Shown here piece after piece: positions 1-64,000 of a stretch of 64,000 bases of DNA; the stretch's first letter is position 1, and each line of letters opens with the position of its first letter. The notes beneath the pieces were generated by a model that was given only the letters and a program-made list of their open reading frames with translations, ran no database searches and was not told the DNA's origin. Position numbers and translations under genes: made by a program. The stretch comes from Dacryopinax spathularia (lineage: Eukaryota; Basidiomycota; Dacrymycetes; Dacrymycetales; Dacrymycetaceae), in contig JBBPFI010000011.1 in NCBI GenBank assembly GCA_037974965.1, forward strand, positions 620,001 to 684,000, read 5' to 3'.

Positions 1-1
1 G

Positions 2-712
2 GCTGGCTACGAGTGGTCGGGAGCTTTCAGGAGGTTCGAGGAGACGTGGAACAAGCTGCGCGTGTTCGAGCTCGAGGAGTACGATCGGGTGGTGCTCATG
101 GACAGCGACATGGTCGTGCTGCGCAACATGGATGAGCTGATGACCATGCCGCTGCCGTCGCGTGAGTGGGTGGCCGCGGCGCACGTGTGCGCGTGCAACC
201 CTCGCAAGCTGGCGCACTATCCCACAGACTGGGTGCCGAAGAACTGTGCCCACACGAGCATGCATGGTCGTGGCCTGTCGTCGCTGGCGAACCACCCCGA
301 TAACAACCCGGCCAGCCCTCGTCCGTACGGCTCGCTGAATTCCGGCTTGGTCGTCCTCCACCCGAGCGTCAAGACAGCCGAGGCGATCCAGACTTTCCTC
401 CACACCTCGCCGTTGGTGCCTACTTTCCAGTTTCCCGACCAGGACCTCCTCAGCGAGTTCTTCCGTGGTCGCTGGCGTCCCTTGCCTTACGTCTACAACG
501 CGCTGAAGACGCTTAGCCAGTGCCACAGTCCCATGTGGCGCACCGACGAAGTCCGCTGCTTGCACTACATCCTCGAGAAGCCGTGGGAAAACCGCGACGG
601 GCTCTTCCACGATATCTGGTGGGAGAAGTGGGTCGAGAGCCGGAGGACCCTCGGGGAACGCTGTGGCAAGAAGGACGAGGAATACGTCGCCCAATACGTC
701 ACCGCAAAATGA
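2..712 (+). CDS. GT8-family glycosyltransferase, 3' part
   Basis: The frame is open from base 2 to a TGA at 710-712, so only the C-terminal ~236 residues are visible and the start lies outside the window. Family 8 glycosyltransferases (glycogenin/galactinol-synthase fold) transfer a sugar from a nucleotide sugar and keep Mn2+ with a DxD motif. That motif is seen here as VVLMDSDMVV near visible residue 35. It is followed by the family's LNSGLVVLHPS segment, a DQDLLSEFF stretch and the closing HYILEKPW, in the usual order and spacing. An acceptor-like tttcag near base 30 could mean the first ~9 codons are intron, but they also read as sensible family sequence. No signal peptide can be judged. 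The fold family is secure; the acceptor substrate is not. Confidence 0.88.
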   Translation, partial: AGYEWSGAFRRFEETWNKLRVFELEEYDRVVLMDSDMVVLRNMDELMTMPLPSREWVAAAHVCACNPRKLAHYPTDWVPKNCAHTSMHGRGLSSLANHPDNNPASPRPYGSLNSGLVVLHPSVKTAEAIQTFLHTSPLVPTFQFPDQDLLSEFFRGRWRPLPYVYNALKTLSQCHSPMWRTDEVRCLHYILEKPWENRDGLFHDIWWEKWVESRRTLGERCGKKDEEYVAQYVTAK

Positions 713-2317
713 GCGGCATCCGAGCCGCATACTACATGCTGCTGCTTCTTTCGGCTTTTACGTCGACTTTTCGAATCTCGCGCGCGAACCCGGCACTGGT
801 GCCAACAGGTCGCCTTATGGCATCTCATAGACGCGGTTGAGGAGCGCTTTCACATTTGGGCGCATACTCTCCGCCACCCGTACATTCCATCGATCCCGAA
901 TTACTCGTGTCACGACTACCGCTACCAGCAAAACGTATAATCTCTCTTGCGATCTCGCGCTCTGTGTATGTGCTGTTCTCGATCTTTCCTCGAATTCTCA
1001 GGGTTGTGGGCAGATGCACCAGACGAGGCGCACTCCTTCGTATTCGCGCTCGCGCTCGTCTGGTTTGCAGATTGATCTGCCGCATTTGGTGCGACTCTTT
1101 CACCCCATATAGACTTCGTGATGCCCCTTTTTCATGTGACTCCTCCGGACAATCACGAAACCTCCATTCCAACCGAACCCACCCAGCATCGCCTCCCATC
1201 GTTTCCTTTTCCTTCTTGTATGATGCATGTGCCTTTGGGGTCTTTTCGCTCTTCACTTCTCTCGCGTTTCGCCGACGTTTAGAACACCTAGACGATGATA
1301 GGTCGTATGATAGCTGAATTTACTGTACATTCGAACGAATACGATAATCCGCGAACTTTGGTTGGCCCCTCTCGGTATCATGTGCAACGAGCAGATGAAA
1401 CGAATCATCACTCCACTCGCCCTCCTTCGTCCTTCTTCTAGCGGAGCATCATGCCAAGGCGAAGCGAAGCACACATCTTCGCGGGTTCTGGGATGGCACA
1501 GGAAAAGCCTGGCTAGGAATCCCTGTCCTCTAACTCGAGCTCGCGAACACTAGAACGGTCTCACCGAGGACGTATAAGGCAGCATTCGAAATGGTAGGGG
1601 GCCAATCGCGAGGGGTGTATCAGGGAGGGGGGGTTGCTATATGGAGTTTTTGCGTGCTCTTGGACATGAGAAGGCCGGGGTTGGGCATTGGCTGGAGGGA
1701 TGTTGTAGGAGGTAGAATATTGAACGGGATCGCAACGACTGGACCAGGTTATCGGGAAGACGTTGCACCACAGCGAGGGAGACAAAGGCGATCTCGCTGA
1801 CTAGAAGGAGAGTCGCTGCCTGTTGATAGCGAAGACATTCCTCGAGCCGGAGAACGAGCAGCACCTGAGACGCAGAGCGAAGAAGATCGACCAAGATCCG
1901 TTCTACTCAACATAAGTAGCTCGTCCGGCTGTTGCCGCCCACCGGTTTTGGGCGAGGAGGATCGAGGATGCTGGTCTCAGTTGGAGGGGCGAGGGAGATC
2001 CCGGGCAGATCTGGATTGGTATGGAACTGAGAACGACGATTTTGGGGCGATAAGACTTTGGGATGCTGCATTTCAGAGAATGGGGCGAGTAGAGCCTTGA
2101 ACAGGGAAAAAATAAGCCATACATAGCGAGTGTGATTTTCTTCACATCTGGTAGGCAGAGACAAGAGAGAGAGATGACTCGCCCGTCCAAGACATGAAGG
2201 GTCTTCGTGTATTCGTGTATGCTCCACGTGCACGTAATGTCTAGCTACGCGACGCGCCTCCCCATCCCTCTTTCCCGCGACCCTCCTCCTTCGCTTTTTT
2301 CACTTTCTTGACCGACC
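713..2317. other. Intergenic, no gene seen
   Basis: About 1.6 kb between the glycosyltransferase stop and SNF2 gene A. The open frames here are short, overlap on both strands and show no recognisable family or convincing splice structure. The last ~60 bases before 2318 are pyrimidine-rich (CCTCCT and CTTTTTTC runs), typical of a fungal core promoter, and probably serve gene A. Confidence 0.5.
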
Positions 2318-5300
2318 ATGTCCACCCCTCTTCGTTCGTCTAATGTTGCTGGGCCCTCGAGGCCAAGAAGCTTGATACTTGATATGCTTGATGGCAAGAT
2401 GAATATCCCAGCTACGCTCCCCAAGGCGCAGAAGCGCGTTCTTGACGTGAGGAAGGAAGCGCCGGGAAGCGCTGTGCCTGCAAAAAGACCCTGGAGGTTC
2501 GGAGAAGTCAAGAACGAGTTCGAAGACGACGACGACGAGGATGAAGACGTTGTCGACTTGACTATTGACGATGACCCGCTCCCGCCCAGGAAGAAGGTCA
2601 AGGCTGAGCCGGTTGCGACGGCGGTGAAGAAGGAGCCGTTTTGGGCAGTCGTGAGGGACGAGGAGGAGGATGTGATTGATTTAACGAGCGATGAGCCGAG
2701 TCCGGCGAAGGAGCCGAAGAAACTTGCGCCTCTCTTCGTCAAGCGTGAAGAACGTGCCGCCCCGAAGGCTTCGACAAGCGCTCCGGTCGCCCAACTACCC
2801 ACACCGACACCTGCGCCTGTCAATACCCCGGCTGCGGGCGGCGGCCTCAGCACCGCACGCCTTGAGCAAATTTTGGTTGCTATATTGCGAGACCAGAAGC
2901 GGGTCGCCTTGGAGCTCGCTGAGGCAAAACTGCGTGCAAAACTGGATGCCGTCGTTTCCAACAAGCCGCCAACGAGGCGAGTGATTGAGCAGAAGGAGCG
3001 GGAGGTCAAGGCCTTGAAGGATCAAGAGAGGAAGGTGAGAGGCGAGATCGCAGCGGCTCAGGCATGGCAGCCACGATACAACGCCCTGCGTGAGAAGGCG
3101 CTGAGTCAGCTTGGCCTCCCTGTTGGGCTGGCGAAGAAGGAGGAGCCCGACGATGAGGGTATGCTTGACCGGCTTGCGTCGCGCATGCCTGGTCCTTCTC
3201 GTCCTGCCTCCGGCGCGGCATCCCCACTTCCTGCTGGTAGAGCGCCTGCTCTGCCCCAGCCTCCGCTATATGCACCTCCTGCTCCCCGCCCTCCTGTTGT
3301 CCAGCCTCCTGGCGCATTCCCAGCACCCTACCAGCCAACGACGTTACCCACAACAACTCAGCAACCTCAAAACCCCTTTGACTACCTCGCAAAAACCGTC
3401 GGAAATAGCCTGAGCGCCGGCTTCAACGCCGTCCAGAACTTTGCGCACGCCGCCGCTGGGTACGTACCTGGTGGAAGCATCATCGGCGATGTCGTGGACC
3501 AGTTCGCGAATGCGGGAACTTCTGCCTTTGGACGGAACAGGCAGTGGGACGATGAGATGTTGTATGATGGGTATGGGGTGAGAGACGCCGATGCGTACGT
3601 TTACTTTCCTATTTACGCAGATTGATGGTGCTCAACTCAATATTAGGCTGAACAAGTTCATCATCGCTGCTGGGAATGCTGATGTTTTTGATGGTACGTC
3701 ATGCATCCGGCTGCCCTTCAGACTGCTAAGCATGATTTTAGCGAGCGCTAGTGTTCAAGAAGCGATGAAAGGACTTGGTCTTGAGAATCAGCAGCAACTC
3801 CTACCGGGTATGGACTGCGCATTGCTACCTCATCAGCTCATCGCTGTCAAATGGATGTATGATTTGGAAACGAACAAGAAGTACGTTGACCCTTACTCCA
3901 CATGAACCACGATAGTGACTTTGCGAAAAGGCTCAGGCGCAACGGCGGCATCCTAGCCGACGAGATGGGTCTTGGCAAGACGGTCCAGATGATCGCCCTG
4001 ATGTGCAAGAACCCAGCTACCAAGGACGGCCCCAAACCGACTCTCATCGTCGCGCCCGTATCCTTGCTCGAACAATGGAAAGCCGAGATCATGGACAAGA
4101 CCGAGCGCCACCTCAAGGTCCATATCTATCATTCTTCCAATCCGTACAAGGCGAAGCGAGCCGATTGGCTTGCGGAGCACGACGTCGTTATCACCACTTT
4201 CGGTATCCTATCAAAGGAGTTCCCGAAGGGGATGATGGTTCAGCAGAAGCCTACGCCAGAGGACATGGAATATCTCATGGCGCGCAAGGCTGGACTGCTG
4301 TACAAAGTCCGATGGCGCCGGATCGTCCTGGACGAAGCGCACACTATCCGCACCCCTCAAACCCGAGTCTCGCAAGCCGTAACGCACCTCGACGCCCTCT
4401 ACCGCTGGTGTCTCACCGGCACACCAGTCATAAACAGCCTCGAAGACCTGTACGGCTACTTCAGGTTCATCCGCCTCAGACCATGGAACGACTGGAAAGA
4501 ATATGCGCAGCACGTCGTGCGTATCCAGAAGAAACAGCCGAACCTCGCCGCGGATAGGGCGCAACATATCCTCCAGACGTGCTTGCTTAGGAGGCAGAAG
4601 AACTCGATGCTCGATGGGAGACGGCTGATTGAGTTGACTAATAAGGAGGTCGTGCAGATTGTGTTGGAGTTCAGTAGGGAGGAGAGGGAGATTTATGAGT
4701 ATGTGCAGGGGAAGGCTCAGGCTGTGTTTAATCGCTATCTGTGAGTGCTTCACCCGTCTTACTGTATGCCAATACTGAGTTGGACCAGACGTGCTGGAAC
4801 GGTCCTGAAGAACTACTCGCACAGTACGTTTATCGGCATTTCTTTGGGTTGACCGGTGCTGATAGCACATATAGTCCTCGTCCTCATCCTGCGTCTCAAG
4901 CAACTCTGCTGCCACCCCGCCCTCATCCAGGAGCAAAAGGACGACCCCGCAATAATGTCCGCGACAGAAGACGAGAAACAGCAAAAAGACGAGCTGCATC
5001 GCGCTATCCAACTAATGGGACAGCCGTGGGTCGACCAGCTGAAGGCGAGGCTGCTTACCGTCATGGCGGAGCGGGTGAAGGCCGAGAAGCGGGTGAGTGG
5101 TGTTCTATCTTGGATGTTGGATGATGGCTGAGAAAGGTGCAGTCGTTGGACGAGGAGGTCGAGAATGACACGTGTCCCGTGTGCTATGATACGATGGCTA
5201 GTCCTATGGTTACTGCTTGTATGCATACGTATTGCCGAGGTGTGTTCCCTATTGCCCTCGCTCCCGACATGTGCTTACCCGCGAATTCGTGCAGACTGAG

Positions 5301-6985
5301 TGGATAAACTCTTCGAGAAGCCGATGGAACCGAGTCCTGAGTTCAAGGCGGATGAGCGTCCCTGTAAGCCCAATATACTAATTTCGGTTGACGGCAGCTC
5401 ACCTCCATCTAGGTCCAGCGTGCAGGCAGCCCATCTCGCAAGAAAAGCTCTTCGGCCGCTACGCTTTCGAGCCCTCCGACAAAGACCTGAGCAACCTCAT
5501 CGGCGAGCCATTCGAAGAGGTTAAAGCCGAGCTTGGGGTGAAATACGAAGAGCCTATCGAGATCAAGGATGAATCCGACGACGATGACATGCCCACTTTG
5601 AACGAGCTGATGGTCTTTGGGCTTACGCCGAAGGCTCGGAAGGGGAAGGCGGTGGTCAAGAAGGAGACGAAAGAGAAGGTGCGGGTGAAGAAGGAGATGA
5701 AGGGGAAGCGGCGGAGATCGCTGTCGTCTAATTTGGATGAGAAGGGGATGGACTCGGATGACTCGATGAACGATTTTATCGTCCAGACGTGCGTTACTCA
5801 CGCCGATCGCATGCCTTCTAGTATTGACTTAATTGTAGGGACGAGGACGAGGACGAGAAAGACCGCCGGAAAGCAAAGAAGAAGGGCAAGCAACGTGCGA
5901 CGGTCAAGGCTGAACCTGTTTCTGACGATGAGCCCATCGTCATCGACGACAGTGACGAGGAAGACGTCAAACCTGTCAAGCCTGCCAAGTCTAAGCCATC
6001 GTTAAAGGAGATGCCGAGGATGAGTCGGTTCTTGCCCTCTACAAAGGTGTGTTCTCAATCTCCGTATCTCATGCCCATGTACTGATTTCCGTATATAGAT
6101 GAAGGCGAGTTCTTCTCCTGCGCTTTGGGACCCGCGGCTGACTTTGTCGCAGCGTATGATGGAATCCATCAAGCTCTGGGCGGACCAATATCCGACTGAC
6201 AAAGTGATGGTCATATCGCAGTTCACGAGCTGTCTCGATCTCGTCGCCCGATATCTGGACGAAAACGATGTCACCTACGTCCGGTACGCCAGCCTTACTC
6301 ATGGGAGCGCATACATGCTAACGTCATGCAGATATCAAGGCAACATGAAGAAGTTTGACCGTGACCAGTCCGTTGTCGATTTCCAGCGGAAGAGAGGCGG
6401 TCCGAGGGTTATGCTCATGTCGCTGAAGGCGGGCGGTGTTGGGTGAGTTGATCTGCTCGAGCTCTGGCGAAGGCGTCTAATATATTCCAGTCTGAACCTC
6501 ACACGCGCTAATCGGGTTATCGCATTGGATCTGGCTTGGTCAGAGGCTGTTGAAAACCAGGGTTCGTCTTGTTGCTATATGCGCGATCTTCGCCTGCTCA
6601 TGAGAGCCTCTCAGCGTATGATCGCGTACACCGGCTTGGTCAAACGAAGGGTGAGTCTTCCCACTTCGTGAGGGGCGCGGCAGCTGAACGGGATGCGTTA
6701 GATGTTCTTGTGGAACGGCTCATTATTCAGAACAGCATTGAGGACGAACTGCTCAAGATACAAGCGCGAAAGGTGCGCACATCGGAGTCCAACAGTCAAC
6801 CTCGCCTAATATCTCGTAATAGCGCGACTTGGCTGATGGTTCACTTGGTGAGGGAGCACGAGGGAAGATTGGGAGGCTGAGCATACGGGAGATTGCAGCT
6901 TGTGAGTTTTCTGTCGTCCGTTATGTGACAACAAGACTGACGGCCTCCGACAGTGTTTGGTATACATGATTTGCGGCGGCGTTAG
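2318..6985 (+). CDS. SNF2-family ATPase/translocase with RING finger (Uls1/Rad5-like), paralogue A
   Basis: Predicted 1266 aa from 18 exons: 2318-3594, 3647-3693, 3742-3880, 3937-4740, 4789-4823, 4875-5092, 5143-5239, 5301-5363, 5413-5788, 5839-6046, 6099-6104, 6153-6283, 6332-6442, 6491-6561, 6615-6650, 6702-6772, 6823-6901, 6954-6985. The acidic N-terminus carries SUMO-interaction-type motifs VVDLTIDDD (78-86) and VIDLTSDE (119-126), Lys-rich NLS-like patches and psi-K-x-E sites, then a likely coiled coil (~190-265). The ATPase core shows DEMGLGKT (Walker A), LDEAHTIR and [14 protein letters not shown] insert (CPVC, CMHTYC, CPAC) and the helicase C lobe (QFTSCLD, LKAGGVG, HRLGQTK) follow. 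This layout fits a nuclear SUMO-targeted ubiquitin ligase/translocase. One RING cysteine codon appears to be TGA (see findings); the map uses an acceptor that skips it. The junction at 3881-3936 could also end at 3915. Confidence 0.88.
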
Positions 6986-7237
6986 TCGTCGCTTGATTAG
7001 CTCGAGCTTGACAATTTTCTTCGTTCAACGGTGTATTTGGGACATACAGCAGGGTATACCAATGATTCATACCCCTTGCGCTCATCTTGCGCCCGACCAG
7101 ATGCTTTCCAGCGACTTCTCAGCGCATCATGTGATCTCACGTGCTTTCGCGCACGCGTAGGTCTTAAATCTCCTCCTGAGCAATCACCCACACCCATCTC
7201 TCTCTCCTTTCTTTTCGTTCTTCTCCTGCCAGAAGGC

Positions 7238-10200
7238 ATGACTACTAAAGACCTTCGGAAGATCGCAGCTCATCAGCTAAATGTTCCAGTCGAACAGGTG
7301 CGTCCCAACACCAATCCCGGACACACAGATCGTTGACCAGGCGCATATACGCAGGTACCCGAGGACTATATCCGCCAACTTCACCGATATCCTAATGCTT
7401 CTGCGGAAGACGCGAATGTACAACACGTCCTATATGCGCCGTTCTTGGACTGAAACTATCTACAGTTCAGAGCCGTCCTCAGAGGCGGTGATGGGTGTAT
7501 GCTCGGCAGGACTCACTGCAGTATGCACCCGAGCTGATCTAGTGTAGTCGGTATCGTTCACTGCAATGCATGCAATACTTCTGTCAAGCTTGGGAAAGAT
7601 GTCACGCGGGTAGACTGCGGTCTTTCAACCGGTATTGGGAGCTTGGAGGAGTTCACGGTGTGTCCGCTTCTTCATGATACCAACACAAGCTTAGAGCGCG
7701 CCCTTTCGCAGAAACATTGCAATGGTCCAGATCACAAGGCCCGTGTGTCACTATCTTATCGTTCAAGTGGTAGCAGCTCGCATCGGAATGGCAATGGCGC
7801 TCATACGGGCCAACGACATGAAGTAGATGCGAACAAGGGAGTACTGAAGACCTCTACTGCTGCCGTAAGGGCGCATATATCTGAATATTTTTGACTTACT
7901 GACGTCTTCATTACGCAGCCCCGTGTTCTCCATGCTGATCCTGCCCTTTCTCGTACATCTCGACTTCTGCCGACCTGGTCTTCCACCAATTACAAGCGAC
8001 TGTCGGAGGCGGCCCTCGGCGAACAAACGGCTCGAAGCAACAAACGCCCTAGACTGGAAGTTGAATCTGGTTCGGAAGCGCATACAACCTCGCAAGGGCC
8101 TGTCGCATCCCCGGACATCGGAGCTGGAGGTGAGAACATCTACTCAGCAAGGACGCTTTTTGTTACTGACGCGACCGGCCATCAAGGAACAGACATGCGA
8201 GCCGAAAGCCCTGAGCTTGGAAGCCCTCCCCGCCGCTCCCACAACCCAACTTCGGCCGTGCACTTGACCTCCTTGCCCGTCAAACCGCTGCAAGTTTTCG
8301 ACCGCTCCCTTGCGAGTTCGACCTTTCCGTTAGCGCATACGCCGACAATTACCCAAGCCTATCCTACTGGCGTTACGCCTGCCTGGAGCTCGTCGGATGC
8401 AGGAACGGGATCAGCTTCGCTCAGCGCTATGACGGCTGTTACCAACTCGGTCCCTCCGCCTGTGGAAACCGTAACGTCCAATGCGCTGTCTGTCGTCGGT
8501 GCTAGCGCTCGGGGAGACTCAAAGGGTGGGCTCGATGTATGGATCCAAAATGCAGCTACTGCCGATGTCTTCGAAGGTATCTGTTATCACGTTTCATTCC
8601 ATCGATCCCACTGATGTGCTGCCTCAGAAAACATAACAGTCCAATCATGTATGCAAAAATTGGGCCTCACTCAGCAAGGGCGCAAATTCCCCGGGATGGA
8701 AATCTCTCTGTTGCCCCATCAAATCATGGGCGTAGCATGGATGCGTGAACAAGAAACCTCGCAAAGGTAGACACTCTTTCGCACACTTCGAGCTTCCTTG
8801 ACAAACTTGCAGCATTGGACATTTTGGCGGTATCTTGGCCGACGAGATGGGGCTGGGGAAGACCGTACAGATGATCGCTACGATGTGCATAAATCGCCCA
8901 CCAAACGGGAAACCAAAAGGGACTCTGATCGTATGCCCTCTGGCACTACTGGACCAATGGAAAGATGAGGTACGGACGCACATCCAGATGCGTCGAACCT
9001 GTGGCTGAGCCCAACTCAGATCGAAACGAAAACAACCGGACTGTGGACTTATGTCTATCATGGTCCCAGCCGAGCTAAAAATCATCGTCACCTTCAGCGC
9101 TATGATGTGGTGCTTACGACCTATCCCACTCTGTCTCTCGATCTCCCCACATCCTACGAATTGAAGAAGGACGAACTTCCTGATGATGGCGTGCGGGAAG
9201 CACACAAACTCGGGCCGCTACTACGCACTCAATGGTACCGCGTTGTACTTGACGAAGCTCAAATTATTCGCAGCGCAAAAAGCCGTGCCAGCTCCGCCGG
9301 TTAGTACACCGCAGAGTGGGATCTTTTCTACGGCAGCTAATTTGGATCTTAGCTGCACGCTTGCAATCCACGCTTCGCTGGTGTCTGACAGGGACGCCCA
9401 TTGTGAATAGCCTGTCGGATGCCTTCCCTCTTCTGAGGGTCCTGCGCATTCGACCTTGGTATGATTGGCAACATTTTAACAGCATGATAGTGAAGAATGA
9501 GCAAAAGCATGCCAGTCTCTGTGGCAAACGATTACAGGGCATTTTCAAGTCTTGCCTCCTACGACGCACCAAGAACAGCACCCTCGATGGCCGGCGGCTC
9601 ATCGAACTACCTGAGAAGAAGATAGACACCGTCATCATGGAATTCTCTCAGGAGGAGCGCGAGATCTATGAAATGATGCAGAAACGCGCCCAGTCTGTAA
9701 TCAATCGCTTCCTGTGAGTCCAACTGGAGAATGTTACCGTGACTTCGAGATGAACTCTTCTCAGACGCGAAGGAACCGTCCTCAAGAACCATTCGCATGG
9801 TGAGTGGACCATATTGCCATGGGGAAGCTTTGTTCAGATTGGCGCAGTTCTCACGTTGCTCATGCGTTTGCGTCAATGCGCATGCCATCCCGGTAGGTCG
9901 CACAGTGTAATGGAACTGCAAGCGGAACTCACACACCCGGCTAGCTCTGATCCAGGAGGATTATGACGAAGCGACTCTAGAAGCTCTGGATGAGGAAAGA
10001 AGACAAGAGGAGTTGGAAAGGGCCGCGAAGCTTGTCTCGTCCAGTTTCGTCGACGAGGCTGAACTGCACTTCCTGAACATCGCAAAGAAACGAGTTCAGC
10101 TTGAAAAGGCTGTGAGTGTTCATCGTGTTTGATGTAGTCTTGCATGGCTGATCGTCTGAAAAGTCGCTTAACAATGTGCTGGAGGATGACTGTCCGATCT

Positions 10201-11770
10201 GCGACGACATTGTTGACGAAGGAGTGTTTCCCTGCTGTCTGCATGTTTTCTGCCATGGTATAGTCCGCCATATCTTTTGGATGGGCAGTGAGCTGATGGT
10301 GCGGTCAGCATGTGTTCAAAAGCTTTTCGAAAAACCCATGGAGGAAGGGGCTAAGTCTTCCTCGAAAGAGCGCCCATGTATGTCGCTGAAAGATATTGTA
10401 GCTGTGCAGTCGAAACTTACTGGTGGTCAGGCCCCAAGTGTGGCGTCCCATTCAAGAAAGAACTCGTTTTCTTGAGAAGCGCCTTTGAACCCTCCGATCG
10501 CGATCTGGCTCAACATGCAGGAAATAGTCTCGGTCCAGTGGAACGATGGCCTATCCAGAACGACGATCAGCAGGAAGGGAGAGCCAAGCCACAGACCAGG
10601 GACAGGGGACGCTTCGTTGGGGGGGTGGAGATACCGGATCTTCAGACAGATTCCGAGAGCGAAACTTCCATCGATGATTTCATTGTTGGGAGGTGAGTCC
10701 CCACAATATGGCCACTCGTTGCCCGCTGACATGATATCGCAGTGACGAAGACGAGGAGGAGAAAGACCGCAAGAAGGCGGCCAAGAAGAACAGGAAAGCT
10801 CGTCACGGCAAAATCCGAAGGACATTGTCTTCCACGTGGGGCTCTAGTGGCACCATCAAGAAGCCAATGGCGGGCTCCAGAAGGTTTCTGCCCTCGACCA
10901 AGGTATGCTTTAGGCCTGCCAGCAAGCCGTATTCTGAAAATATGTCCAGATGAAGGTGAGCCGTACAGCCCTGGCATCGCACCTAGACAACCCCTCATTC
11001 CCAATCAGGCCATGATGAAGAAGCTCAAATCGTGGAAGAGGGAGTATCCTGACGACAAAACACTCGTCATTTCGCAGTTCGTTGGTGCACTGGACGTCGT
11101 GGCTGGCTACCTGCAGGAGCAGCGGTTTGAGTTCGTTAGGTTCGTCGTGGAATGCCTTTGTCTTGATCCTGTGTATCCTAACAACGTGTGCAGATATCAA
11201 GGGGATATGACAAAAGCCGCCCGCGAGAGCGCCGTCAAGGAATTTATGAAAAGCGGCGGTCCTACAGTGATGTTGATGTCGTTGAAAGCAGGCGGGATGG
11301 GGTCGGTGTTTTCTGCCCGCTCTACTGCATGCAGGTCTGACCGGTTAACAGGCTCAACCTTACTCGTGCCAACCGCGTTATTTCTCTGGACTTGGGATGG
11401 TCTGAAGCAGTAGAGGCACAAGCTTTCGATCGTGTTCATCGCCTTGGTCAGACCAAAGGTTAGTCCCAGTTGGTCTGTAGCTTGCATTGCTCACGTGTCC
11501 CGCAGAGGTGCTTGTCCAGCGCCTCGTCATCAGTAACACAGTCGAGGAGCGTATCCTGGCCCTGCATGAGCGCAAGGTAAGTGCAGGTGTGCTTGTGCTC
11601 CAGCCTCGCTAATCAATGCATAGCGAGGGCTTGCAGATCAATCGCTCGGTGAGGGGAGCGGGAAGAAGCTTACGAAGATGTCTGTGAACGACATGTTGGA
11701 CCGTGAGTGTTTGTTCGTCGGCATGTCATGCTGTAAATCTGATCGATATTCAGTGTTTGGGATGAGTTGA
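7238..11770 (+). CDS. SNF2-family ATPase with RING finger, paralogue B
   Basis: Predicted 1121 aa from 24 exons: 7238-7297, 7355-7417, 7466-7494, 7543-7657, 7712-7864, 7919-8576, 8628-8766, 8813-8969, 9020-9299, 9353-9713, 9765-9799, 9848-9892, 9945-10111, 10164-10257, 10309-10377, 10431-10692, 10743-10902, 10950-10955, 11009-11139, 11194-11301, 11352-11458, 11506-11576, 11624-11702, 11754-11770. Starts [14 protein letters not shown]. An N-terminal module with C58, C61, H91 and H97 is shared with paralogue C and absent from A. The core has [16 protein letters not shown] (DEAQ, not DEAH), LTGTPIVNS, a complete RING ([18 protein letters not shown]) and the C lobe (HRLGQTK). It begins 252 bp after paralogue A. 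A 57-nt stretch inside exon 6 (8130-8186) has intron signals and is a multiple of three, so a form of 1102 aa is also possible. Confidence 0.87.
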
Positions 11771-12188
11771 ATGTGGACAGGAAATCCTAGTACTATTACT
11801 TCACTCGGAAGATCGTTGGACATTATTCAGAACGGCTGTAGTTACAGTACCTACAGAATGCATTATTATCGTCTGGGCCAGACTCGCGGCGCAGACATCG
11901 TACAGGACAATACTTGTGACAAGCAAGCGGCCATTGATGCTGAGGCCGGATTGTGTGCATACTTGCTTCGACCGCTGCCGCGGTCCGGCACACATAGCGT
12001 CCTGCTCACAACAGAGCTCGCGGGTTCTGCGGCTGCCTTAACGTTTCATCGCTGGGTATGTATTTGATGGTATCGCTGCCGTGCAGTGAAACGAGACTAA
12101 AGGCTATGGCATCGATCAGAACACGACATCACGACAAAGGAGACAACAGACGCACCGATGAACTCATGTCGGCTCAACACACGTCGTC
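11771..12188. other. Intergenic between convergent genes
   Basis: About 420 bp between the stop of SNF2 paralogue B (+) and the stop of the Rrg7-like gene (-). It should contain both 3' ends. I see no further gene, repeat or RNA. Confidence 0.5.
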
Positions 12189-13040
12189 TCACCCCAACTC
12201 CAACTCCTCCTCCTCCTCCGACCCCTCCTCAAACTGAGTCTCCGGCGGAACCCAATTCCTCAATTTCTTCCCGCCCCACCAAAGTCCCGGCCTCCCCACA
12301 TCACCCGCCTTGCCCCCTCTCTCCCAGCGCAGCTCCCCTTCACCCCTAAGCACCCCATTCTCCCCTCCGAGCGCAGCGTTCCACATCGCCGTCCCTATCT
12401 GTCCGTCCCCTTCCAGCTCACTTCCACTTCCACTCCCGCTGCCCTGACCTCCGGGAGTAAAGGAGAGCGGAGGGAGGTACATGAGCATAAACGGCAGCGG
12501 GCTCGACATCGCTCTCAACAGCGTGGACCTCGTGAAATTAGATTGCGAGACGAGCAGCGCCACGGTTGGCGTCTGCATCTCCATCTCCCATCTCTCCGAC
12601 TCCTGTGTACTGGGTGTATTGGTGGGGTGGGGCCGACGTTGTTGCTGCAGCCCGTGGAGGTTGAGCGTATGTAGGACGCCTTCCATTTCTCGTACGTAGT
12701 TTGGGCCCATCTTTTTCGTTTCGGCTTTACATTGCGCTATGACCCTTATCCTCCTCCTCGCTCCACCTTCCGGTGTATACAGTACGCCCATGGCCGAAGC
12801 CGAGGCTGAGGCTGAGGCTGAGGAGGTGGAAGGGGTACGAGACGCGGAAGGATGGGATGAAGGAGGAGGCAACCACCACCAGCCCTGCAAGTCGATCCCG
12901 CCGTCGCTTGCTCCCCCTACTCGGCGCAAAGACATAGACAGGTTGGTTTGGAGGAGCCGGCGAGATCGTTCTTCGAAGGCGGTACCGCGGTGGACTGTGG
13001 AGAGGACAGCGGTCCTCAGGGCGGCGGGGGAGGCGGCCAT
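12189..13040 (-). CDS. Rrg7-like mitochondrial nuclease-fold protein (DUF2034)
   Basis: Single-exon gene of 283 aa starting MAASPAALRTAVLS. The core GTAFEERSRRLL, then GGASDGGIDLQGWW, then VIAQCKAE, matches the PD-(D/E)xK restriction-endonuclease fold (E near residue 23, D in GGIDL, E/K in QCKAE). This is the arrangement of the Mrr-like Rrg7/DUF2034 family, which in yeast is needed for respiratory growth and is mitochondrial. A hydrophobic LMYLPPLSF segment and an acidic tail close the protein. A Ser/Ala dipeptide-like stretch sits between the Asp and QCK motifs and is probably a lineage-specific loop. The first ~40 residues contain several Arg and Ser but are not a textbook presequence. Fold assignment is good; the mitochondrial role is inferred from the family. 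Confidence 0.75.
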   Translation of the reverse strand: MAASPAALRTAVLSTVHRGTAFEERSRRLLQTNLSMSLRRVGGASDGGIDLQGWWWLPPPSSHPSASRTPSTSSASASASASAMGVLYTPEGGARRRIRVIAQCKAETKKMGPNYVREMEGVLHTLNLHGLQQQRRPHPTNTPSTQESERWEMEMQTPTVALLVSQSNFTRSTLLRAMSSPLPFMLMYLPPLSFTPGGQGSGSGSGSELEGDGQIGTAMWNAALGGENGVLRGEGELRWERGGKAGDVGRPGLWWGGKKLRNWVPPETQFEEGSEEEEELELG

Positions 13041-13493
13041 TCTGTATGCTTGGGAAAGGGTGAGAGAGGACAGGAGAGAGGGTTGGGTGATCGGTCAGGC
13101 CGGCTGACTTTGAGGGAGGAGGCAGGGAGGAGACGATCGATCGAGGAGTTTTTGCGATGAGGACGGGAATGGAATGTTGCACGAGACCCTAATGACTCCT
13201 CCGTCCTCGCTCATGCAACGGCTCTGTTCATATCCTAGTATTTCTTACTCATCTTGTTACAAAAATTACTATGGCGGAGACAGCGCCTTCTGTCGTTCTC
13301 TAGCTGCTGTCAATGAACCCTGGATGGTTGCCGATCAATCGTTACCTCTGCGAACTGTCGAGAAGAGGTCGCGCACGCTTCGATCCACGACTAGGCGGGC
13401 AACAGATCTGGTTCGTACCTTCCACCGCATTTACGCAGCGAAGAATGCTAATATAATTCCCACAGAATACTAGAGTACATCCACCACAAGACC
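13041..13493. other. Intergenic, no gene seen
   Basis: About 450 bp between two minus-strand genes. It must contain the promoter of the Rrg7-like gene and the 3' end of the sugar transporter. No conserved motif recognised. Confidence 0.45.
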
Positions 13494-15248
13494 CTAGGCG
13501 TGAATATCCTCGCGATAATGGATCGAGCCCTTCTCCGGATCGGGCGACTCCTCCCCGGTCCGCTGCTCGTGGTCGATCGCCATCCTGTCCGCCGCGGCAT
13601 GCTCGTCGGCGTCTTTCTGGAGCTCGGCGACTTCGTCCGCGCCGTCGAATAGCATGGCGGTCTCTTCGAGTGTGAGGCCGCGGGTCTCGACGACGAAGAA
13701 GTAGAGGAAGGTCAGGATGGCGACCATGAGGCAGTCGAATACGACTGTGGAGAGGGTCAGCGGATGCGTTTGGAAAGAGAGGGGAATCAGGACGTACTGT
13801 AGTACTTCCAGCCCATTGTGCCTAGGGCGATCGGGTTGGTGTACTGGTTCAGCACCTGGGACGAAGCCTGGGTGATAGCCCAGAGCGAATGCGCCTTCGA
13901 CCGCATCGACATCGGCACGATCTCGGTCACGTAGAGCAGCATGACGGACGACCAGCCCATAGCGTACGAGCCCGTGAACAGGAAGATGAACAGGAGCACA
14001 AAGTCGCCCGCGACGGCGCTGTGCGTGATGTTGTACTGCGCGGAGCAGATCGTGACGCAGACGAAGAAGAGGAGCATGAGGCTGGTCGAAGTCAGGAGAA
14101 TACGACGACGGCCGAATCGGTCAGAGTGGAAACCAGCTGTGAAGCCGCAAATGAAGTTGAACGCCGTCAGAGCCAAGTTGAGCCCGAGCTGCGAGGGCCG
14201 GTCGGTGATGCCGATCGTCTTGAGCACCTGGGCGAGGTAGTACGTCACGAGCGAGTTGCCGGACCATTGGCCGGAGACGGCCAGACCCATCATGATGAAC
14301 GACCGGCGACGCATGCCCTTGGAGTTGAAGAGCGACTTCCATTGCGTGCGCTTGTTCTCCTTCTCCTTCCGGACGGACTCCTTCATTTCCTCGAACTCGT
14401 AGAGAACGAGCGGGTCATGCGGGTTGCCGCGTCCGTGGTAGTAGACGAGCGTATCCCATGCCTTCTGCTCTTGGCCGCTGAGCATGAGCCAACGCGGAGA
14501 CTCGGGGCCGAACATGATGAGGCAGAATTGGATAGTCGAGGGAATGACTTGGACGAGGGCCGGAAGGCGCCATGACCAGGAGGAAGCGAAGTAGTAGGTG
14601 CCGAAAGTCAATGCAGCGGCGCTAAGATGATGTCAACACTTGAAACGGTCACAATCACTAAGAATCCAACTCACATGATGGAGCCAATGCCGGTGAAGGA
14701 GTTGTAAGAGCCAGCAATCGCATGTCTGTGCGACGGGAAGCAGAGCTCAATGACCATGAGCGGATCAGCATTGTTGTTGAAACCACCGCCGAAACCGAGC
14801 AAGCAACGACCGCCAAGGAACCAGTTGACGTTCTTGGCCGAAGCCTGGAGAGCCGCGCCAGTAATCATCATTGTCGTGCCGAGCATCACAGTCTTCCTCC
14901 GGCCGAATCGGTCGTTCCAGAGCGGAGCAACGGGGATGGAACCGAGAGAGCCGATGTTCTGGATAGCACCGAGAAGACCGAGAGTAGAGCCGGTTGGGTT
15001 GTTGAAGTCCTTGAGCCAGTATGGCAGAATTTGCATGCCGGAGACGAGAGCACCATCGTAGCCGTTAGCGCAGTTGCCCAGAATGCTTCAAGTTCGTCAG
15101 TCTCAGGCTCATTTGATGCTTATCCAACAGGGACGTACTAGAGACATGTCCAGAACATCAACTTCCAGATACGGGGATGCTTCCACCATCTGAAGTTAGG
15201 GTCGATAAGCTGTTTGTAATGTCCAGCGATCTGCGCTCCGCCGGCCAT
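13494..15248 (-). CDS. MFS sugar transporter (lactose-permease-like), 531 aa
   Basis: Exons on the minus strand: 15139-15248, 14675-15085, 13798-14621, 13494-13744; all three introns are 53 bp. Starts MAGGAQIAGHYKQL. Major-facilitator sugar-transporter signatures appear in order: GYDGALVSG after TM1, DRFGRRKT in loop 2-3, PESPRWL after TM6, DRFGRRRI in loop 8-9 and ETRGLTLEET after TM12. Length and 12 hydrophobic segments fit plasma-membrane proton-sugar symporters of the lactose permease/quinate-like group common in fungi. The hydrophilic C-terminal tail (~65 residues) is rich in Asp/Glu. The substrate cannot be told. The promoter lies to the right (from 15249) and has GC palindromes described separately. 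Confidence 0.9.
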
Positions 15249-15402
15249 GATGGGCAAGATACGCGACTAGGGAGGGCAGAAGGAGGGTGGTGAAGGTAGG
15301 GAGGGTAGCCGGGGGAAGAGCTACTCGGGGTGCCAGTCATTGTTCTGAGGCGTCTTTAAGTGGGGAACTGAATTGGAGGAAAGTGGAAGCAGAGACGGTA
15401 CG

Positions 15403-15414
15403 GCGGGGCCCCGC
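15403..15414. promoter_or_regulatory. GC palindrome in transporter promoter
   Basis: Perfect 12-bp palindrome GCGGGGCCCCGC about 155 bp upstream of the transporter start codon. GCGGGG matches the SYGGRG consensus of CreA/Mig1 carbon-catabolite repressors on both strands. A second copy, GCGGGGCCCC, lies at 15658-15667. Repressor binding is inferred, not shown. Confidence 0.4.
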
Positions 15415-17620
15415 AAGTGATCACTGGGTTGTTCCTGACTGGAACAGGCAGGTGGAGGAGGCACCACCACCCCTTCCCTTCATTGCCCTGAGCAGGACGG
15501 GGATAGGTCCCATGGGCGTACGGTGGTGGCCGCAATTGAAGCGGACTGACTTGAAGGGCCGCTGCCGTTGGTCCGTGCCGTCTGACAACCGAAGCTACAG
15601 TTTGATTCCGGATCACAATGAAATTCGATTGGTTCGGTTGCCACGCGACCTGTCGCTGCGGGGCCCCAGATTGCCCATCAAACTTCCTAATTCAGCCACC
15701 CCCACACGGACCCTTTCTTGTTTGCACGCAGTCTCACCTTTCATTCCGCTTCTGACCACTTGACTCTCGCTGTTCCAATTAGGCTTCAGCCTGCTATGCC
15801 ATGTTTCTATTCAAATCTGGTTCTGGTGGAGGCTCATCAGCTGCCGTTGCATGGTCCCCTGCTCGCTGGTCGGCTCATCCTGCCCTCCTCCACCCTGCAC
15901 ATGTCCCCTCTGTCATCGAGCATTCGACAGGCCTTGGCGCACATTTCCCCAGAATGCAATAACCTTCTGATCTTGACAGCGGACAACCAAAATAGGCAAT
16001 AGGCTTCTTCTTCTTGGACTGGCGAGCTTCTTTGGCTTCCTCCACTGTCGATCGTCCGGCGCATGTTTTCCGCCTCAGGCTGAGATTTCTGCATGCTCCA
16101 CTATCTTCTACCCTTGCGTCGTCCGGTCACGCTCGTGATAATTGTCGGGCCGTACCGCCCTTTCTCACGCAGCGACGAGCTTCTGAAGTTGCGTCATGCC
16201 GAGATGGCGATGCTGATCAACTCCGCATTATCGAACTTCTACCGATATTCAGAAGTCGACCATGGCTTCTCCACTTTCACAATATAACAAGTCTTTATCA
16301 ACGCATTGTCGTCTGGGCTAAAGATCTTCCACCGCCCGGTCAATACAGACTGCTATATTTAGGCTATGCTTATGTCGGTCAATGTGCCTCCACGTACGGC
16401 CCACTATTCCTCGCTCTCCCATTGGTCAACATCTTGCAACATACGCGTCGTGCAAGTTACTCTGCTACAGGTGTGGTTCAACAGCATTACCGGCTTTCGC
16501 TAGGCGCGAACATCGGTTCTTGGCACGTCAACAACTCCGGTTCCTGGCCGTTGACAGGCAGACTCACGCAGCCTTCGCTAAGCGCCCGGATGCCCGGTCG
16601 CAACGGCTTAAGCGCTGGCACAGGGTCATTCTTGACCCATCATGTGACTCCGCCTGAAGGGGTACCGGCGCGCTGTTACCGGAGCAAGCGTCGAGCTTGT
16701 CGACTGCTACCGCCTCCACCTCCAGCCTTGCTCTTAGACCCAGCAGCGAACGTGTAGAGGCGGACAGCCAGCAGTCCCGTGCTTGCACTCATGTGACCGA
16801 GGACAAATGGGTCACTTCCTGCGGAACAAATCGTCGCCTCAGTGCCACAATTTGTAGCCTCCTCCCCAGTTGTATGTTTCCAACCTTTGCCCCTGGCGGT
16901 CTGTCTACCCGATGATCGTGGATATCTGCACTCTTGCTGGTTTACTGATTGGCGCCGGTTGGTCAAGCACTCGCCTCTGATCAACGCCATCAATCCTCCA
17001 CTGGTCGTCATGGGCTTCTGGTCGGTATCCCAATGCACACGCGGCTCGGATTCCTCGATTCTCTCCAGGTCCGCTATACTCCCATGGCTCCCGTGCACCA
17101 TCATGTGGCTCATCGGCCAAGCCCTCGCGAGCGCTCGCACGACATAGCCAGGCCAGTCCGTCAGTGGAGAATTGGTAGCGCACCGCCTGAGTTGACAACG
17201 TGAGCTTCGGGCATGTCTTCTCGCCTCTGTGGAAGCCGCATGTGAGATGGTACAGTATACTGCTGCCATGACTCCACCCTACTCACACGGTGGTGGGTAT
17301 CTTATCTGGTCAGACTGTGGTAGTTCACCTTCGTGACGACTGAGCTGTTAGTGTACTGCTACATTTGCGCGACCAACTGATCGCAAGAAACACACGTGCC
17401 TCAACAAGGGTTTCATGTGTGTGTCCAAGATCTCCACCTTGCGCTTGAATGGATCACGAGATCGTCCCCCCTTCGCCTCTCAGCCGGCCATCTGTACGCA
17501 GCACACTACATACGCTACAATACGATGTAGATCTTGGAGTGCGATACCTAGAGAGTGGAGAACGAGCGCGTCTGAAGGGTGGAGTTTTTGCCCGACTCCA
17601 CCTCTTCATAGCAAGGTCCC

Positions 17621-17674
17621 CTCCTCCTCCTCCTCCTCCTCCTCCTCCTCCTCCTCCTCCTCCTCCTCCTCCTC
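17621..17674. repeat. CTC trinucleotide microsatellite
   Basis: About 18 uninterrupted CTC/CCT units. On the other strand it creates a run of Glu codons inside an otherwise meaningless open frame. Confidence 0.95.
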
Positions 17675-17924
17675 TCCACCGTCACACGTGTCCCGTTCCA
17701 CAAAGTGATGACCGTCCTCCATACTCGTCGACATCGTTGTACGGCCTTTCCGGCCCAAAGACCAGCCGATCTCACCTGATCCGTCCTCGCGGCTGCCACG
17801 CCGGGCGGCAGAAGCATGTGAGCAGGGCCGTTGATACTTCATACGTCCCATCGCCCTCCTCCTGTAGGTCCTCCACCCTCCCACGTGTTTCCGTCCACCC
17901 GTGGCGTTCAGAAGTAAGGTTGTT

Positions 17925-18840
17925 GCTAGGCGTGATGCATGCTTCGTCTCTGGCCGGCGGTTTAAAGCTGTCCCGACAATGATCGTCGCCACAGCGAAGC
18001 CGTCCGGCATCCTCATCCACACGCACTCTCCACCTTCACACGTGCTCGGTCTTTTTGCTCGGCGGTAGAGCAGCAGGTGGTATCCACCCCTCAGCTGTGA
18101 TACGGCCATACGTCTCTGCCGCGCCGGTTGGCGTCGAAATGCCTGGTCAGTCAACCGAACGGTGGAGAGCGGAGCAGTTGTTCGTTTTGCTGAAGTCTCG
18201 TGGCGGAGTGGAGTGGTGAGTTTGGGGCGAGCTGTGTTGGGGCGTGGGAGGGAGGGGGTGGGTTGGCCCCTGTTCTCTTCCATCAGTCTCGTCTTCTGCC
18301 CACCTAGAGTCACATACCTATTCTATGCGCCTTCTAGTCAGGTGTTCCGCTCGGTCGTTGTCCCCAGTCGGCAATTGAACGAGCGGCCTCTGCGGACGGC
18401 GATCATCCCAATAGCGAAGCCGACCGGAACGCTCATCCAATAGGAACTCTTCACCATGACAAGTGCTCCATCCACTTGCTCGACGGTGGCAGGTGGTCGT
18501 ATTCACTCCATCGCTGGACGACCGTGCATCTCCACCACGCCAATCCGCGTACCAGTGGCTGACCATCCTGCACGGAACAGTGGAGGACAAGGCGGTCGAA
18601 TAGTCGCCGCGAACGTCTCGTGGAACGGTGGAGCGCTGATTGCGAAACGACCTCTGCTCGGGCGCTGGAAGGCGTGGACTCCCTTTTCTCCCCATCAGCT
18701 TCGTTCTTGCGTGCACATGTTGAGACGACCTACGTACCTCTAGGCACCACGGCTCCCGGTGTTCCACCCGAACGCGTTCTCAAGTTTCAGATCGAACGAG
18801 CGGCCGGAGTCAACTTTCACAAGCAGACTGGATTCTGTTC
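17925..18840. repeat. Diverged tandem repeat, unit about 418 bp
   Basis: At least two diverged direct copies plus part of a third. Anchor motifs recur at constant spacing: agcgaagccg at 17993 and 18413 (420 bp apart), and ggtgttcc at 18341 and 18758 (417 bp apart). The latter is followed about 40 bp on by gaacgagcggcc in both copies. Intervening stretches (ctcatcca, cttcacca/ccttcaca, ggtggtcgtat/ggtggtatcc, catcagtctcg/catcagcttcg) also line up in order. Not coding in any frame I could follow. Function unknown. Confidence 0.7.
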
Positions 18841-21126
18841 ACACATCTGCAGTCCAACGCTTTCTTCCCAACCATGGACCTCATGCCGTCTCACTAGCTC
18901 GTCTCGTTGAGCTGTTTCCCCGTCCTGGCCAACTTCGAGAGTCGCGAACCGCTCTCAACTCAGTACAAACGACCGTTCGATAAGCGGACCGCTGTGCTAA
19001 GGTAGCTTTGAAGGATGTTGGACACGACATCTAGAGGGCTATACGGTGGGTCGCTCGGGTAGTAGCGGGAGGACGATTGAGTCTGTGGTCCTATTCAAGT
19101 AAGTCAGTGATAGTGGAGGGAACGACGGGTGACGGTATACCTCAGTGGTTGTATGGATAAGATACCGAGTCGAAGACAGATGGATGGGTGCGCATATATG
19201 CTCTGTGCCCGAAACGGCATTGAGTTACGTTCATCAATTTCATCGTGCGACCAAACATCTTTGCCAATATCTTGGAATTCGTTGATTGTCGACTTGCGAG
19301 AAGGTGCACGACCATCTTGAACTTGGACACCGGAGCTTGAACATCGACCTGCCTAGTTCGTCAGCACGAACGGATCCTATAATATCCAGCGTATGGGTAC
19401 CAGGTCACCAGGTGGACGCTCACGCTGCGCGATTCTTCTGTGTCAATGCGTTCATCTCCTCCCGTGAGTTTCCAGCATTCATCACGAAGAGGGGAAGACG
19501 AGTTGGAGACGGCATTAGCCATAGCAGGAATAAGACCAGATTGACTTACACTCTATGCCGTCAATTCCTCTCACTTCATCGAGAATAACGATCGACATTT
19601 GTACCATCACCCTCGACCCCGCTCCAGCCCGGATTGCCCTACCATTGTCCCGCGCTTGAAGTACAACCAATAGCACCACCATGCAGCCAAGACTCCCGAG
19701 TAGGAAACCGCGGTACAAGCCATCAATTGTGTACAATGTGTTTGACCTTCACTGCCGATATGATTGGGCAAGCAGTGCGATGTCAAGATGTAGAGCGTCT
19801 GAGCCTGGTGGGTATGCCAGTTGAGGGATGATCCGATAAGTAACGCAGGACGGAGACGAGGGTATTAGGTCGAGTTGCACGAATTCCGCGTCGGATTGGC
19901 AAATAGAACGAAGGTACGAAGAGAGCGGAGCGAGAGAAGGTAGGTCCAGCAGTAATGCCTCTAGCAGAGAAAAGCAAAGGCGGATTAATATTGTGCCAGT
20001 CAAAGCACCGAAAGCTCGTGTCTAACATGGACGCAGGACGCGCGTAGAACGGCGTCGGGAGTGCTCGCGTCGCGCTGCACGTGATCATAACGCGATCCTG
20101 ATGATCGCAATCGACGAACAAGACTGTCAGAATGAGCTGCATACCACGATTTGTGTTCTGACTGGATTTGGCACTGAGACATGATCGAATTCCCTTTATG
20201 TTGGCTTCTTCATGAGTTTGGTGGACCGATGGATGCACTTCGTTCACTGGAGTCGAAACTTGGTCGACCCTCACGCCTCGCAATCCTCCACCACCCGCTC
20301 CTTGAGCATGTCAACATGAATCATGTGTTCAAACCGATCTGCCACAGTCATCTTGTCTCATTCCAGGCCCGGGGATAACAGGATATTACACTCTGTTGGC
20401 GACGCACTCATCGTCTTCTACTCACTCTCACTTCATCTTGAACCTCCGTTCTGGCCACACCTCCAGCATGGCGATTTGTACCGCTCACCTCCTTCCTCTG
20501 ACAACATGCCATCCAGCATCCGACAATAAACACTTCCCACCTGGCTTTGAACAACCTGGACAGGCCCTTGACTGCAGCTCGAAGGTGCAACAATCTCCCT
20601 TGCTCGCGGTAGCTAGCCGTATCTCTGTCAACTGTGGCGACACGAGCGGGGTTCTCCTTCACACGACTCGAGCCTGGCAGAAGGTGGACGACTGCAGCAT
20701 CCTTGATCAGAAGGGTTTTGTGGAGGACTCGGCGGAGAGAAGGGCCAGTGGGAGGATACATCGGAGGTTGGCGCGCAACCAGCTTGAGGTCGAGCATGAG
20801 AGGAGTTCAGAGCAGTGTGGTCGCGTGATTGGTCTCAAGTATCTCAGTATCCTGTTCAACGTGTATGCATATGGTTGACAACCTGTCAGAGCTGCAGAAG
20901 TGCTATGAGCCACTGGCCGTAGCATTCAGCAAGCGGTTGCAAGCATGCTTGTCCAAGCGCATATCCCTCAGGGCTTTGTTCTGGAAGCCGCCTTTGTGAG
21001 TGGCTTTGCACGTGAGAGCACGTGCTTGGAGTTAGGCAGTGCTGACCTTCATAAGGAGGACACGGTCCTCAGCGCTCGCCTTTCTTTCGTCTTTCGATCT
21101 GCTAAGGCCCACATCTGTCCTTCATT
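18841..21126. other. Gene-poor block, right part
   Basis: About 2.3 kb with only short scattered frames. I looked for remnants of an SNF2/RING copy (GLGKT, TGTP and HRLGQ equivalents) and saw none. The last ~150 bases, including pyrimidine-rich runs just before 21127, probably act as the promoter of paralogue C. Confidence 0.5.
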
Positions 21127-24100
21127 ATGACTGCTGATCAAGATCTTGTCCGTACTGCTGCACGACAGCTTCATGTCCTTAGGCATGAGGTATGCATACA
21201 AGCCCATACTCCACTCGCCTCCTGCTGACCTGAGTCGCATATATGCAGGTTCCCGACGACTATATCCGACAACTTCGCAAACATCCGGACGCCTATGGGC
21301 AACATGCAGATGTTCGTGTCTCGGTCATCAAACATGTTGGATGAGACATTGACAATACAGGTAGTTCTCTCTGAGATGCCGTGCTGGTGCCGGCTGTATG
21401 TCTACCCTGAACTCTGCGAAATGTTGCATGTATGCTGATACTTATCCTTGCAGATGGACGGGTAACCTGCTATACCTGTGATAGCAAGATAGATCTGGGA
21501 AAGGATCCTACACGGAAGGATGGAGGCCTTTCCATCGGTATTGGTAGTTTGGGCGCATATATAGTGGGTGCGGATACGATCAGAGCCCTTTTACATAGTG
21601 ACTCCGCTTTAGCAACATTGCCAAGGAAGCAAGCATACAAACGCGAAGTCACCTGCAAGCTCTAAAGAGATTCTAGTAAGCTGTCACATGCATTTTGAGA
21701 GGACGAAGTTGACATGTGCCGCTTCAGTCGAGCACCATGAAACACAAGACGAAGTCACAGCCAGATGTATGCACATATTTTGTGATGTCTTTCCATACGC
21801 TTACCAGTCCACAGCAACCCAAATCTCAAATTCGCAAGATCGCTCAAATCTCAGTACAGTTGTCAGCTGCTGCATCCCACGGCGCCGCTGGCAAGAGGCG
21901 ATCAGAAATCTATCCGCAGGAAGTAGATAGGACCGTTAAGCGAGTCAAGATTGAGCCAGGTCTGGAGTTTACACAAGCTGGTAAGCCAATCATGAAAACC
22001 TCAATGCGCATCTCTGATTGAACTGAATTCGGCGTTAGCCAGTAACTGTGGCATCGCTGGTGATGCGGACGATGACGACATTATCTCTGGATCTGACGAC
22101 GACTCATCATATGGAATCAATGCCTGGCTTCGGGATGCTGCTAATGCCGAGTCTTTCGATGGTCGGTCATCTCATACTTCCATCCTTGATCGTAACTCAG
22201 TTTCGTCTAGAAAGTGACACTTTGCAAGGCTGCATGAGAAAGCTAGGCCTCGACGAAACCAATCAAAAACTTCCCGGCATGACGGTCTCACTGTTCCCGC
22301 ATCAGATATTGGGTGTATCTTGGATGTATGAGCAAGAACTTTCCGCAATGTGTGTGCCAGTGTAAAGCCCAGGTGTGGTCCTGATGAGTCTATGTTCAGG
22401 TATTCCGGCGGTATCCTCGCCGATGAAATGGGTCTTGGCAAAACTGTGCAAATGATCGCCACCATGATGCTAAATCGACCTTCCGATGAGCCTAATCGCA
22501 CTTTGATCGTATGCCCGCTTGCCGTACTCGATCAATGGCGCATCGAGGTACGTATCCTCGGTCCTCACATAAGGTCACACTGACGGCTTTATAGCTGGAA
22601 ACGAAGGCAGAAAGCCCTTACAATATTGCCATGGTCTACCATGGCCCGAACAGGAAGAGATTTGCAAGCCAGCTTGGACTTGCTCACACTGTCGTTACGA
22701 CCTACAATACTCTGGCACTTGACTTGCCTCATTCTGCTATACTGCAGAGCGGCGAGCTTCCTGATACTCTATCCGATGAGGACAAAACGGAGTTTGGCCC
22801 GCTGCTGCGCATCAACTGGTTTCGCGTGATACTGGATGAAGCACAGTACATAAAGAACCGTAGAGCTCGCGTGAGCTCCGCAGGTACGTGCACAATGCAC
22901 CCATTTGACATGCATTAGCTGACTTGTCCTTCAGCCGCCCGCCTACAGTCTCAGATTCGCTGGTGCCTTACCGGTACACCTGTCATCAACAGTCTGGCGG
23001 ACACTTTCTCCCTGTTTAGAGTTCTGAGAGTTCGACCCTGGTACGAATGGTATCTTTTCCGGAGACAGATCTTGGCAAACGAGCGCAAGCAACCGGAGTT
23101 TGCTGGAGCACAGCTGCAGAGCATATTCAAGCATTGGCTGTTACGGCGGAAGAAGGACAGCAAGCTCAATGGTAAACCGCTGGTGCAGCTGCCCAGCAAA
23201 ACAATCGAGACGGTCTCGCTCGTGCTGTCGGGGGAGGAGCGGGAGATATACGACATGGTTGAGAAACGGGCCCAAGCTGTCTTCAACCGATTTCTGTGCG
23301 GCACATATTTCTTTTCTGCTGGAGGCCATTTGCTGATGCAAGCTATGTATGAAGGCGTGCGGGAACCGTTCTCAAGAACTACAGTCATGGTTCGTGTCTT
23401 GATAGTCAGGTACTGCGTGGGTGGGAACTCACTTCCTCAGCGTTCACCCTGCTCCTACGCCTCAGGCAATGCGCATGCCATCCAGGTGCGTCCGTTATCT
23501 TGGGCAGATGTCCATCACCAACCATGCCTGCTGTAGCGCTCATTCAGGAGGGGCGCGGAAACGGGGTCGTGGAAGAAATTCTGGATAGGCAGCAGAGACG
23601 TGAAGAAGTTAAACGAGCAAAAGACCTTGTATCTCGCCACTTCGTTGAAATGATCAAGAACCGTCTACTGCAAACCGCCTTGAAGCGCATCAAATCAGAG
23701 GTACGTCAATCACTTACCGCCAAGACGAAAGAATCTAATAGTTGCCTCAGTCTCTTGACGAGACCATTCAGGATGACTGCGTGATCTGCAACGAGACCAT
23801 CACAGATGCCGTTGTCATACCCTGCCAACATGCCTTCTGCAAAAGTCAGTTCAGCATCCCATCGATTTCGCGTGAGCAAAATCTTTGAGCTAACGAGAGT
23901 AGGTTGTGCTCTTGCCTTATTTGATGGGCCTAATGAGGATGGGACTGCTCTTTCCCCTGATCAGCGGCCTTGTAAGCTGGTCAAAGCGCTTCTCGTAAAC
24001 GCACGGCTAATGCGATCCTCCAGGTCCCACCTGTGATCAACCTTTCCGCAAAGAGCAAACCTTCCTACGGGCTGCTTTTGAGCCTTGCGATTCTGATTGC

Positions 24101-25153
24101 ATGAGCGGTGACGATCCCGCCACAGAAGACGGCATCAGCGAAGCAGAAAGTGATAGCGGTGAGGCACACTAACGCCTACATTCTGTCTGTAGACACGGTG
24201 AGCTGAAACCTCGTTAGAATCGGAAAACGGTTACCTGGGTTCAGCTGGAAGAAAAGCTAAGCACTTCGTCCCGTCGACCAAGGCGAGCCTTTTCAGCCTT
24301 CTAACCAAGCGCTTTCGCACTAAAAGCTCTTGCAGATGAAAGTGAGATATAATCTTACCGGCAGCTTTACCACGTGTTGATTGGAACAGCACATGATGAA
24401 ACTCCTGAAGACTTGGAAGCGTCAGAGTCCTGATGACAAGACCATCATTATATGTCAATTTGTAACTGCTTTGGACCTTGTTGCCGAGTACTTGACGGAG
24501 AATGACTTCTTCGTTGTCCGGTGCGCCCCTCATCCTTCATGTTACCCTCAAAACGCTCACACAGCACAGTTATGACGGGAGCATGAACCTAGACGCTCGG
24601 GAAAATGCGGTGAAGGATTTCATGGCCGACCAAGGACCCACCGTGATGTTGCTGTCACTGAAGGCTGGCGGTGTCGGGTGCGTGTCAGTGCTTGCGATCT
24701 TAATCTCATGGTGACTTTTGTCATCAGACTGAATCTCACTCGAGCCAACCGTGTTATTCTTCTGGATCTGGGATGGTCCCAAGCTGTGGAAGCCCAAGCT
24801 TTCGATCGTGTGCATCGTCTTGGTCAGACAAAGGGTGCGTATTCCCGCGCTTATCGCCATTTGACACTCCATGACGTTCTCGCCTGCAGAGGTGCTGGTT
24901 AAAAGACTCGTAGCCACGAACACTGTGGAAGAGCGGATCCTCGAGCTGCAGGCGCACAAGGTACTCTACCCAATAACCTCGCAGAATGCGTTGCTGACCG
25001 CACACAGCAATCACTGGCGGATCATTCTATGGGGGAAGGCAGCGGGAAGGCGCTCGGGAGGCTCACGGTCCGCGATCTAGCCATGCGTGAGGGAAATTCT
25101 GCTCTGCAGCGGGCGAGGCTAATCCAATGACAGTTTTTGGCTGCGACATCTGA
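21127..25153 (+). CDS. SNF2-family ATPase with RING finger, paralogue C
   Basis: Predicted 907 aa from 26 exons: 21127-21189, 21249-21311, 21365-21395, 21454-21563, 21613-21675, 21728-21766, 21815-21980, 22039-22161, 22211-22349, 22400-22547, 22595-22883, 22935-23295, 23355-23389, 23441-23485, 23537-23700, 23751-23844, 23903-23971, 24024-24158, 24218-24282, 24336-24341, 24390-24520, 24570-24677, 24728-24834, 24890-24960, 25008-25086, 25134-25153. Starts [15 protein letters not shown]. It shares the C58/C61/H91/H97 module with B, then a basic KRVKIEP patch and an acidic DADDDD stretch. Motifs: [16 protein letters not shown] (DEAQ), LTGTPVINS, a full RING ([17 protein letters not shown]), LKAGGVG and HRLGQTK. 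The linker between the RING and the C lobe is shorter than in A or B. Exon 3 was placed by comparison with B. Confidence 0.87.
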
Positions 25154-25831
25154 CGAGTGGGTGCTCCCGACATCAACTACCCAACACCAGGGACAACTAT
25201 GCAGGACATTTCCCAGGTCGCCGCATCATACAACGGATGGCTATCGATATTGAACAGCATTCTCAAGACGTCAACGTATATTCATCCTGCATCATACCTC
25301 GCCATCCTACGACTCTACCACACGATATGAACTCATCTCCTCAAAGAACACTATGAAAACTACATAAGGTACAAAAAATCAGAAAAAGGAAAATCCAAAA
25401 AAAAGGAGGTACACCGTTATTCGGGTCATTATCAGCATTGTACTTGTTCATCTCGGCATTCTTTCTTCCACAAACGAATGTATGGTTCATACCCCGCATC
25501 TCGTATTCCCTCATCTCGTTATTCCTTTCTCGTTCTGCATCATTCTTCCGGCACACATATGATTTCATGTCAGGCATCGTGATTAACTTCGCCATAGTCG
25601 GGCGAAGGTACATAATACAGTCTACAGTTACAGTATGTTTGTCCCCGCTCGGGTCCTCGACTATGACTACGAGCGTTATTGTCGCAGCTTCGCTAATCAG
25701 GCGCGAAATAGCCCCACATCGACACCTAGCGATCACTCATGCCCCGCTTGTCTCCTGGCTATTGTTCCTCTTCCTATGTCCCGTACTGCTCGCAGGAGGG
25801 AATAAGCATCTCCGACCCATCCGAGCGTATC
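25154..25831. other. Intergenic between convergent genes
   Basis: About 680 bp between paralogue C (+) and RRP42 (-). AT-rich around 25360-25440, with A-tracts that suit 3' ends. Short frames on both strands have no recognisable product. Confidence 0.5.
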
Positions 25832-27118
25832 TTAACTGAACGGCCCCAAGTTCGACCCTTTCGACCGAACCGCTGGATCCTTCAACCTCACATCCAAAGC
25901 CTGGGCCATCTCCCTCGCATGCTTGACGCCATCCTACAAGGCACCAAAAATCAGTACATCACTCTCCTACCTGGCTCCCCTCCCTGGGAGGGAATAGGGG
26001 ATATGGAAGAAGAAGAGGAAGTACGCACTTGTAATGTCCGCTTCAGCTCCATTGGGGTGAGCTCTGCCGACCCTAGTTTTTGTAGAGTTGTGAGCTGCCC
26101 TGAGGGGCGGACGAACAGAAGGAGACGGGAGGGCGTGCATGCTTCTTCGGTTGCGGTCGCGTCCAGGTAATACACCGGCGTCAACTACTCTCCTTATCAG
26201 CATCCCATGCTCAAAGGAAAAAAGGCAGGATAAAGGTTCGGAGGAAGTACGGTAAAGGCAGGTAGAGAGAAGGACGCACGAGGTTCATAGTCAAACAAAC
26301 CGGTATGTCCTCCCTCCCCACCAGCGGCACACCCTCGTCCGCCCCGTCCTCAAGCTCGAAATCCCCCCCTCCGCCTCCCCTCCTCAGTTCCCTCATCCGA
26401 TCCAGCACGCCCTGCTTCAGCATTGCCCCCGCCGCACTGACATCCACTCCCCCTCCCCCTCCTGCTCCGGCAGGAGCTTCATAAGCCACACTCTTCGTAC
26501 GTGGTATCCGGAGGTCCCAGAGAGCGCCACGGACGGCAGAGAAGAGCGTGTCGTGTAAATTGCCGGAGTGGGAGAGGATTAAAGCGTCGATCGAGGGTTG
26601 CCAGGCTCTTTGGCGGGGGACTATGCTGAGTTGGGAGTCTGGGAGGAGGCGCGGGGTGGAGAGGTAGGTGCTGAGGAGGGAGGTGAGGTCGGAGGAGAGG
26701 TCGGAGAGGGCGTCGCGGTCTAGGTGGGGGAAGGCGCTTGGTGAGCTGTTCGCACGTTAGTCTCACTCGTCTCGCCACACGAAAATGAGAGCAAGCGCGG
26801 CAGGAAAGAAAGGGCGTACCACTCCACCGAACACCGGAACTTCCCCTCCTCCCCCGAAACAGCGCCCGCTTCTTCGTCGATGACATCGTCGTCATCCTCA
26901 TCCCCCGCAGGCTCCAACACCCTCACATCAAGCTTAACAGCAACGACCACATCCGTCTCCCCTATCCTGGCTCTCGCACTCCCATTCGCGCCCGGCGCGA
27001 CGCCAGTAGAGAGAGTGATGGGTCTGTAGTCTAGCAGACTTCGTCCGTCGGGGCGGACGGAGTTGAGTAGGCCTGCGGCGGTGTAGGATGATTCTGCTTT
27101 TGAGAGCGGGGCGGCCAT
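25832..27118 (-). CDS. RRP42: Exosome ring subunit Rrp42/EXOSC7-like, 340 aa
   Basis: Exons: 26820-27118, 26280-26745, 26029-26184, 25832-25933; introns of 74, 95 and 95 bp, longer than most in the window. Starts MAAPLSKAESSY. RNase PH fold: NSVRPDGRSLLDYRPI, then STGVAPGANGSARARIGETDVVVAV at the N-terminus, as in Rrp42/EXOSC7. The second half reads ALILSHSGNLHDTLFSAVRGAL and, near the C-terminus, VYYLDATATEEACTPSRL. Rrp42 is a catalytically dead subunit of the six-member RNase PH ring of the RNA exosome (nucleus and cytoplasm) and pairs with Mtr3. Gly- and acid-rich insertions (~75-95 and ~235-270) are not part of the core. The upstream in-frame Met at 27133 is less likely as start because family similarity begins at MAAPL. 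Rrp45/Rrp43 are the alternatives but fit less well. Confidence 0.82.
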
Positions 27119-27439
27119 CGTCCTCAACCTCAACCTCTAGATTTTCTAAGCAGTTACTGTTGACGTTGCGAAAGGCACGAAAAAGTCGCGCCGCGCTCAA
27201 CAGAGAGGAGGAAGGGACTCAGGGTCCCCTTCCGCCGGAAATGTTATCGCCGACTATCGGAGATAAGCGTGGGAACGTGCATCGCGGTTGCTTGTGGTGC
27301 CTACGCGCTAGTAAGGAGTCGAGTCTGTAGGCGAGGCGCTGGCGACCTCCACACCATACATACAGCCTGCCCTGCTCGAACCCATCATCCCAACTACCAC
27401 TCAGCATACCCTAGAGAGAGAGAGAGAGAGAGAGGAGGG
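27119..27439. promoter_or_regulatory. Divergent promoter, RRP42 / acid phosphatase
   Basis: About 320 bp between two divergently transcribed genes. It ends in an (AG)n microsatellite (about 27412-27434) directly before the phosphatase ATG, probably in its 5' UTR. Confidence 0.6.
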
Positions 27440-29675
27440 ATGACGATTGACGTGGACAAGTACGAGCCAGCACCGGACGACTTGGTCCTCGAGCAGCTGC
27501 ACGTCTACGTGAGACATGGTCAGTACCCTGCCATCAACCAATACATAACGCCGTTCTGATGTATGGGCTATATTGCCGCAGGCGAGCGCACCCCCGTCCA
27601 CCCCCGCCTAGCAGAATACATCCCCCCTCTCTGGCCACTCTGCCGCACATCTTTCCTCACGTACGCCAACATAATCCAGCGCCGCCCCGACCCTGCAGTG
27701 GAAGTGGTAGCGCCGGGGGCGAAGGACTGGCATAATCTAGGAGTGGTCAAGATGGAAAGGGTGGCGGAGGTGCCGAAGGGGAGGGATGGGAGAGGGCATG
27801 AGTTTGACGGGTTGGAACATGCTTGGTGCGTTGCTGCCGTCGCTCTCTCTGCCGTGATATTGGTGGTCGGGGCTGACGGGCTGGGGACAGTGGGTTCGGC
27901 CAGTTAACGGACAAGGGCGTCGTCTCGACCTCCCTGTTCGGCGCTGCCCTCCGAACACTCTACGTAGACAAGTACGTCTCCCCCCTCCCTCCCTCCCCTC
28001 CCCGCCCAAAATCGCACAGAACGCCCGCCGACCCTAACCCCAAAGACTAGGCTTCCTCCCTCCCACCTACACACCCGAGTCCACCTACCTCCGGAGCACC
28101 GACATGCCCCGCACCATCGCCACGCTCCAACACATAGTTTCCCATCTCTATCCGCCTTGGCTTCATCCTGCTGGCGAACTGGCCGCTCCCCCACCTAGGA
28201 TATTGGTTAGGTTTCAGACGGACGAGGACTTGATGCAGAATATGACGTGTGAGCGGTTTAGGCTGTTTAGGGAGGTGTGGGCGAAAGGTGCGTCTGTCTT
28301 CCTTCCTTCCTTCTTTCATCCTTCGTTTGTCCCCCCCTATGGAAGGCTGCTTGGTTAGTCTCATGGGAATGTATGAGAAAGCTGATGAGTGGTTTGAGCA
28401 GCGGTAGAGCCCCATATAGACGAACAACTCAAGTCCCTCGACCCAAAGCTCTCAAAATACATAGACGGCCGACCAATCCGACTCGTACGCCCCCCCTCTC
28501 CCTCTCCCTCCCTCTCCCCCTCCCCCTCCCTCCCTCTCCCCTCTCCCTCTTCCCCAGCCTTTCCTACCTCAGTACTTCTCCACCCAAGCGCCGGGCCGAT
28601 CGCTGACTAACCTCGCGCAGAACGGCCACCCCAAGCTCTCAGGGTTATTGGATACGATCAAGTCTGCCACCGCGCACGGGATACCGGTGCCGCCCGAGTT
28701 TAGGGAGGAGGGCGTGATGCGGCTTATGGAGAGTGCTGTTGTTGCTGAGTGGTTTGGAGGATGTGCGTCGCCCTATCCTCTTCCCCTCTTCCTCCTCCCT
28801 TATCCTCTTCTCCTCTTCCCCCTCCCTTCTCCTCTTCTCTCTTCTCTCTTCTCTCTTCTCTCTTCTCTCTTCTCTTCCCTCCCTTCCCTCTTCCCTCTTC
28901 TCTCTTCTCTCTTCCTACAGAAAAGAAGAGGATGACTGACCCAGGAGCTCCTGTTCGCACAGACCGACACCCAGAAATCCGAACCCTCGGCTCCGGCCGG
29001 CTCTTCGCCGACCTCCAAAAAGTGATGGCCTCCAAAATCTCCCAAGGCCCAAAGGACCCGCTAAAGCTCAGGATACTCTCGACGCACGACACGACGATCG
29101 CGACTATGCTTATTAGCATGGGCGTGTTTGATGGCCGGTGGCCGGAGTTTACGAGTAGTATCGTTTTTGAGCTGTTTAGGCAGAAGGAGGAGGAGGGGAG
29201 TGGGAGGGGGAAGGGGAAGGGGAAGGGGAAGGGGTGGTTTGGGACGGCGAAGCCTCCGGAGTATTGTGCGTCCTTTTTTCCATTTGCTATTCTACTCTTC
29301 TACCATAAGCGTCTTTTACATGACTCCGACATGAAGAGTAGCGCGCTAACGCCCGGCATCGCAGACGTCCGCGCCCGCTACCAAAACCGTTCCCTCCCCC
29401 TCCCCTTCTGCGCCTCCCCAACAGCGCACCACCCCTCCTCCCCAACCCTCTGCACATTCGCCGCCTTCTCCCAGCACGTAGCGACCTTCACGCCCCAGAA
29501 CTGGCGCGAGCAGTGTAAGCAGCCCCTGACGGAAGAGGATAAGAGGGGGATTGTTGAGGGCGCGTGTGGGGGGGAGGAGGGGATCCTTTTTCCTATGAGG
29601 GAGTTGGACCGCGGGGAGAGGCCGGGGCCGGGTGGGGCGCCGGATACGGATGTGGGTGGTGGGACGGGCTTGTAG
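27440..29675 (+). CDS. Histidine acid phosphatase family protein, 494 aa
   Basis: Exons: 27440-27518, 27582-27825, 27891-27971, 28046-28287, 28402-28484, 28621-28762, 28963-29265, 29365-29675. Branch 2 histidine phosphatases hydrolyse phosphomonoesters through a phospho-His in RHGxRxP; here VYVRHGERTPVHPR at residues ~24-35, with its His codon split by intron 1. The second catalytic site is STHDTTIA, and CGFGQLTDKG is the expected family motif. No signal peptide is visible (MTIDVDKYEPAPDD), so it may be intracellular, unlike secreted phytase/PHO5 relatives. A Gly/Lys-rich loop (GRGKGKGKGKG) interrupts the C-terminal half. Introns are long and CT-rich. The 28763-28962 intron passes several AG sites that would create stops; the one chosen restores the family sequence YRHPEIRTLG. 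Confidence 0.83.
28770..28918. repeat. CT-rich low-complexity tract (TCTCTTC units)
   Basis: Repeated CTCTTC/TCTCTTC units filling most of intron 6 of the acid phosphatase gene. The shorter 28490-28555 tract in intron 5 is of the same kind. Confidence 0.85.
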
Positions 29676-30043
29676 GGCTTGTTGAGTGCGTTGTGCAGAT
29701 CGAGGGGGACATAGAGGACACTTTATCTTAGAGAGATGCATGTCGGCAAGGATCGAGCCTATCGCGAATCGAGCGCGCGTCGGTAGTGCCAGTGTGCAAG
29801 TCGGAGGATAGCGGCGGTTTTTTGTTTGCGGAGCAGCCAGCGCAATCGTTCCTCGTTCGTGGCCTCGTCTTCGACGCCCGCAGTGATACGTCAGATATGC
29901 TCCGTATGTTCTCCTCGACGCGTGGCGAAACCCATAAAGCTGCGCCGCGAGCGCGAGCCTTCGACAGCATCAATACCTAACGGCGGTAGGCAGTGCTAGG
30001 CCTTCGCCGATGTACCATTTGGAGGCCGGACGTGCGCCCGAGC
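29676..30043. other. Intergenic between convergent genes
   Basis: About 370 bp holding the 3' ends of the phosphatase and MTR3 genes; nothing else seen. Confidence 0.5.
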
Positions 30044-31231
30044 CTATTCGGCCTTCTGCAGCGCCAACCGACGCTTCGCGCTCTCAAGCAGCACCTTGAC
30101 GACCAAATGGTGTATCTCGCCACACATCTTGATGCATTGCTGTACCATCTGTAAGGTCGTGTGAGTGGACGACCGGAAAAAATGGACCAGATGAAACAGG
30201 AAAGAAAACGGAAGGACAAAAAAGAGAGAGAATGATGTAGGAGAACAGCAAAATGTTATAGAAAAAAAAGCAAGTAGACGCGAACGCACCTCATCGACCT
30301 CCTCCAACCCCGCCTCGCCCTCCATCCACACATCCCCCACCGTCCCCAACGCCGGCAAGCAGCTCACCCCCAGCACACCCCTGGCCCCCCTCGCCTCCTT
30401 CTCACTCGGGTCCATCCACACCCCCTGTCCTCCCTTTTCCCCGCCCTGTCCTCCCGCCCCAGCCGACGGTGCGCAAAGGGCAGCCGCACACCCTATAGGC
30501 AGCCCAAGCATCTCCACCCCCGCCTCTGCCAGCGCCGCCCCCGCAGCCGTCACGCTCGCTCCAACAAGGGAATGGACACCATCACACTCCAAAACATGGA
30601 CATACACGTCAATCCCCGCCTTCGGATACTTCTCGAGCCTCACCGCCGGGGCCAGAGCAGCTCGGACGCGGAGGGAGAGGGGACGGGACTCTGCTCCCCG
30701 GAGAGGGGGGGCACGGAGGGGGAGAGCGAAGGGTGAGAATTTGAGGGAGACGGTGAGGCTTCCTGTGTCGGCGAAACTGGAGGAGGTGGTCGTGCTGGAG
30801 GTGGTGCTGGTACTGGAGAGGGAGGAGAGGGAGGAGGGCTTGAGTTGACGGGGTCCGTGTACGGCGACGACGAGTTTTGTACGGGAGGCTTCGAGGTATG
30901 CGGAGCCTGAGGCTGAGGGTATGAGTCCGGTTTGGAGGACTGGCGTGGAGAGGTAGGTCAGTACACCACAGCGCGAGGATTTCAAAAAGAAATAGGGAGG
31001 AAAGCTGCGCATATATGCATGCGGGCGGAAAGAAGTCTGAAAAGAGAAGGACGCACATATCGGCCTCACGTCTCCAGGCTTCCTGCCGTCCGACCTGCCC
31101 CCAGCTGGCTGAGCCAAGTTGTTGATAGGCGTTGTATCGTCCTCCTCCGACTCGTCTTCGAAATACTGAGGAGGCCTTGATTTTTCTGGACCGGTTACGC
31201 GTCTCCGGTCTGTGGAGGGGAGGGTCGACAT
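30044..31231 (-). CDS. MTR3: Exosome ring subunit Mtr3/EXOSC6-like, 309 aa
   Basis: Exons: 31057-31231, 30290-30939, 30044-30148; introns 117 and 141 bp. Starts MSTLPSTDRRRVTGPEKS. The RNase PH fold begins at GGRSDGRKPGDVRPIFLQTG, with the Ile-Phe join made across intron 1, then PSASGSAYLEASRTKLVVAVHGP, the order seen in Mtr3/EXOSC6. Later segments KAGIDVYVHVLECDG and GASVTAAGAALAEAGVEM correspond to the second half of the fold. Mtr3 forms a heterodimer with Rrp42 in the six-subunit ring that threads RNA to Rrp44. A Ser/Thr-rich loop (~105-125) and a Gly/Gln-rich loop (~215-235) are insertions. The C-terminal helix (VQQCIKMCGEIHHLV) is typical. Rrp46 is the main alternative. Confidence 0.82.
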   Translation of the reverse strand: MSTLPSTDRRRVTGPEKSRPPQYFEDESEEDDTTPINNLAQPAGGRSDGRKPGDVRPICASFSFQTSFRPHAYMRSFPPYFFLKSSRCGVLTYLSTPVLQTGLIPSASGSAYLEASRTKLVVAVHGPRQLKPSSLSSLSSTSTTSSTTTSSSFADTGSLTVSLKFSPFALPLRAPPLRGAESRPLSLRVRAALAPAVRLEKYPKAGIDVYVHVLECDGVHSLVGASVTAAGAALAEAGVEMLGLPIGCAAALCAPSAGAGGQGGEKGGQGVWMDPSEKEARGARGVLGVSCLPALGTVGDVWMEGEAGLEEVDEVRSRLLAFFSITFCCSPTSFSLFFVLPFSFLFHLVHFFRSSTHTTLQMVQQCIKMCGEIHHLVVKVLLESAKRRLALQKAE

Positions 31232-31988
31232 GCGCGCAGGTTACGGTCGAAAGTGGAAAGTGAGGAGCGAGGAGAGCAGAGCGATGGGAGGCGATGGGAG
31301 GTTGTTGATCGGAGAGGCGTGGAGTTGAACAGCCACTGCCTTTCTAAGAGACAGATCGAGGACGATCGATGACAGACAACGAGCAAGACAACCAGTCTCA
31401 AGACAGCGAGCGACACGTCCAGACAACGCGAAGGTGGGAGCAAAGGCAGGAAAAACGCGATCTGGACTGAAAGGCCCTGTGGCGCTCACCATCGGCCATA
31501 ACCTGCCTGCCGTTCGGGGATAGGGCGAAAAATGATCGATGTGATCGGAGCAGCGCGAATGTGAGATGGCTTGGCACGGCGATCCATTCCAGTTTTGTCA
31601 ACAATCCCACTCAATTCATCATTTATGCACTTGTCAATCCTCTTGCACTCAGTCTGGACGTCAAGATCCGTGCTCACATAAACATATAAACACCGCGTCT
31701 TCTTTCCCACGTCCAAATCCGGAAATGTGCGCGCTTCTTACCTGATCAGATTTGGCTGAGCTCAGCTGAGGTGAGGGTATGACATCACCCCACCCTAGCT
31801 GGCAGAAAGCTCGAGATAAATGTGGGCTCTACTGCTTTGCACATGCTCGTGATCGCATACACATTCTCGTGCGTATAAGAAGAACCCGTCCACTAGGTCT
31901 CGCTATCGTAATCCCGTTTGACTCCTGCGTTATCCTACTCAGCCTATCGAGTCCTCGTACTTGACGCTACTAAACAAACTCAAGCATC
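31232..31988. promoter_or_regulatory. Divergent intergenic region, MTR3 / MDR oxidoreductase
   Basis: About 760 bp between divergent start codons. It contains no gene I can support. A cctgatcagatttggctgagctcagctgag stretch near 31741-31770 has a small GAGCTCAGCT-type palindrome of unknown meaning. Confidence 0.45.
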
Positions 31989-33301
31989 ATGGCCACTACC
32001 ACCGAGCAAGTGCCAAAAGAGATGCAAGCCATCATCTTCCCCAAACCCGGTGCGCCCAGCGTACTAACCGCCAAGACCGTACCCGTCCCCTCCCTCGAAT
32101 CGCCGTACGACATCCTCGTCCGCCTGCACGCCTGCTCCCTAAACCCAGTCGACACAAAAGCCCGGCAAGGAGCTTTCCCCACTCCCCAAGTATTGGGGTA
32201 CGACGGTGCCGGCATCGTCGTCCTCGCCGGCTCAAAAGCGCGGTTCAAGCCAGGCGACAAAGTGATGTTCTCCGGCGTCCTCGGGCGGTCGGGGACGAAT
32301 GCGCAATACAGCGTGGTGGATAGTCGGATTGCGGGTCTTGTGCCGGAGGGATGGGACTGGGCGGAGGCGGCTGCTCTGCCGCTTGTGGGGCTGACGGCGT
32401 GGGAGATGCTTGAGGGGAAGTTTGGGCTGAAGGCGTGGCCGGAGGGGGAGGTGGAGAGGGGGATCGTCATTGTGAATGGCGCTGGGGGGGTGGGGAGTGT
32501 TGCGACTCAGTTGGCGAGGAAGGTGCGTACTGGGTCTGGTTCTCATTCACCTTCTCAACGGTGCTCCTCCTTCGCTGCTTTTTTTTGGTGCCGGTGCGAG
32601 GTGGAATAAGAGTGCTGACGCGTACGAGCGCAGGTGTTCAAGCTCAAAACTGTCGTCGTGACGGCCTCGAGGCCAGAGACGATCGAGTGGGCAAAGAAGA
32701 ACGGCGCGACGCACGTAATCAACCACCGTGAGGATATCGGTACGTCCCTCTCCCATCTTCCCATTCTCCCTCATCTCCCCACCTCCTCCCCTTCCCCCTC
32801 GTCGCCTCACCACCCCCAGCTTCTTTCCCTTACTTTGCTCTCCCGCTTCTGCCAATCCCGCCGGCATCGTGACTAACCCATGTTAAAGCGGAGCAACTCC
32901 AAAAACTCCACATAACCCCACACTACGCATTCATCTGCCACTCCACCAGCACCTACATCCCCCCTCTCACAAAAATAATGGCCCCCTGGGGGCACATCGG
33001 CTCAATAGTCGAAGACCCCTCCACCCCCCTCCCATTCCACACGATGGACGCCTTCACCCGCGCCCTTACGTTCAGCTGGGAATTCATGTTCTCTCGCCCT
33101 ATGCTGGGGTATGAATTGGATGAGCAGGGGAGGATTTTAGGGGAACTGAAGAGGGCTGCGGAGCGGGGGGATGTGGGGGGGTTGGTTACGGTGAGGAAGC
33201 GGCTGGGGGCGGGGACGCTGAGGGAGGGGCATGAGCTTGTTGAGGGGGGGAAGGCGGTTGGGAAGGTTGTTTTTGATATTGGGGATACTATTGGGGAGTA
33301 G
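31989..33301 (+). CDS. MDR-superfamily oxidoreductase (zinc-type ADH-like/quinone reductase), 350 aa
   Basis: Exons: 31989-32522, 32634-32739, 32889-33301; introns 111 and 149 bp. Starts MATTTEQVPKEMQAI. The N-terminal GroES-like domain has ACSLNPVDTKAR and VLGYDGAGIVV. The Rossmann domain has the nucleotide-binding NGAGGVGSVATQLA motif and then VVVTASRPETIEWAKKNGA. The catalytic-zinc Cys/His set of true alcohol dehydrogenases is not evident, which fits the NAD(P)H-dependent 'zinc-binding ADH family' of enoyl/quinone reductases. Likely a soluble NADPH-dependent reductase; substrate unknown. The C-terminus (GKAVGKVVFDI) is standard for the family. Confidence 0.88.
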
Positions 33302-33508
33302 AAGGGGCGGGTCTGCGGGCATGCTGATTTCCTGGAGGATTTACTACCATCGACAGGGAGGGAATGTAGGAAGTGATCTCAGTACAGACAGCAGATAGGT
33401 TTAGGTCTGTTAGGAATTTGAAGGAAATAGAATAAGGATAAATTACAACAGCACATTACGCAGCGTCACTTCTCACTTCCACTTCTACGACAGCTTGCAG
33501 TAGAGGGA

Positions 33509-35006
33509 TCATAAGACGTTCCCCATGATCATGATCTTCGCGAACTCCTGGATGCCGACGGTCTTATCCCCCGCACTAGAGAACATCTCGAGCATCTCCT
33601 CGATCTGTCGCACACCAGCATGAGCACCAGCCCTCGAACTTGGAAAGGAACGGAGAAGGGAAGGGAGAGGGACGCACATCAGCAGCAGAAAGCTTCTCAT
33701 TCAACACCCTCCCGACCCTCGCCAACTCCGCCGGTCCAATCCGTCTCGTCACCACCGGCACCGTTGGCACCTCTCTCTCCTTCCCTTTGCCCTTCCCATC
33801 CCCATTCTGCGCCTCAGCAGCGCCAGCACCAACAGAAGGAGTAGAGCCGGAAGTGGAACCGGAAGCGGCCTCTTCTTCGAAAAACATCGCGAATGCTTCT
33901 TTGACCTCTGATTTCTTTTTGCTGGAGAGGTCGGCATAGGTGAGGTCGGAGATATCTTCTACGGTCTTTTTCCTCCTTCCCCTTCCCCTTGCACTTCCGC
34001 CGCCGCCGCCGTCAGCTGGGCCTGCTCGGCTGCTCGACGGTGTTGCTTTGCCCTTTCCCTTTTGCTTGCTCTTGCCCTTGTTCTTTTTATGGGAGGAGGT
34101 GGGTTGGCCGTATTCTGAGCCGGTGTCGGAGTCGGAGGGGGATTGAGAGGGGGAGGGAGTGAAGGCGTCTTCCTCCTCTTCCTCAGAATAGTCTGTTATG
34201 GGGCTGTCTTCTCCCTCTCCTCGGTCGGCTTCGCTTCGCTCGAACCCGCCTGCCTCTTGCTCATCGTCTCTCGAAACCCCACCCTCTGCCTCCTCGCCCG
34301 TGTGCTCCTCATCCAGCTCGTGGTCATCGCGTTGGCCAATAAGGACCGCACAAACAGCTCGCCAGTCTTCCCTACTCACTCCCTTCTCCGTCGCTCCGCG
34401 CCCTTCGCCGCCCCAGCCCGTGGCGGCCTCACGGAAGGTGGAGAGGACGTCGTCGTCGTCTGGCGGAAGGCGGAGGAGCTTGAGCGCGCGAGGGATTAGG
34501 GAGAGGGGGATATGGGTTGCTTGGTTTGCGGGGGGGTCGCGTGAGGGTGGGTGGGAGGACGGGGATGGCGGGAAGCCACCTCCTGCTCCTTGATCGTCGT
34601 TGTCGGCCGCGGTGAGAAATCCACCACTTTCTTCGGGAGGGGGGAAGCCGCCTGCTTCTTCTTCTGGAGGTAGGAACCCCCCTTCTTCAGCAGGCATAAA
34701 CCCTCCCCCTTTCTCAGCCATAAACCCACCCATCCCCATCTCTTCCTCCCTCCCCATCTCTGTAGGCACATCCATATTCAGCCTCCTCCTCTTCCTCCTC
34801 CTTCCCATACCACCCCCCTTCCCATCGTCCTCCTCATCATCATCATCATCCTGCAACGCCCTAGCCCTCCTCGCCGAATCAGCCGCAAACTCCGCGACCC
34901 TATCAAACGCCCTGTCGATCTCTTCCCTCAGGTTCTGGGGCAGGGCGGTGAAGTCGTCAGTGGGGATTTCTTCCATGTCGGCATCTTCGTCGTCGTAGGC
35001 GTCCAT
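33509..35006 (-). CDS. Acidic/basic low-complexity protein with C-terminal EF-hand-like pair, 474 aa
   Basis: Exons 33678-35006 and 33509-33604, intron 73 bp. I chose ATG at 35006 (MDAYDDEDADMEEIP); the frame continues upstream only through non-ATG codons. Visible parts: an N-terminal helix-like region (LPQNLREEIDRAFDRVAEFAAD), an acidic stretch, a bipartite-NLS-like RRRKRRR, then a run of GGF-containing repeats, a globular segment (IPLSLIPRALKLLRLPPDDDDV, then EDWRAVCAVLIGQR), a long Ser/Asp/Lys-rich disordered region with KGKGK runs, and a C-terminal calmodulin-like fold. That fold spans VKEAFAMFF, then LARVGRVLNEKLSAADIEEML and VGIQEFAKIM. The loops lack the canonical Asp spacing, so Ca2+ binding is doubtful. 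Probably nuclear. Function not recognised. Confidence 0.7.
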
Positions 35007-35517
35007 AACAATATACGCTGCCAAATTAATAAATATATGCTGCTCCCAGCGAGCAGGGGACAGATCGAGTGCTTGGGTTGAGTGAGAGCTCGATTGGGGT
35101 TAAGCTGTGATCGAGTCCGATCGCTGCGAGTCACCGATCGCGTCTCTCCTCCTCCCTTGGTCAAAAGAGGAAGAGGCTAAGAATAGATCCGCCGCGTCTC
35201 TTGCGATTCTTCCGTCGAAGGTGCGAAGGAGTGAGAAGCGTCGCTGTATGGGTCTCCGCCGGCCGCGTGGACCGGGCCAAACGCATTGACCGTCTGGCCA
35301 TCACAGCGTTCGTCGCGACCGCGCCTTTCGCTCTTTCCATCCTTTCCTCTTTGCAGTTCGACCGCTTCGTTCGCCTGTGTGCGTGTCATTGATCTTGTTC
35401 ACTCTTGATTAGTATCTACTTTCGTATGTGTGTACATTCATGAGTAGTGCATGAACACCCGCAGTTGACGCGTTTCTGCCAGCCAATACCCCCTCACACT
35501 CCTTCAAAAGATCAAAG
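35007..35517. promoter_or_regulatory. Divergent intergenic region
   Basis: About 510 bp between the divergent starts of the EF-hand-like gene and the GPI protein gene. No recognised motif. Confidence 0.45.
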
Positions 35518-37119
35518 ATGTTATCCCTCCTCATCTCCCTCCTCGCACCAGCAGCAGCGGTCCTAGCAGGCCCATGCGTAGAGTTCGACTCGAACTTCAA
35601 TCTATACGTGTTTGGGCTGAATGGGAAGGACGTCAATTTGGGGCCGCAGAGCTCGTGGAGCAGTACGTTGTCTTCTTTTCTCTCCTGCTGAGGGATGGGG
35701 GAGAGGGTGCTGATTTGTTTGGGTAGGCCCGAACCAGCAGACGATCGCCACTTCTGGCAGGCCGTGCGTACTCTTCATGTCCGACTTTTTGCATTGCTGA
35801 TGAATTGTTTGCAGTCCATTTGACGGCAACAACACCCAAGTACGTCTCCCCCTGCTCATCACTTACCGGGCATGACGTACTCACCCTTTTGGCGCTCAGT
35901 GCTTCCTCTCCCAATACAACAACGCGATCTACATCCTCGGCGCGGACAACTCCAACCCGGCCAACGTCTACGTCTACGACGCAGCCGACAACAGCTGGTC
36001 AATGTCGACCGTCACCCCTGCCGGTGCGGACCCTAGCTCGCTGGTGTCGATCCTGGACCACGACACGAACGTCTTCTATGCTCTGTCGGGCGGGACACTG
36101 TACCAGCTGGACTTTTCGAGCGTGACGAAGGCTGCGCCTAGTACGAGCGCGTGGGAGGCGGTGGAAGCGCCGAATTTCCAGACGACGGGGTATAGGCCTG
36201 TCATGGCGTTGGCGCAGAATCATATTCATTTCTTGGATGTGCCGGGGAACCAGGCGGGGCAGGCCAATATCTTCGTGATCCACTGTGCGTCCTCTTCTTC
36301 CTCTCTACCTGCTCCTATATTTCATTTTGATTTTGATTTTGTTTTTTTTTAATTATTCTATTCTATTTTTCAATGGTTTCCTTTGCCTTTGTTTTCGTCA
36401 AAGAGAGAATGTGCCTGATCCGCATATAGTCGCCTACTTCCAGCCTGAAGTCCAGAGCTACCCCGCTGCCAACGGAGGCCAGACCTTCCCCGCCACGCAC
36501 GGCCAGGCAACTTCCTTCTTCGACCCGAACAACAACGTCCAGCAGCAGTTTGCGTTCATTCCCGATGACAACTCTGCTGTTTATATCGTTAATGTCGAGG
36601 TCAGTCGTCCCTTCATCACAACTTTCCTTCTCTACCCCTACTCTCCGTCCCTCGCCCCTCGCTCTCGCTCTATGGCTTTTGTGAAGAGACCGGTGTGCTG
36701 ATAATTGCTTGTGCTTGTGTGCGCAGAACAACTCCACCATCCAACTCACCGGCCCGACCGACACGTCCGCCTCAACCTACGCAGCCTCCACCTCCGCCCT
36801 CGTCCAGCTCACCTCAGCCGGGTCAGTCTACTACATGCCATTCGATCAATCCAACCCCAGCGCCCAAAACCCCTGGACACACATCTCCGGCCTCGGGACC
36901 GCAGCCTCGGGCTCGGCGAGCGGGTCGGGCAGTGCGACGGGGTCGCCGACGAGGAGTGGGAGCGCAAGTGGGAGCGCGACGGGGAGTGCGAGTGGGAGTG
37001 CGAGCTCGCCTAGCGGGTCGGCGGGGAGCGCGAGGGGCGCTGCGCTGGGGTTGAGGATCCCGGGCGGGATGGTGCTTGCTCTGGGGGGAGTGGCGCTGGG
37101 GGCGCTGTTTTTCCTCTAA
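35518..37119 (+). CDS. Secreted GPI-anchored protein with beta-propeller-like body, 384 aa
   Basis: Exons: 35518-35662, 35727-35763, 35815-35839, 35900-36284, 36430-36599, 36727-37119. A signal peptide (MLSLLISLLAPAAAVLA) is followed by a region resembling Kelch/galactose-oxidase-like blades: NAIYILGADNSNPANVYVYD, then DHDTNVFYALSGGTLYQLD, then FDPNNNVQQQFAFIPDD. A Gly/Ser/Ala/Thr-rich stalk (~310-360) ends in a hydrophobic tail (GMVLALGGVALGALFFL), the classic GPI-attachment signal. Likely plasma membrane or cell wall. Ligand unknown. Exon 3 is only 25 nt. Confidence 0.82.
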
Positions 37120-37482
37120 GCATCGCCTGAGAAAAGACCACCTCCTTCACTGTTGTTTGAGGAGGTGAGGTGTGAGGAGGTTGCGGACGAGGGTCTGGAT
37201 TGGACTCTGGATTTTTCTTTTTGATTGCATGGACCGCATTTCCACAATTATGCTATCTTTTCATACATTGATGCTTCTTATACATTTGGAGTTCTAGCCC
37301 GTGTCTGGCTGACGGACCCACATCCCATTTAGCAACATCAGCTCGAAATGCTGGCAGCGAGTAGGCAGGTATGCGTGGCAATTCCGAACGATGACGTCGA
37401 AGACCCTGAGCGCCCTTCTCCTGCACACTACTACATATGTGAATAAATAAAATACGGACAGCCAACGGCCGCACCGCTGTAT
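37120..37482. other. Intergenic between same-strand genes
   Basis: About 360 bp; an AT-rich stretch near 37200-37260 probably holds the upstream gene's 3' end. Nothing else seen. Confidence 0.45.
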
Positions 37483-38502
37483 ATGCGCCTTCCTCTTAGT
37501 CGTGGTCTACCAAAAAGGACGATGTCCCCTCGAGTCTCTCATCTCCTATTCGACTTCGACTGCACGATAACGACGAGGGACACACTCCATCTGATCGCCT
37601 CAGCCGGGTACACACATCAGCTCCGGCACCACTCACACTCACAAGCGCACCCAACATCACCGCCGGGCGCATCCTCCTCCGCTCCCAAAGATTCGCAGCA
37701 AGTAGAGGAAGGACCTGTATTATCCGCACCTGGGTTTCCGTCGTGGACCGAATTCGGTGCTGCATACCAAGCGGACCTGGACGCCCATTCTGCCCAGTTC
37801 GGATCCCGAACCACGCTCGAACGGGAACTAGAGTACCTCGCTTCCCTCAAAAGCGTCGAACAAGCCTCTGTCCGCCGTGTCGAGCGCTCCGGGCTATTCA
37901 GGGGCGTAACAGAACCGGAGATCCGCGCTCAGGCAAAGTACGCACACGTACGCGATCCCGATGGCCTCAGGCGGGTATTTAAGGCGGCGCTGGAGAGAGG
38001 AAGTAAGGTGGGGGTGATCAGTGTTACGTGGTCTTCCGTCCTTGTCCGGGCTGTGCTGGGGACAGTCTTGGGAGATGAGGTTGTGGGGAAGGTGGATGTG
38101 AGGGCTAATGATGTTGTTCTTGATTCTGAGGGGAGGGGAACGGGGGGGTTGAGTAAGGAGGAGGGGGAGGGGATTGCGACGGGGGCTGATAAGTTGAGGG
38201 TGATGAGGGAGGTTACAGGACGGACAGGTGGGGTGGCAGAGCCAGACGGGGAGGGGAAAGGGATGGTGGTGTATGTTGGGGATAGCACGACGGACTTGCC
38301 GCCGTTGTTGGAGGCGGATGTGGGGGTTGTGGTGGATGATAATGCGGGTTTGAAGGAGACGTGTGAGCGGGTGGGTGTCAAAGTCCTGCAGGGGTTGGAC
38401 GGACTACTGGCTGGGAGTGTGAACGGTGGAGCTGGAGGAGAGAGGACGCTATACAATATAGAGGACTGGAGCGAGCTACTGGCGCTCGTGGACGGACGAT
38501 GA
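37483..38502 (+). CDS. HAD-superfamily phosphatase, up to 339 aa
   Basis: Single exon. HAD motif I is LLFDFDCTITTRD (nucleophile and acid/base Asp), motif II is probably VGVISVTWSSVL, and motif IV is VVYVGDSTTDLPPLLEADVG. HAD hydrolases transfer phosphate through an aspartyl intermediate using Mg2+. The region between motifs I and II contains a helical cap (EFGAAYQADLDAHSAQFG). The layout resembles fungal YNL010W/thiaminase-associated HADs. Two Met codons are possible: 37483 (MRLPLSRG) and 37522 (MSPRVSHLLFDFD). The second puts the nucleophile at residue 11, usual for the family, so it is the more likely start. No intron or targeting signal seen. Confidence 0.85.
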   Translation: MRLPLSRGLPKRTMSPRVSHLLFDFDCTITTRDTLHLIASAGYTHQLRHHSHSQAHPTSPPGASSSAPKDSQQVEEGPVLSAPGFPSWTEFGAAYQADLDAHSAQFGSRTTLERELEYLASLKSVEQASVRRVERSGLFRGVTEPEIRAQAKYAHVRDPDGLRRVFKAALERGSKVGVISVTWSSVLVRAVLGTVLGDEVVGKVDVRANDVVLDSEGRGTGGLSKEEGEGIATGADKLRVMREVTGRTGGVAEPDGEGKGMVVYVGDSTTDLPPLLEADVGVVVDDNAGLKETCERVGVKVLQGLDGLLAGSVNGGAGGERTLYNIEDWSELLALVDGR

Positions 38503-38605
38503 TATGCGGCCACTGATGTATTTGTACCATCTATCCGCACTGGTCTATCAGACCCCATTACATTATACACCCCAAGATAATCCCAATCCGATGCCCAAAA
38601 GATAT

Positions 38606-40291
38606 CTACACGCGCGACTCGACGTAGTCCCGCTCGGCCTTCTCGCCCTCGGAAGCGTTGTCAGCAGTCGTGTGCTCGCCGTGCTCCTTGAACCTCTCGG
38701 GGAGCTGGGCGTTCGGCCCATCGAGCAGGGTGCTGAGCTCCTCGAGCGTGGGGCCCTTAGTTTCGGGGTAGAAGAAGATACTGCGCAGAATATCAGCATG
38801 TTGTGTTGGAAGCGACGAGAAAAGGAACGTACATGATGGTCAGCTCGCATGCCAGCCAGACAACGTAGACGATGTAGAACTTCCAGGAGATGTTCGCCAG
38901 CCCGATGGGGTTGATGAATTGGTTGAAGGCGGAACCGGCACGGGAGAAGGTCTGGGTGATTGCGACACCCTTGGCGCGGGACATGAATGGGTAGATCTCG
39001 ATGATGAAGATATACGTGAGGGGCATCATCGTGTTGTAGAAGGCGTAGTAGATGAAGATCATGGCGACTACTGCACCAGCCGCAGCGTGGTTCGCGGCGT
39101 TGTTGGCGAACACACCGGACGCGGCTGTCCAAGCAGCGAAGACGAGGAACATGCCGGTGTAGGAGATGAGATATTGGGTGCGGCGGCCGATGAGGTGGGT
39201 GACGAATGCGCCGGAGACACCGGTGACCAGGTTCCAGCATTGCAGACCGAGGTTGATGATGTTCTGCTGACGCTTGACGGTGATACCCACAGTGGCGAGG
39301 ACTTTGGCGAGGTAATATGATACGAGACCGTTACCGGACCACTGAGAGAAAAGACCGACACAGGCAGCGATGAAGACACGCTTGCGGTTGCCAGGGGTCT
39401 TGAGCAGGTCGATCCACCTCCCCTTCTTGCTGTCTACCTCCTCGCGGATATACTGCTTGATCTCTTCAAACTCGGCAACGACGAAGGCATTGTCCCGGTC
39501 ACCCTCTGCATGGTACTTGACAAGAATCTCGAAAGCCTCATCTTCACGGCCCTTGGAAACGAGCCAACGCGGAGACTCAGGGATGAACCAGATGAAGGCG
39601 AGCTGCAGGAGTGATGGACCAAATTGAAGAAGAGAAGGAAGTCGCCAACTCCAGTCGTTTGTCCAAGAGAACGTTCCGAGCGTCACACCAGCGGCAATGA
39701 TGGAGCCGGCGTACCAAGACTCGTTGAAAAGACCGGTGAGCACGCCACGCTCCTTCGGGTAGGCAAGTTCGGATATGAGTTGAGATGCACCGCCAATTGC
39801 GAAGGGGATACCGGCACCAAGGAAAAGACGAGCAACAAGGAACATGCCAACTAAGATCCAGGTAAGCCTGTTAATGGAAATGACAAAGAAGGAATAAACA
39901 TACTGTTGACCGAAGCAGTTTGCAAAATCACGCCGATGAGGATGATGATGGAGCCAACAATGATGGAAGGCTTGCGACCGAGGCGATCGTTGCATAACGG
40001 CACCAGCGGAAGCGCGATCACCGCACCAATCGAGAAAGCAGCGGTGATAACACCAAGGATGGCGCCTTGCGGGTTGTGGAAGTAGTCCAACCATGGCTGA
40101 ACGGCTTGAAGACCGTTGAGGACTGAGCCGTCATATCCGGAGGTCATCTCTACACCGAGTGCAGCAGGAACCAAGCACATGTAAAGTGTGCGCAGGTTCC
40201 GCTTCTGCCACCATGGCGTGTGGTCCAGGGAAAGCAGATGGTTGACATGCGACTGTTCCGCAATCCTGTGTGCAGCATTATTCGTGGCCAT
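38606..40291 (-). CDS. MFS sugar transporter (lactose-permease-like), 526 aa
   Basis: Exons: 39904-40291, 38833-39850, 38606-38780; introns 53 and 52 bp. Starts MATNNAAHRIAEQSH. Shows GYDGSVLNG, NDRLGRKPS, ARLFLGAG, PESPRWLVSKGR, HLIGRRTQ and YPETKGPTLEEL, in the order of fungal sugar symporters, with 12 hydrophobic segments. It is the same general subfamily as the transporter at 13.5-15.2 kb, but intron positions differ after the first, so it is not a recent copy. Plasma membrane; substrate unknown. A TATA box and GC palindromes lie upstream. The convergent HAD gene ends only 103 bp away. Confidence 0.9.
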
Positions 40292-41746
40292 GGCGGTTGG
40301 CTGAGATAAGAAGCGTGAGAAGGCCGATGCAAGGGTGGCTGGTGCTTCTTCGGAAGGTGCGAAGAGAAGCAGTGGGGCCCCATGCTCGAAGAACTTGCAG
40401 CTTATATAGCGCTTTCGGCGCTATTTCGCCAAGTGTGGGCCCCACGGCGTCCCCGCAGTTCTCCGTACCGGTTTTCTGATGATCGGTTCAACATTTTGAG
40501 GGGTCGTATTTCTCTCGGCTCCGGACGTTTGCCCTTTTGGGATCGGCGGTCCGGACGCGTACGACGATACGCAAACTAGGCGATATGCCAAGTCGCGCTT
40601 GCGAGATTGGAATATAAGCTGCGACATGGCCGAGTTGACTCAGTGCCCGTGGCGCTGACTTTTCAAGCCTATTTTCTCCCGGCTTGGCCCTCGGAGGGAG
40701 CCGGCTCCGGAAGGGTTGCCAAATGGGGCAATGTTGGCTTACAAATCATACGGTGCGCGTCACCACTGTCGCAGGCGCCTATTCAACGCTGAGAGGCAAA
40801 ATGTGATCCCTGAACGGTGCCTGAACCCTCCGGCGGTCGATCGCCCGATCGCTGTCTCGCTTCTGAGGAAACGCAGCGGGTATCCTCAGCCAGCTTTTCG
40901 CACATGCACGTTTCTTCAGCGTATCGCTCAGGAGCCGGATGACAGAGTTTCTTCGTCGGCGTGAGCAGTGGGCGAACAGCAGAATCAGACAGGCTGAACG
41001 TTCACATCGGCGTAGTAACCATACGGCGTACCGGCGTTGGAAGTAGTCAGTATGTAGCATTATTGGTGCAACACAGTATCAGAGATAATTCGGCAAGCAA
41101 GTTGACAGACCTTCTTGGACCTATCGCTTGGGACGAGTCCTCGGCAGGAACTGCGCCCCTGTTCCAAGTTTTGGTGGCTGCGTGTAGCTCCTGAGACTGG
41201 TTTGCATCTCCATTTGGACTTTCCGGAGTCCCGCACTACGCCCCAGATTGAGGAACGCTAAGAAATTGCAACAGTGCATTTCACATACCCGACGGTGGTA
41301 GGACTCCGGTCCCCATTTGGTCAAGGCATACTTCCAGGCCCTCTTGTCGCAATTGAGTGAGAGCGCATTCTACTGAAGCGGCCGACATAACAGAGGTAAC
41401 AGTTCTCGGGTTAGACGCGAAAATTCACACCAGTGACCAGAGACTATCCTCAATTTACAGACCTGAAAGCTTTGTCCAGGGCGCGGATCAGAGTTACTGG
41501 AGAGCCTCCAAGAGAGCCATAGCTTCTATCTTCCCTTTATGCCGATGTGCCTTTGGCAGTCTGGCCTACAAGGCTGCGGCCGCAGAGCGGTTACAACATT
41601 CTATCATTTCGTATGCATTCGCTACACTCAAGACAACAGGTAACATCCAGTCATAGATATCAATGGAAGGGGAATACAAACCGAAGATAAAGGGAGCTAA
41701 CAAGCGACCACAGCAACCTGCACAACCTGTCTTCTACATTCCCAAA
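40292..41746. other. Intergenic, promoter of sugar transporter
   Basis: About 1.45 kb. The part next to 40291 is the transporter promoter (see TATA box and palindromes). The rest shows no gene; open frames are short and overlapping. The part near 41640-41746 is probably the 3' flank of the TKL kinase gene. Confidence 0.5.
40373..40445 (-). promoter_or_regulatory. TATA box, hairpin and GC palindromes
   Basis: On the minus strand a good TATA element (GCTATATAAG, core 40402-40408) sits about 110 bp upstream of the transporter ATG. It is flanked by TGGGGCCCCA (40373-40382) and GTGGGCCCCAC (40435-40445). Overlapping the TATA box is a perfect inverted repeat, ATAGCGC (40406-40412) and GCGCTAT (40418-40424), with a 5-bp spacer. 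Confidence 0.5.
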
Positions 41747-43622
41747 TCAGGCTGACCATAGCAACGCCTCAGTCTCCTGCAGCGCCTGCTGCATGGAAGG
41801 TCGGTCCTCTGGTCGGAACTGCCAGCACCGCATGCAGAACTGCCACACTGCGTCCGTCAGACCCCGCTGTACGACCTCGGGCTCCGTCGGCCGCTTTGGG
41901 TTCTTGCCACTGCAGACGTCGGTTACGATTTGGAAGGCGTTCCGGGTATCTGAGAAAGGCTTCTTGCCCGTCATAATCTGCGCAGCTGTGAACCCTCCCT
42001 CCTATGACTGAGGGATGACAGCGAACCCACCTCGAGAATGACCCTCCCAAAGCTAAACACATCGCTGGGGAACATGGGCTTCACCTGTCCACTCATCATT
42101 TCTGGTGCCATCCACCTGGCGGCCGTTGCAGCGATGGACGTTGAATTGATATTGTCTGAGCCGACGGCAGCGAGACCAAAGTCGCATATTTTAGCATCAC
42201 CCGCACCGTCAATCAAGATGTTGGTCTAGTATATTCTGAACCAGCCAAACTAAAGGAGGGACGGATGGAGGACGTACCCCACGAAGATCGCCATGAACAA
42301 CTCCGTGCCTATGCAGGTACTCCACGCCTCTAGCTGTACCTCGAATCTTCGGAATCGGTCAGTTGGCCTGCAAGGGAAGAACCAGTTGCGTAAACTCTTA
42401 CAATCCGGCGCCTATCACAGTTCGGATTATTAGTGATAAACATGATGGAGTTCTGGTTCTCCATCCAAGGCGAGATGAGCGCGATGGACGGGCACTGATC
42501 TCGGGCGAGCCCGAAACAAGGGAGGACGTTATCGTGCCGAAGACTCCGCCAGAGGTTGGCCTCTTTACGAAAACGCTATAAGTGCACGTCAGCTCGGCCC
42601 ATGAGCTGTCCTCACCATACGCACTTCAACGCGTTCCGGCGAAGCTTTGTGCTCCCTCAAGCCTTTGATTGCCACCAACCGTGTCTCCCAAGCAAGGCCT
42701 TGCCATACGTCGGAGGAGCTGCCACCAGCCACTGGCTCACGCTGCAATTTGCGCACTTGTCCCGTCAAATCAACAAGGGGAGGCAAGTTCCCCGAAGCTG
42801 TGGATACGGCGGACAGACCGTGTCCCAGGGCGACTTGTGCGCTTGGATCCTCCCTGTTGAGAGACATGCGGGTAATACCCTTTCGATTGATGAATACGAG
42901 CACTTGCGAAGGCAAGGAGCGCTCACCTTTTGAATTGCCTCCATCAGGTCTCCGGTAGTAGACTTGGCGATTTTATTATCTCTGATCTCCTTCACGAGCG
43001 CCTCCAGATTTTCGTGCCTGCTGATAAGCTGTAGCAACAGCTGCGTCTGCAGAATTTCTTCTTTCGCAATATGAGCCACAGCGGTATTCTGTGCGAGTCC
43101 ATCGATATCGTTGCCGGTGTAGCAGAAGATTGAAAACGGACCTGGTACTTCTGAATAGCGGTGTCCAGCATCCCATTCAGCTTTGCAATGTCTTGCCCGA
43201 AGCTGTCATTCCTGATGAACTGCCGTATGAAACCCCGCTCCTTCCATTCCCTCGTCTTCTTCGCTACGCGGTCTAACACACTGCACATGCCTGTTAGCGC
43301 CAATTATTGGAGAGGCCGAGAGTGGACTGACTCTGTGCACTCGTCAATTGCTGCTGACATCCTTGTTCCTTCCAGGCCTTGCAGGTTCTCGTTCAGGTTG
43401 ATAATGAGCTGTACGCATCGATCTCGAAGGGTTTTGCAGTCCTCCTACTCAGCAAGTATGTCTCAGTATGCCCAGGAGATGTCTCAGGAAATAGACGCCC
43501 ACCTGGTGCAGCTTGACGTCTTGCACGTTATCGTAAATCTGCTTTAGCAGGGAAGCAGCTGCTCCAAGACCTGGGACGCCAGATACATCGGCGATGAGGG
43601 TTAGTATTTGTGCGGGATCCAT
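41747..43622 (-). CDS. TKL-type protein kinase with N-terminal helical bundle, 478 aa
   Basis: Exons: 43503-43622, 43332-43444, 43142-43280, 42927-43088, 42616-42849, 42402-42575, 42278-42346, 42031-42225, 41747-41977. Residues ~1-180 are predicted helical (MDPAQILTLIADVSGVPG, AAASLLKQIYDNVQD, then VLDRVAKKTREW), a region common in basidiomycete kinases and reminiscent of the MLKL-type four-helix N-domain. The kinase domain has the loop GGSSSDVW, VAIKGLR (Lys), KEANLW (Glu), VVHGDLRGTN (catalytic Asp and Asn; Gly replaces Arg of HRD), CDFGLA, RWMAPEM and DRPSMQQ. All residues for catalysis are present, so it is likely active; substrate unknown. The exon 5 donor was set at 42615 because the nearby GT at 42620 breaks the frame. 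The 42850-42926 acceptor is atypical (gggag). Confidence 0.82.
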
Positions 43623-44157
43623 GGTGAAGGATGGTGATGGGTATGAATGGATGATGTGAGGGGGTATATCACCAACCGGGGTTGCCACGACGATGCCCCT
43701 GAGGTAGACATGATCAACAGCGGTATGCGGGCTGCCAGCGGAGGCCGAATGTGGCTATGCAGTGATTATTGTGGAGGTAAGGGGGGCAGGGAGCGCCATG
43801 AGGCTAATATTTGATTGAATGGATATCTGATTATGATGAGCCAAACCGGGATACGAAGCCACCACGTTTCCAAACCGGGGTCTTATGTACAAAGGGGCCG
43901 GCCTCTGCCCAAAACTGACCTGCCAGCGAAGCACTGGCAGGGAAGCACATGACCCAAGCCAATTGCACGCCCAGAAAGACGAATTATCACACTCTCTAGT
44001 GGCGGTGTTTAATGAAATAGCCGGGCGGAAACAAAATTTGGGAGAAGAGTCAGCTTTGGGATACTCAGGGTCAAATCCCGGTGTAATTGGCAATACTCGA
44101 TACTCGAGCAACGAGATCAACAGATACCCCACCTCCTCCCATTCCCTTATCCCATCC
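43623..44157. promoter_or_regulatory. Divergent intergenic region, kinase / ENP2
   Basis: About 535 bp between divergent starts. The ENP2 frame stays open back to 43885 but has no family similarity before 44158, so this is taken as non-coding. Confidence 0.5.
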
Positions 44158-46608
44158 ATGTCTGGCCTGGCACTCGACCCCGGGGCTGTCAAGGTCTACA
44201 CAGTCAATGGCGCCCCATCCGCTTCCTCCTCCTCCTTACCTGACTGGCTCACACGGAAACGACAACAGAAAGGCAGGGGAAAGAGGTCTCGCACAGAGCA
44301 TGTCGAGGGCACCATCGACCTGGTCCAGCACTTTGAATTCCCCGAAGCCAGCAATCGAATACGAACCACAAGGGATGGTCACTTTGCGGTGGCGACAGGA
44401 ACGTACAAGCCTCAGATGCGCGTGTTCGACCTGGATCAGCTTGCGATCAAGTTTGAGAGGCATTCCGAAGCAGAGAATGTAGACTTTCTCGTGCGTCAGG
44501 TTGATTTTCGCTCTCTCACTTACGATTGACGAGTTTGGCAGATTCTGTCGGATGATTGGACAAAGACAGTACATCTACAAAGCGATCGATCCATCGAGCT
44601 GCACAACCAGTCTGGGTTTTGGTACAAAACACGCATACCCCGATTCGGTCGCGCCTTGGCCTACCACAGCCCATCATGTGACGTCTTAGCTGGTGGTAGT
44701 GGATCAGAGGTGTTCAGACTGAATCTTGAGCAAGGAAGGTTCATGTCGCCTCTCGATCTCAGTATGGGAGGCGAAGGCGACATAGAGGGGGTGAACGCTA
44801 TCGATGTCAACCCTGCCCATCAACTGTTCTCATTCGGCACATCCGGAAACGGCACTGTTCAGTTTTGGGATCCAAGATCAAGAACGCGAGTAGGCGTACT
44901 TCGAATACCCGGGTCTCATCTGGCACCCACCGGCGGGGGGCTCGGCAATAACGCCATGGATACCGACTTGGCTGTCACAGCTCTCTGCTCGAGGTTGGAC
45001 GGCCTCAACCTTGCTGTCGGTACGTCTACGGGGCATACGTTGCTGTACGATATCCGATCGAATCGGCCGTACGCTGTGAAGGATCAAGGATACGGCTTGC
45101 CGGTGGAAAATGTTACATGGATTGAGGGCGGCCATAAGATGGCGAGCGAAAACCTTGTGCTGAGTGCAGACAAAAAGGTCCTGAAGATCTGGGACCGTGA
45201 GACCGTACGCAAAACTGCATTCTTCAGTTGCGTCTGTCTGACGGGCATTTCATGTAGCCTTCCACCAACTTCACCTCCGTCACCCCTGCTAACGATGTGA
45301 ACCACGTCCATCATCTGCCCGGATCCGGCCTAATCATGCTTGCTAATGAAGGCATCCAAATGACTACCTATTACATCCCACAGCTTGGCCCCGCACCCAA
45401 GTGGTGCAGCTTCCTGGATAACATCACGGAGGAGATGGAGGAGCAAACAACGCGAAATGTCTACGAGGACTTCAAGTTTGTAGAGCGCTCTGAGCTCGCC
45501 ACGCTTGGACTGGACCACCTCGTGGGCACGCCCGCTCTCAAGCCGTACATGCATGGATATTTCGTCTCAGCCGAGCTATACGCCACTGCACGTCTTATCT
45601 CCAACCCGTTCGCCTATGCAGAGCATAGAGAGAGACTCGTTCGGGAGAAGATGCAGAAGATGGCGGAAACACGTATCCGCACGAGAAAAGATCTGCCCGG
45701 CGTAAAGGTAAACAAGGCGTTGGCCGAGCGGCTGAAGAAGACGGAGGAGAAAGCGGCTAGGAAGGCCAAGGCTTCGATCTCGAAGGCGGATGTTGCGACG
45801 TCTTCGGCCAAAGATCTCGTCGCCGACCCGAGATTTAAGGAGCTCTTCGAGAATCCCGAGTTCGAAATTGATGAAAACAGTCGCGAGTTTGCCCTCATCA
45901 ACCCGTCTACGGCTGCGCAGAAGGCAGTAAGTCGAAGGTTGCAGCTATCTGGGACCTCATATACTGACCTCTTGCAGAAACTGCGCCGCGACGAGGATGA
46001 AGAGGACGATGTGGCCGAAATGGAGGGTAGTGGGATGGAAGACGACGAAGGAGGGGACGATGACATAACGGATAATAGTGATGAGGAAGGTTCGCCTACA
46101 ACTTTCTATCTCGTGGCTCTCTGTCTCCGTGGCTAACGGATGTGTAGTCTACCACTCTAGCAAAGCGGCGGCGGCTCACACTCAGGGGTCTTCCATCCGA
46201 GCCGTGTCCAAGCCGAATGGCCGACAATCACGGGCCCCACCCCCACGGCTCGTTTCCTCATTTTCCTCGAAGCAAGGCGTCGTACGCAGCACAGATACGG
46301 AAGTAACTTTTGGACAGCTTCGTCGCACAATCACCGGCCAGCAAAAGGTGTTGCAGACGGGAAGAGAGTCGCACTCCGTAACGGCAGCCAGGCCTACTGC
46401 CGATGGCGGCATGGAGATCAGCTTTATTCCCTCCTCCGGCAAAGAACCGAAGGAGCGGCCAAAGCCGTCAAAAAAAATGGAGACTTTCGGAGCTGGGCTG
46501 CAGAAAGGGGTTGTGGAGGATACGCAGGAGGAGACGGGCCGTGGTGGGAGGACACATCGGAGGACCGGTATAAGGAGTGGAAGCAAGAACGTGTTCCGGA
46601 GGTTGTGA
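44158..46608 (+). CDS. ENP2: Ribosome biogenesis protein Enp2/NOL10, 745 aa
   Basis: Exons: 44158-44490, 44542-45204, 45258-45926, 45978-46089, 46148-46608. Starts MSGLALDPGAVKVYTVNG. A WD40 propeller fills residues ~20-400 (VQFWDPRSRTRVGVLR, HTLLYDIRSNRPYAVKD, LKIWDRET, WCSFLDNITEEMEE). It is followed by the diagnostic NUC153 motif (DPRFKELFENPEFEID), a Lys/Arg-rich helix (LAERLKKTEEKAARKAKAS), an acidic segment and a Gly/Arg tail. Enp2 is a nucleolar factor of the early 40S/SSU processome. Length and domain order match fungal orthologues. Confident assignment. Confidence 0.93.
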
Positions 46609-46827
46609 ATGGCCGCAAAAGTTCGCTTCGAGTCTCTCATCATCTAGCCGTACAGTGTACCCATATCATTGACGTCGCATCATAGCTGTACAAGCACGTC
46701 TTCTCTTGACTTGGATGACCCTGTCATTACTCACGAACCCTTCCACGGACTTTCCGGGTGCTAATTCATTGTTACTGTTTGCGGCGAGTACACGTCCACG
46801 ACGGTATTGACAGATTCCCTGCACAGT

Positions 46828-49037
46828 TTAATCCTCCAATCGGTCAACGAGGAGCCCTTTCTCCGTCCCAAGAATCTGCAGAGCGAGAATTTCCGAATCT
46901 TCCTCGTGCGTCAGGAAGTGGACGCGAAGCTGTACAATCGAGCCAAGCTTACAGTAACGCGACATTCCTAAATCGCCGCCCGCATACCAGAGCCGAGGAT
47001 CTAAATCGCCGTCAACACCGCAAGCTGAAGGTCTCAAATGCGACTACGGAAAGCGAAACATACGACCACTAGACCGATGCATCCCTCGCAAATGATTCTC
47101 CCGGTCCAAGCCCCAGACGTCCTTCAGCTTTTTCCCGATTTCGGGTCCAACCAGTCTCCGAGCCGTCTGACTCATGCTCTGTAAATCGTAGCCGGTGGCG
47201 AAGACAACCAGGTCTGCGTCTACTGTAGTATTGTCGGAGAAGGCGAGGCCAGAGGACGTAAAGCTCGCAATTGGTACACCCGCCTTGACCTTGATTTTTC
47301 CTTCTATGATGCTAGCAAATCCCTAAGCCGGAAGGTTTGGCAAGACTGAACCGGCTTACAGAGTAGACGCCCCGACGTCGATATAATGTCCACCTGGCGA
47401 CTCTGTCATGTATATCCCTGCCGAGTATGATGCGCACGAACCTCCTCGGTTATACACCGCATGCATTGGATCAGGCTGGTCCACTAAGAATCCGGCTCTT
47501 CTGAGTGCGTCATGCTTGGCTCTATAGACAGAGTGAGCTATGAATTTCGGGTTAAACTAGTCCTTACTTCGACGCTTCACTTCCCAGAGCAAGTTTGCCG
47601 AGGGTACGTCCGACAGGGATCGGCTGTGCCTCCCAGAGCAGGTCCTGTGTCTCAAGTGGGAGACCACCTGAATTGTATATGCCTGTTGCTCCGTGAACGG
47701 CAGGCACTAGGACGACCCGGAAAATCTACCCACGCCCGTACATTGTCTGAACATCTTCCAGGTCGAGCACCATCGTTGGACTTCGTTGAACAAGAGTTAC
47801 GTCGGCGCCACGTAGGCAGAGATCCTGGGCAATGTCGTGTCCTACCCTTATTTAGCTCGATACATGGATCGAGGACTAGCACGCACCTGATGAGGCAGTA
47901 CCAATCACAATCGCGCGCTTTCCGCTCCACTGGCTTGCATCTTGATATTGCGAAGAATGCATTGATACCCCCTTGTATTGCTCCCTTCCGGCGATCTGAG
48001 GTATGAAAGGGTTCGCGCCGTTCACGCCCGTGGCGAATACAATATGTCTCGCTCGGATTGTCCGTACGGTATCAGTGTCGGTTATATCGACAGTCCACCG
48101 AAGTGCTTCCTCGTCATAGAATGCTCTAACAGGCTGGGACGAAGGGAGAACGTTCAGGTGGGTCGATTCCGAGTATCGTTCCAGCTCGTCTGCGATGTCA
48201 TACAGCGTCGGATAGAAGGGGAAATCGGCAGGCCATGGACGATAAGCAAGTTGACCTACCGTATTATCAACACCCATCGGACAAGTCAGCGAGTTAGTAC
48301 TGACTGTAAAGCTTAGATAGATGTAATCGAAGCGACTTGTAGCGACCTCGCCAATGATCGCCTACCCTGGCACTTCTCTCTACTATGAGATTGGTGATTC
48401 CGCGGGCCCGGAGATTGGCTGCCACTTGCACTATCGGATCCTTAGTCAATGACAACCACGAATGGCACGCTTGAAACTCACATCCCGCTTGTCCGGCACC
48501 GAAAATGAGGACCTCCGTCTCTCTCGGCAGACCATTAATTTGGTCAGTGCCGTCCAGCCTCGAAAGATCTTTCTCAAACCCAATCAGGTCGTCCATCCTG
48601 GTGAACACTACCCAGGCTTTCCATTCCTCGTTCTCCGGGACCAGTCTCGCCACCCCTGAGCACTTGGCAATGTTGGTGGTGAAATTGAAGATAACTTGTA
48701 GGAAACTCAGGCGAGGGTTGGGTGTCACGATCATTGCTAGGACCAGCTCAAAACCTCGCGGACGACGCAGCGCTGCTGCCTTGACGAAGAGTTCGTCGAT
48801 GCTAGACCCGGTGCGTGCGGTCCGCTGCGCCCATGTCAGCGCCAGATGGTCCTTCCAGAATGCATCGACCGTGGAGACGAAGAGCGCAGATATCGGCACA
48901 TCGCCTGAGTTCAACGCCGAGAGAGCAGCTGAGAAGCGGTTTAGCCAGGCTTGAGCGATTGCCTCAGCCTCGGTAGAGTCCTGATCCAGCTGCGTCGAAA
49001 GAACAGGCAGAAGCACTGGGGTAAAAGCCGAAGCCAT
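46828..49037 (-). CDS. FAD-dependent monooxygenase (FMO/BVMO-like), 594 aa
   Basis: Exons: 48482-49037, 48305-48430, 47887-48255, 47734-47841, 47568-47667, 47360-47521, 47067-47311, 46953-47000, 46828-46898. The N-terminal ~180 residues form an NTF2/SnoaL-like region before the FAD-binding motif VLIFGAGQAG. IVERSARVGDHWRGRYKSLRLH, then ARHIVFATG and AIVIGTASSGHDIAQDL (second dinucleotide fold), and finally GMHRSSGDPRLWYAGGDLGMSRYYSEILALQI match fungal flavin monooxygenases that oxygenate small organic substrates using NADPH. Cytosolic; substrate unknown. Every internal exon restored known family sequence. The upstream neighbour on the same strand is the K+ channel, with no obvious functional link. 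Confidence 0.85.
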
Positions 49038-49637
49038 CGAACCGGTATTGAACCTCAGCAGCGCACAAGGGATGTCAGTGATAGCAATGGCAGACGGAGA
49101 CGAAAGAAGGTATGTCTATTGCGGCCTCGAGAGGATTTTAAGGGGTTTGCACAAAGCAGGACCGAGGGGTTCGCTCGGGTGCTAAGGCCGCATAAATCCA
49201 CGAGGATCCGCCTGAGCGATGGAGCGGAGAAGTGCGGAGATAAGAATGCGCCGCTCATGAGAAACCGGTCTGCTTGGAAAGCCCGTGCGGGCGATGGGTA
49301 TTGCCGTCTTGTGCAGGCTTTATCTCCCCATTGCAGCTCGAATAGAATGTGAAGAGAGCCCGTTCGGGCAGCATTCAGAGTACCGTTACGAGTGGGCACC
49401 ATCGCTGGGCACCGCACCGGCAAGCGGAAGCTATCGCACCCGTCTCGTGCGTAAGGAGCGCGGAAGCCGCCGAGCAACCATGGAGGGGCAAAGCGAACGA
49501 CCATTTCTAGCATGTTGTGCATTCGATCCTGTGCGTGCATTATTACTACAACTGAGCGTGCTATCTGTGTATAGATGAATGATAAAATAACCGTGTGCAT
49601 GAGTCTCCAGTCTTCCTTTTCGCGATCTCCGGCGGGG
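49038..49637. other. Intergenic between same-strand genes
   Basis: About 600 bp: FMO promoter and K+ channel 3' flank. No gene or repeat seen. Confidence 0.45.
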
Positions 49638-52060
49638 TCAGTCATCTCCAGGTGCTTTTCGCCTTTCATACAAGAACTGTTCACGGCCCTGTATAATGGT
49701 GAGCTTGTGAACATATGGAAATGCAGAGCTTGCCTTGAGTTTACTCAGCCTGCTCCCGATCACCAACATTGTTGCGAAGCACTCTCGATAGCGCCTTATT
49801 GCATCCATTGTCTCACGATCCCCCAAAGGCATGAGCACGAGGTCAGCTTCTCGATCAACGCGTTCGCGCATACTCTTCTTTTTCTCTTGGTCAATCCCGA
49901 GGGGATGCCCGTCTGTCCGTTCTGTCTGTCGATCCGCAGCTTCTTCGGCCTCCTCGTGCAGTACGGCCCGCATCTCCTGAAGCTGCACATGCCAATCCGC
50001 TTTCAAGAGAATCTGCGCAGCAGAGCCGGTAGGCAGATTGTTGATTAGAAGCCTACGGGCTATTCGCTCAAGTTCCGCAGCAGTATCGAGCATCTCCATT
50101 GTCAGTTGACGATCTTCATCTTCCATCTCTCCCTCGGTGTGTGCGGAGCCGGCATCATCATCACTATCTGTCTCGTCAATGCCATTTCTGGGCGGGTACA
50201 CTTGCTGATTGGCAGGGTCCTTTGCCGAAAGGCCCTTGTCTTCTTCGTTTGACAACCAATCAGCCCCCTTCTCTTCATGCTTCTCAACCTCCGCCATGAC
50301 AGTCCCCGACCCAGCAGACGAATTCCGCTTCTGCGCCTCCTGAGCCTGCCTCTCTTTTGCGGAGTTTGCCCTCGCAGGCCCTCTCACATTCCGGTCGCGT
50401 CCAAACTTCTCATCCAGCTCCCGTCGCTTCGTGCTCACATACTCAGCATGAGATACAAGTTCCTTCTCCGTGGGCTCGGCGGTCTCTTCTTCCACGGGCT
50501 TCCAAGCGCTTGGGTCTTTCCAAGAAGCCTTCGCTTTCTTCTTGTTCAGTCGAGTTTGGGAGATGCGTGAAAAAACTCCTGCTACGGTTTGAACAGCAAA
50601 GGAAGTCATAACGGGTCTGTAGTCCATGAGCGGCCGCACGTTGAACATGACATTGGGAATGCTTACACAGCAAGTAGAGCGTAGACGACGAAGATTGTTC
50701 GGCCGGCAGGGCTCTGGAGATCTGGAAAAGACGTCAGCGAGAAACATACGATGCGACATAATCACCCACAGACGTCGCCATAGCCGATGGCAAAGAAGAA
50801 AACGTAGACGAAATACAGTCTAAAAGGAGTTGAGCGTCACCCTCCACATATGCCTGTACTAGTAAGGGGACGAACCCTGTTCCATACGCCCAACCCTCCG
50901 TTCGCGAAAAGATGGCGGCGCCCACCAACCAGAAAGTCAAGAAAGAGCCGATGCTGTACGCCAGCTCGAGAGCATGATCCCTCCAGGACCGTTTCCTGTG
51001 TAACTCTTCCAAGAACTCAATCTCCGCCTCCAGCGTCCTGGGGTCACTATTCTCCTCCTCTGCTAAGCGGCGCTCACGCTCAAACTTTAGCCGCGTACGA
51101 GCCAGGCGCTCCTTGTGTACATTGGAGAAAAACCCAATGAGAAGTCCTATGAGGGCGGAGAGCTCGGCGATGCCAACGAGTGCAAGGGGGAACATGAGGA
51201 TTCTACTTGCTGTGGTGGAAGGGTAGAAATCGCCGAATCCGATGGTTGTGAATGTTACAACGCTGACTTGGGTTGAGTTAGCAGGCTTCATCATCCCAAC
51301 CTGAGGAACCTACAGTATATACTCTGGAGATATGACCAGCCCTCGATCCTGAACATGATCGCCGCTGTGACGCCAATCACGAACGTGAAACATAGATTGT
51401 GGATCATGAAGTGTCTGCCATGTCTCCTGACTCTGCGGGAGTATGCGTCGGCGTTCCTGACGAAGTTGAACGACCAGTGGAAGACGAGCAGAAATACTAC
51501 TATGGTGGATGTGATGAATGCAAGCACTCTAATTCCATCAGTCTCTCACAGCCAGGCAAGAACAGAAATGGGCTTACGAGCACCAAAATCCCTCATCGTA
51601 CGAGAACTGAGGAGCATTCCTGCTCAAAATCCCAAAAACGATTAGGTTCGCCAGCCCTATGACCCATTTAACTACCCAGCAGAGCACAGAGATGTGCGTC
51701 GCCAGCCGCCAGTACTGTTCCCATACTGTAAACCGGACAAGGAGAAGGGCGTCGCCCGCTATACTGAACGCGAGCGAAACTGCGGAGAGAGCGAGGGACG
51801 CGGCCGGGTCTGGGAGAGGGTTGCCGTTCTGCGAGTACCATGTTTCCTGACATCGATATAATTAGCGTATGGAAGGTAAAGGAGTTTGGAATAAGCGGAT
51901 GTACGGCGAGCGCAGGGATGTCGAGGAGAATACTCAGCGGTGCTACGACTGCTGCCAACAGTGGGCAAACGGTGGCGAAACTCAGCGCGTGTTGGAAGAG
52001 TTTGTGTTTGTGCGACCAGTGAGGTGGATCACCGTTGTCCACTATTTTGTGATCTCGCAT
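49638..52060 (-). CDS. TOK1-type two-pore outward K+ channel, 704 aa
   Basis: Exons: 51905-52060, 51578-51846, 51314-51528, 50876-51266, 50770-50819, 50667-50721, 49638-50616. Starts MRDHKIVDNGDPPHW. Several hydrophobic segments precede the first pore, whose selectivity filter is VVTFTTIGFGDFYP. Then come two more membrane segments and the second pore VFFFAIGYGDVYL, completed across intron 5, and a last segment (VPVMTSFAVQTVAGVF). Two pores after extra N-terminal segments is the 8-TM/2-pore plan unique to fungal TOK channels, which release K+ across the plasma membrane on depolarisation. A long charged coil-rich linker (residues ~270-320) separates the pores. A cytosolic tail of about 310 residues is rich in Glu/Lys/Asp and is probably regulatory. 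Confidence 0.9.
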
Positions 52061-52647
52061 GTCGGCTTATGAACGCTGAGATCGTATGGAGGGATCGACG
52101 GCGAGGGTTGGATGCGGTCCAATTCATGGACGACAAGTGGGACGTGTGGATGTCACAATTCAACCCCCTGTTCAGTCCGACCGCCATCGAACGACTAGGG
52201 CGGCACAGGCCCAAATTCCAGTCGCACGTAGGCTGATGTCACACGAGCACTTCCCTCCCGCTCGTTCATTCATCCGCAGAACGCTTCATTAATCAATCAC
52301 CATCATTTCTGCTGTGTCTCGCGTACCTGCCTGGTCCGTGTGTCTGCAATGGTGCGCTCTAAAACTGCGTTCTCGCACAAGGGCCTCCGGTGGGCTGTAA
52401 TGCCAAACTCATATACGTTCCCGCATTCTAACATCGGATGCTTGCTCGCTTCAGGAACATGTCGTTCTGCCAGTAGTTACGAATCGACATGTAGAGTTGT
52501 ACATCTGCAGGCAAGACGAGCTCTGCGGACTTCTTGTGGCAGAACTTCGCTAGTTAGTTGGACATATCTAACTATTTATGTGCGATCAAGTCAGCGACCC
52601 AAAAAGCCCTGAACAAGCATGAACTTCGGCGCCGATGATGAGCAGAG
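52061..52647. other. Intergenic, no gene seen
   Basis: About 590 bp: K+ channel promoter and SDR 3' flank. Nothing else recognised. Confidence 0.45.
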
Positions 52648-53623
52648 TCAACCCACCCCGTCCACGACCATAACCTCACCAGAGACATACTGGCTCGCAG
52701 CACTTGCGAGGAATACCGCGGGTCCAGCAAAATCCCCAGGAGCGCCCCATCTGCCGGCAGGAATGCGCTCAGTTAAATGGCGATACTGGACCTCATCGGC
52801 ACGCAAATCAGCATTTCTATGAGAGCCACGTCAGCATGCGGTTTGGGAGGATGCGTCTGGAGAAATACGTGCATGTCCGTAGCGACATATCCCGGAGCGA
52901 TTGCATTGACCTGGACATTATGTTTGGCCCATTCATTGCTGAGCGCCTTCGTGAGCTGGCCCACTGCACCCTTCGATGACGCGTATGCAGGTATATTCAC
53001 GCCGCCGATGAAGGTAGTAAGCGAGGCGATGTTGATGATCTTCCCCCTGCGGCGGGAAACCATGTGCTTTCCGGCTGCTTGGGACAGCAGGAAAAGTGAC
53101 TTCAGGTTGACGTTAATGATCTAGCTCTTGGGGATTAGCTTTCTCTGTTTGTTTCCATACGTAAGTCACGGGAAGCAGCCCACCTCGTCCCACCGCTTCT
53201 CGGGAAAGTCAACTGCAGGAGCGCGATACTGCATCCCTCCACAGTTGAGGAGGATGTGGATTTCCCCACCCATAATTTCAACCGCACGATCGACTAACGA
53301 CTTGACAGCCTCCAAGTCGGCAAGATCGCACTGCAATATCTCGCACCTCGCGCCCAGGCTTCGTATAGTATCCCGTACAGATGTTTTGGATACGTCTCGC
53401 TGGGCGAGACAGACAGCCGCACCAGCCTGAGCAAATGCGATGGCGCATGCTTCACCAATTCCTGTACGTGGACGGAATGAGCACAGCTCAGGCACGTGTG
53501 GAACCGGAGAAGGTGCGGCGTCGGCATACCTTTCGTTCCGCCCGTCACAAGCGCTACTTGCCCCTTCAGCGAGAAGAGTTGCGACACGGGCACGTTCGGC
53601 GTGCGCTCACAAGTGTCCGCCAT
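52648..53623 (-). CDS. Short-chain dehydrogenase (2-deoxygluconate 3-dehydrogenase-like), about 262 aa
   Basis: Exons: 53530-53623, 53184-53461, 53120 to ~52873, ~52816-52648. Classical [19 protein letters not shown] (NAD(P) Gly motif, split by intron 1), LLNCGG (NAG equivalent), INIAS (catalytic Ser region), [12 protein letters not shown] (YxxxK) and [12 protein letters not shown]. The tail [20 protein letters not shown], then [12 protein letters not shown], is that of gluconate/KduD-type enzymes. The last intron is uncertain. With a normal GT donor at 52869 and the TAG acceptor at 52817 the frame breaks. Either a GC donor at 52872 (giving 262 aa) or a later acceptor (losing eight residues) keeps it open. 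Confidence 0.82.
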
Positions 53624-53991
53624 GGATGATCAGAGTTGTGGTTGAGGGATAGTCTCCTCTTGTCGTCCAGCAGGGCATCTCTGCGATTATCAGCATTCTC
53701 AAGTCGGCCCGGTATCGGTTGCGCATGTGGAGGGACGAACAACAACGACAACAACGACCAACACAGTCGGCGTTTATCCAATCGCGCCGACGAAAAGGGT
53801 GTCAGGGACTATGACGTATTGATTATGTGAAGGACTCATCAACCGCCGGTCACCAGTGTAGAGAAGGAATGAGTGGCAGAAGGGCATCGTTGTATGAAGG
53901 CGCTCACTGGTTCTACATATCCGCATTCAGAGCTAACAATGTCGAAGTTTGCACGGAAGATCGGCCCGTGCCTGTCCTCTTCTCCCACTCT

Positions 53992-56019
53992 ATGAACTTA
54001 CTGACGATCGGAACGACAGTTTCAGGCAGAAAGGCCCGCTTCAAGGACCATGAGCTCAATGTGGATTTAGACCTTTCCTATCTGTACGTGAGAAACGACT
54101 AGGTCCACATCCCCAAGGCTTGACACAGAGTCAAAGCACGGATCGGATTATAATAATGGGATACCCAGCAACCGGCGTTGCCGCGATATACCGAAACGAT
54201 CGACAGGATGTCCGAAGATTTCTCGACCGCAGACACGCCAACAAATACTGGATCTTCAATTTGTAGGCTTTTGTTCACTTCCTCTCCCTCTCCAAACGCA
54301 AGCTGACTGGGCTATGCAGCTGCCCATTGGCCGAGAACTCTTACGACCCCGCCTTTTTCTATGGCAGGGTTTCGAGATACCCGTTTCCCGATCATCATGC
54401 ACCTCCCCTGGCTTTGATTGCTCTTGCTGTGCGGGAAATGCACAGCTGGCTGTCGGAAGAACCGGAAAGGGTTATTGTGGTGCATTGTAAAGGTGCGTCA
54501 TCCTCGCCTGTGTCCCATGGACGTTGTCGATGGGGAATCAGCGGGCAAGGGACGGTCTGGCACCCTTGCATGTGCCTATCTTCTAACACTTGAAATGCCA
54601 TTCGAGGGAAGAACAGTTAAGCAGGCTATAACAGCAGAGGAGTTGGCGTCGCGCAGAGCGGAAGAGCTGATAGACCAAGCGGATGAAGAGATGACAGCGC
54701 ACGATGCGCCGGTTGATGAAGCACAAGAGCGAAGCATGCGTGAGATAGAGATGGCAGAGGCACTTCAGGTGAAGGAAACAAAGAGAGAATCTGGGGCTCA
54801 CAGCTATGCCAAAGGTCAAGTCACCGTGGGCTTGGAAGGCACGGGCTCATCAGGGAATCTTCCCCTGTCGCCATCAACAGAGGTTGGTTCTTGCTCTCAA
54901 TTCGCTCCACCTTCTCTGGAGCATATTCTCGATTTACACACACGACGGCGCATGAAACCAATGAAGGGGTCCACTGTTAGAAGTCAGGAGGGCGGGGAGA
55001 AGAAGTACGGCGTATCCATTGCAAGCCAACGACGATCCCTGCAGTACTGGGTACGTCGGCTCTGCTGCTCTTCTTGCATGGCGAGCTGACATTCGAGTCG
55101 AGGCGTTGCTGCTATCCGGCACATGGCCACCTCGATTCTGGTCGATCCCACCTGTAGCACAGTGCACGGTCCTTATCAATTCTATAACAATCCGGATGAA
55201 GGTCATGCACCGTACGGGAAGAACGACAGTCTCACTTCTCTCGGCCGCTCTTTCGTTAGCCAGCCAACAACCGGCGGGAGAAGTGTGGGCCAGCATAGCT
55301 CGGTACGATCCTGCTTACGAGGAGATGCTTGAAAGCAAGGAGAGGGAGACACGAGATCTGAAACGAGGAATCGGGAGGGGAAGGTATGGATGCGGCTTAG
55401 CAGCCGACCTGGAGACGGGGGAGTGGGATAAGAGGAAGATGATCAAGAGTTTCGCTAGGGTAGGGTGTACAATACCTACGAAGGAGGTGCGTACACCGCC
55501 TCCTACCCATCACATTGTAGTTGATGGGAAAAGGACGAAAACCTGGTTTATGTCCTGCAACCCTTACCGCCGGAGGGGTGGATGAAGGTGGAGAAGAGTG
55601 TGCCGACCCTGCCAGACACGCAGCACTGCTCCGGGGTTCAACCTATCTCAGCTTCAGATTTTGAGAACGATTCAATGTCAGCAGACGACGGCTCATATGA
55701 CGCGGCGTCAATGCTGTCAACGGCGTCCAACCAAACGTGCGAATACTCCTCCCGGTTCATACCCCTGCCAGAAGGCAGAGCTGTCCGAGTTAAGCTTTTC
55801 TATGGGCAGGTGCGCAGGTCGAACAGAAGATTCAAGGCATTGCTTGACACTTGTCCGGTACAGATACCAATGGGATGGTTCTGGTTCATTCCCGCGTTCG
55901 AGATGATGCGCGCTTCGAATCCTATATGTCGCTACCAACTCAAACGAAGCGAGCTCGACTTTGCTCGAGGCGCCGGTGCATGGATTGTTGATGTCGAGAC
56001 ACAGTTACGCTGGGCATGA
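53992..56019 (+). CDS. PTEN-like phosphoinositide 3-phosphatase, about 574 aa
   Basis: Exons: 53992-54083, 54137-54262, 54320-54492, 54542-55054, 55098-55486, 55534-55809, 55864-56019. The N-terminus reads VSGRKARFKDHELNVDLD, then IIIMGYPATGVAAIYRN and FCPLAENSYDPAFF, as in PTEN. The active-site loop is VVHCKAGKGRSGT (Cys nucleophile, Arg, and the two Lys that favour PIP3), joined across intron 3. A charged linker (~140-270) separates it from a C2-like region ending IPMGWFWFIPAFEM and RYQLKRSELDFARGAGAWIVDVE. PTEN removes the 3-phosphate of PIP3 at membranes and opposes PI3K/TORC2 signalling. The first exon is the least certain; relatives have a few more residues before VSGRK, so an upstream start exon is possible. 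The 55055-55097 intron is short (43 bp). Confidence 0.83.
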
Positions 56020-56145
56020 GCAACCCCGACTGCCAATACCTAGCGCTTACCCTTCCGAAGAAGCCAATTTAGACTTTATCGCGACATCTACACTATCGTA
56101 CATGAACAGGGGATGAGCAAGCGTGATATGACGAAAGTTAATGTG

Positions 56146-57639
56146 CTACGCGGGTGGCTGACCTGCAACAGCGCCATACGTAGCGTAATACTGCGCGTAT
56201 TGTTGCTGCTGTTGCGCTTGCCATTGCTTGAATTGCTCGGAGTTCACATCGTAACCAAGAGAAGCCCTGGCAGGATCTCAACAAAGTCGTCTGGCTATGT
56301 GGGAAACAAAACTGTACCAGTACGCGGTATAATCTTGCGATCCCTGGGCAGGTGCGCCAGCGGCAGCGGCGCCGGAAGGGGCAGATGGCACCGGAGGAGG
56401 CGCATCAGGCGGGGGTGGAGGAGGCGCCCCATCTTCGGGCGGTGGCGGAGGGGGTGCATCCGGAGGAGGCGGTGGCGGCGCCTCGGAAGGAGGCGGCGGC
56501 AAACCATTTACAGCGGGAAGACTATAGCCTTGCTGCTAGATAGATGTTAGCCGAAAGCGAGCACATATAGCAAAGCGCTCACGGGATAGTAACCTCCCAT
56601 CTGCTGCTGGTTGAGGATTGCCTGAGCTTTTGCGTGTTCTTCCCGAACAACCTCGAGCAGATCCTCGGCCAGCCTTTTTGCTTGAGCAAGCTGTCCCTCG
56701 TCAGGCCCACTGAATGCGGCAGATCAGTTCCATTCGTGCGACCTGAGCAAATGGTACGACTTACGTCAGGTGAATATGCATAGGTTCGTCCGACTCCCGA
56801 CCAGTTTCGGATTCGTAGAACCCGCTCCCCTGGCCCTTAATCTGAACGCGAGTTTGCGTTTCTTGCTGAATGTACTTCACGAAGGCACCCGCGGGACCAA
56901 CGACTTTGGCGCGCACGTTAAAGTTGCGGAGGACAGGCAACCCAATGGGGATCTTCTCTTCTGGCCATTTCCTCTGGCAAATACGTCAGGTTAGGTTGGA
57001 CGAACAAGTCCTGTCGAACTGGCGCACCCTCTCACGTCGTTCATCCTTACGTCTATCCTCAACCAGTGGGCCGAGCTCTTGCTTCATCAGCTCCTCAATT
57101 TTTGCAACGGCTTTATCCAAAGATTCTTTCGTCTTGGCTGAAACATGCAGGTAAAGCGGGGGATCGCGCTCTGTGGCTTTCGTCTTGTCCGGGTGCCACG
57201 TCCCTTTGGTAGTAACAGAAGCACCCGTCTCGGCCGTAATCTGGGTGGTGGTAAGCACATGCGACAGAATACCACTTCGGAGCCATGACTTGCCTCCTGT
57301 TGAGTTGTCCCTTTGGTGAGCATATACCGATTGCGAAGGTCGTTGATCTCGATATTCTTGGTATATTCACCATCAAACGGATCAGGCTTTGCAGGGGATG
57401 CACCACTGCCACCACCAAACTGGGCAGCGATTTTAGCAGCTATAGCCGCCTGCCTTCCAAATTAAGTGGGTTCTGCTAGGCGACATATGGTTGGAACGTA
57501 CCGCAGCAGCAGCGGCCTCTGCAGTCTTTGGCTGCTCCCCTTCCTCCGCTTTGACTGGCGCGTTCTCCCTCTTCGGAATTTTATACGGCGTGTCATCCTC
57601 TCCAGGTTGATCCCACTTGCGTTTTCGTTCGGCCGACAT
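56146..57639 (-). CDS. KH-domain protein, KHDC4/BLOM7-like, 393 aa
   Basis: Exons: 57502-57639, 57294-57449, 57028-57240, 56765-56973, 56583-56709, 56318-56535, 56146-56266. Starts MSAERKRKWDQPGEDD. A first KH-like unit has NRYMLTKGTTQQEI, then ITAETGASVTTKGTWHP and LYLHVSAKTKESLDKAVAKI. The second has GLPVLRNFNVRAKVVGPAGA, then VKYIQQETQTRVQIKGQGSG and MHIHLTGPDEG. This is the layout of KHDC4, an RNA-binding splicing-associated protein. A poly-Pro segment (residues ~290-340) and a Gln/Tyr-rich end (QQQQQYAQYYATYG) follow. Intron 2 (57241-57293) appears to be a GC-AG intron with the consensus GCAAGT donor. Nuclear; role in splicing inferred from family. Confidence 0.87.
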
Positions 57640-57996
57640 AGTTTAGCTGTCCGAAAGTGATATGGACAATGCGCACAGAGTTCTTCGTGGTCGCCGTCAA
57701 GAAGAGTGGTGTCAAGCTAACGGAAGCAAATTTCCCGCCTGGTCGGAGTTGCGGATAAACTGCCAGCGCGCACCGCGAATGTTTGTGAGACCCACCCAAC
57801 CGCACGAGCCATATTTGCTGCCTGCCATACCTCGAGCGAGCGCATCTGCTCATTCCCAGGCTCACCCCATCCAACGAGGCATTCCGCGTTTCCAACTACC
57901 ACCATGAACCAACCGGCGCTGCAATGATCGTCTCGACGCTTATAACGGATCCCAGTGCTTGTCTACAAAGTGTGCCGCTCCAGCACTTAGCACGCC

Positions 57997-59221
57997 ATGG
58001 CGGAGGGATTGGCCACAACGCACAACAGCCCGGATGGCAACGTGTTGAGGGGTATAAAGGATATTGCTTTCGGGAGCGTGCGTACTATGAGTCCTCCAGC
58101 CGTGTGTGGCTCATCTAATATCTGCACCAGGCTGCCGGAATGATTTCGAAAGTATTTGAGCATCCTTTTGATTTGTGCAAGGTCCGGCTCCAGGCACAGG
58201 TGCTCGATGAGAAACCCAAGTTCAAAGGGCCCATCGACTGCCTTTACCAGACTTATAAGAATGAGGGTGTACGAGGACTGTATAGAGTACGCCCTGATCT
58301 CATCATGTTATTGCTACTCGGTCAACGTGCTGCAGGGCTTGCCGGCGCCTATAGTGGGGGCGATGGCAGAAAACGCAGTTTTGTTCTTGGCGAATGGGCA
58401 GATTCAGGACTTGGTTCGCCTCGGATACGGCCAGCCTCTGGTTGAGACGATGACCGACGGGTCGATGCGTGCTACGCCTTTGTCCTTGGGGCAGGTGGCG
58501 GTAGCAGCAGCCGGCGCTGGCGCGGTCACCAGCTTCGTCCTGTACGCCGACTACGCATTACCTACGTTTGGTCCTCTGACAAGACTGTAGGACTCCTATT
58601 GAACTCGTCAAATGCCGTATGCAAGTGCAGATGCTCGCTGCGGAAGTTCGCTCTACAGCAGCCCTTCATGCGGCCTTGCCAGGGGTAACCGCCGAAGCCG
58701 CGGTTCTCCACCGTCCGTCATTCCGCGAGCTGCAAGGTCCGTTCTCCATCGTTGCCTCGGTGGTGCGCACAGAAGGCCTAGGTGGTCTGTGGCTAGGCCA
58801 GACTGGCACGTTGCTGCGCGAGACTGGCGGAGCAGCGGCGTGGTTCTGCGCGAATGAAGCCGTCTCCCGCTCCTTTCTAAGGCGTCGAGCGAAACACCTT
58901 AATCAGGACCCTTCTCAGCTATCAAAGCGCGACCTACGGCCCTGGGAATCTGTCATCGCCGGCGCCTTCGCAGGTGTATCGTACAACGTCGTCCTCTACC
59001 CAGCGGATTCGGTCAAATCCGCCATTCAAACAGAAGAGGAGCTGCGTCCGAGGGGATTGAATATGCCACGAGCGACGTTTTTGGGGACTTTCAGGGCTAT
59101 TTATGCTGCGCAGGGCATCAGGGGCTTGTATGCAGGTTTGGGGATCACTGTGCTGCGGTCTGCACCCAGCTCGGGCATGATCTTCCTCATCTATGACACC
59201 CTGGTGAAGCACTTTGGTTGA
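57997..59221 (+). CDS. Mitochondrial carrier, ornithine/arginine (ORT1/ARG-13)-like, 357 aa
   Basis: Exons: 57997-58077, 58131-58286, 58336-58541, 58591-59221. Starts MAEGLATTHNSPDG. Three mitochondrial-carrier repeats carry the Px[DE]xx[KR] signatures HPFDLCKVRLQ, TPIELVKCRMQ and YPADSVKSAIQ, each at the start of an odd helix. Intervening GLYRGLPAPIVGAMAENAV and TGTLLRETGGAAAWF fit the basic-amino-acid group (ORT1, ARG-13), which exchanges ornithine across the inner membrane for arginine synthesis. Loop after the second repeat is longer than in animal ORC1. Substrate is inferred from these motifs; an S-adenosylmethionine or carnitine carrier is less likely. Confidence 0.85.
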
Positions 59222-59469
59222 TGCCAGGCACTCACAGGTTTTGTGAGGGTCTGTTTGTTCTATCTGTAAATTCAGCGAATTATACCACGTTAACTAGACA
59301 ATGCAAAGTACCCTTGTCCCAAATATGTACTACTGGTCGGAACAGGGTTCGTCCGCACCGTCGCTCGCGTCTCGTTGTCGGCCCAGGGGCTTACCACGTC
59401 GATGCGTTCCAACGCTCGGCCTCGTCGTTCCCTTCTTCCAAGACTTCTTTAAGCCACTGTCCTTCAAAG

Positions 59470-60721
59470 ATGCCGCCCAGGTCAGCCAGAGCGGCAGATG
59501 TCGGTCGCCCTCCTGTCGCTCCCTATCAATCTCCCTCTGGTCCTGGTCCCCTTCGGCTCTTTCTCTTCACCCTTTTCACCATCGTTGCAAGCACCGCATT
59601 CCAGATTCTCCGCTCGGGCGCAACAATCCATGATGTTCCCCACTACTTCAGCCGTGAGGGGCCCATTGCGGAACTTTGGCAAATGGGAAAGAACGCATGT
59701 AAGCCGTCTGTACCCACTACCTTAAGCTTGGAGGGTTCTCTGCAGTTCACGCTGAGCTGATGAGCGGCAGCGGAGGTGACGCTATATGGCTCCCAGCTCT
59801 CGACATGCACCCAGCGCGTCGAGCTCGTCCTGAAGGAGAAGAACGTGCCCTACAATTTTATACCCGTCAACATGCGGGAAAAGGAGCACAAGTCAGAATC
59901 GTTCTTGCAGAAGCAGCCCTTCGGTCAGGTGCCGGTATTAGTTGTATGTCATCTGCCCTTGCGCGTCGATTATATCGCTCATTTTAGGAGCAGGATGGGC
60001 CCTTGCAGCTCTATGGTACGGCCCATTGAATGCAAGAAGGAGGAGCGGATAACGAATTAGACGCAGAATCTCGAGCAATAGCGCGATACATTGCCGCCTC
60101 CTACCCTTTTCGCGGCACACCGCTCTACCCGACGTCAAACCTTACGCGCCTTGCCCTAACAGAACAAGCAGCTAGTGTAGAGGCTTCCGACTTTGACCCT
60201 GTCCTTAGCGGGCTCCTGGGTGAGCTGGTGTACAAAGGGTGCGTGATCTGTCCACGTTAGCTCGTATGGCCGACATTGAGTCATGTTGGACGCCATATAG
60301 GGTCAAGCCGGACGCGAAGCGTGTCGAGACGCTCAAGCAACAGCTGAAGGCCAAAATGGAGGGCTATGAAAGGATCTTGAGCAAACAGACCTATCTTGCT
60401 GGCAATGTGCGTTCTCATGCGTGTTTCGAGAGCACATACTGACTGTCCTGTGACCGTCAGGCATTGACGATCGCGGATCTCTTTCACCTGCCGGTTGGAA
60501 CGGCAGCTATCAAGAAGGTAGATGTGCCCAATCGGTCAAAGTAAGAGACTAACCCGTACAGCTCGGTCTTGTTTGGCATGAGGATTTCCCGCATGTGGAA
60601 AGGTACATCTTACCAGTTTCATTATGTGTTCATATAGCTGACAAGAGGTAGATGGTGGAAGGATATTTCTGGTCGGCCTGCTTGGAAGGAGATTTCCAGT
60701 CGATACGAGAAAGGACCGTGA
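59470..60721 (+). CDS. Phi-like glutathione S-transferase, possibly with an N-terminal membrane exon
   Basis: GST exons: (59771 or 59776)-59943, 59988-60015, 60061-60238, 60301-60406, 60461-60517, 60562-60602, 60652-60721. The thioredoxin-fold domain reads VTLYGSQLSTCTQRVELVLK, then QPFGQVPVLV, QLYDAESRAIARYIA (Glu-Ser glutathione site), with a helical C-domain (GYERILSKQTYLAGN, ALTIADLFHLPVG). There is no in-frame ATG between the upstream stop and VTLYG. The only splice that supplies a start joins an exon at 59470-59698 (MPPRSARAADVG with a hydrophobic LFLFTLFTIVA segment) through the acceptor at 59770. That yields 293 aa with a membrane anchor. Alternatively the first exon belongs to a separate small protein and the GST start is missed. 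The GST domain is secure. Confidence 0.72.
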
Positions 60722-61481
60722 ATGAAGGATTAAACGGAGATGATCTATTCAGTAGGGGAATGATAACAAATGCTTTGAGATGAAGAACAGGGGGAATGCG
60801 CTGAATCCGACCCAACTGGTGTTCTCACATGAGTAAGAGCGAGGGAGAAGGAGTGCCACGCGCCATTGTTAATCTCAGGGGTAATCAGCCACAGAATGCC
60901 AACCCTCCAATCCTGTGTATCGGGTTCTGCCGAGGTGTGATAATAATAATAAGGGGTTAATAAGGATTGTGAATGTCTCCATGGCAACTGCAGTAGTCCC
61001 CTCCCTGGAACATCCCCCGTTCCCCTTGCGGTCTGGCCCAACCCGCTTGGCACGCTCTCTTCACATGCCGGCATCAGGGACCAACACCGACTCAGAGTAA
61101 CAAAAAGAAGAAACAATGGATAGGCCCAAAGAAGAGATCAGCTCCACCCTCAATTCGGCTAGTACACCGCCCGGATAATGAACGCTTATGAGAAAATGTG
61201 ATGGCAATAAAACCCCATCATTCGATTGGCCCCATCTGTCCTCCCCCTTATATCCTCTCCATCCCATTCACCTCCTTTCTTGCGACTCACTACTCACCGA
61301 GCTTAGTTCATACTACTGCTCGACCTTTCACTTCACTTCGCCCAAACATTACTCACTCTACATCCATTCGCTCAAGTCCTTCGTTCAACAAACCTACACT
61401 CATTACCGACCTTCGCGTCCCTTCATCCCCATCATTCAAGTACGCACCCGCCTTTCGCTCAAGCCAAACAATCCAACGGTT
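60722..61481. other. Intergenic with long leader of GH26-like gene
   Basis: About 760 bp. The last ~250 bases are pyrimidine-rich with a TTATATCC element near 61247, and probably form promoter and 5' UTR of the hydrolase gene. The frame is open here (from 61188) but begins without family sequence; the real start is taken as 61482. Confidence 0.5.
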
Positions 61482-62799
61482 ATGCACTTCTCGACATTCT
61501 TCGCCCCTTCTCTCCTTGCATTGAGCGCATTGGCGTCGCTTCACGCCCCCATCACCCATCCTGGTGCCAGGAGCATCGCGAATCATAGGCGACACCACGC
61601 CAAAGCCCGGAACTTGGTACAACACACTGCCTTGTCCCAGCCGGAGAAGTCGAAGGTAGGAAAGCGACTGCGCAAGCGCTGTGCGCGGCAGTCATCTAAT
61701 TCAACCACTTCTGCGGCACCGGGGGGCAGTACCAATGTCGTGCCTTCGCCCCTTGCCAGCAACTCAAGTGGAGCTGGCACCGTCACCAGTTCTGCTGGTT
61801 CCGGTTTACCCGGATTTGTCGCTTCGTACGGCATCAACGATGGCACATTGCTAGTCAATGGGTGCGTCCCCACCTTTCACTCATATGCAAGCAATAATGT
61901 TGATCATCTTGCGCAGAATCGCCTTGGGTTTCCTTCCTGATTTCACGCAAACCTCAATCGAGGAGATGAATGCGGCTCTTCCGTCTCCTATGCCCATCGT
62001 CGGCGATTACATCAGCGTGACTCCCTCCGACCTATCGATGGGCAACCTTCAGTGGCACCGGTCTGACCTCGTGGCCCAAGGCACCAAGCCTGTGTACATG
62101 GCAACTATTATGCCCCAGTCACTGTCTTCCTGGGACTCGACTCAGGCCGACGCAGTTGCTCAGGCCATGGCAGACCTGAACGCTAACGGGGTGCCGACCT
62201 GGGTGCGGTTCGCATACGAGATGAATGGCTGCCCGGCTTGGAACAATTGGGGATGTGACCCATCTGGCTTCCAAGCCGCCTGGTCGATCATGGCGGCTTC
62301 TCTTAGGTCGAAAGCGCCCCAAGCTAAGATGTTCTGGGCTCCCAACGTGGACGGAAGCAACAACGGCTTGGGGAACTACGCGGACTATTGGCCATCCGAC
62401 GATAGCACGGTGGATATTGTCGGACTGAGTTTCTACTCGTTTGGTGTGGACCAAACTCAAAACACGTTGCCGGACAACGGACTATTTGAGTCGCTCGCAG
62501 GACCCTTCTACGCAGCGTATGCCGAAGGGAAAGGGAAGGCATTTGCTGTGGCTGAAACGTCGGCGCCTTACCACTACGAGACCGGTACCACGATGCCCGC
62601 TCCGGGCGGAGCATCCGAATACGATATGAAGACCCAATGGCTCGCCCAGCTTACCGGTGCCGATACGCATGCGAAGTACCCAAAAATGATTGCGGCCGTC
62701 TGGTTCAACTTCATGAAGGATGAGAGAGCCGAGACGCTCGACTTCCGCGCTGTATTGGGCAACTCGCAGGTCGCGAATGCGGTTCATGCGCTGGCGTAG
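61482..62799 (+). CDS. Secreted glycoside hydrolase, GH26-like, 420 aa
   Basis: Exons 61482-61861 and 61917-62799, intron 55 bp. A signal peptide (MHFSTFFAPSLLALSALASL) is followed by a basic stretch with a Kex2-type site (RLRKR), a Ser/Thr/Gly-rich linker (~75-110) and a (beta/alpha)8 domain. The likely acid/base Glu is in WVRFAYEMNG (~227) and the nucleophile in FAVAETSAPY (~338), spaced as in clan GH-A. The motif resembles GH26 (RxxHExN) with Tyr in place of the usual His. GH26 enzymes cut beta-mannan; with the altered motif the substrate is uncertain. Extracellular. The final residues QVANAVHALA end without an anchor. Confidence 0.78.
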
Positions 62800-63142
62800 T
62801 TGCGCATTCTGTTATTCGATTTTTTCTGCACTTGCGCTTGGATCTGAGCACCACATAAGGTTGGTTTTGTTTTCCGACGAAGGCGTTTGCGCATGTAGCC
62901 AAAGGCGCTCCATACACCCTGGAGGGTATGGTAGGCGGAGCCTGCAAGTAGCCTCTGGCATCTCCTGATCTTCAATCTGTACTCCAACCAATAGTTGATG
63001 CGTTGCTGGAATAGAACGTCGTTCGCCTCAATGCTCCTCCCGCGAATGTAAAGGGGTACATATGCTATCAGGTATACATTGGAGGAGGAGGTCAAGAATA
63101 TGAGCGAAAACCAATGTCGAATAGTTACAGAAGATACGAACG
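62800..63142. other. Intergenic between convergent genes
   Basis: About 340 bp holding the 3' ends of the hydrolase and SIN1 genes; nothing else seen. Confidence 0.5.
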
Positions 63143-64000
63143 TTATGCGACAACCCGGCTTCTCCGCACTTTGTTAGCTCTAGGATATGCGCCGCTCCGC
63201 TCCAACTGGTATGACTTTTGCAGTCCTTTGATGCTACTGACGATTTCAGCTTTAAAGCGGTCAGTCCCTGTGCGCTCCGTACCGAGGCGCAAAGCTCACC
63301 CGCTTCCTTGGCATTTTCTGCTTCTAGCTCGTAGCGTTTCTCCGCCCCCTCCCGTAGGACAACCAGCTTCACCGTCTGCGGGACCTTCCGACTCTGTTTG
63401 CAGGAGACCACAGCTGTTATGTGATGAGAAGATGTTTTGGAGCTCCCGGCGAATGCTCGCATGGTATTTGAAGGGAGAATCTACGGACATGGGTCACCTA
63501 GGTGCAAGGAACATTGCAGGACAACTCACATGGATATAATGTCCATCGATTGCCAATGTTCTTTCATGCCGACCGAGAACCGGCATCTTGCGATGAACGT
63601 TGAACTTCTGTATATCAGTCAGATTGGTGGCCGCCGCGATGGCATAGAACGGTCGAACCTTATAGCCAGTCTCAACAGATCCCGTACCGTCGTTTGTCTC
63701 TGCGGCTGCATGATATATCGATGCTAGGGTTGAGTGAGTTTTGGGATTACTCATATAGCCGTTATGTACGCACCATTCGGGTCCGTGGTCTTCCATCTTT
63801 GAGCCAAGAAGCCATTCTCTAGCAGGTACGTTCGCGAGACCAGTACCAGATTATGTTTGCCCTCGAGACTCGCTACTGTGCGATCCAGGGGGATGGCAAT
63901 AGTCATGTCCGATGTCATAAGGCCCCATTCTTTGGAGTTCGCAAGCCGGCGTTTGCGGCAGACAGCTTCCAGGACGTCCGCAAGATATGTGTCGCTCGTC
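63143..64000 (-). CDS. SIN1: TORC2 subunit Sin1/Avo1, C-terminal part
   Basis: Partial gene; the 5' part is beyond the window. Exons: 63774 to >64000, 63530-63723, 63300-63480, 63143-63249; introns 49-50 bp. The first visible part (DTYLADVLEAVCRKRRL, SLEGKHNLVLVSRTYLLE) is the Ras-binding-like domain. The rest is the Sin1 PH domain: KFNVHRKMPVLGRHERTLAI, then SHHITAVVSCKQSRKVPQ and KRYELEAENAKEAAEIVSSI. Sin1 is an essential TORC2 subunit that recruits AGC-kinase substrates and binds phosphoinositides through this PH domain at the plasma membrane. The last exon was set at the acceptor giving EIVSSIKGLQKSY, the family's closing helix. Confidence 0.88.

Follow-up and report, generated by a model that had tools for sequence, protein, structure and literature searches.

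Three SNF2/RING genes, here named A, B and C, were found on the + strand of a 64,000-nucleotide stretch of the Dacryopinax spathularia genome (the window, C11:620001-684000), and they form a DNA-level tandem family from one ancestral SNF2/RING gene, with B and C as closest relatives. The contigs of the 29.2-Mb, 24-contig assembly also served as the genome searched. On sequence evidence we consider it rather probable that the three are old tandem paralogues that differ in what they are aimed at, A being a RING-broken copy directed to SUMO and B and C RING-keeping copies directed by a finger, with kin near the telomeres.

Gene A (2318-6985, + strand; 18 exons, 1266 aa) was modelled as an SNF2 ATPase with a RING insert, the model splicing round a stop codon; gene B (7238-11770, +; 25 exons, 1101 aa) and gene C (21127-25153, +; 26 exons, 904 aa) carry an N-terminal finger followed by an SNF2 ATPase with a RING insert. 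The gap between A and B (6986-7237) measures 252 bp, and that between B and C (11771-21126) 9356 bp. Splicing was curated by similarity among the three copies and the core was re-derived with a spliced profile aligner, which recovered almost every core exon of A and C, an agreement that is not independent because the profile was built from A, B and C; the aligner also called one A intron and one C acceptor absent from the curated models. An automatic splice predictor was discarded for over-calling introns, at the cost of the TGTP exon in A and of reading frames in both other genes, and a higher intron penalty truncated B and C. Introns of ~50 bp, like the STE3 genes of the genome, are what a fungus would show. 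The ATPase motifs were present in all three spliced models, among them [14 protein letters not shown] of A (3944..3982, +), and the Pfam domains SNF2-rel_dom and Helicase_C exceeded their cut-offs in A, B and C, placing them in the SNF2 ATPase family. The first-pass annotation had described three + strand genes separated by 252 bp and 9.4 kb, with the same motif order in each; the spliced models gave the same coordinates, strand and gaps, and the order, running from [20 protein letters not shown] through the RING insert to SLKAGG and HRLGQTK, held in all three genes, but A has an incomplete RING.

The interval between B and C contains, on the - strand, an RRG7-like ORF (12192-13094), in which a weak match to the Mrr_cat restriction endonuclease stays just below cut-off, and a sugar transporter (~13.5-15.25 kb). 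From the transporter to C (15260-21100, ~5.9 kb) no gene was recognised from the ORF list and a DNA search, in which the 15.26-21.1 kb segment had no match apart from itself and a short repeat with dispersed copies. An element of ~187 bp (20734-20920) lies directly upstream of C and has three dispersed copies with 82-93% identity, and a CTC-type run was noted near 17620-17675. Elsewhere in the window, two ORFs with an RNase_PH domain lie near each other (26723-27136 and 30047-31240, both -).

Sequence comparison, tree and gene structure agree on the relationship among the three genes. By blastp, B and C were 50% identical over 780 aa, A and B 44% over 861 aa, and A and C 43% over 496 aa plus 55% over 194 aa, the comparisons with A having used an A model that predates the microexon correction. 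When the core of B was searched against the genome, the closest other genes were A and C (best pieces of 295 and 209 bits, 48% and 53% identity), and the next gene scored 102 bits. In a tree of 13 rows, A, B and C grouped together (99/98), B and C being sisters (100/98), and another tree of the analysis returned the same groups (98/98 and 100/99). The ten other rows were eight paralogues modelled over both ATPase lobes, one further telomere-near copy and Rad5 of K. lactis; of the 20 paralogue regions fetched, drawn from a longer genome-wide SNF2 list, 12 with partial profile matches (L011, L013-L016, L018-L020 and L025-L028) were left out of the trees. Introns of the ATPase core were shared at 14 positions by A and B, 12 by A and C and 16 by B and C, and at 0-1 positions between the trio and the paralogues L009, L010, L012 and L017. 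In the curated models, 13 introns and a 6-nt microexon (A 6099..6104, B 10950-10955, C 24336-24341; all +) were common to A, B and C, and the copies therefore arose by DNA duplication, not by retroposition. GC-AG introns adjoin the microexon in the curated models of A (6105-6152, after it) and C (24283-24335, before it). The branching suggests that A would have split first from the ancestor of B and C, and B then from C.

A tandem family in which B and C are closer to each other than to A had been proposed from the first reading of the sequence, and in this it was right; its description of the expansion as recent was not upheld. Among codons whose first two bases agree, 128/171 fourfold sites differed between A and B, 109/152 between A and C and 130/195 between B and C (67-75%), and dS was not computable. 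Synonymous sites are thus saturated, indicating that the duplications are old. This age, together with the ATPase motifs kept in all three copies and the weak support for deeper placement in the tree, is also what would be expected of ordinary ancient paralogues, that is, of a locus conserved across many related fungi whose copies are partly redundant repair translocases of the Rad5/16 type with nothing lineage-specific about them. We give that account a little less than an even chance, since the finger, the SIM-type motifs and the state of the RING differ among the copies, which argues against pure redundancy. Searches further afield gave distant matches: 13 loci in viral contigs and 551 confirmed matches in prokaryote genomes, the best 80 of the 551 all bearing bacterial titles, with identities among the viral and these best 80 prokaryote matches mostly near 30% and 41% at the top.

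The RING finger is where the copies part most clearly. Eight ligand positions are present in B (10191..10441, +) and in C (23778..24034, +), whereas the degenerate RING of A (5173..5423, +) keeps ligands 1-5 and 7-8 and has lost ligand 6. When the conserved acceptor is used (intron 5240-5294), the sixth ligand codon of A reads TGA (5297..5299, +); the codon after the split codon at this conserved RING intron is Cys (TGT or TGC) in B and C and in the three telomere-near copies inspected (L021, L022 and L024). An apparent loss of ligand 6 in the telomere-near T2 copies came from mis-splicing of the RING intron by the aligner, and direct inspection of one of them (L022) gave Cys. The sole in-frame bypass found for the stop of A was a GAG acceptor 6 nt downstream, ending at 5300, by which ligand 6 is still lost; the three models contain 66 introns, with the acceptors CAG (42), TAG (20), AAG (3) and GAG (1), the last being this bypass. 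In agreement, no Pfam RING rose above cut-off in A, and PF00097 passed in B (21.3 against a cut-off of 21) and in C (29.5). The mark of the Rad5/16-like group, a C3HC4 RING complete in its ligands and set between the ATPase lobes, was found in B and C and was absent from A.

Because the other seven ligands are kept, the loss in A must be either young or a sequence error, and the single stop may stem from a sequencing error or from a lesion specific to the strain. If the stop were an assembly error or a rare allele, A would be an intact, Uls1-type SUMO-targeted ubiquitin ligase, an account that fits the retention of 7/8 RING ligands and the fact that the stop was the only lesion met in the A model; the assembly, the sole source here, nevertheless shows the stop, and we rate the account as a real but minority possibility.

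The N-terminal parts likewise divide A from B and C. The acidic N terminus of A carries two SIM-like motifs (2549..2695, +), VVDLTIDDD at 2549-2575 and VIDLTSDE at 2672-2695; two VIDLT-type motifs occurred in none of 2000 shuffles of A (shuffle mean 0.018), and a looser SIM scan of A did not rise above shuffles (P 0.38). The strict scan found no motif in B or C. These two genes have instead a common CxxC...HCxxxxH finger (B 7562..7735, C 21468..21636; both +), within an N-terminal region of ~93 aa that is 46% identical between them and in which the CxxC and HCxxxxH are conserved. At E up to 1, a whole-genome search found the finger in B and C only; it matched no Pfam family, and no PDB chain gave a useful match (best E 0.2). 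The genes had at first been read as SUMO-targeted ubiquitin ligases, a class that combines SIMs and an intact RING in one protein; in the motif scan none of the three combined them, A having SIM-type motifs with a broken RING and B and C a RING with no strict motif, and the reading was not borne out in that form.

Among known proteins, the trio resembles Uls1 of S. cerevisiae and Rrp1/Rrp2 of S. pombe in joining an SNF2 ATPase to a RING, and the gene is likewise duplicated in S. pombe, which has two Uls1 orthologues (PMC8266636). The resemblance extends to the SIM-type motifs of A and to the finding that in the known proteins translocation can outweigh the RING (PMC6614809, PMC8266636, PMC5438191). 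Unlike that group, A, B and C are three linked copies, the RING of A is broken, and B and C lack strict SIMs and carry an N-terminal finger. The best PDB match of B was Rad5 of K. lactis (6l8n), with which the trio shares the order of ATPase and RING; unlike Rad5, none of the three has a Pfam HIRAN domain at E up to 0.1, which sets them apart from the Rad5/HLTF type. The only HIRAN match of the genome was at C15:260.7k, ~1 kb upstream of a Rad5-like ATPase (L017, so named on its HIRAN). By their motifs, we take L012 to be Rad16-like and L009 (C10:387500-393500) to be a Uls1-like SNF2 gene; L009 has a SIM-like ITISDSDGDDD stretch upstream, and at E up to 0.01 Pfam recognised no RING in it.

The simplest reading of these likenesses, that A, B and C are just duplicated orthologues of Uls1 comparable to Rrp1/Rrp2, draws on the SIM-type motifs of A, on the RING placed between the ATPase lobes and on the fission yeast precedent, but L009 (C10:389k) is also a Uls1 candidate by motif reading, shares no core introns with the trio and was not joined to it in the tree, and we hold this reading to be rather unlikely. 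A link to the mating locus, such as the SNF2 gene that flanks MATB in Trichaptum (PMC8970355), was ruled out because the STE3 matches lie on C9 and not on C11. That A is a young pseudogene beside two working copies appears more doubtful still, for its premature stop with the conserved acceptor and its bypass through the single GAG in 66 introns are set against a gene in which no other disabling change was met and which has the highest GC3 of the three (0.66, vs 0.56 in B and 0.54 in C).

At least seven further SNF2/RING copies were located near chromosome ends, 6.6 to 114.5 kb from the contig ends and five of them within 35 kb (C2:9.9-12.3k, C10:1209-1211k, C13:1002k, 1042k and 1070k, C14:28-30k and C6:1809-1811k; L021-L024, L126 and L127 were modelled). 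TTAGGG arrays were found at contig ends among the matches listed and at four ends fetched. Two subgroups were apparent: compared with the copy at C13:1042k, the C2 and C10 copies had 82-84% identity in their first ATPase pieces, the other four 53-54%. In five of the seven, a long ORF with a RecQ-family match, each below the cut-off of that model, lies upstream on the same strand (C14:32370-33497, C13:998555, 1038943 and 1066818, and C6:1805564). Further RecQ-like ORFs were seen near ends of C12, C18, C2 and C6, and another SNF2-like family also occurs near chromosome ends, with nearly equal scores (L128 at C12:1088500-1092800, C12:1097809 and C18:15497). A, B and C themselves lie 536 kb from the nearest contig end and are not telomere-linked.

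Introns connect the trio with these copies. With each of A, B and C, core introns were shared by L021 (6/8), L022 (5/7) and L023 (5/9), for which random placement gave P values of ~4e-9 to 1e-7 under a simple binomial that ignores dependence. With a control profile built from L009, L010, L012 and L017 only, the introns shared by five copies, now including L024, which had been outside the first count of three, numbered 5-7 for A, 3-5 for B and 4-6 for C, of 6-10; this ABC-free profile recovered fewer introns, and A had 7 in common with each of B and C, scarcely more than with the telomere-near copies (5-7). The intron at column 709 was present in A and the telomere-near copies and absent from B and C, a pattern that loss in the line of B and C would explain. 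The tree, which took in five of the seven copies and left out C13:1002k and C6:1809k (L127, modelled), joined the trio with the telomere-near family at 71/82; grouping the family with L009 (C10:389k) instead was not rejected (p-AU 0.10), and grouping A alone with the family was rejected by sequence (p-AU 0.012). On their introns, the trio and the telomere-near family thus likely share ancestry, with weak support from sequence and with either direction of descent possible. The suggestion that the locus was a source of specialised regulators gains indirect support from the introns common to the telomere-near family, as far as kinship goes; on direction, descent either way would fit.

Telomere-linked RecQ helicases offer a further parallel, subtelomeric RecQ helicases being well known (PMC7473861, PMC4466345, PMC10532341). 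The likely SNF2/RING relatives of the trio resemble UTASa of Ustilago and the subtelomeric RecQ of Agaricus bisporus in lying near chromosome ends, most of them with a RecQ-like ORF upstream; unlike the fungal RecQ helicases, these relatives are SNF2/RING genes, and the trio is internal. The word SNF2 was absent from the main text of PMC7473861, PMC10532341, PMC4466345 and PMC8381367, and neither SNF2/RING tandem arrays nor telomere-linked SNF2 families appeared in titles or abstract openings among the matches listed, in a search with most subscription literature outside its scope. A broader proposal, put forward here tentatively and as rather improbable in its full extent, is that the internal tandem array and the RecQ-paired telomere-linked family came from one ancestor, that a repair-type translocase became a second class of telomere-linked helicase, and that SUMO reading (in A) and ubiquitin ligation (in B and C) were parted among the internal copies.

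For the trio itself, the reading of old paralogues with divided targeting would work as follows. All three genes may encode translocases that use ATP to move along double-stranded DNA and push or strip proteins off chromatin, as Uls1, Rrp1 and Rrp2 do. The two N-terminal SIM-type motifs would aim A at SUMOylated proteins, and A would act by translocation alone, because the stop codon removed a zinc ligand of its RING; the stop itself would give either a truncated product or a bypass through the weak acceptor 6 nt downstream. The mechanism for A leans on precedents, from which it is carried over by analogy to A, B and C: in yeast Uls1, acriflavine resistance requires the ATPase, is moderately affected by SIM mutation and is not significantly affected by RING mutation (PMC6614809); in fission yeast, the RING of Rrp1 is mostly dispensable against the toxicity of Rad51 overexpression, though Rrp1 ubiquitylates Rad51 (PMC8266636); and Rrp2 is a SUMO-binding translocase (PMC5438191). 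B and C would still be able to act as ubiquitin ligases, with their own N-terminal finger supplying the targeting. Functions are probably divided among the tandem copies, and the trio and the telomere-near SNF2/RING family would probably descend from the same ancestral gene.

If this is true, the components of a SUMO-targeted ubiquitin ligase would be found naturally separated at this locus, with SUMO-binding motifs and a motor lacking a working RING in A, and a RING, a motor and a different targeting finger in B and C. Whether Uls1-type translocases need their RING, a disputed point, could then be tested on paralogues made by evolution. The introns common to the telomere-near family suggest, in turn, a source other than the known RecQ kind for genes of helicase type at the ends of fungal chromosomes.
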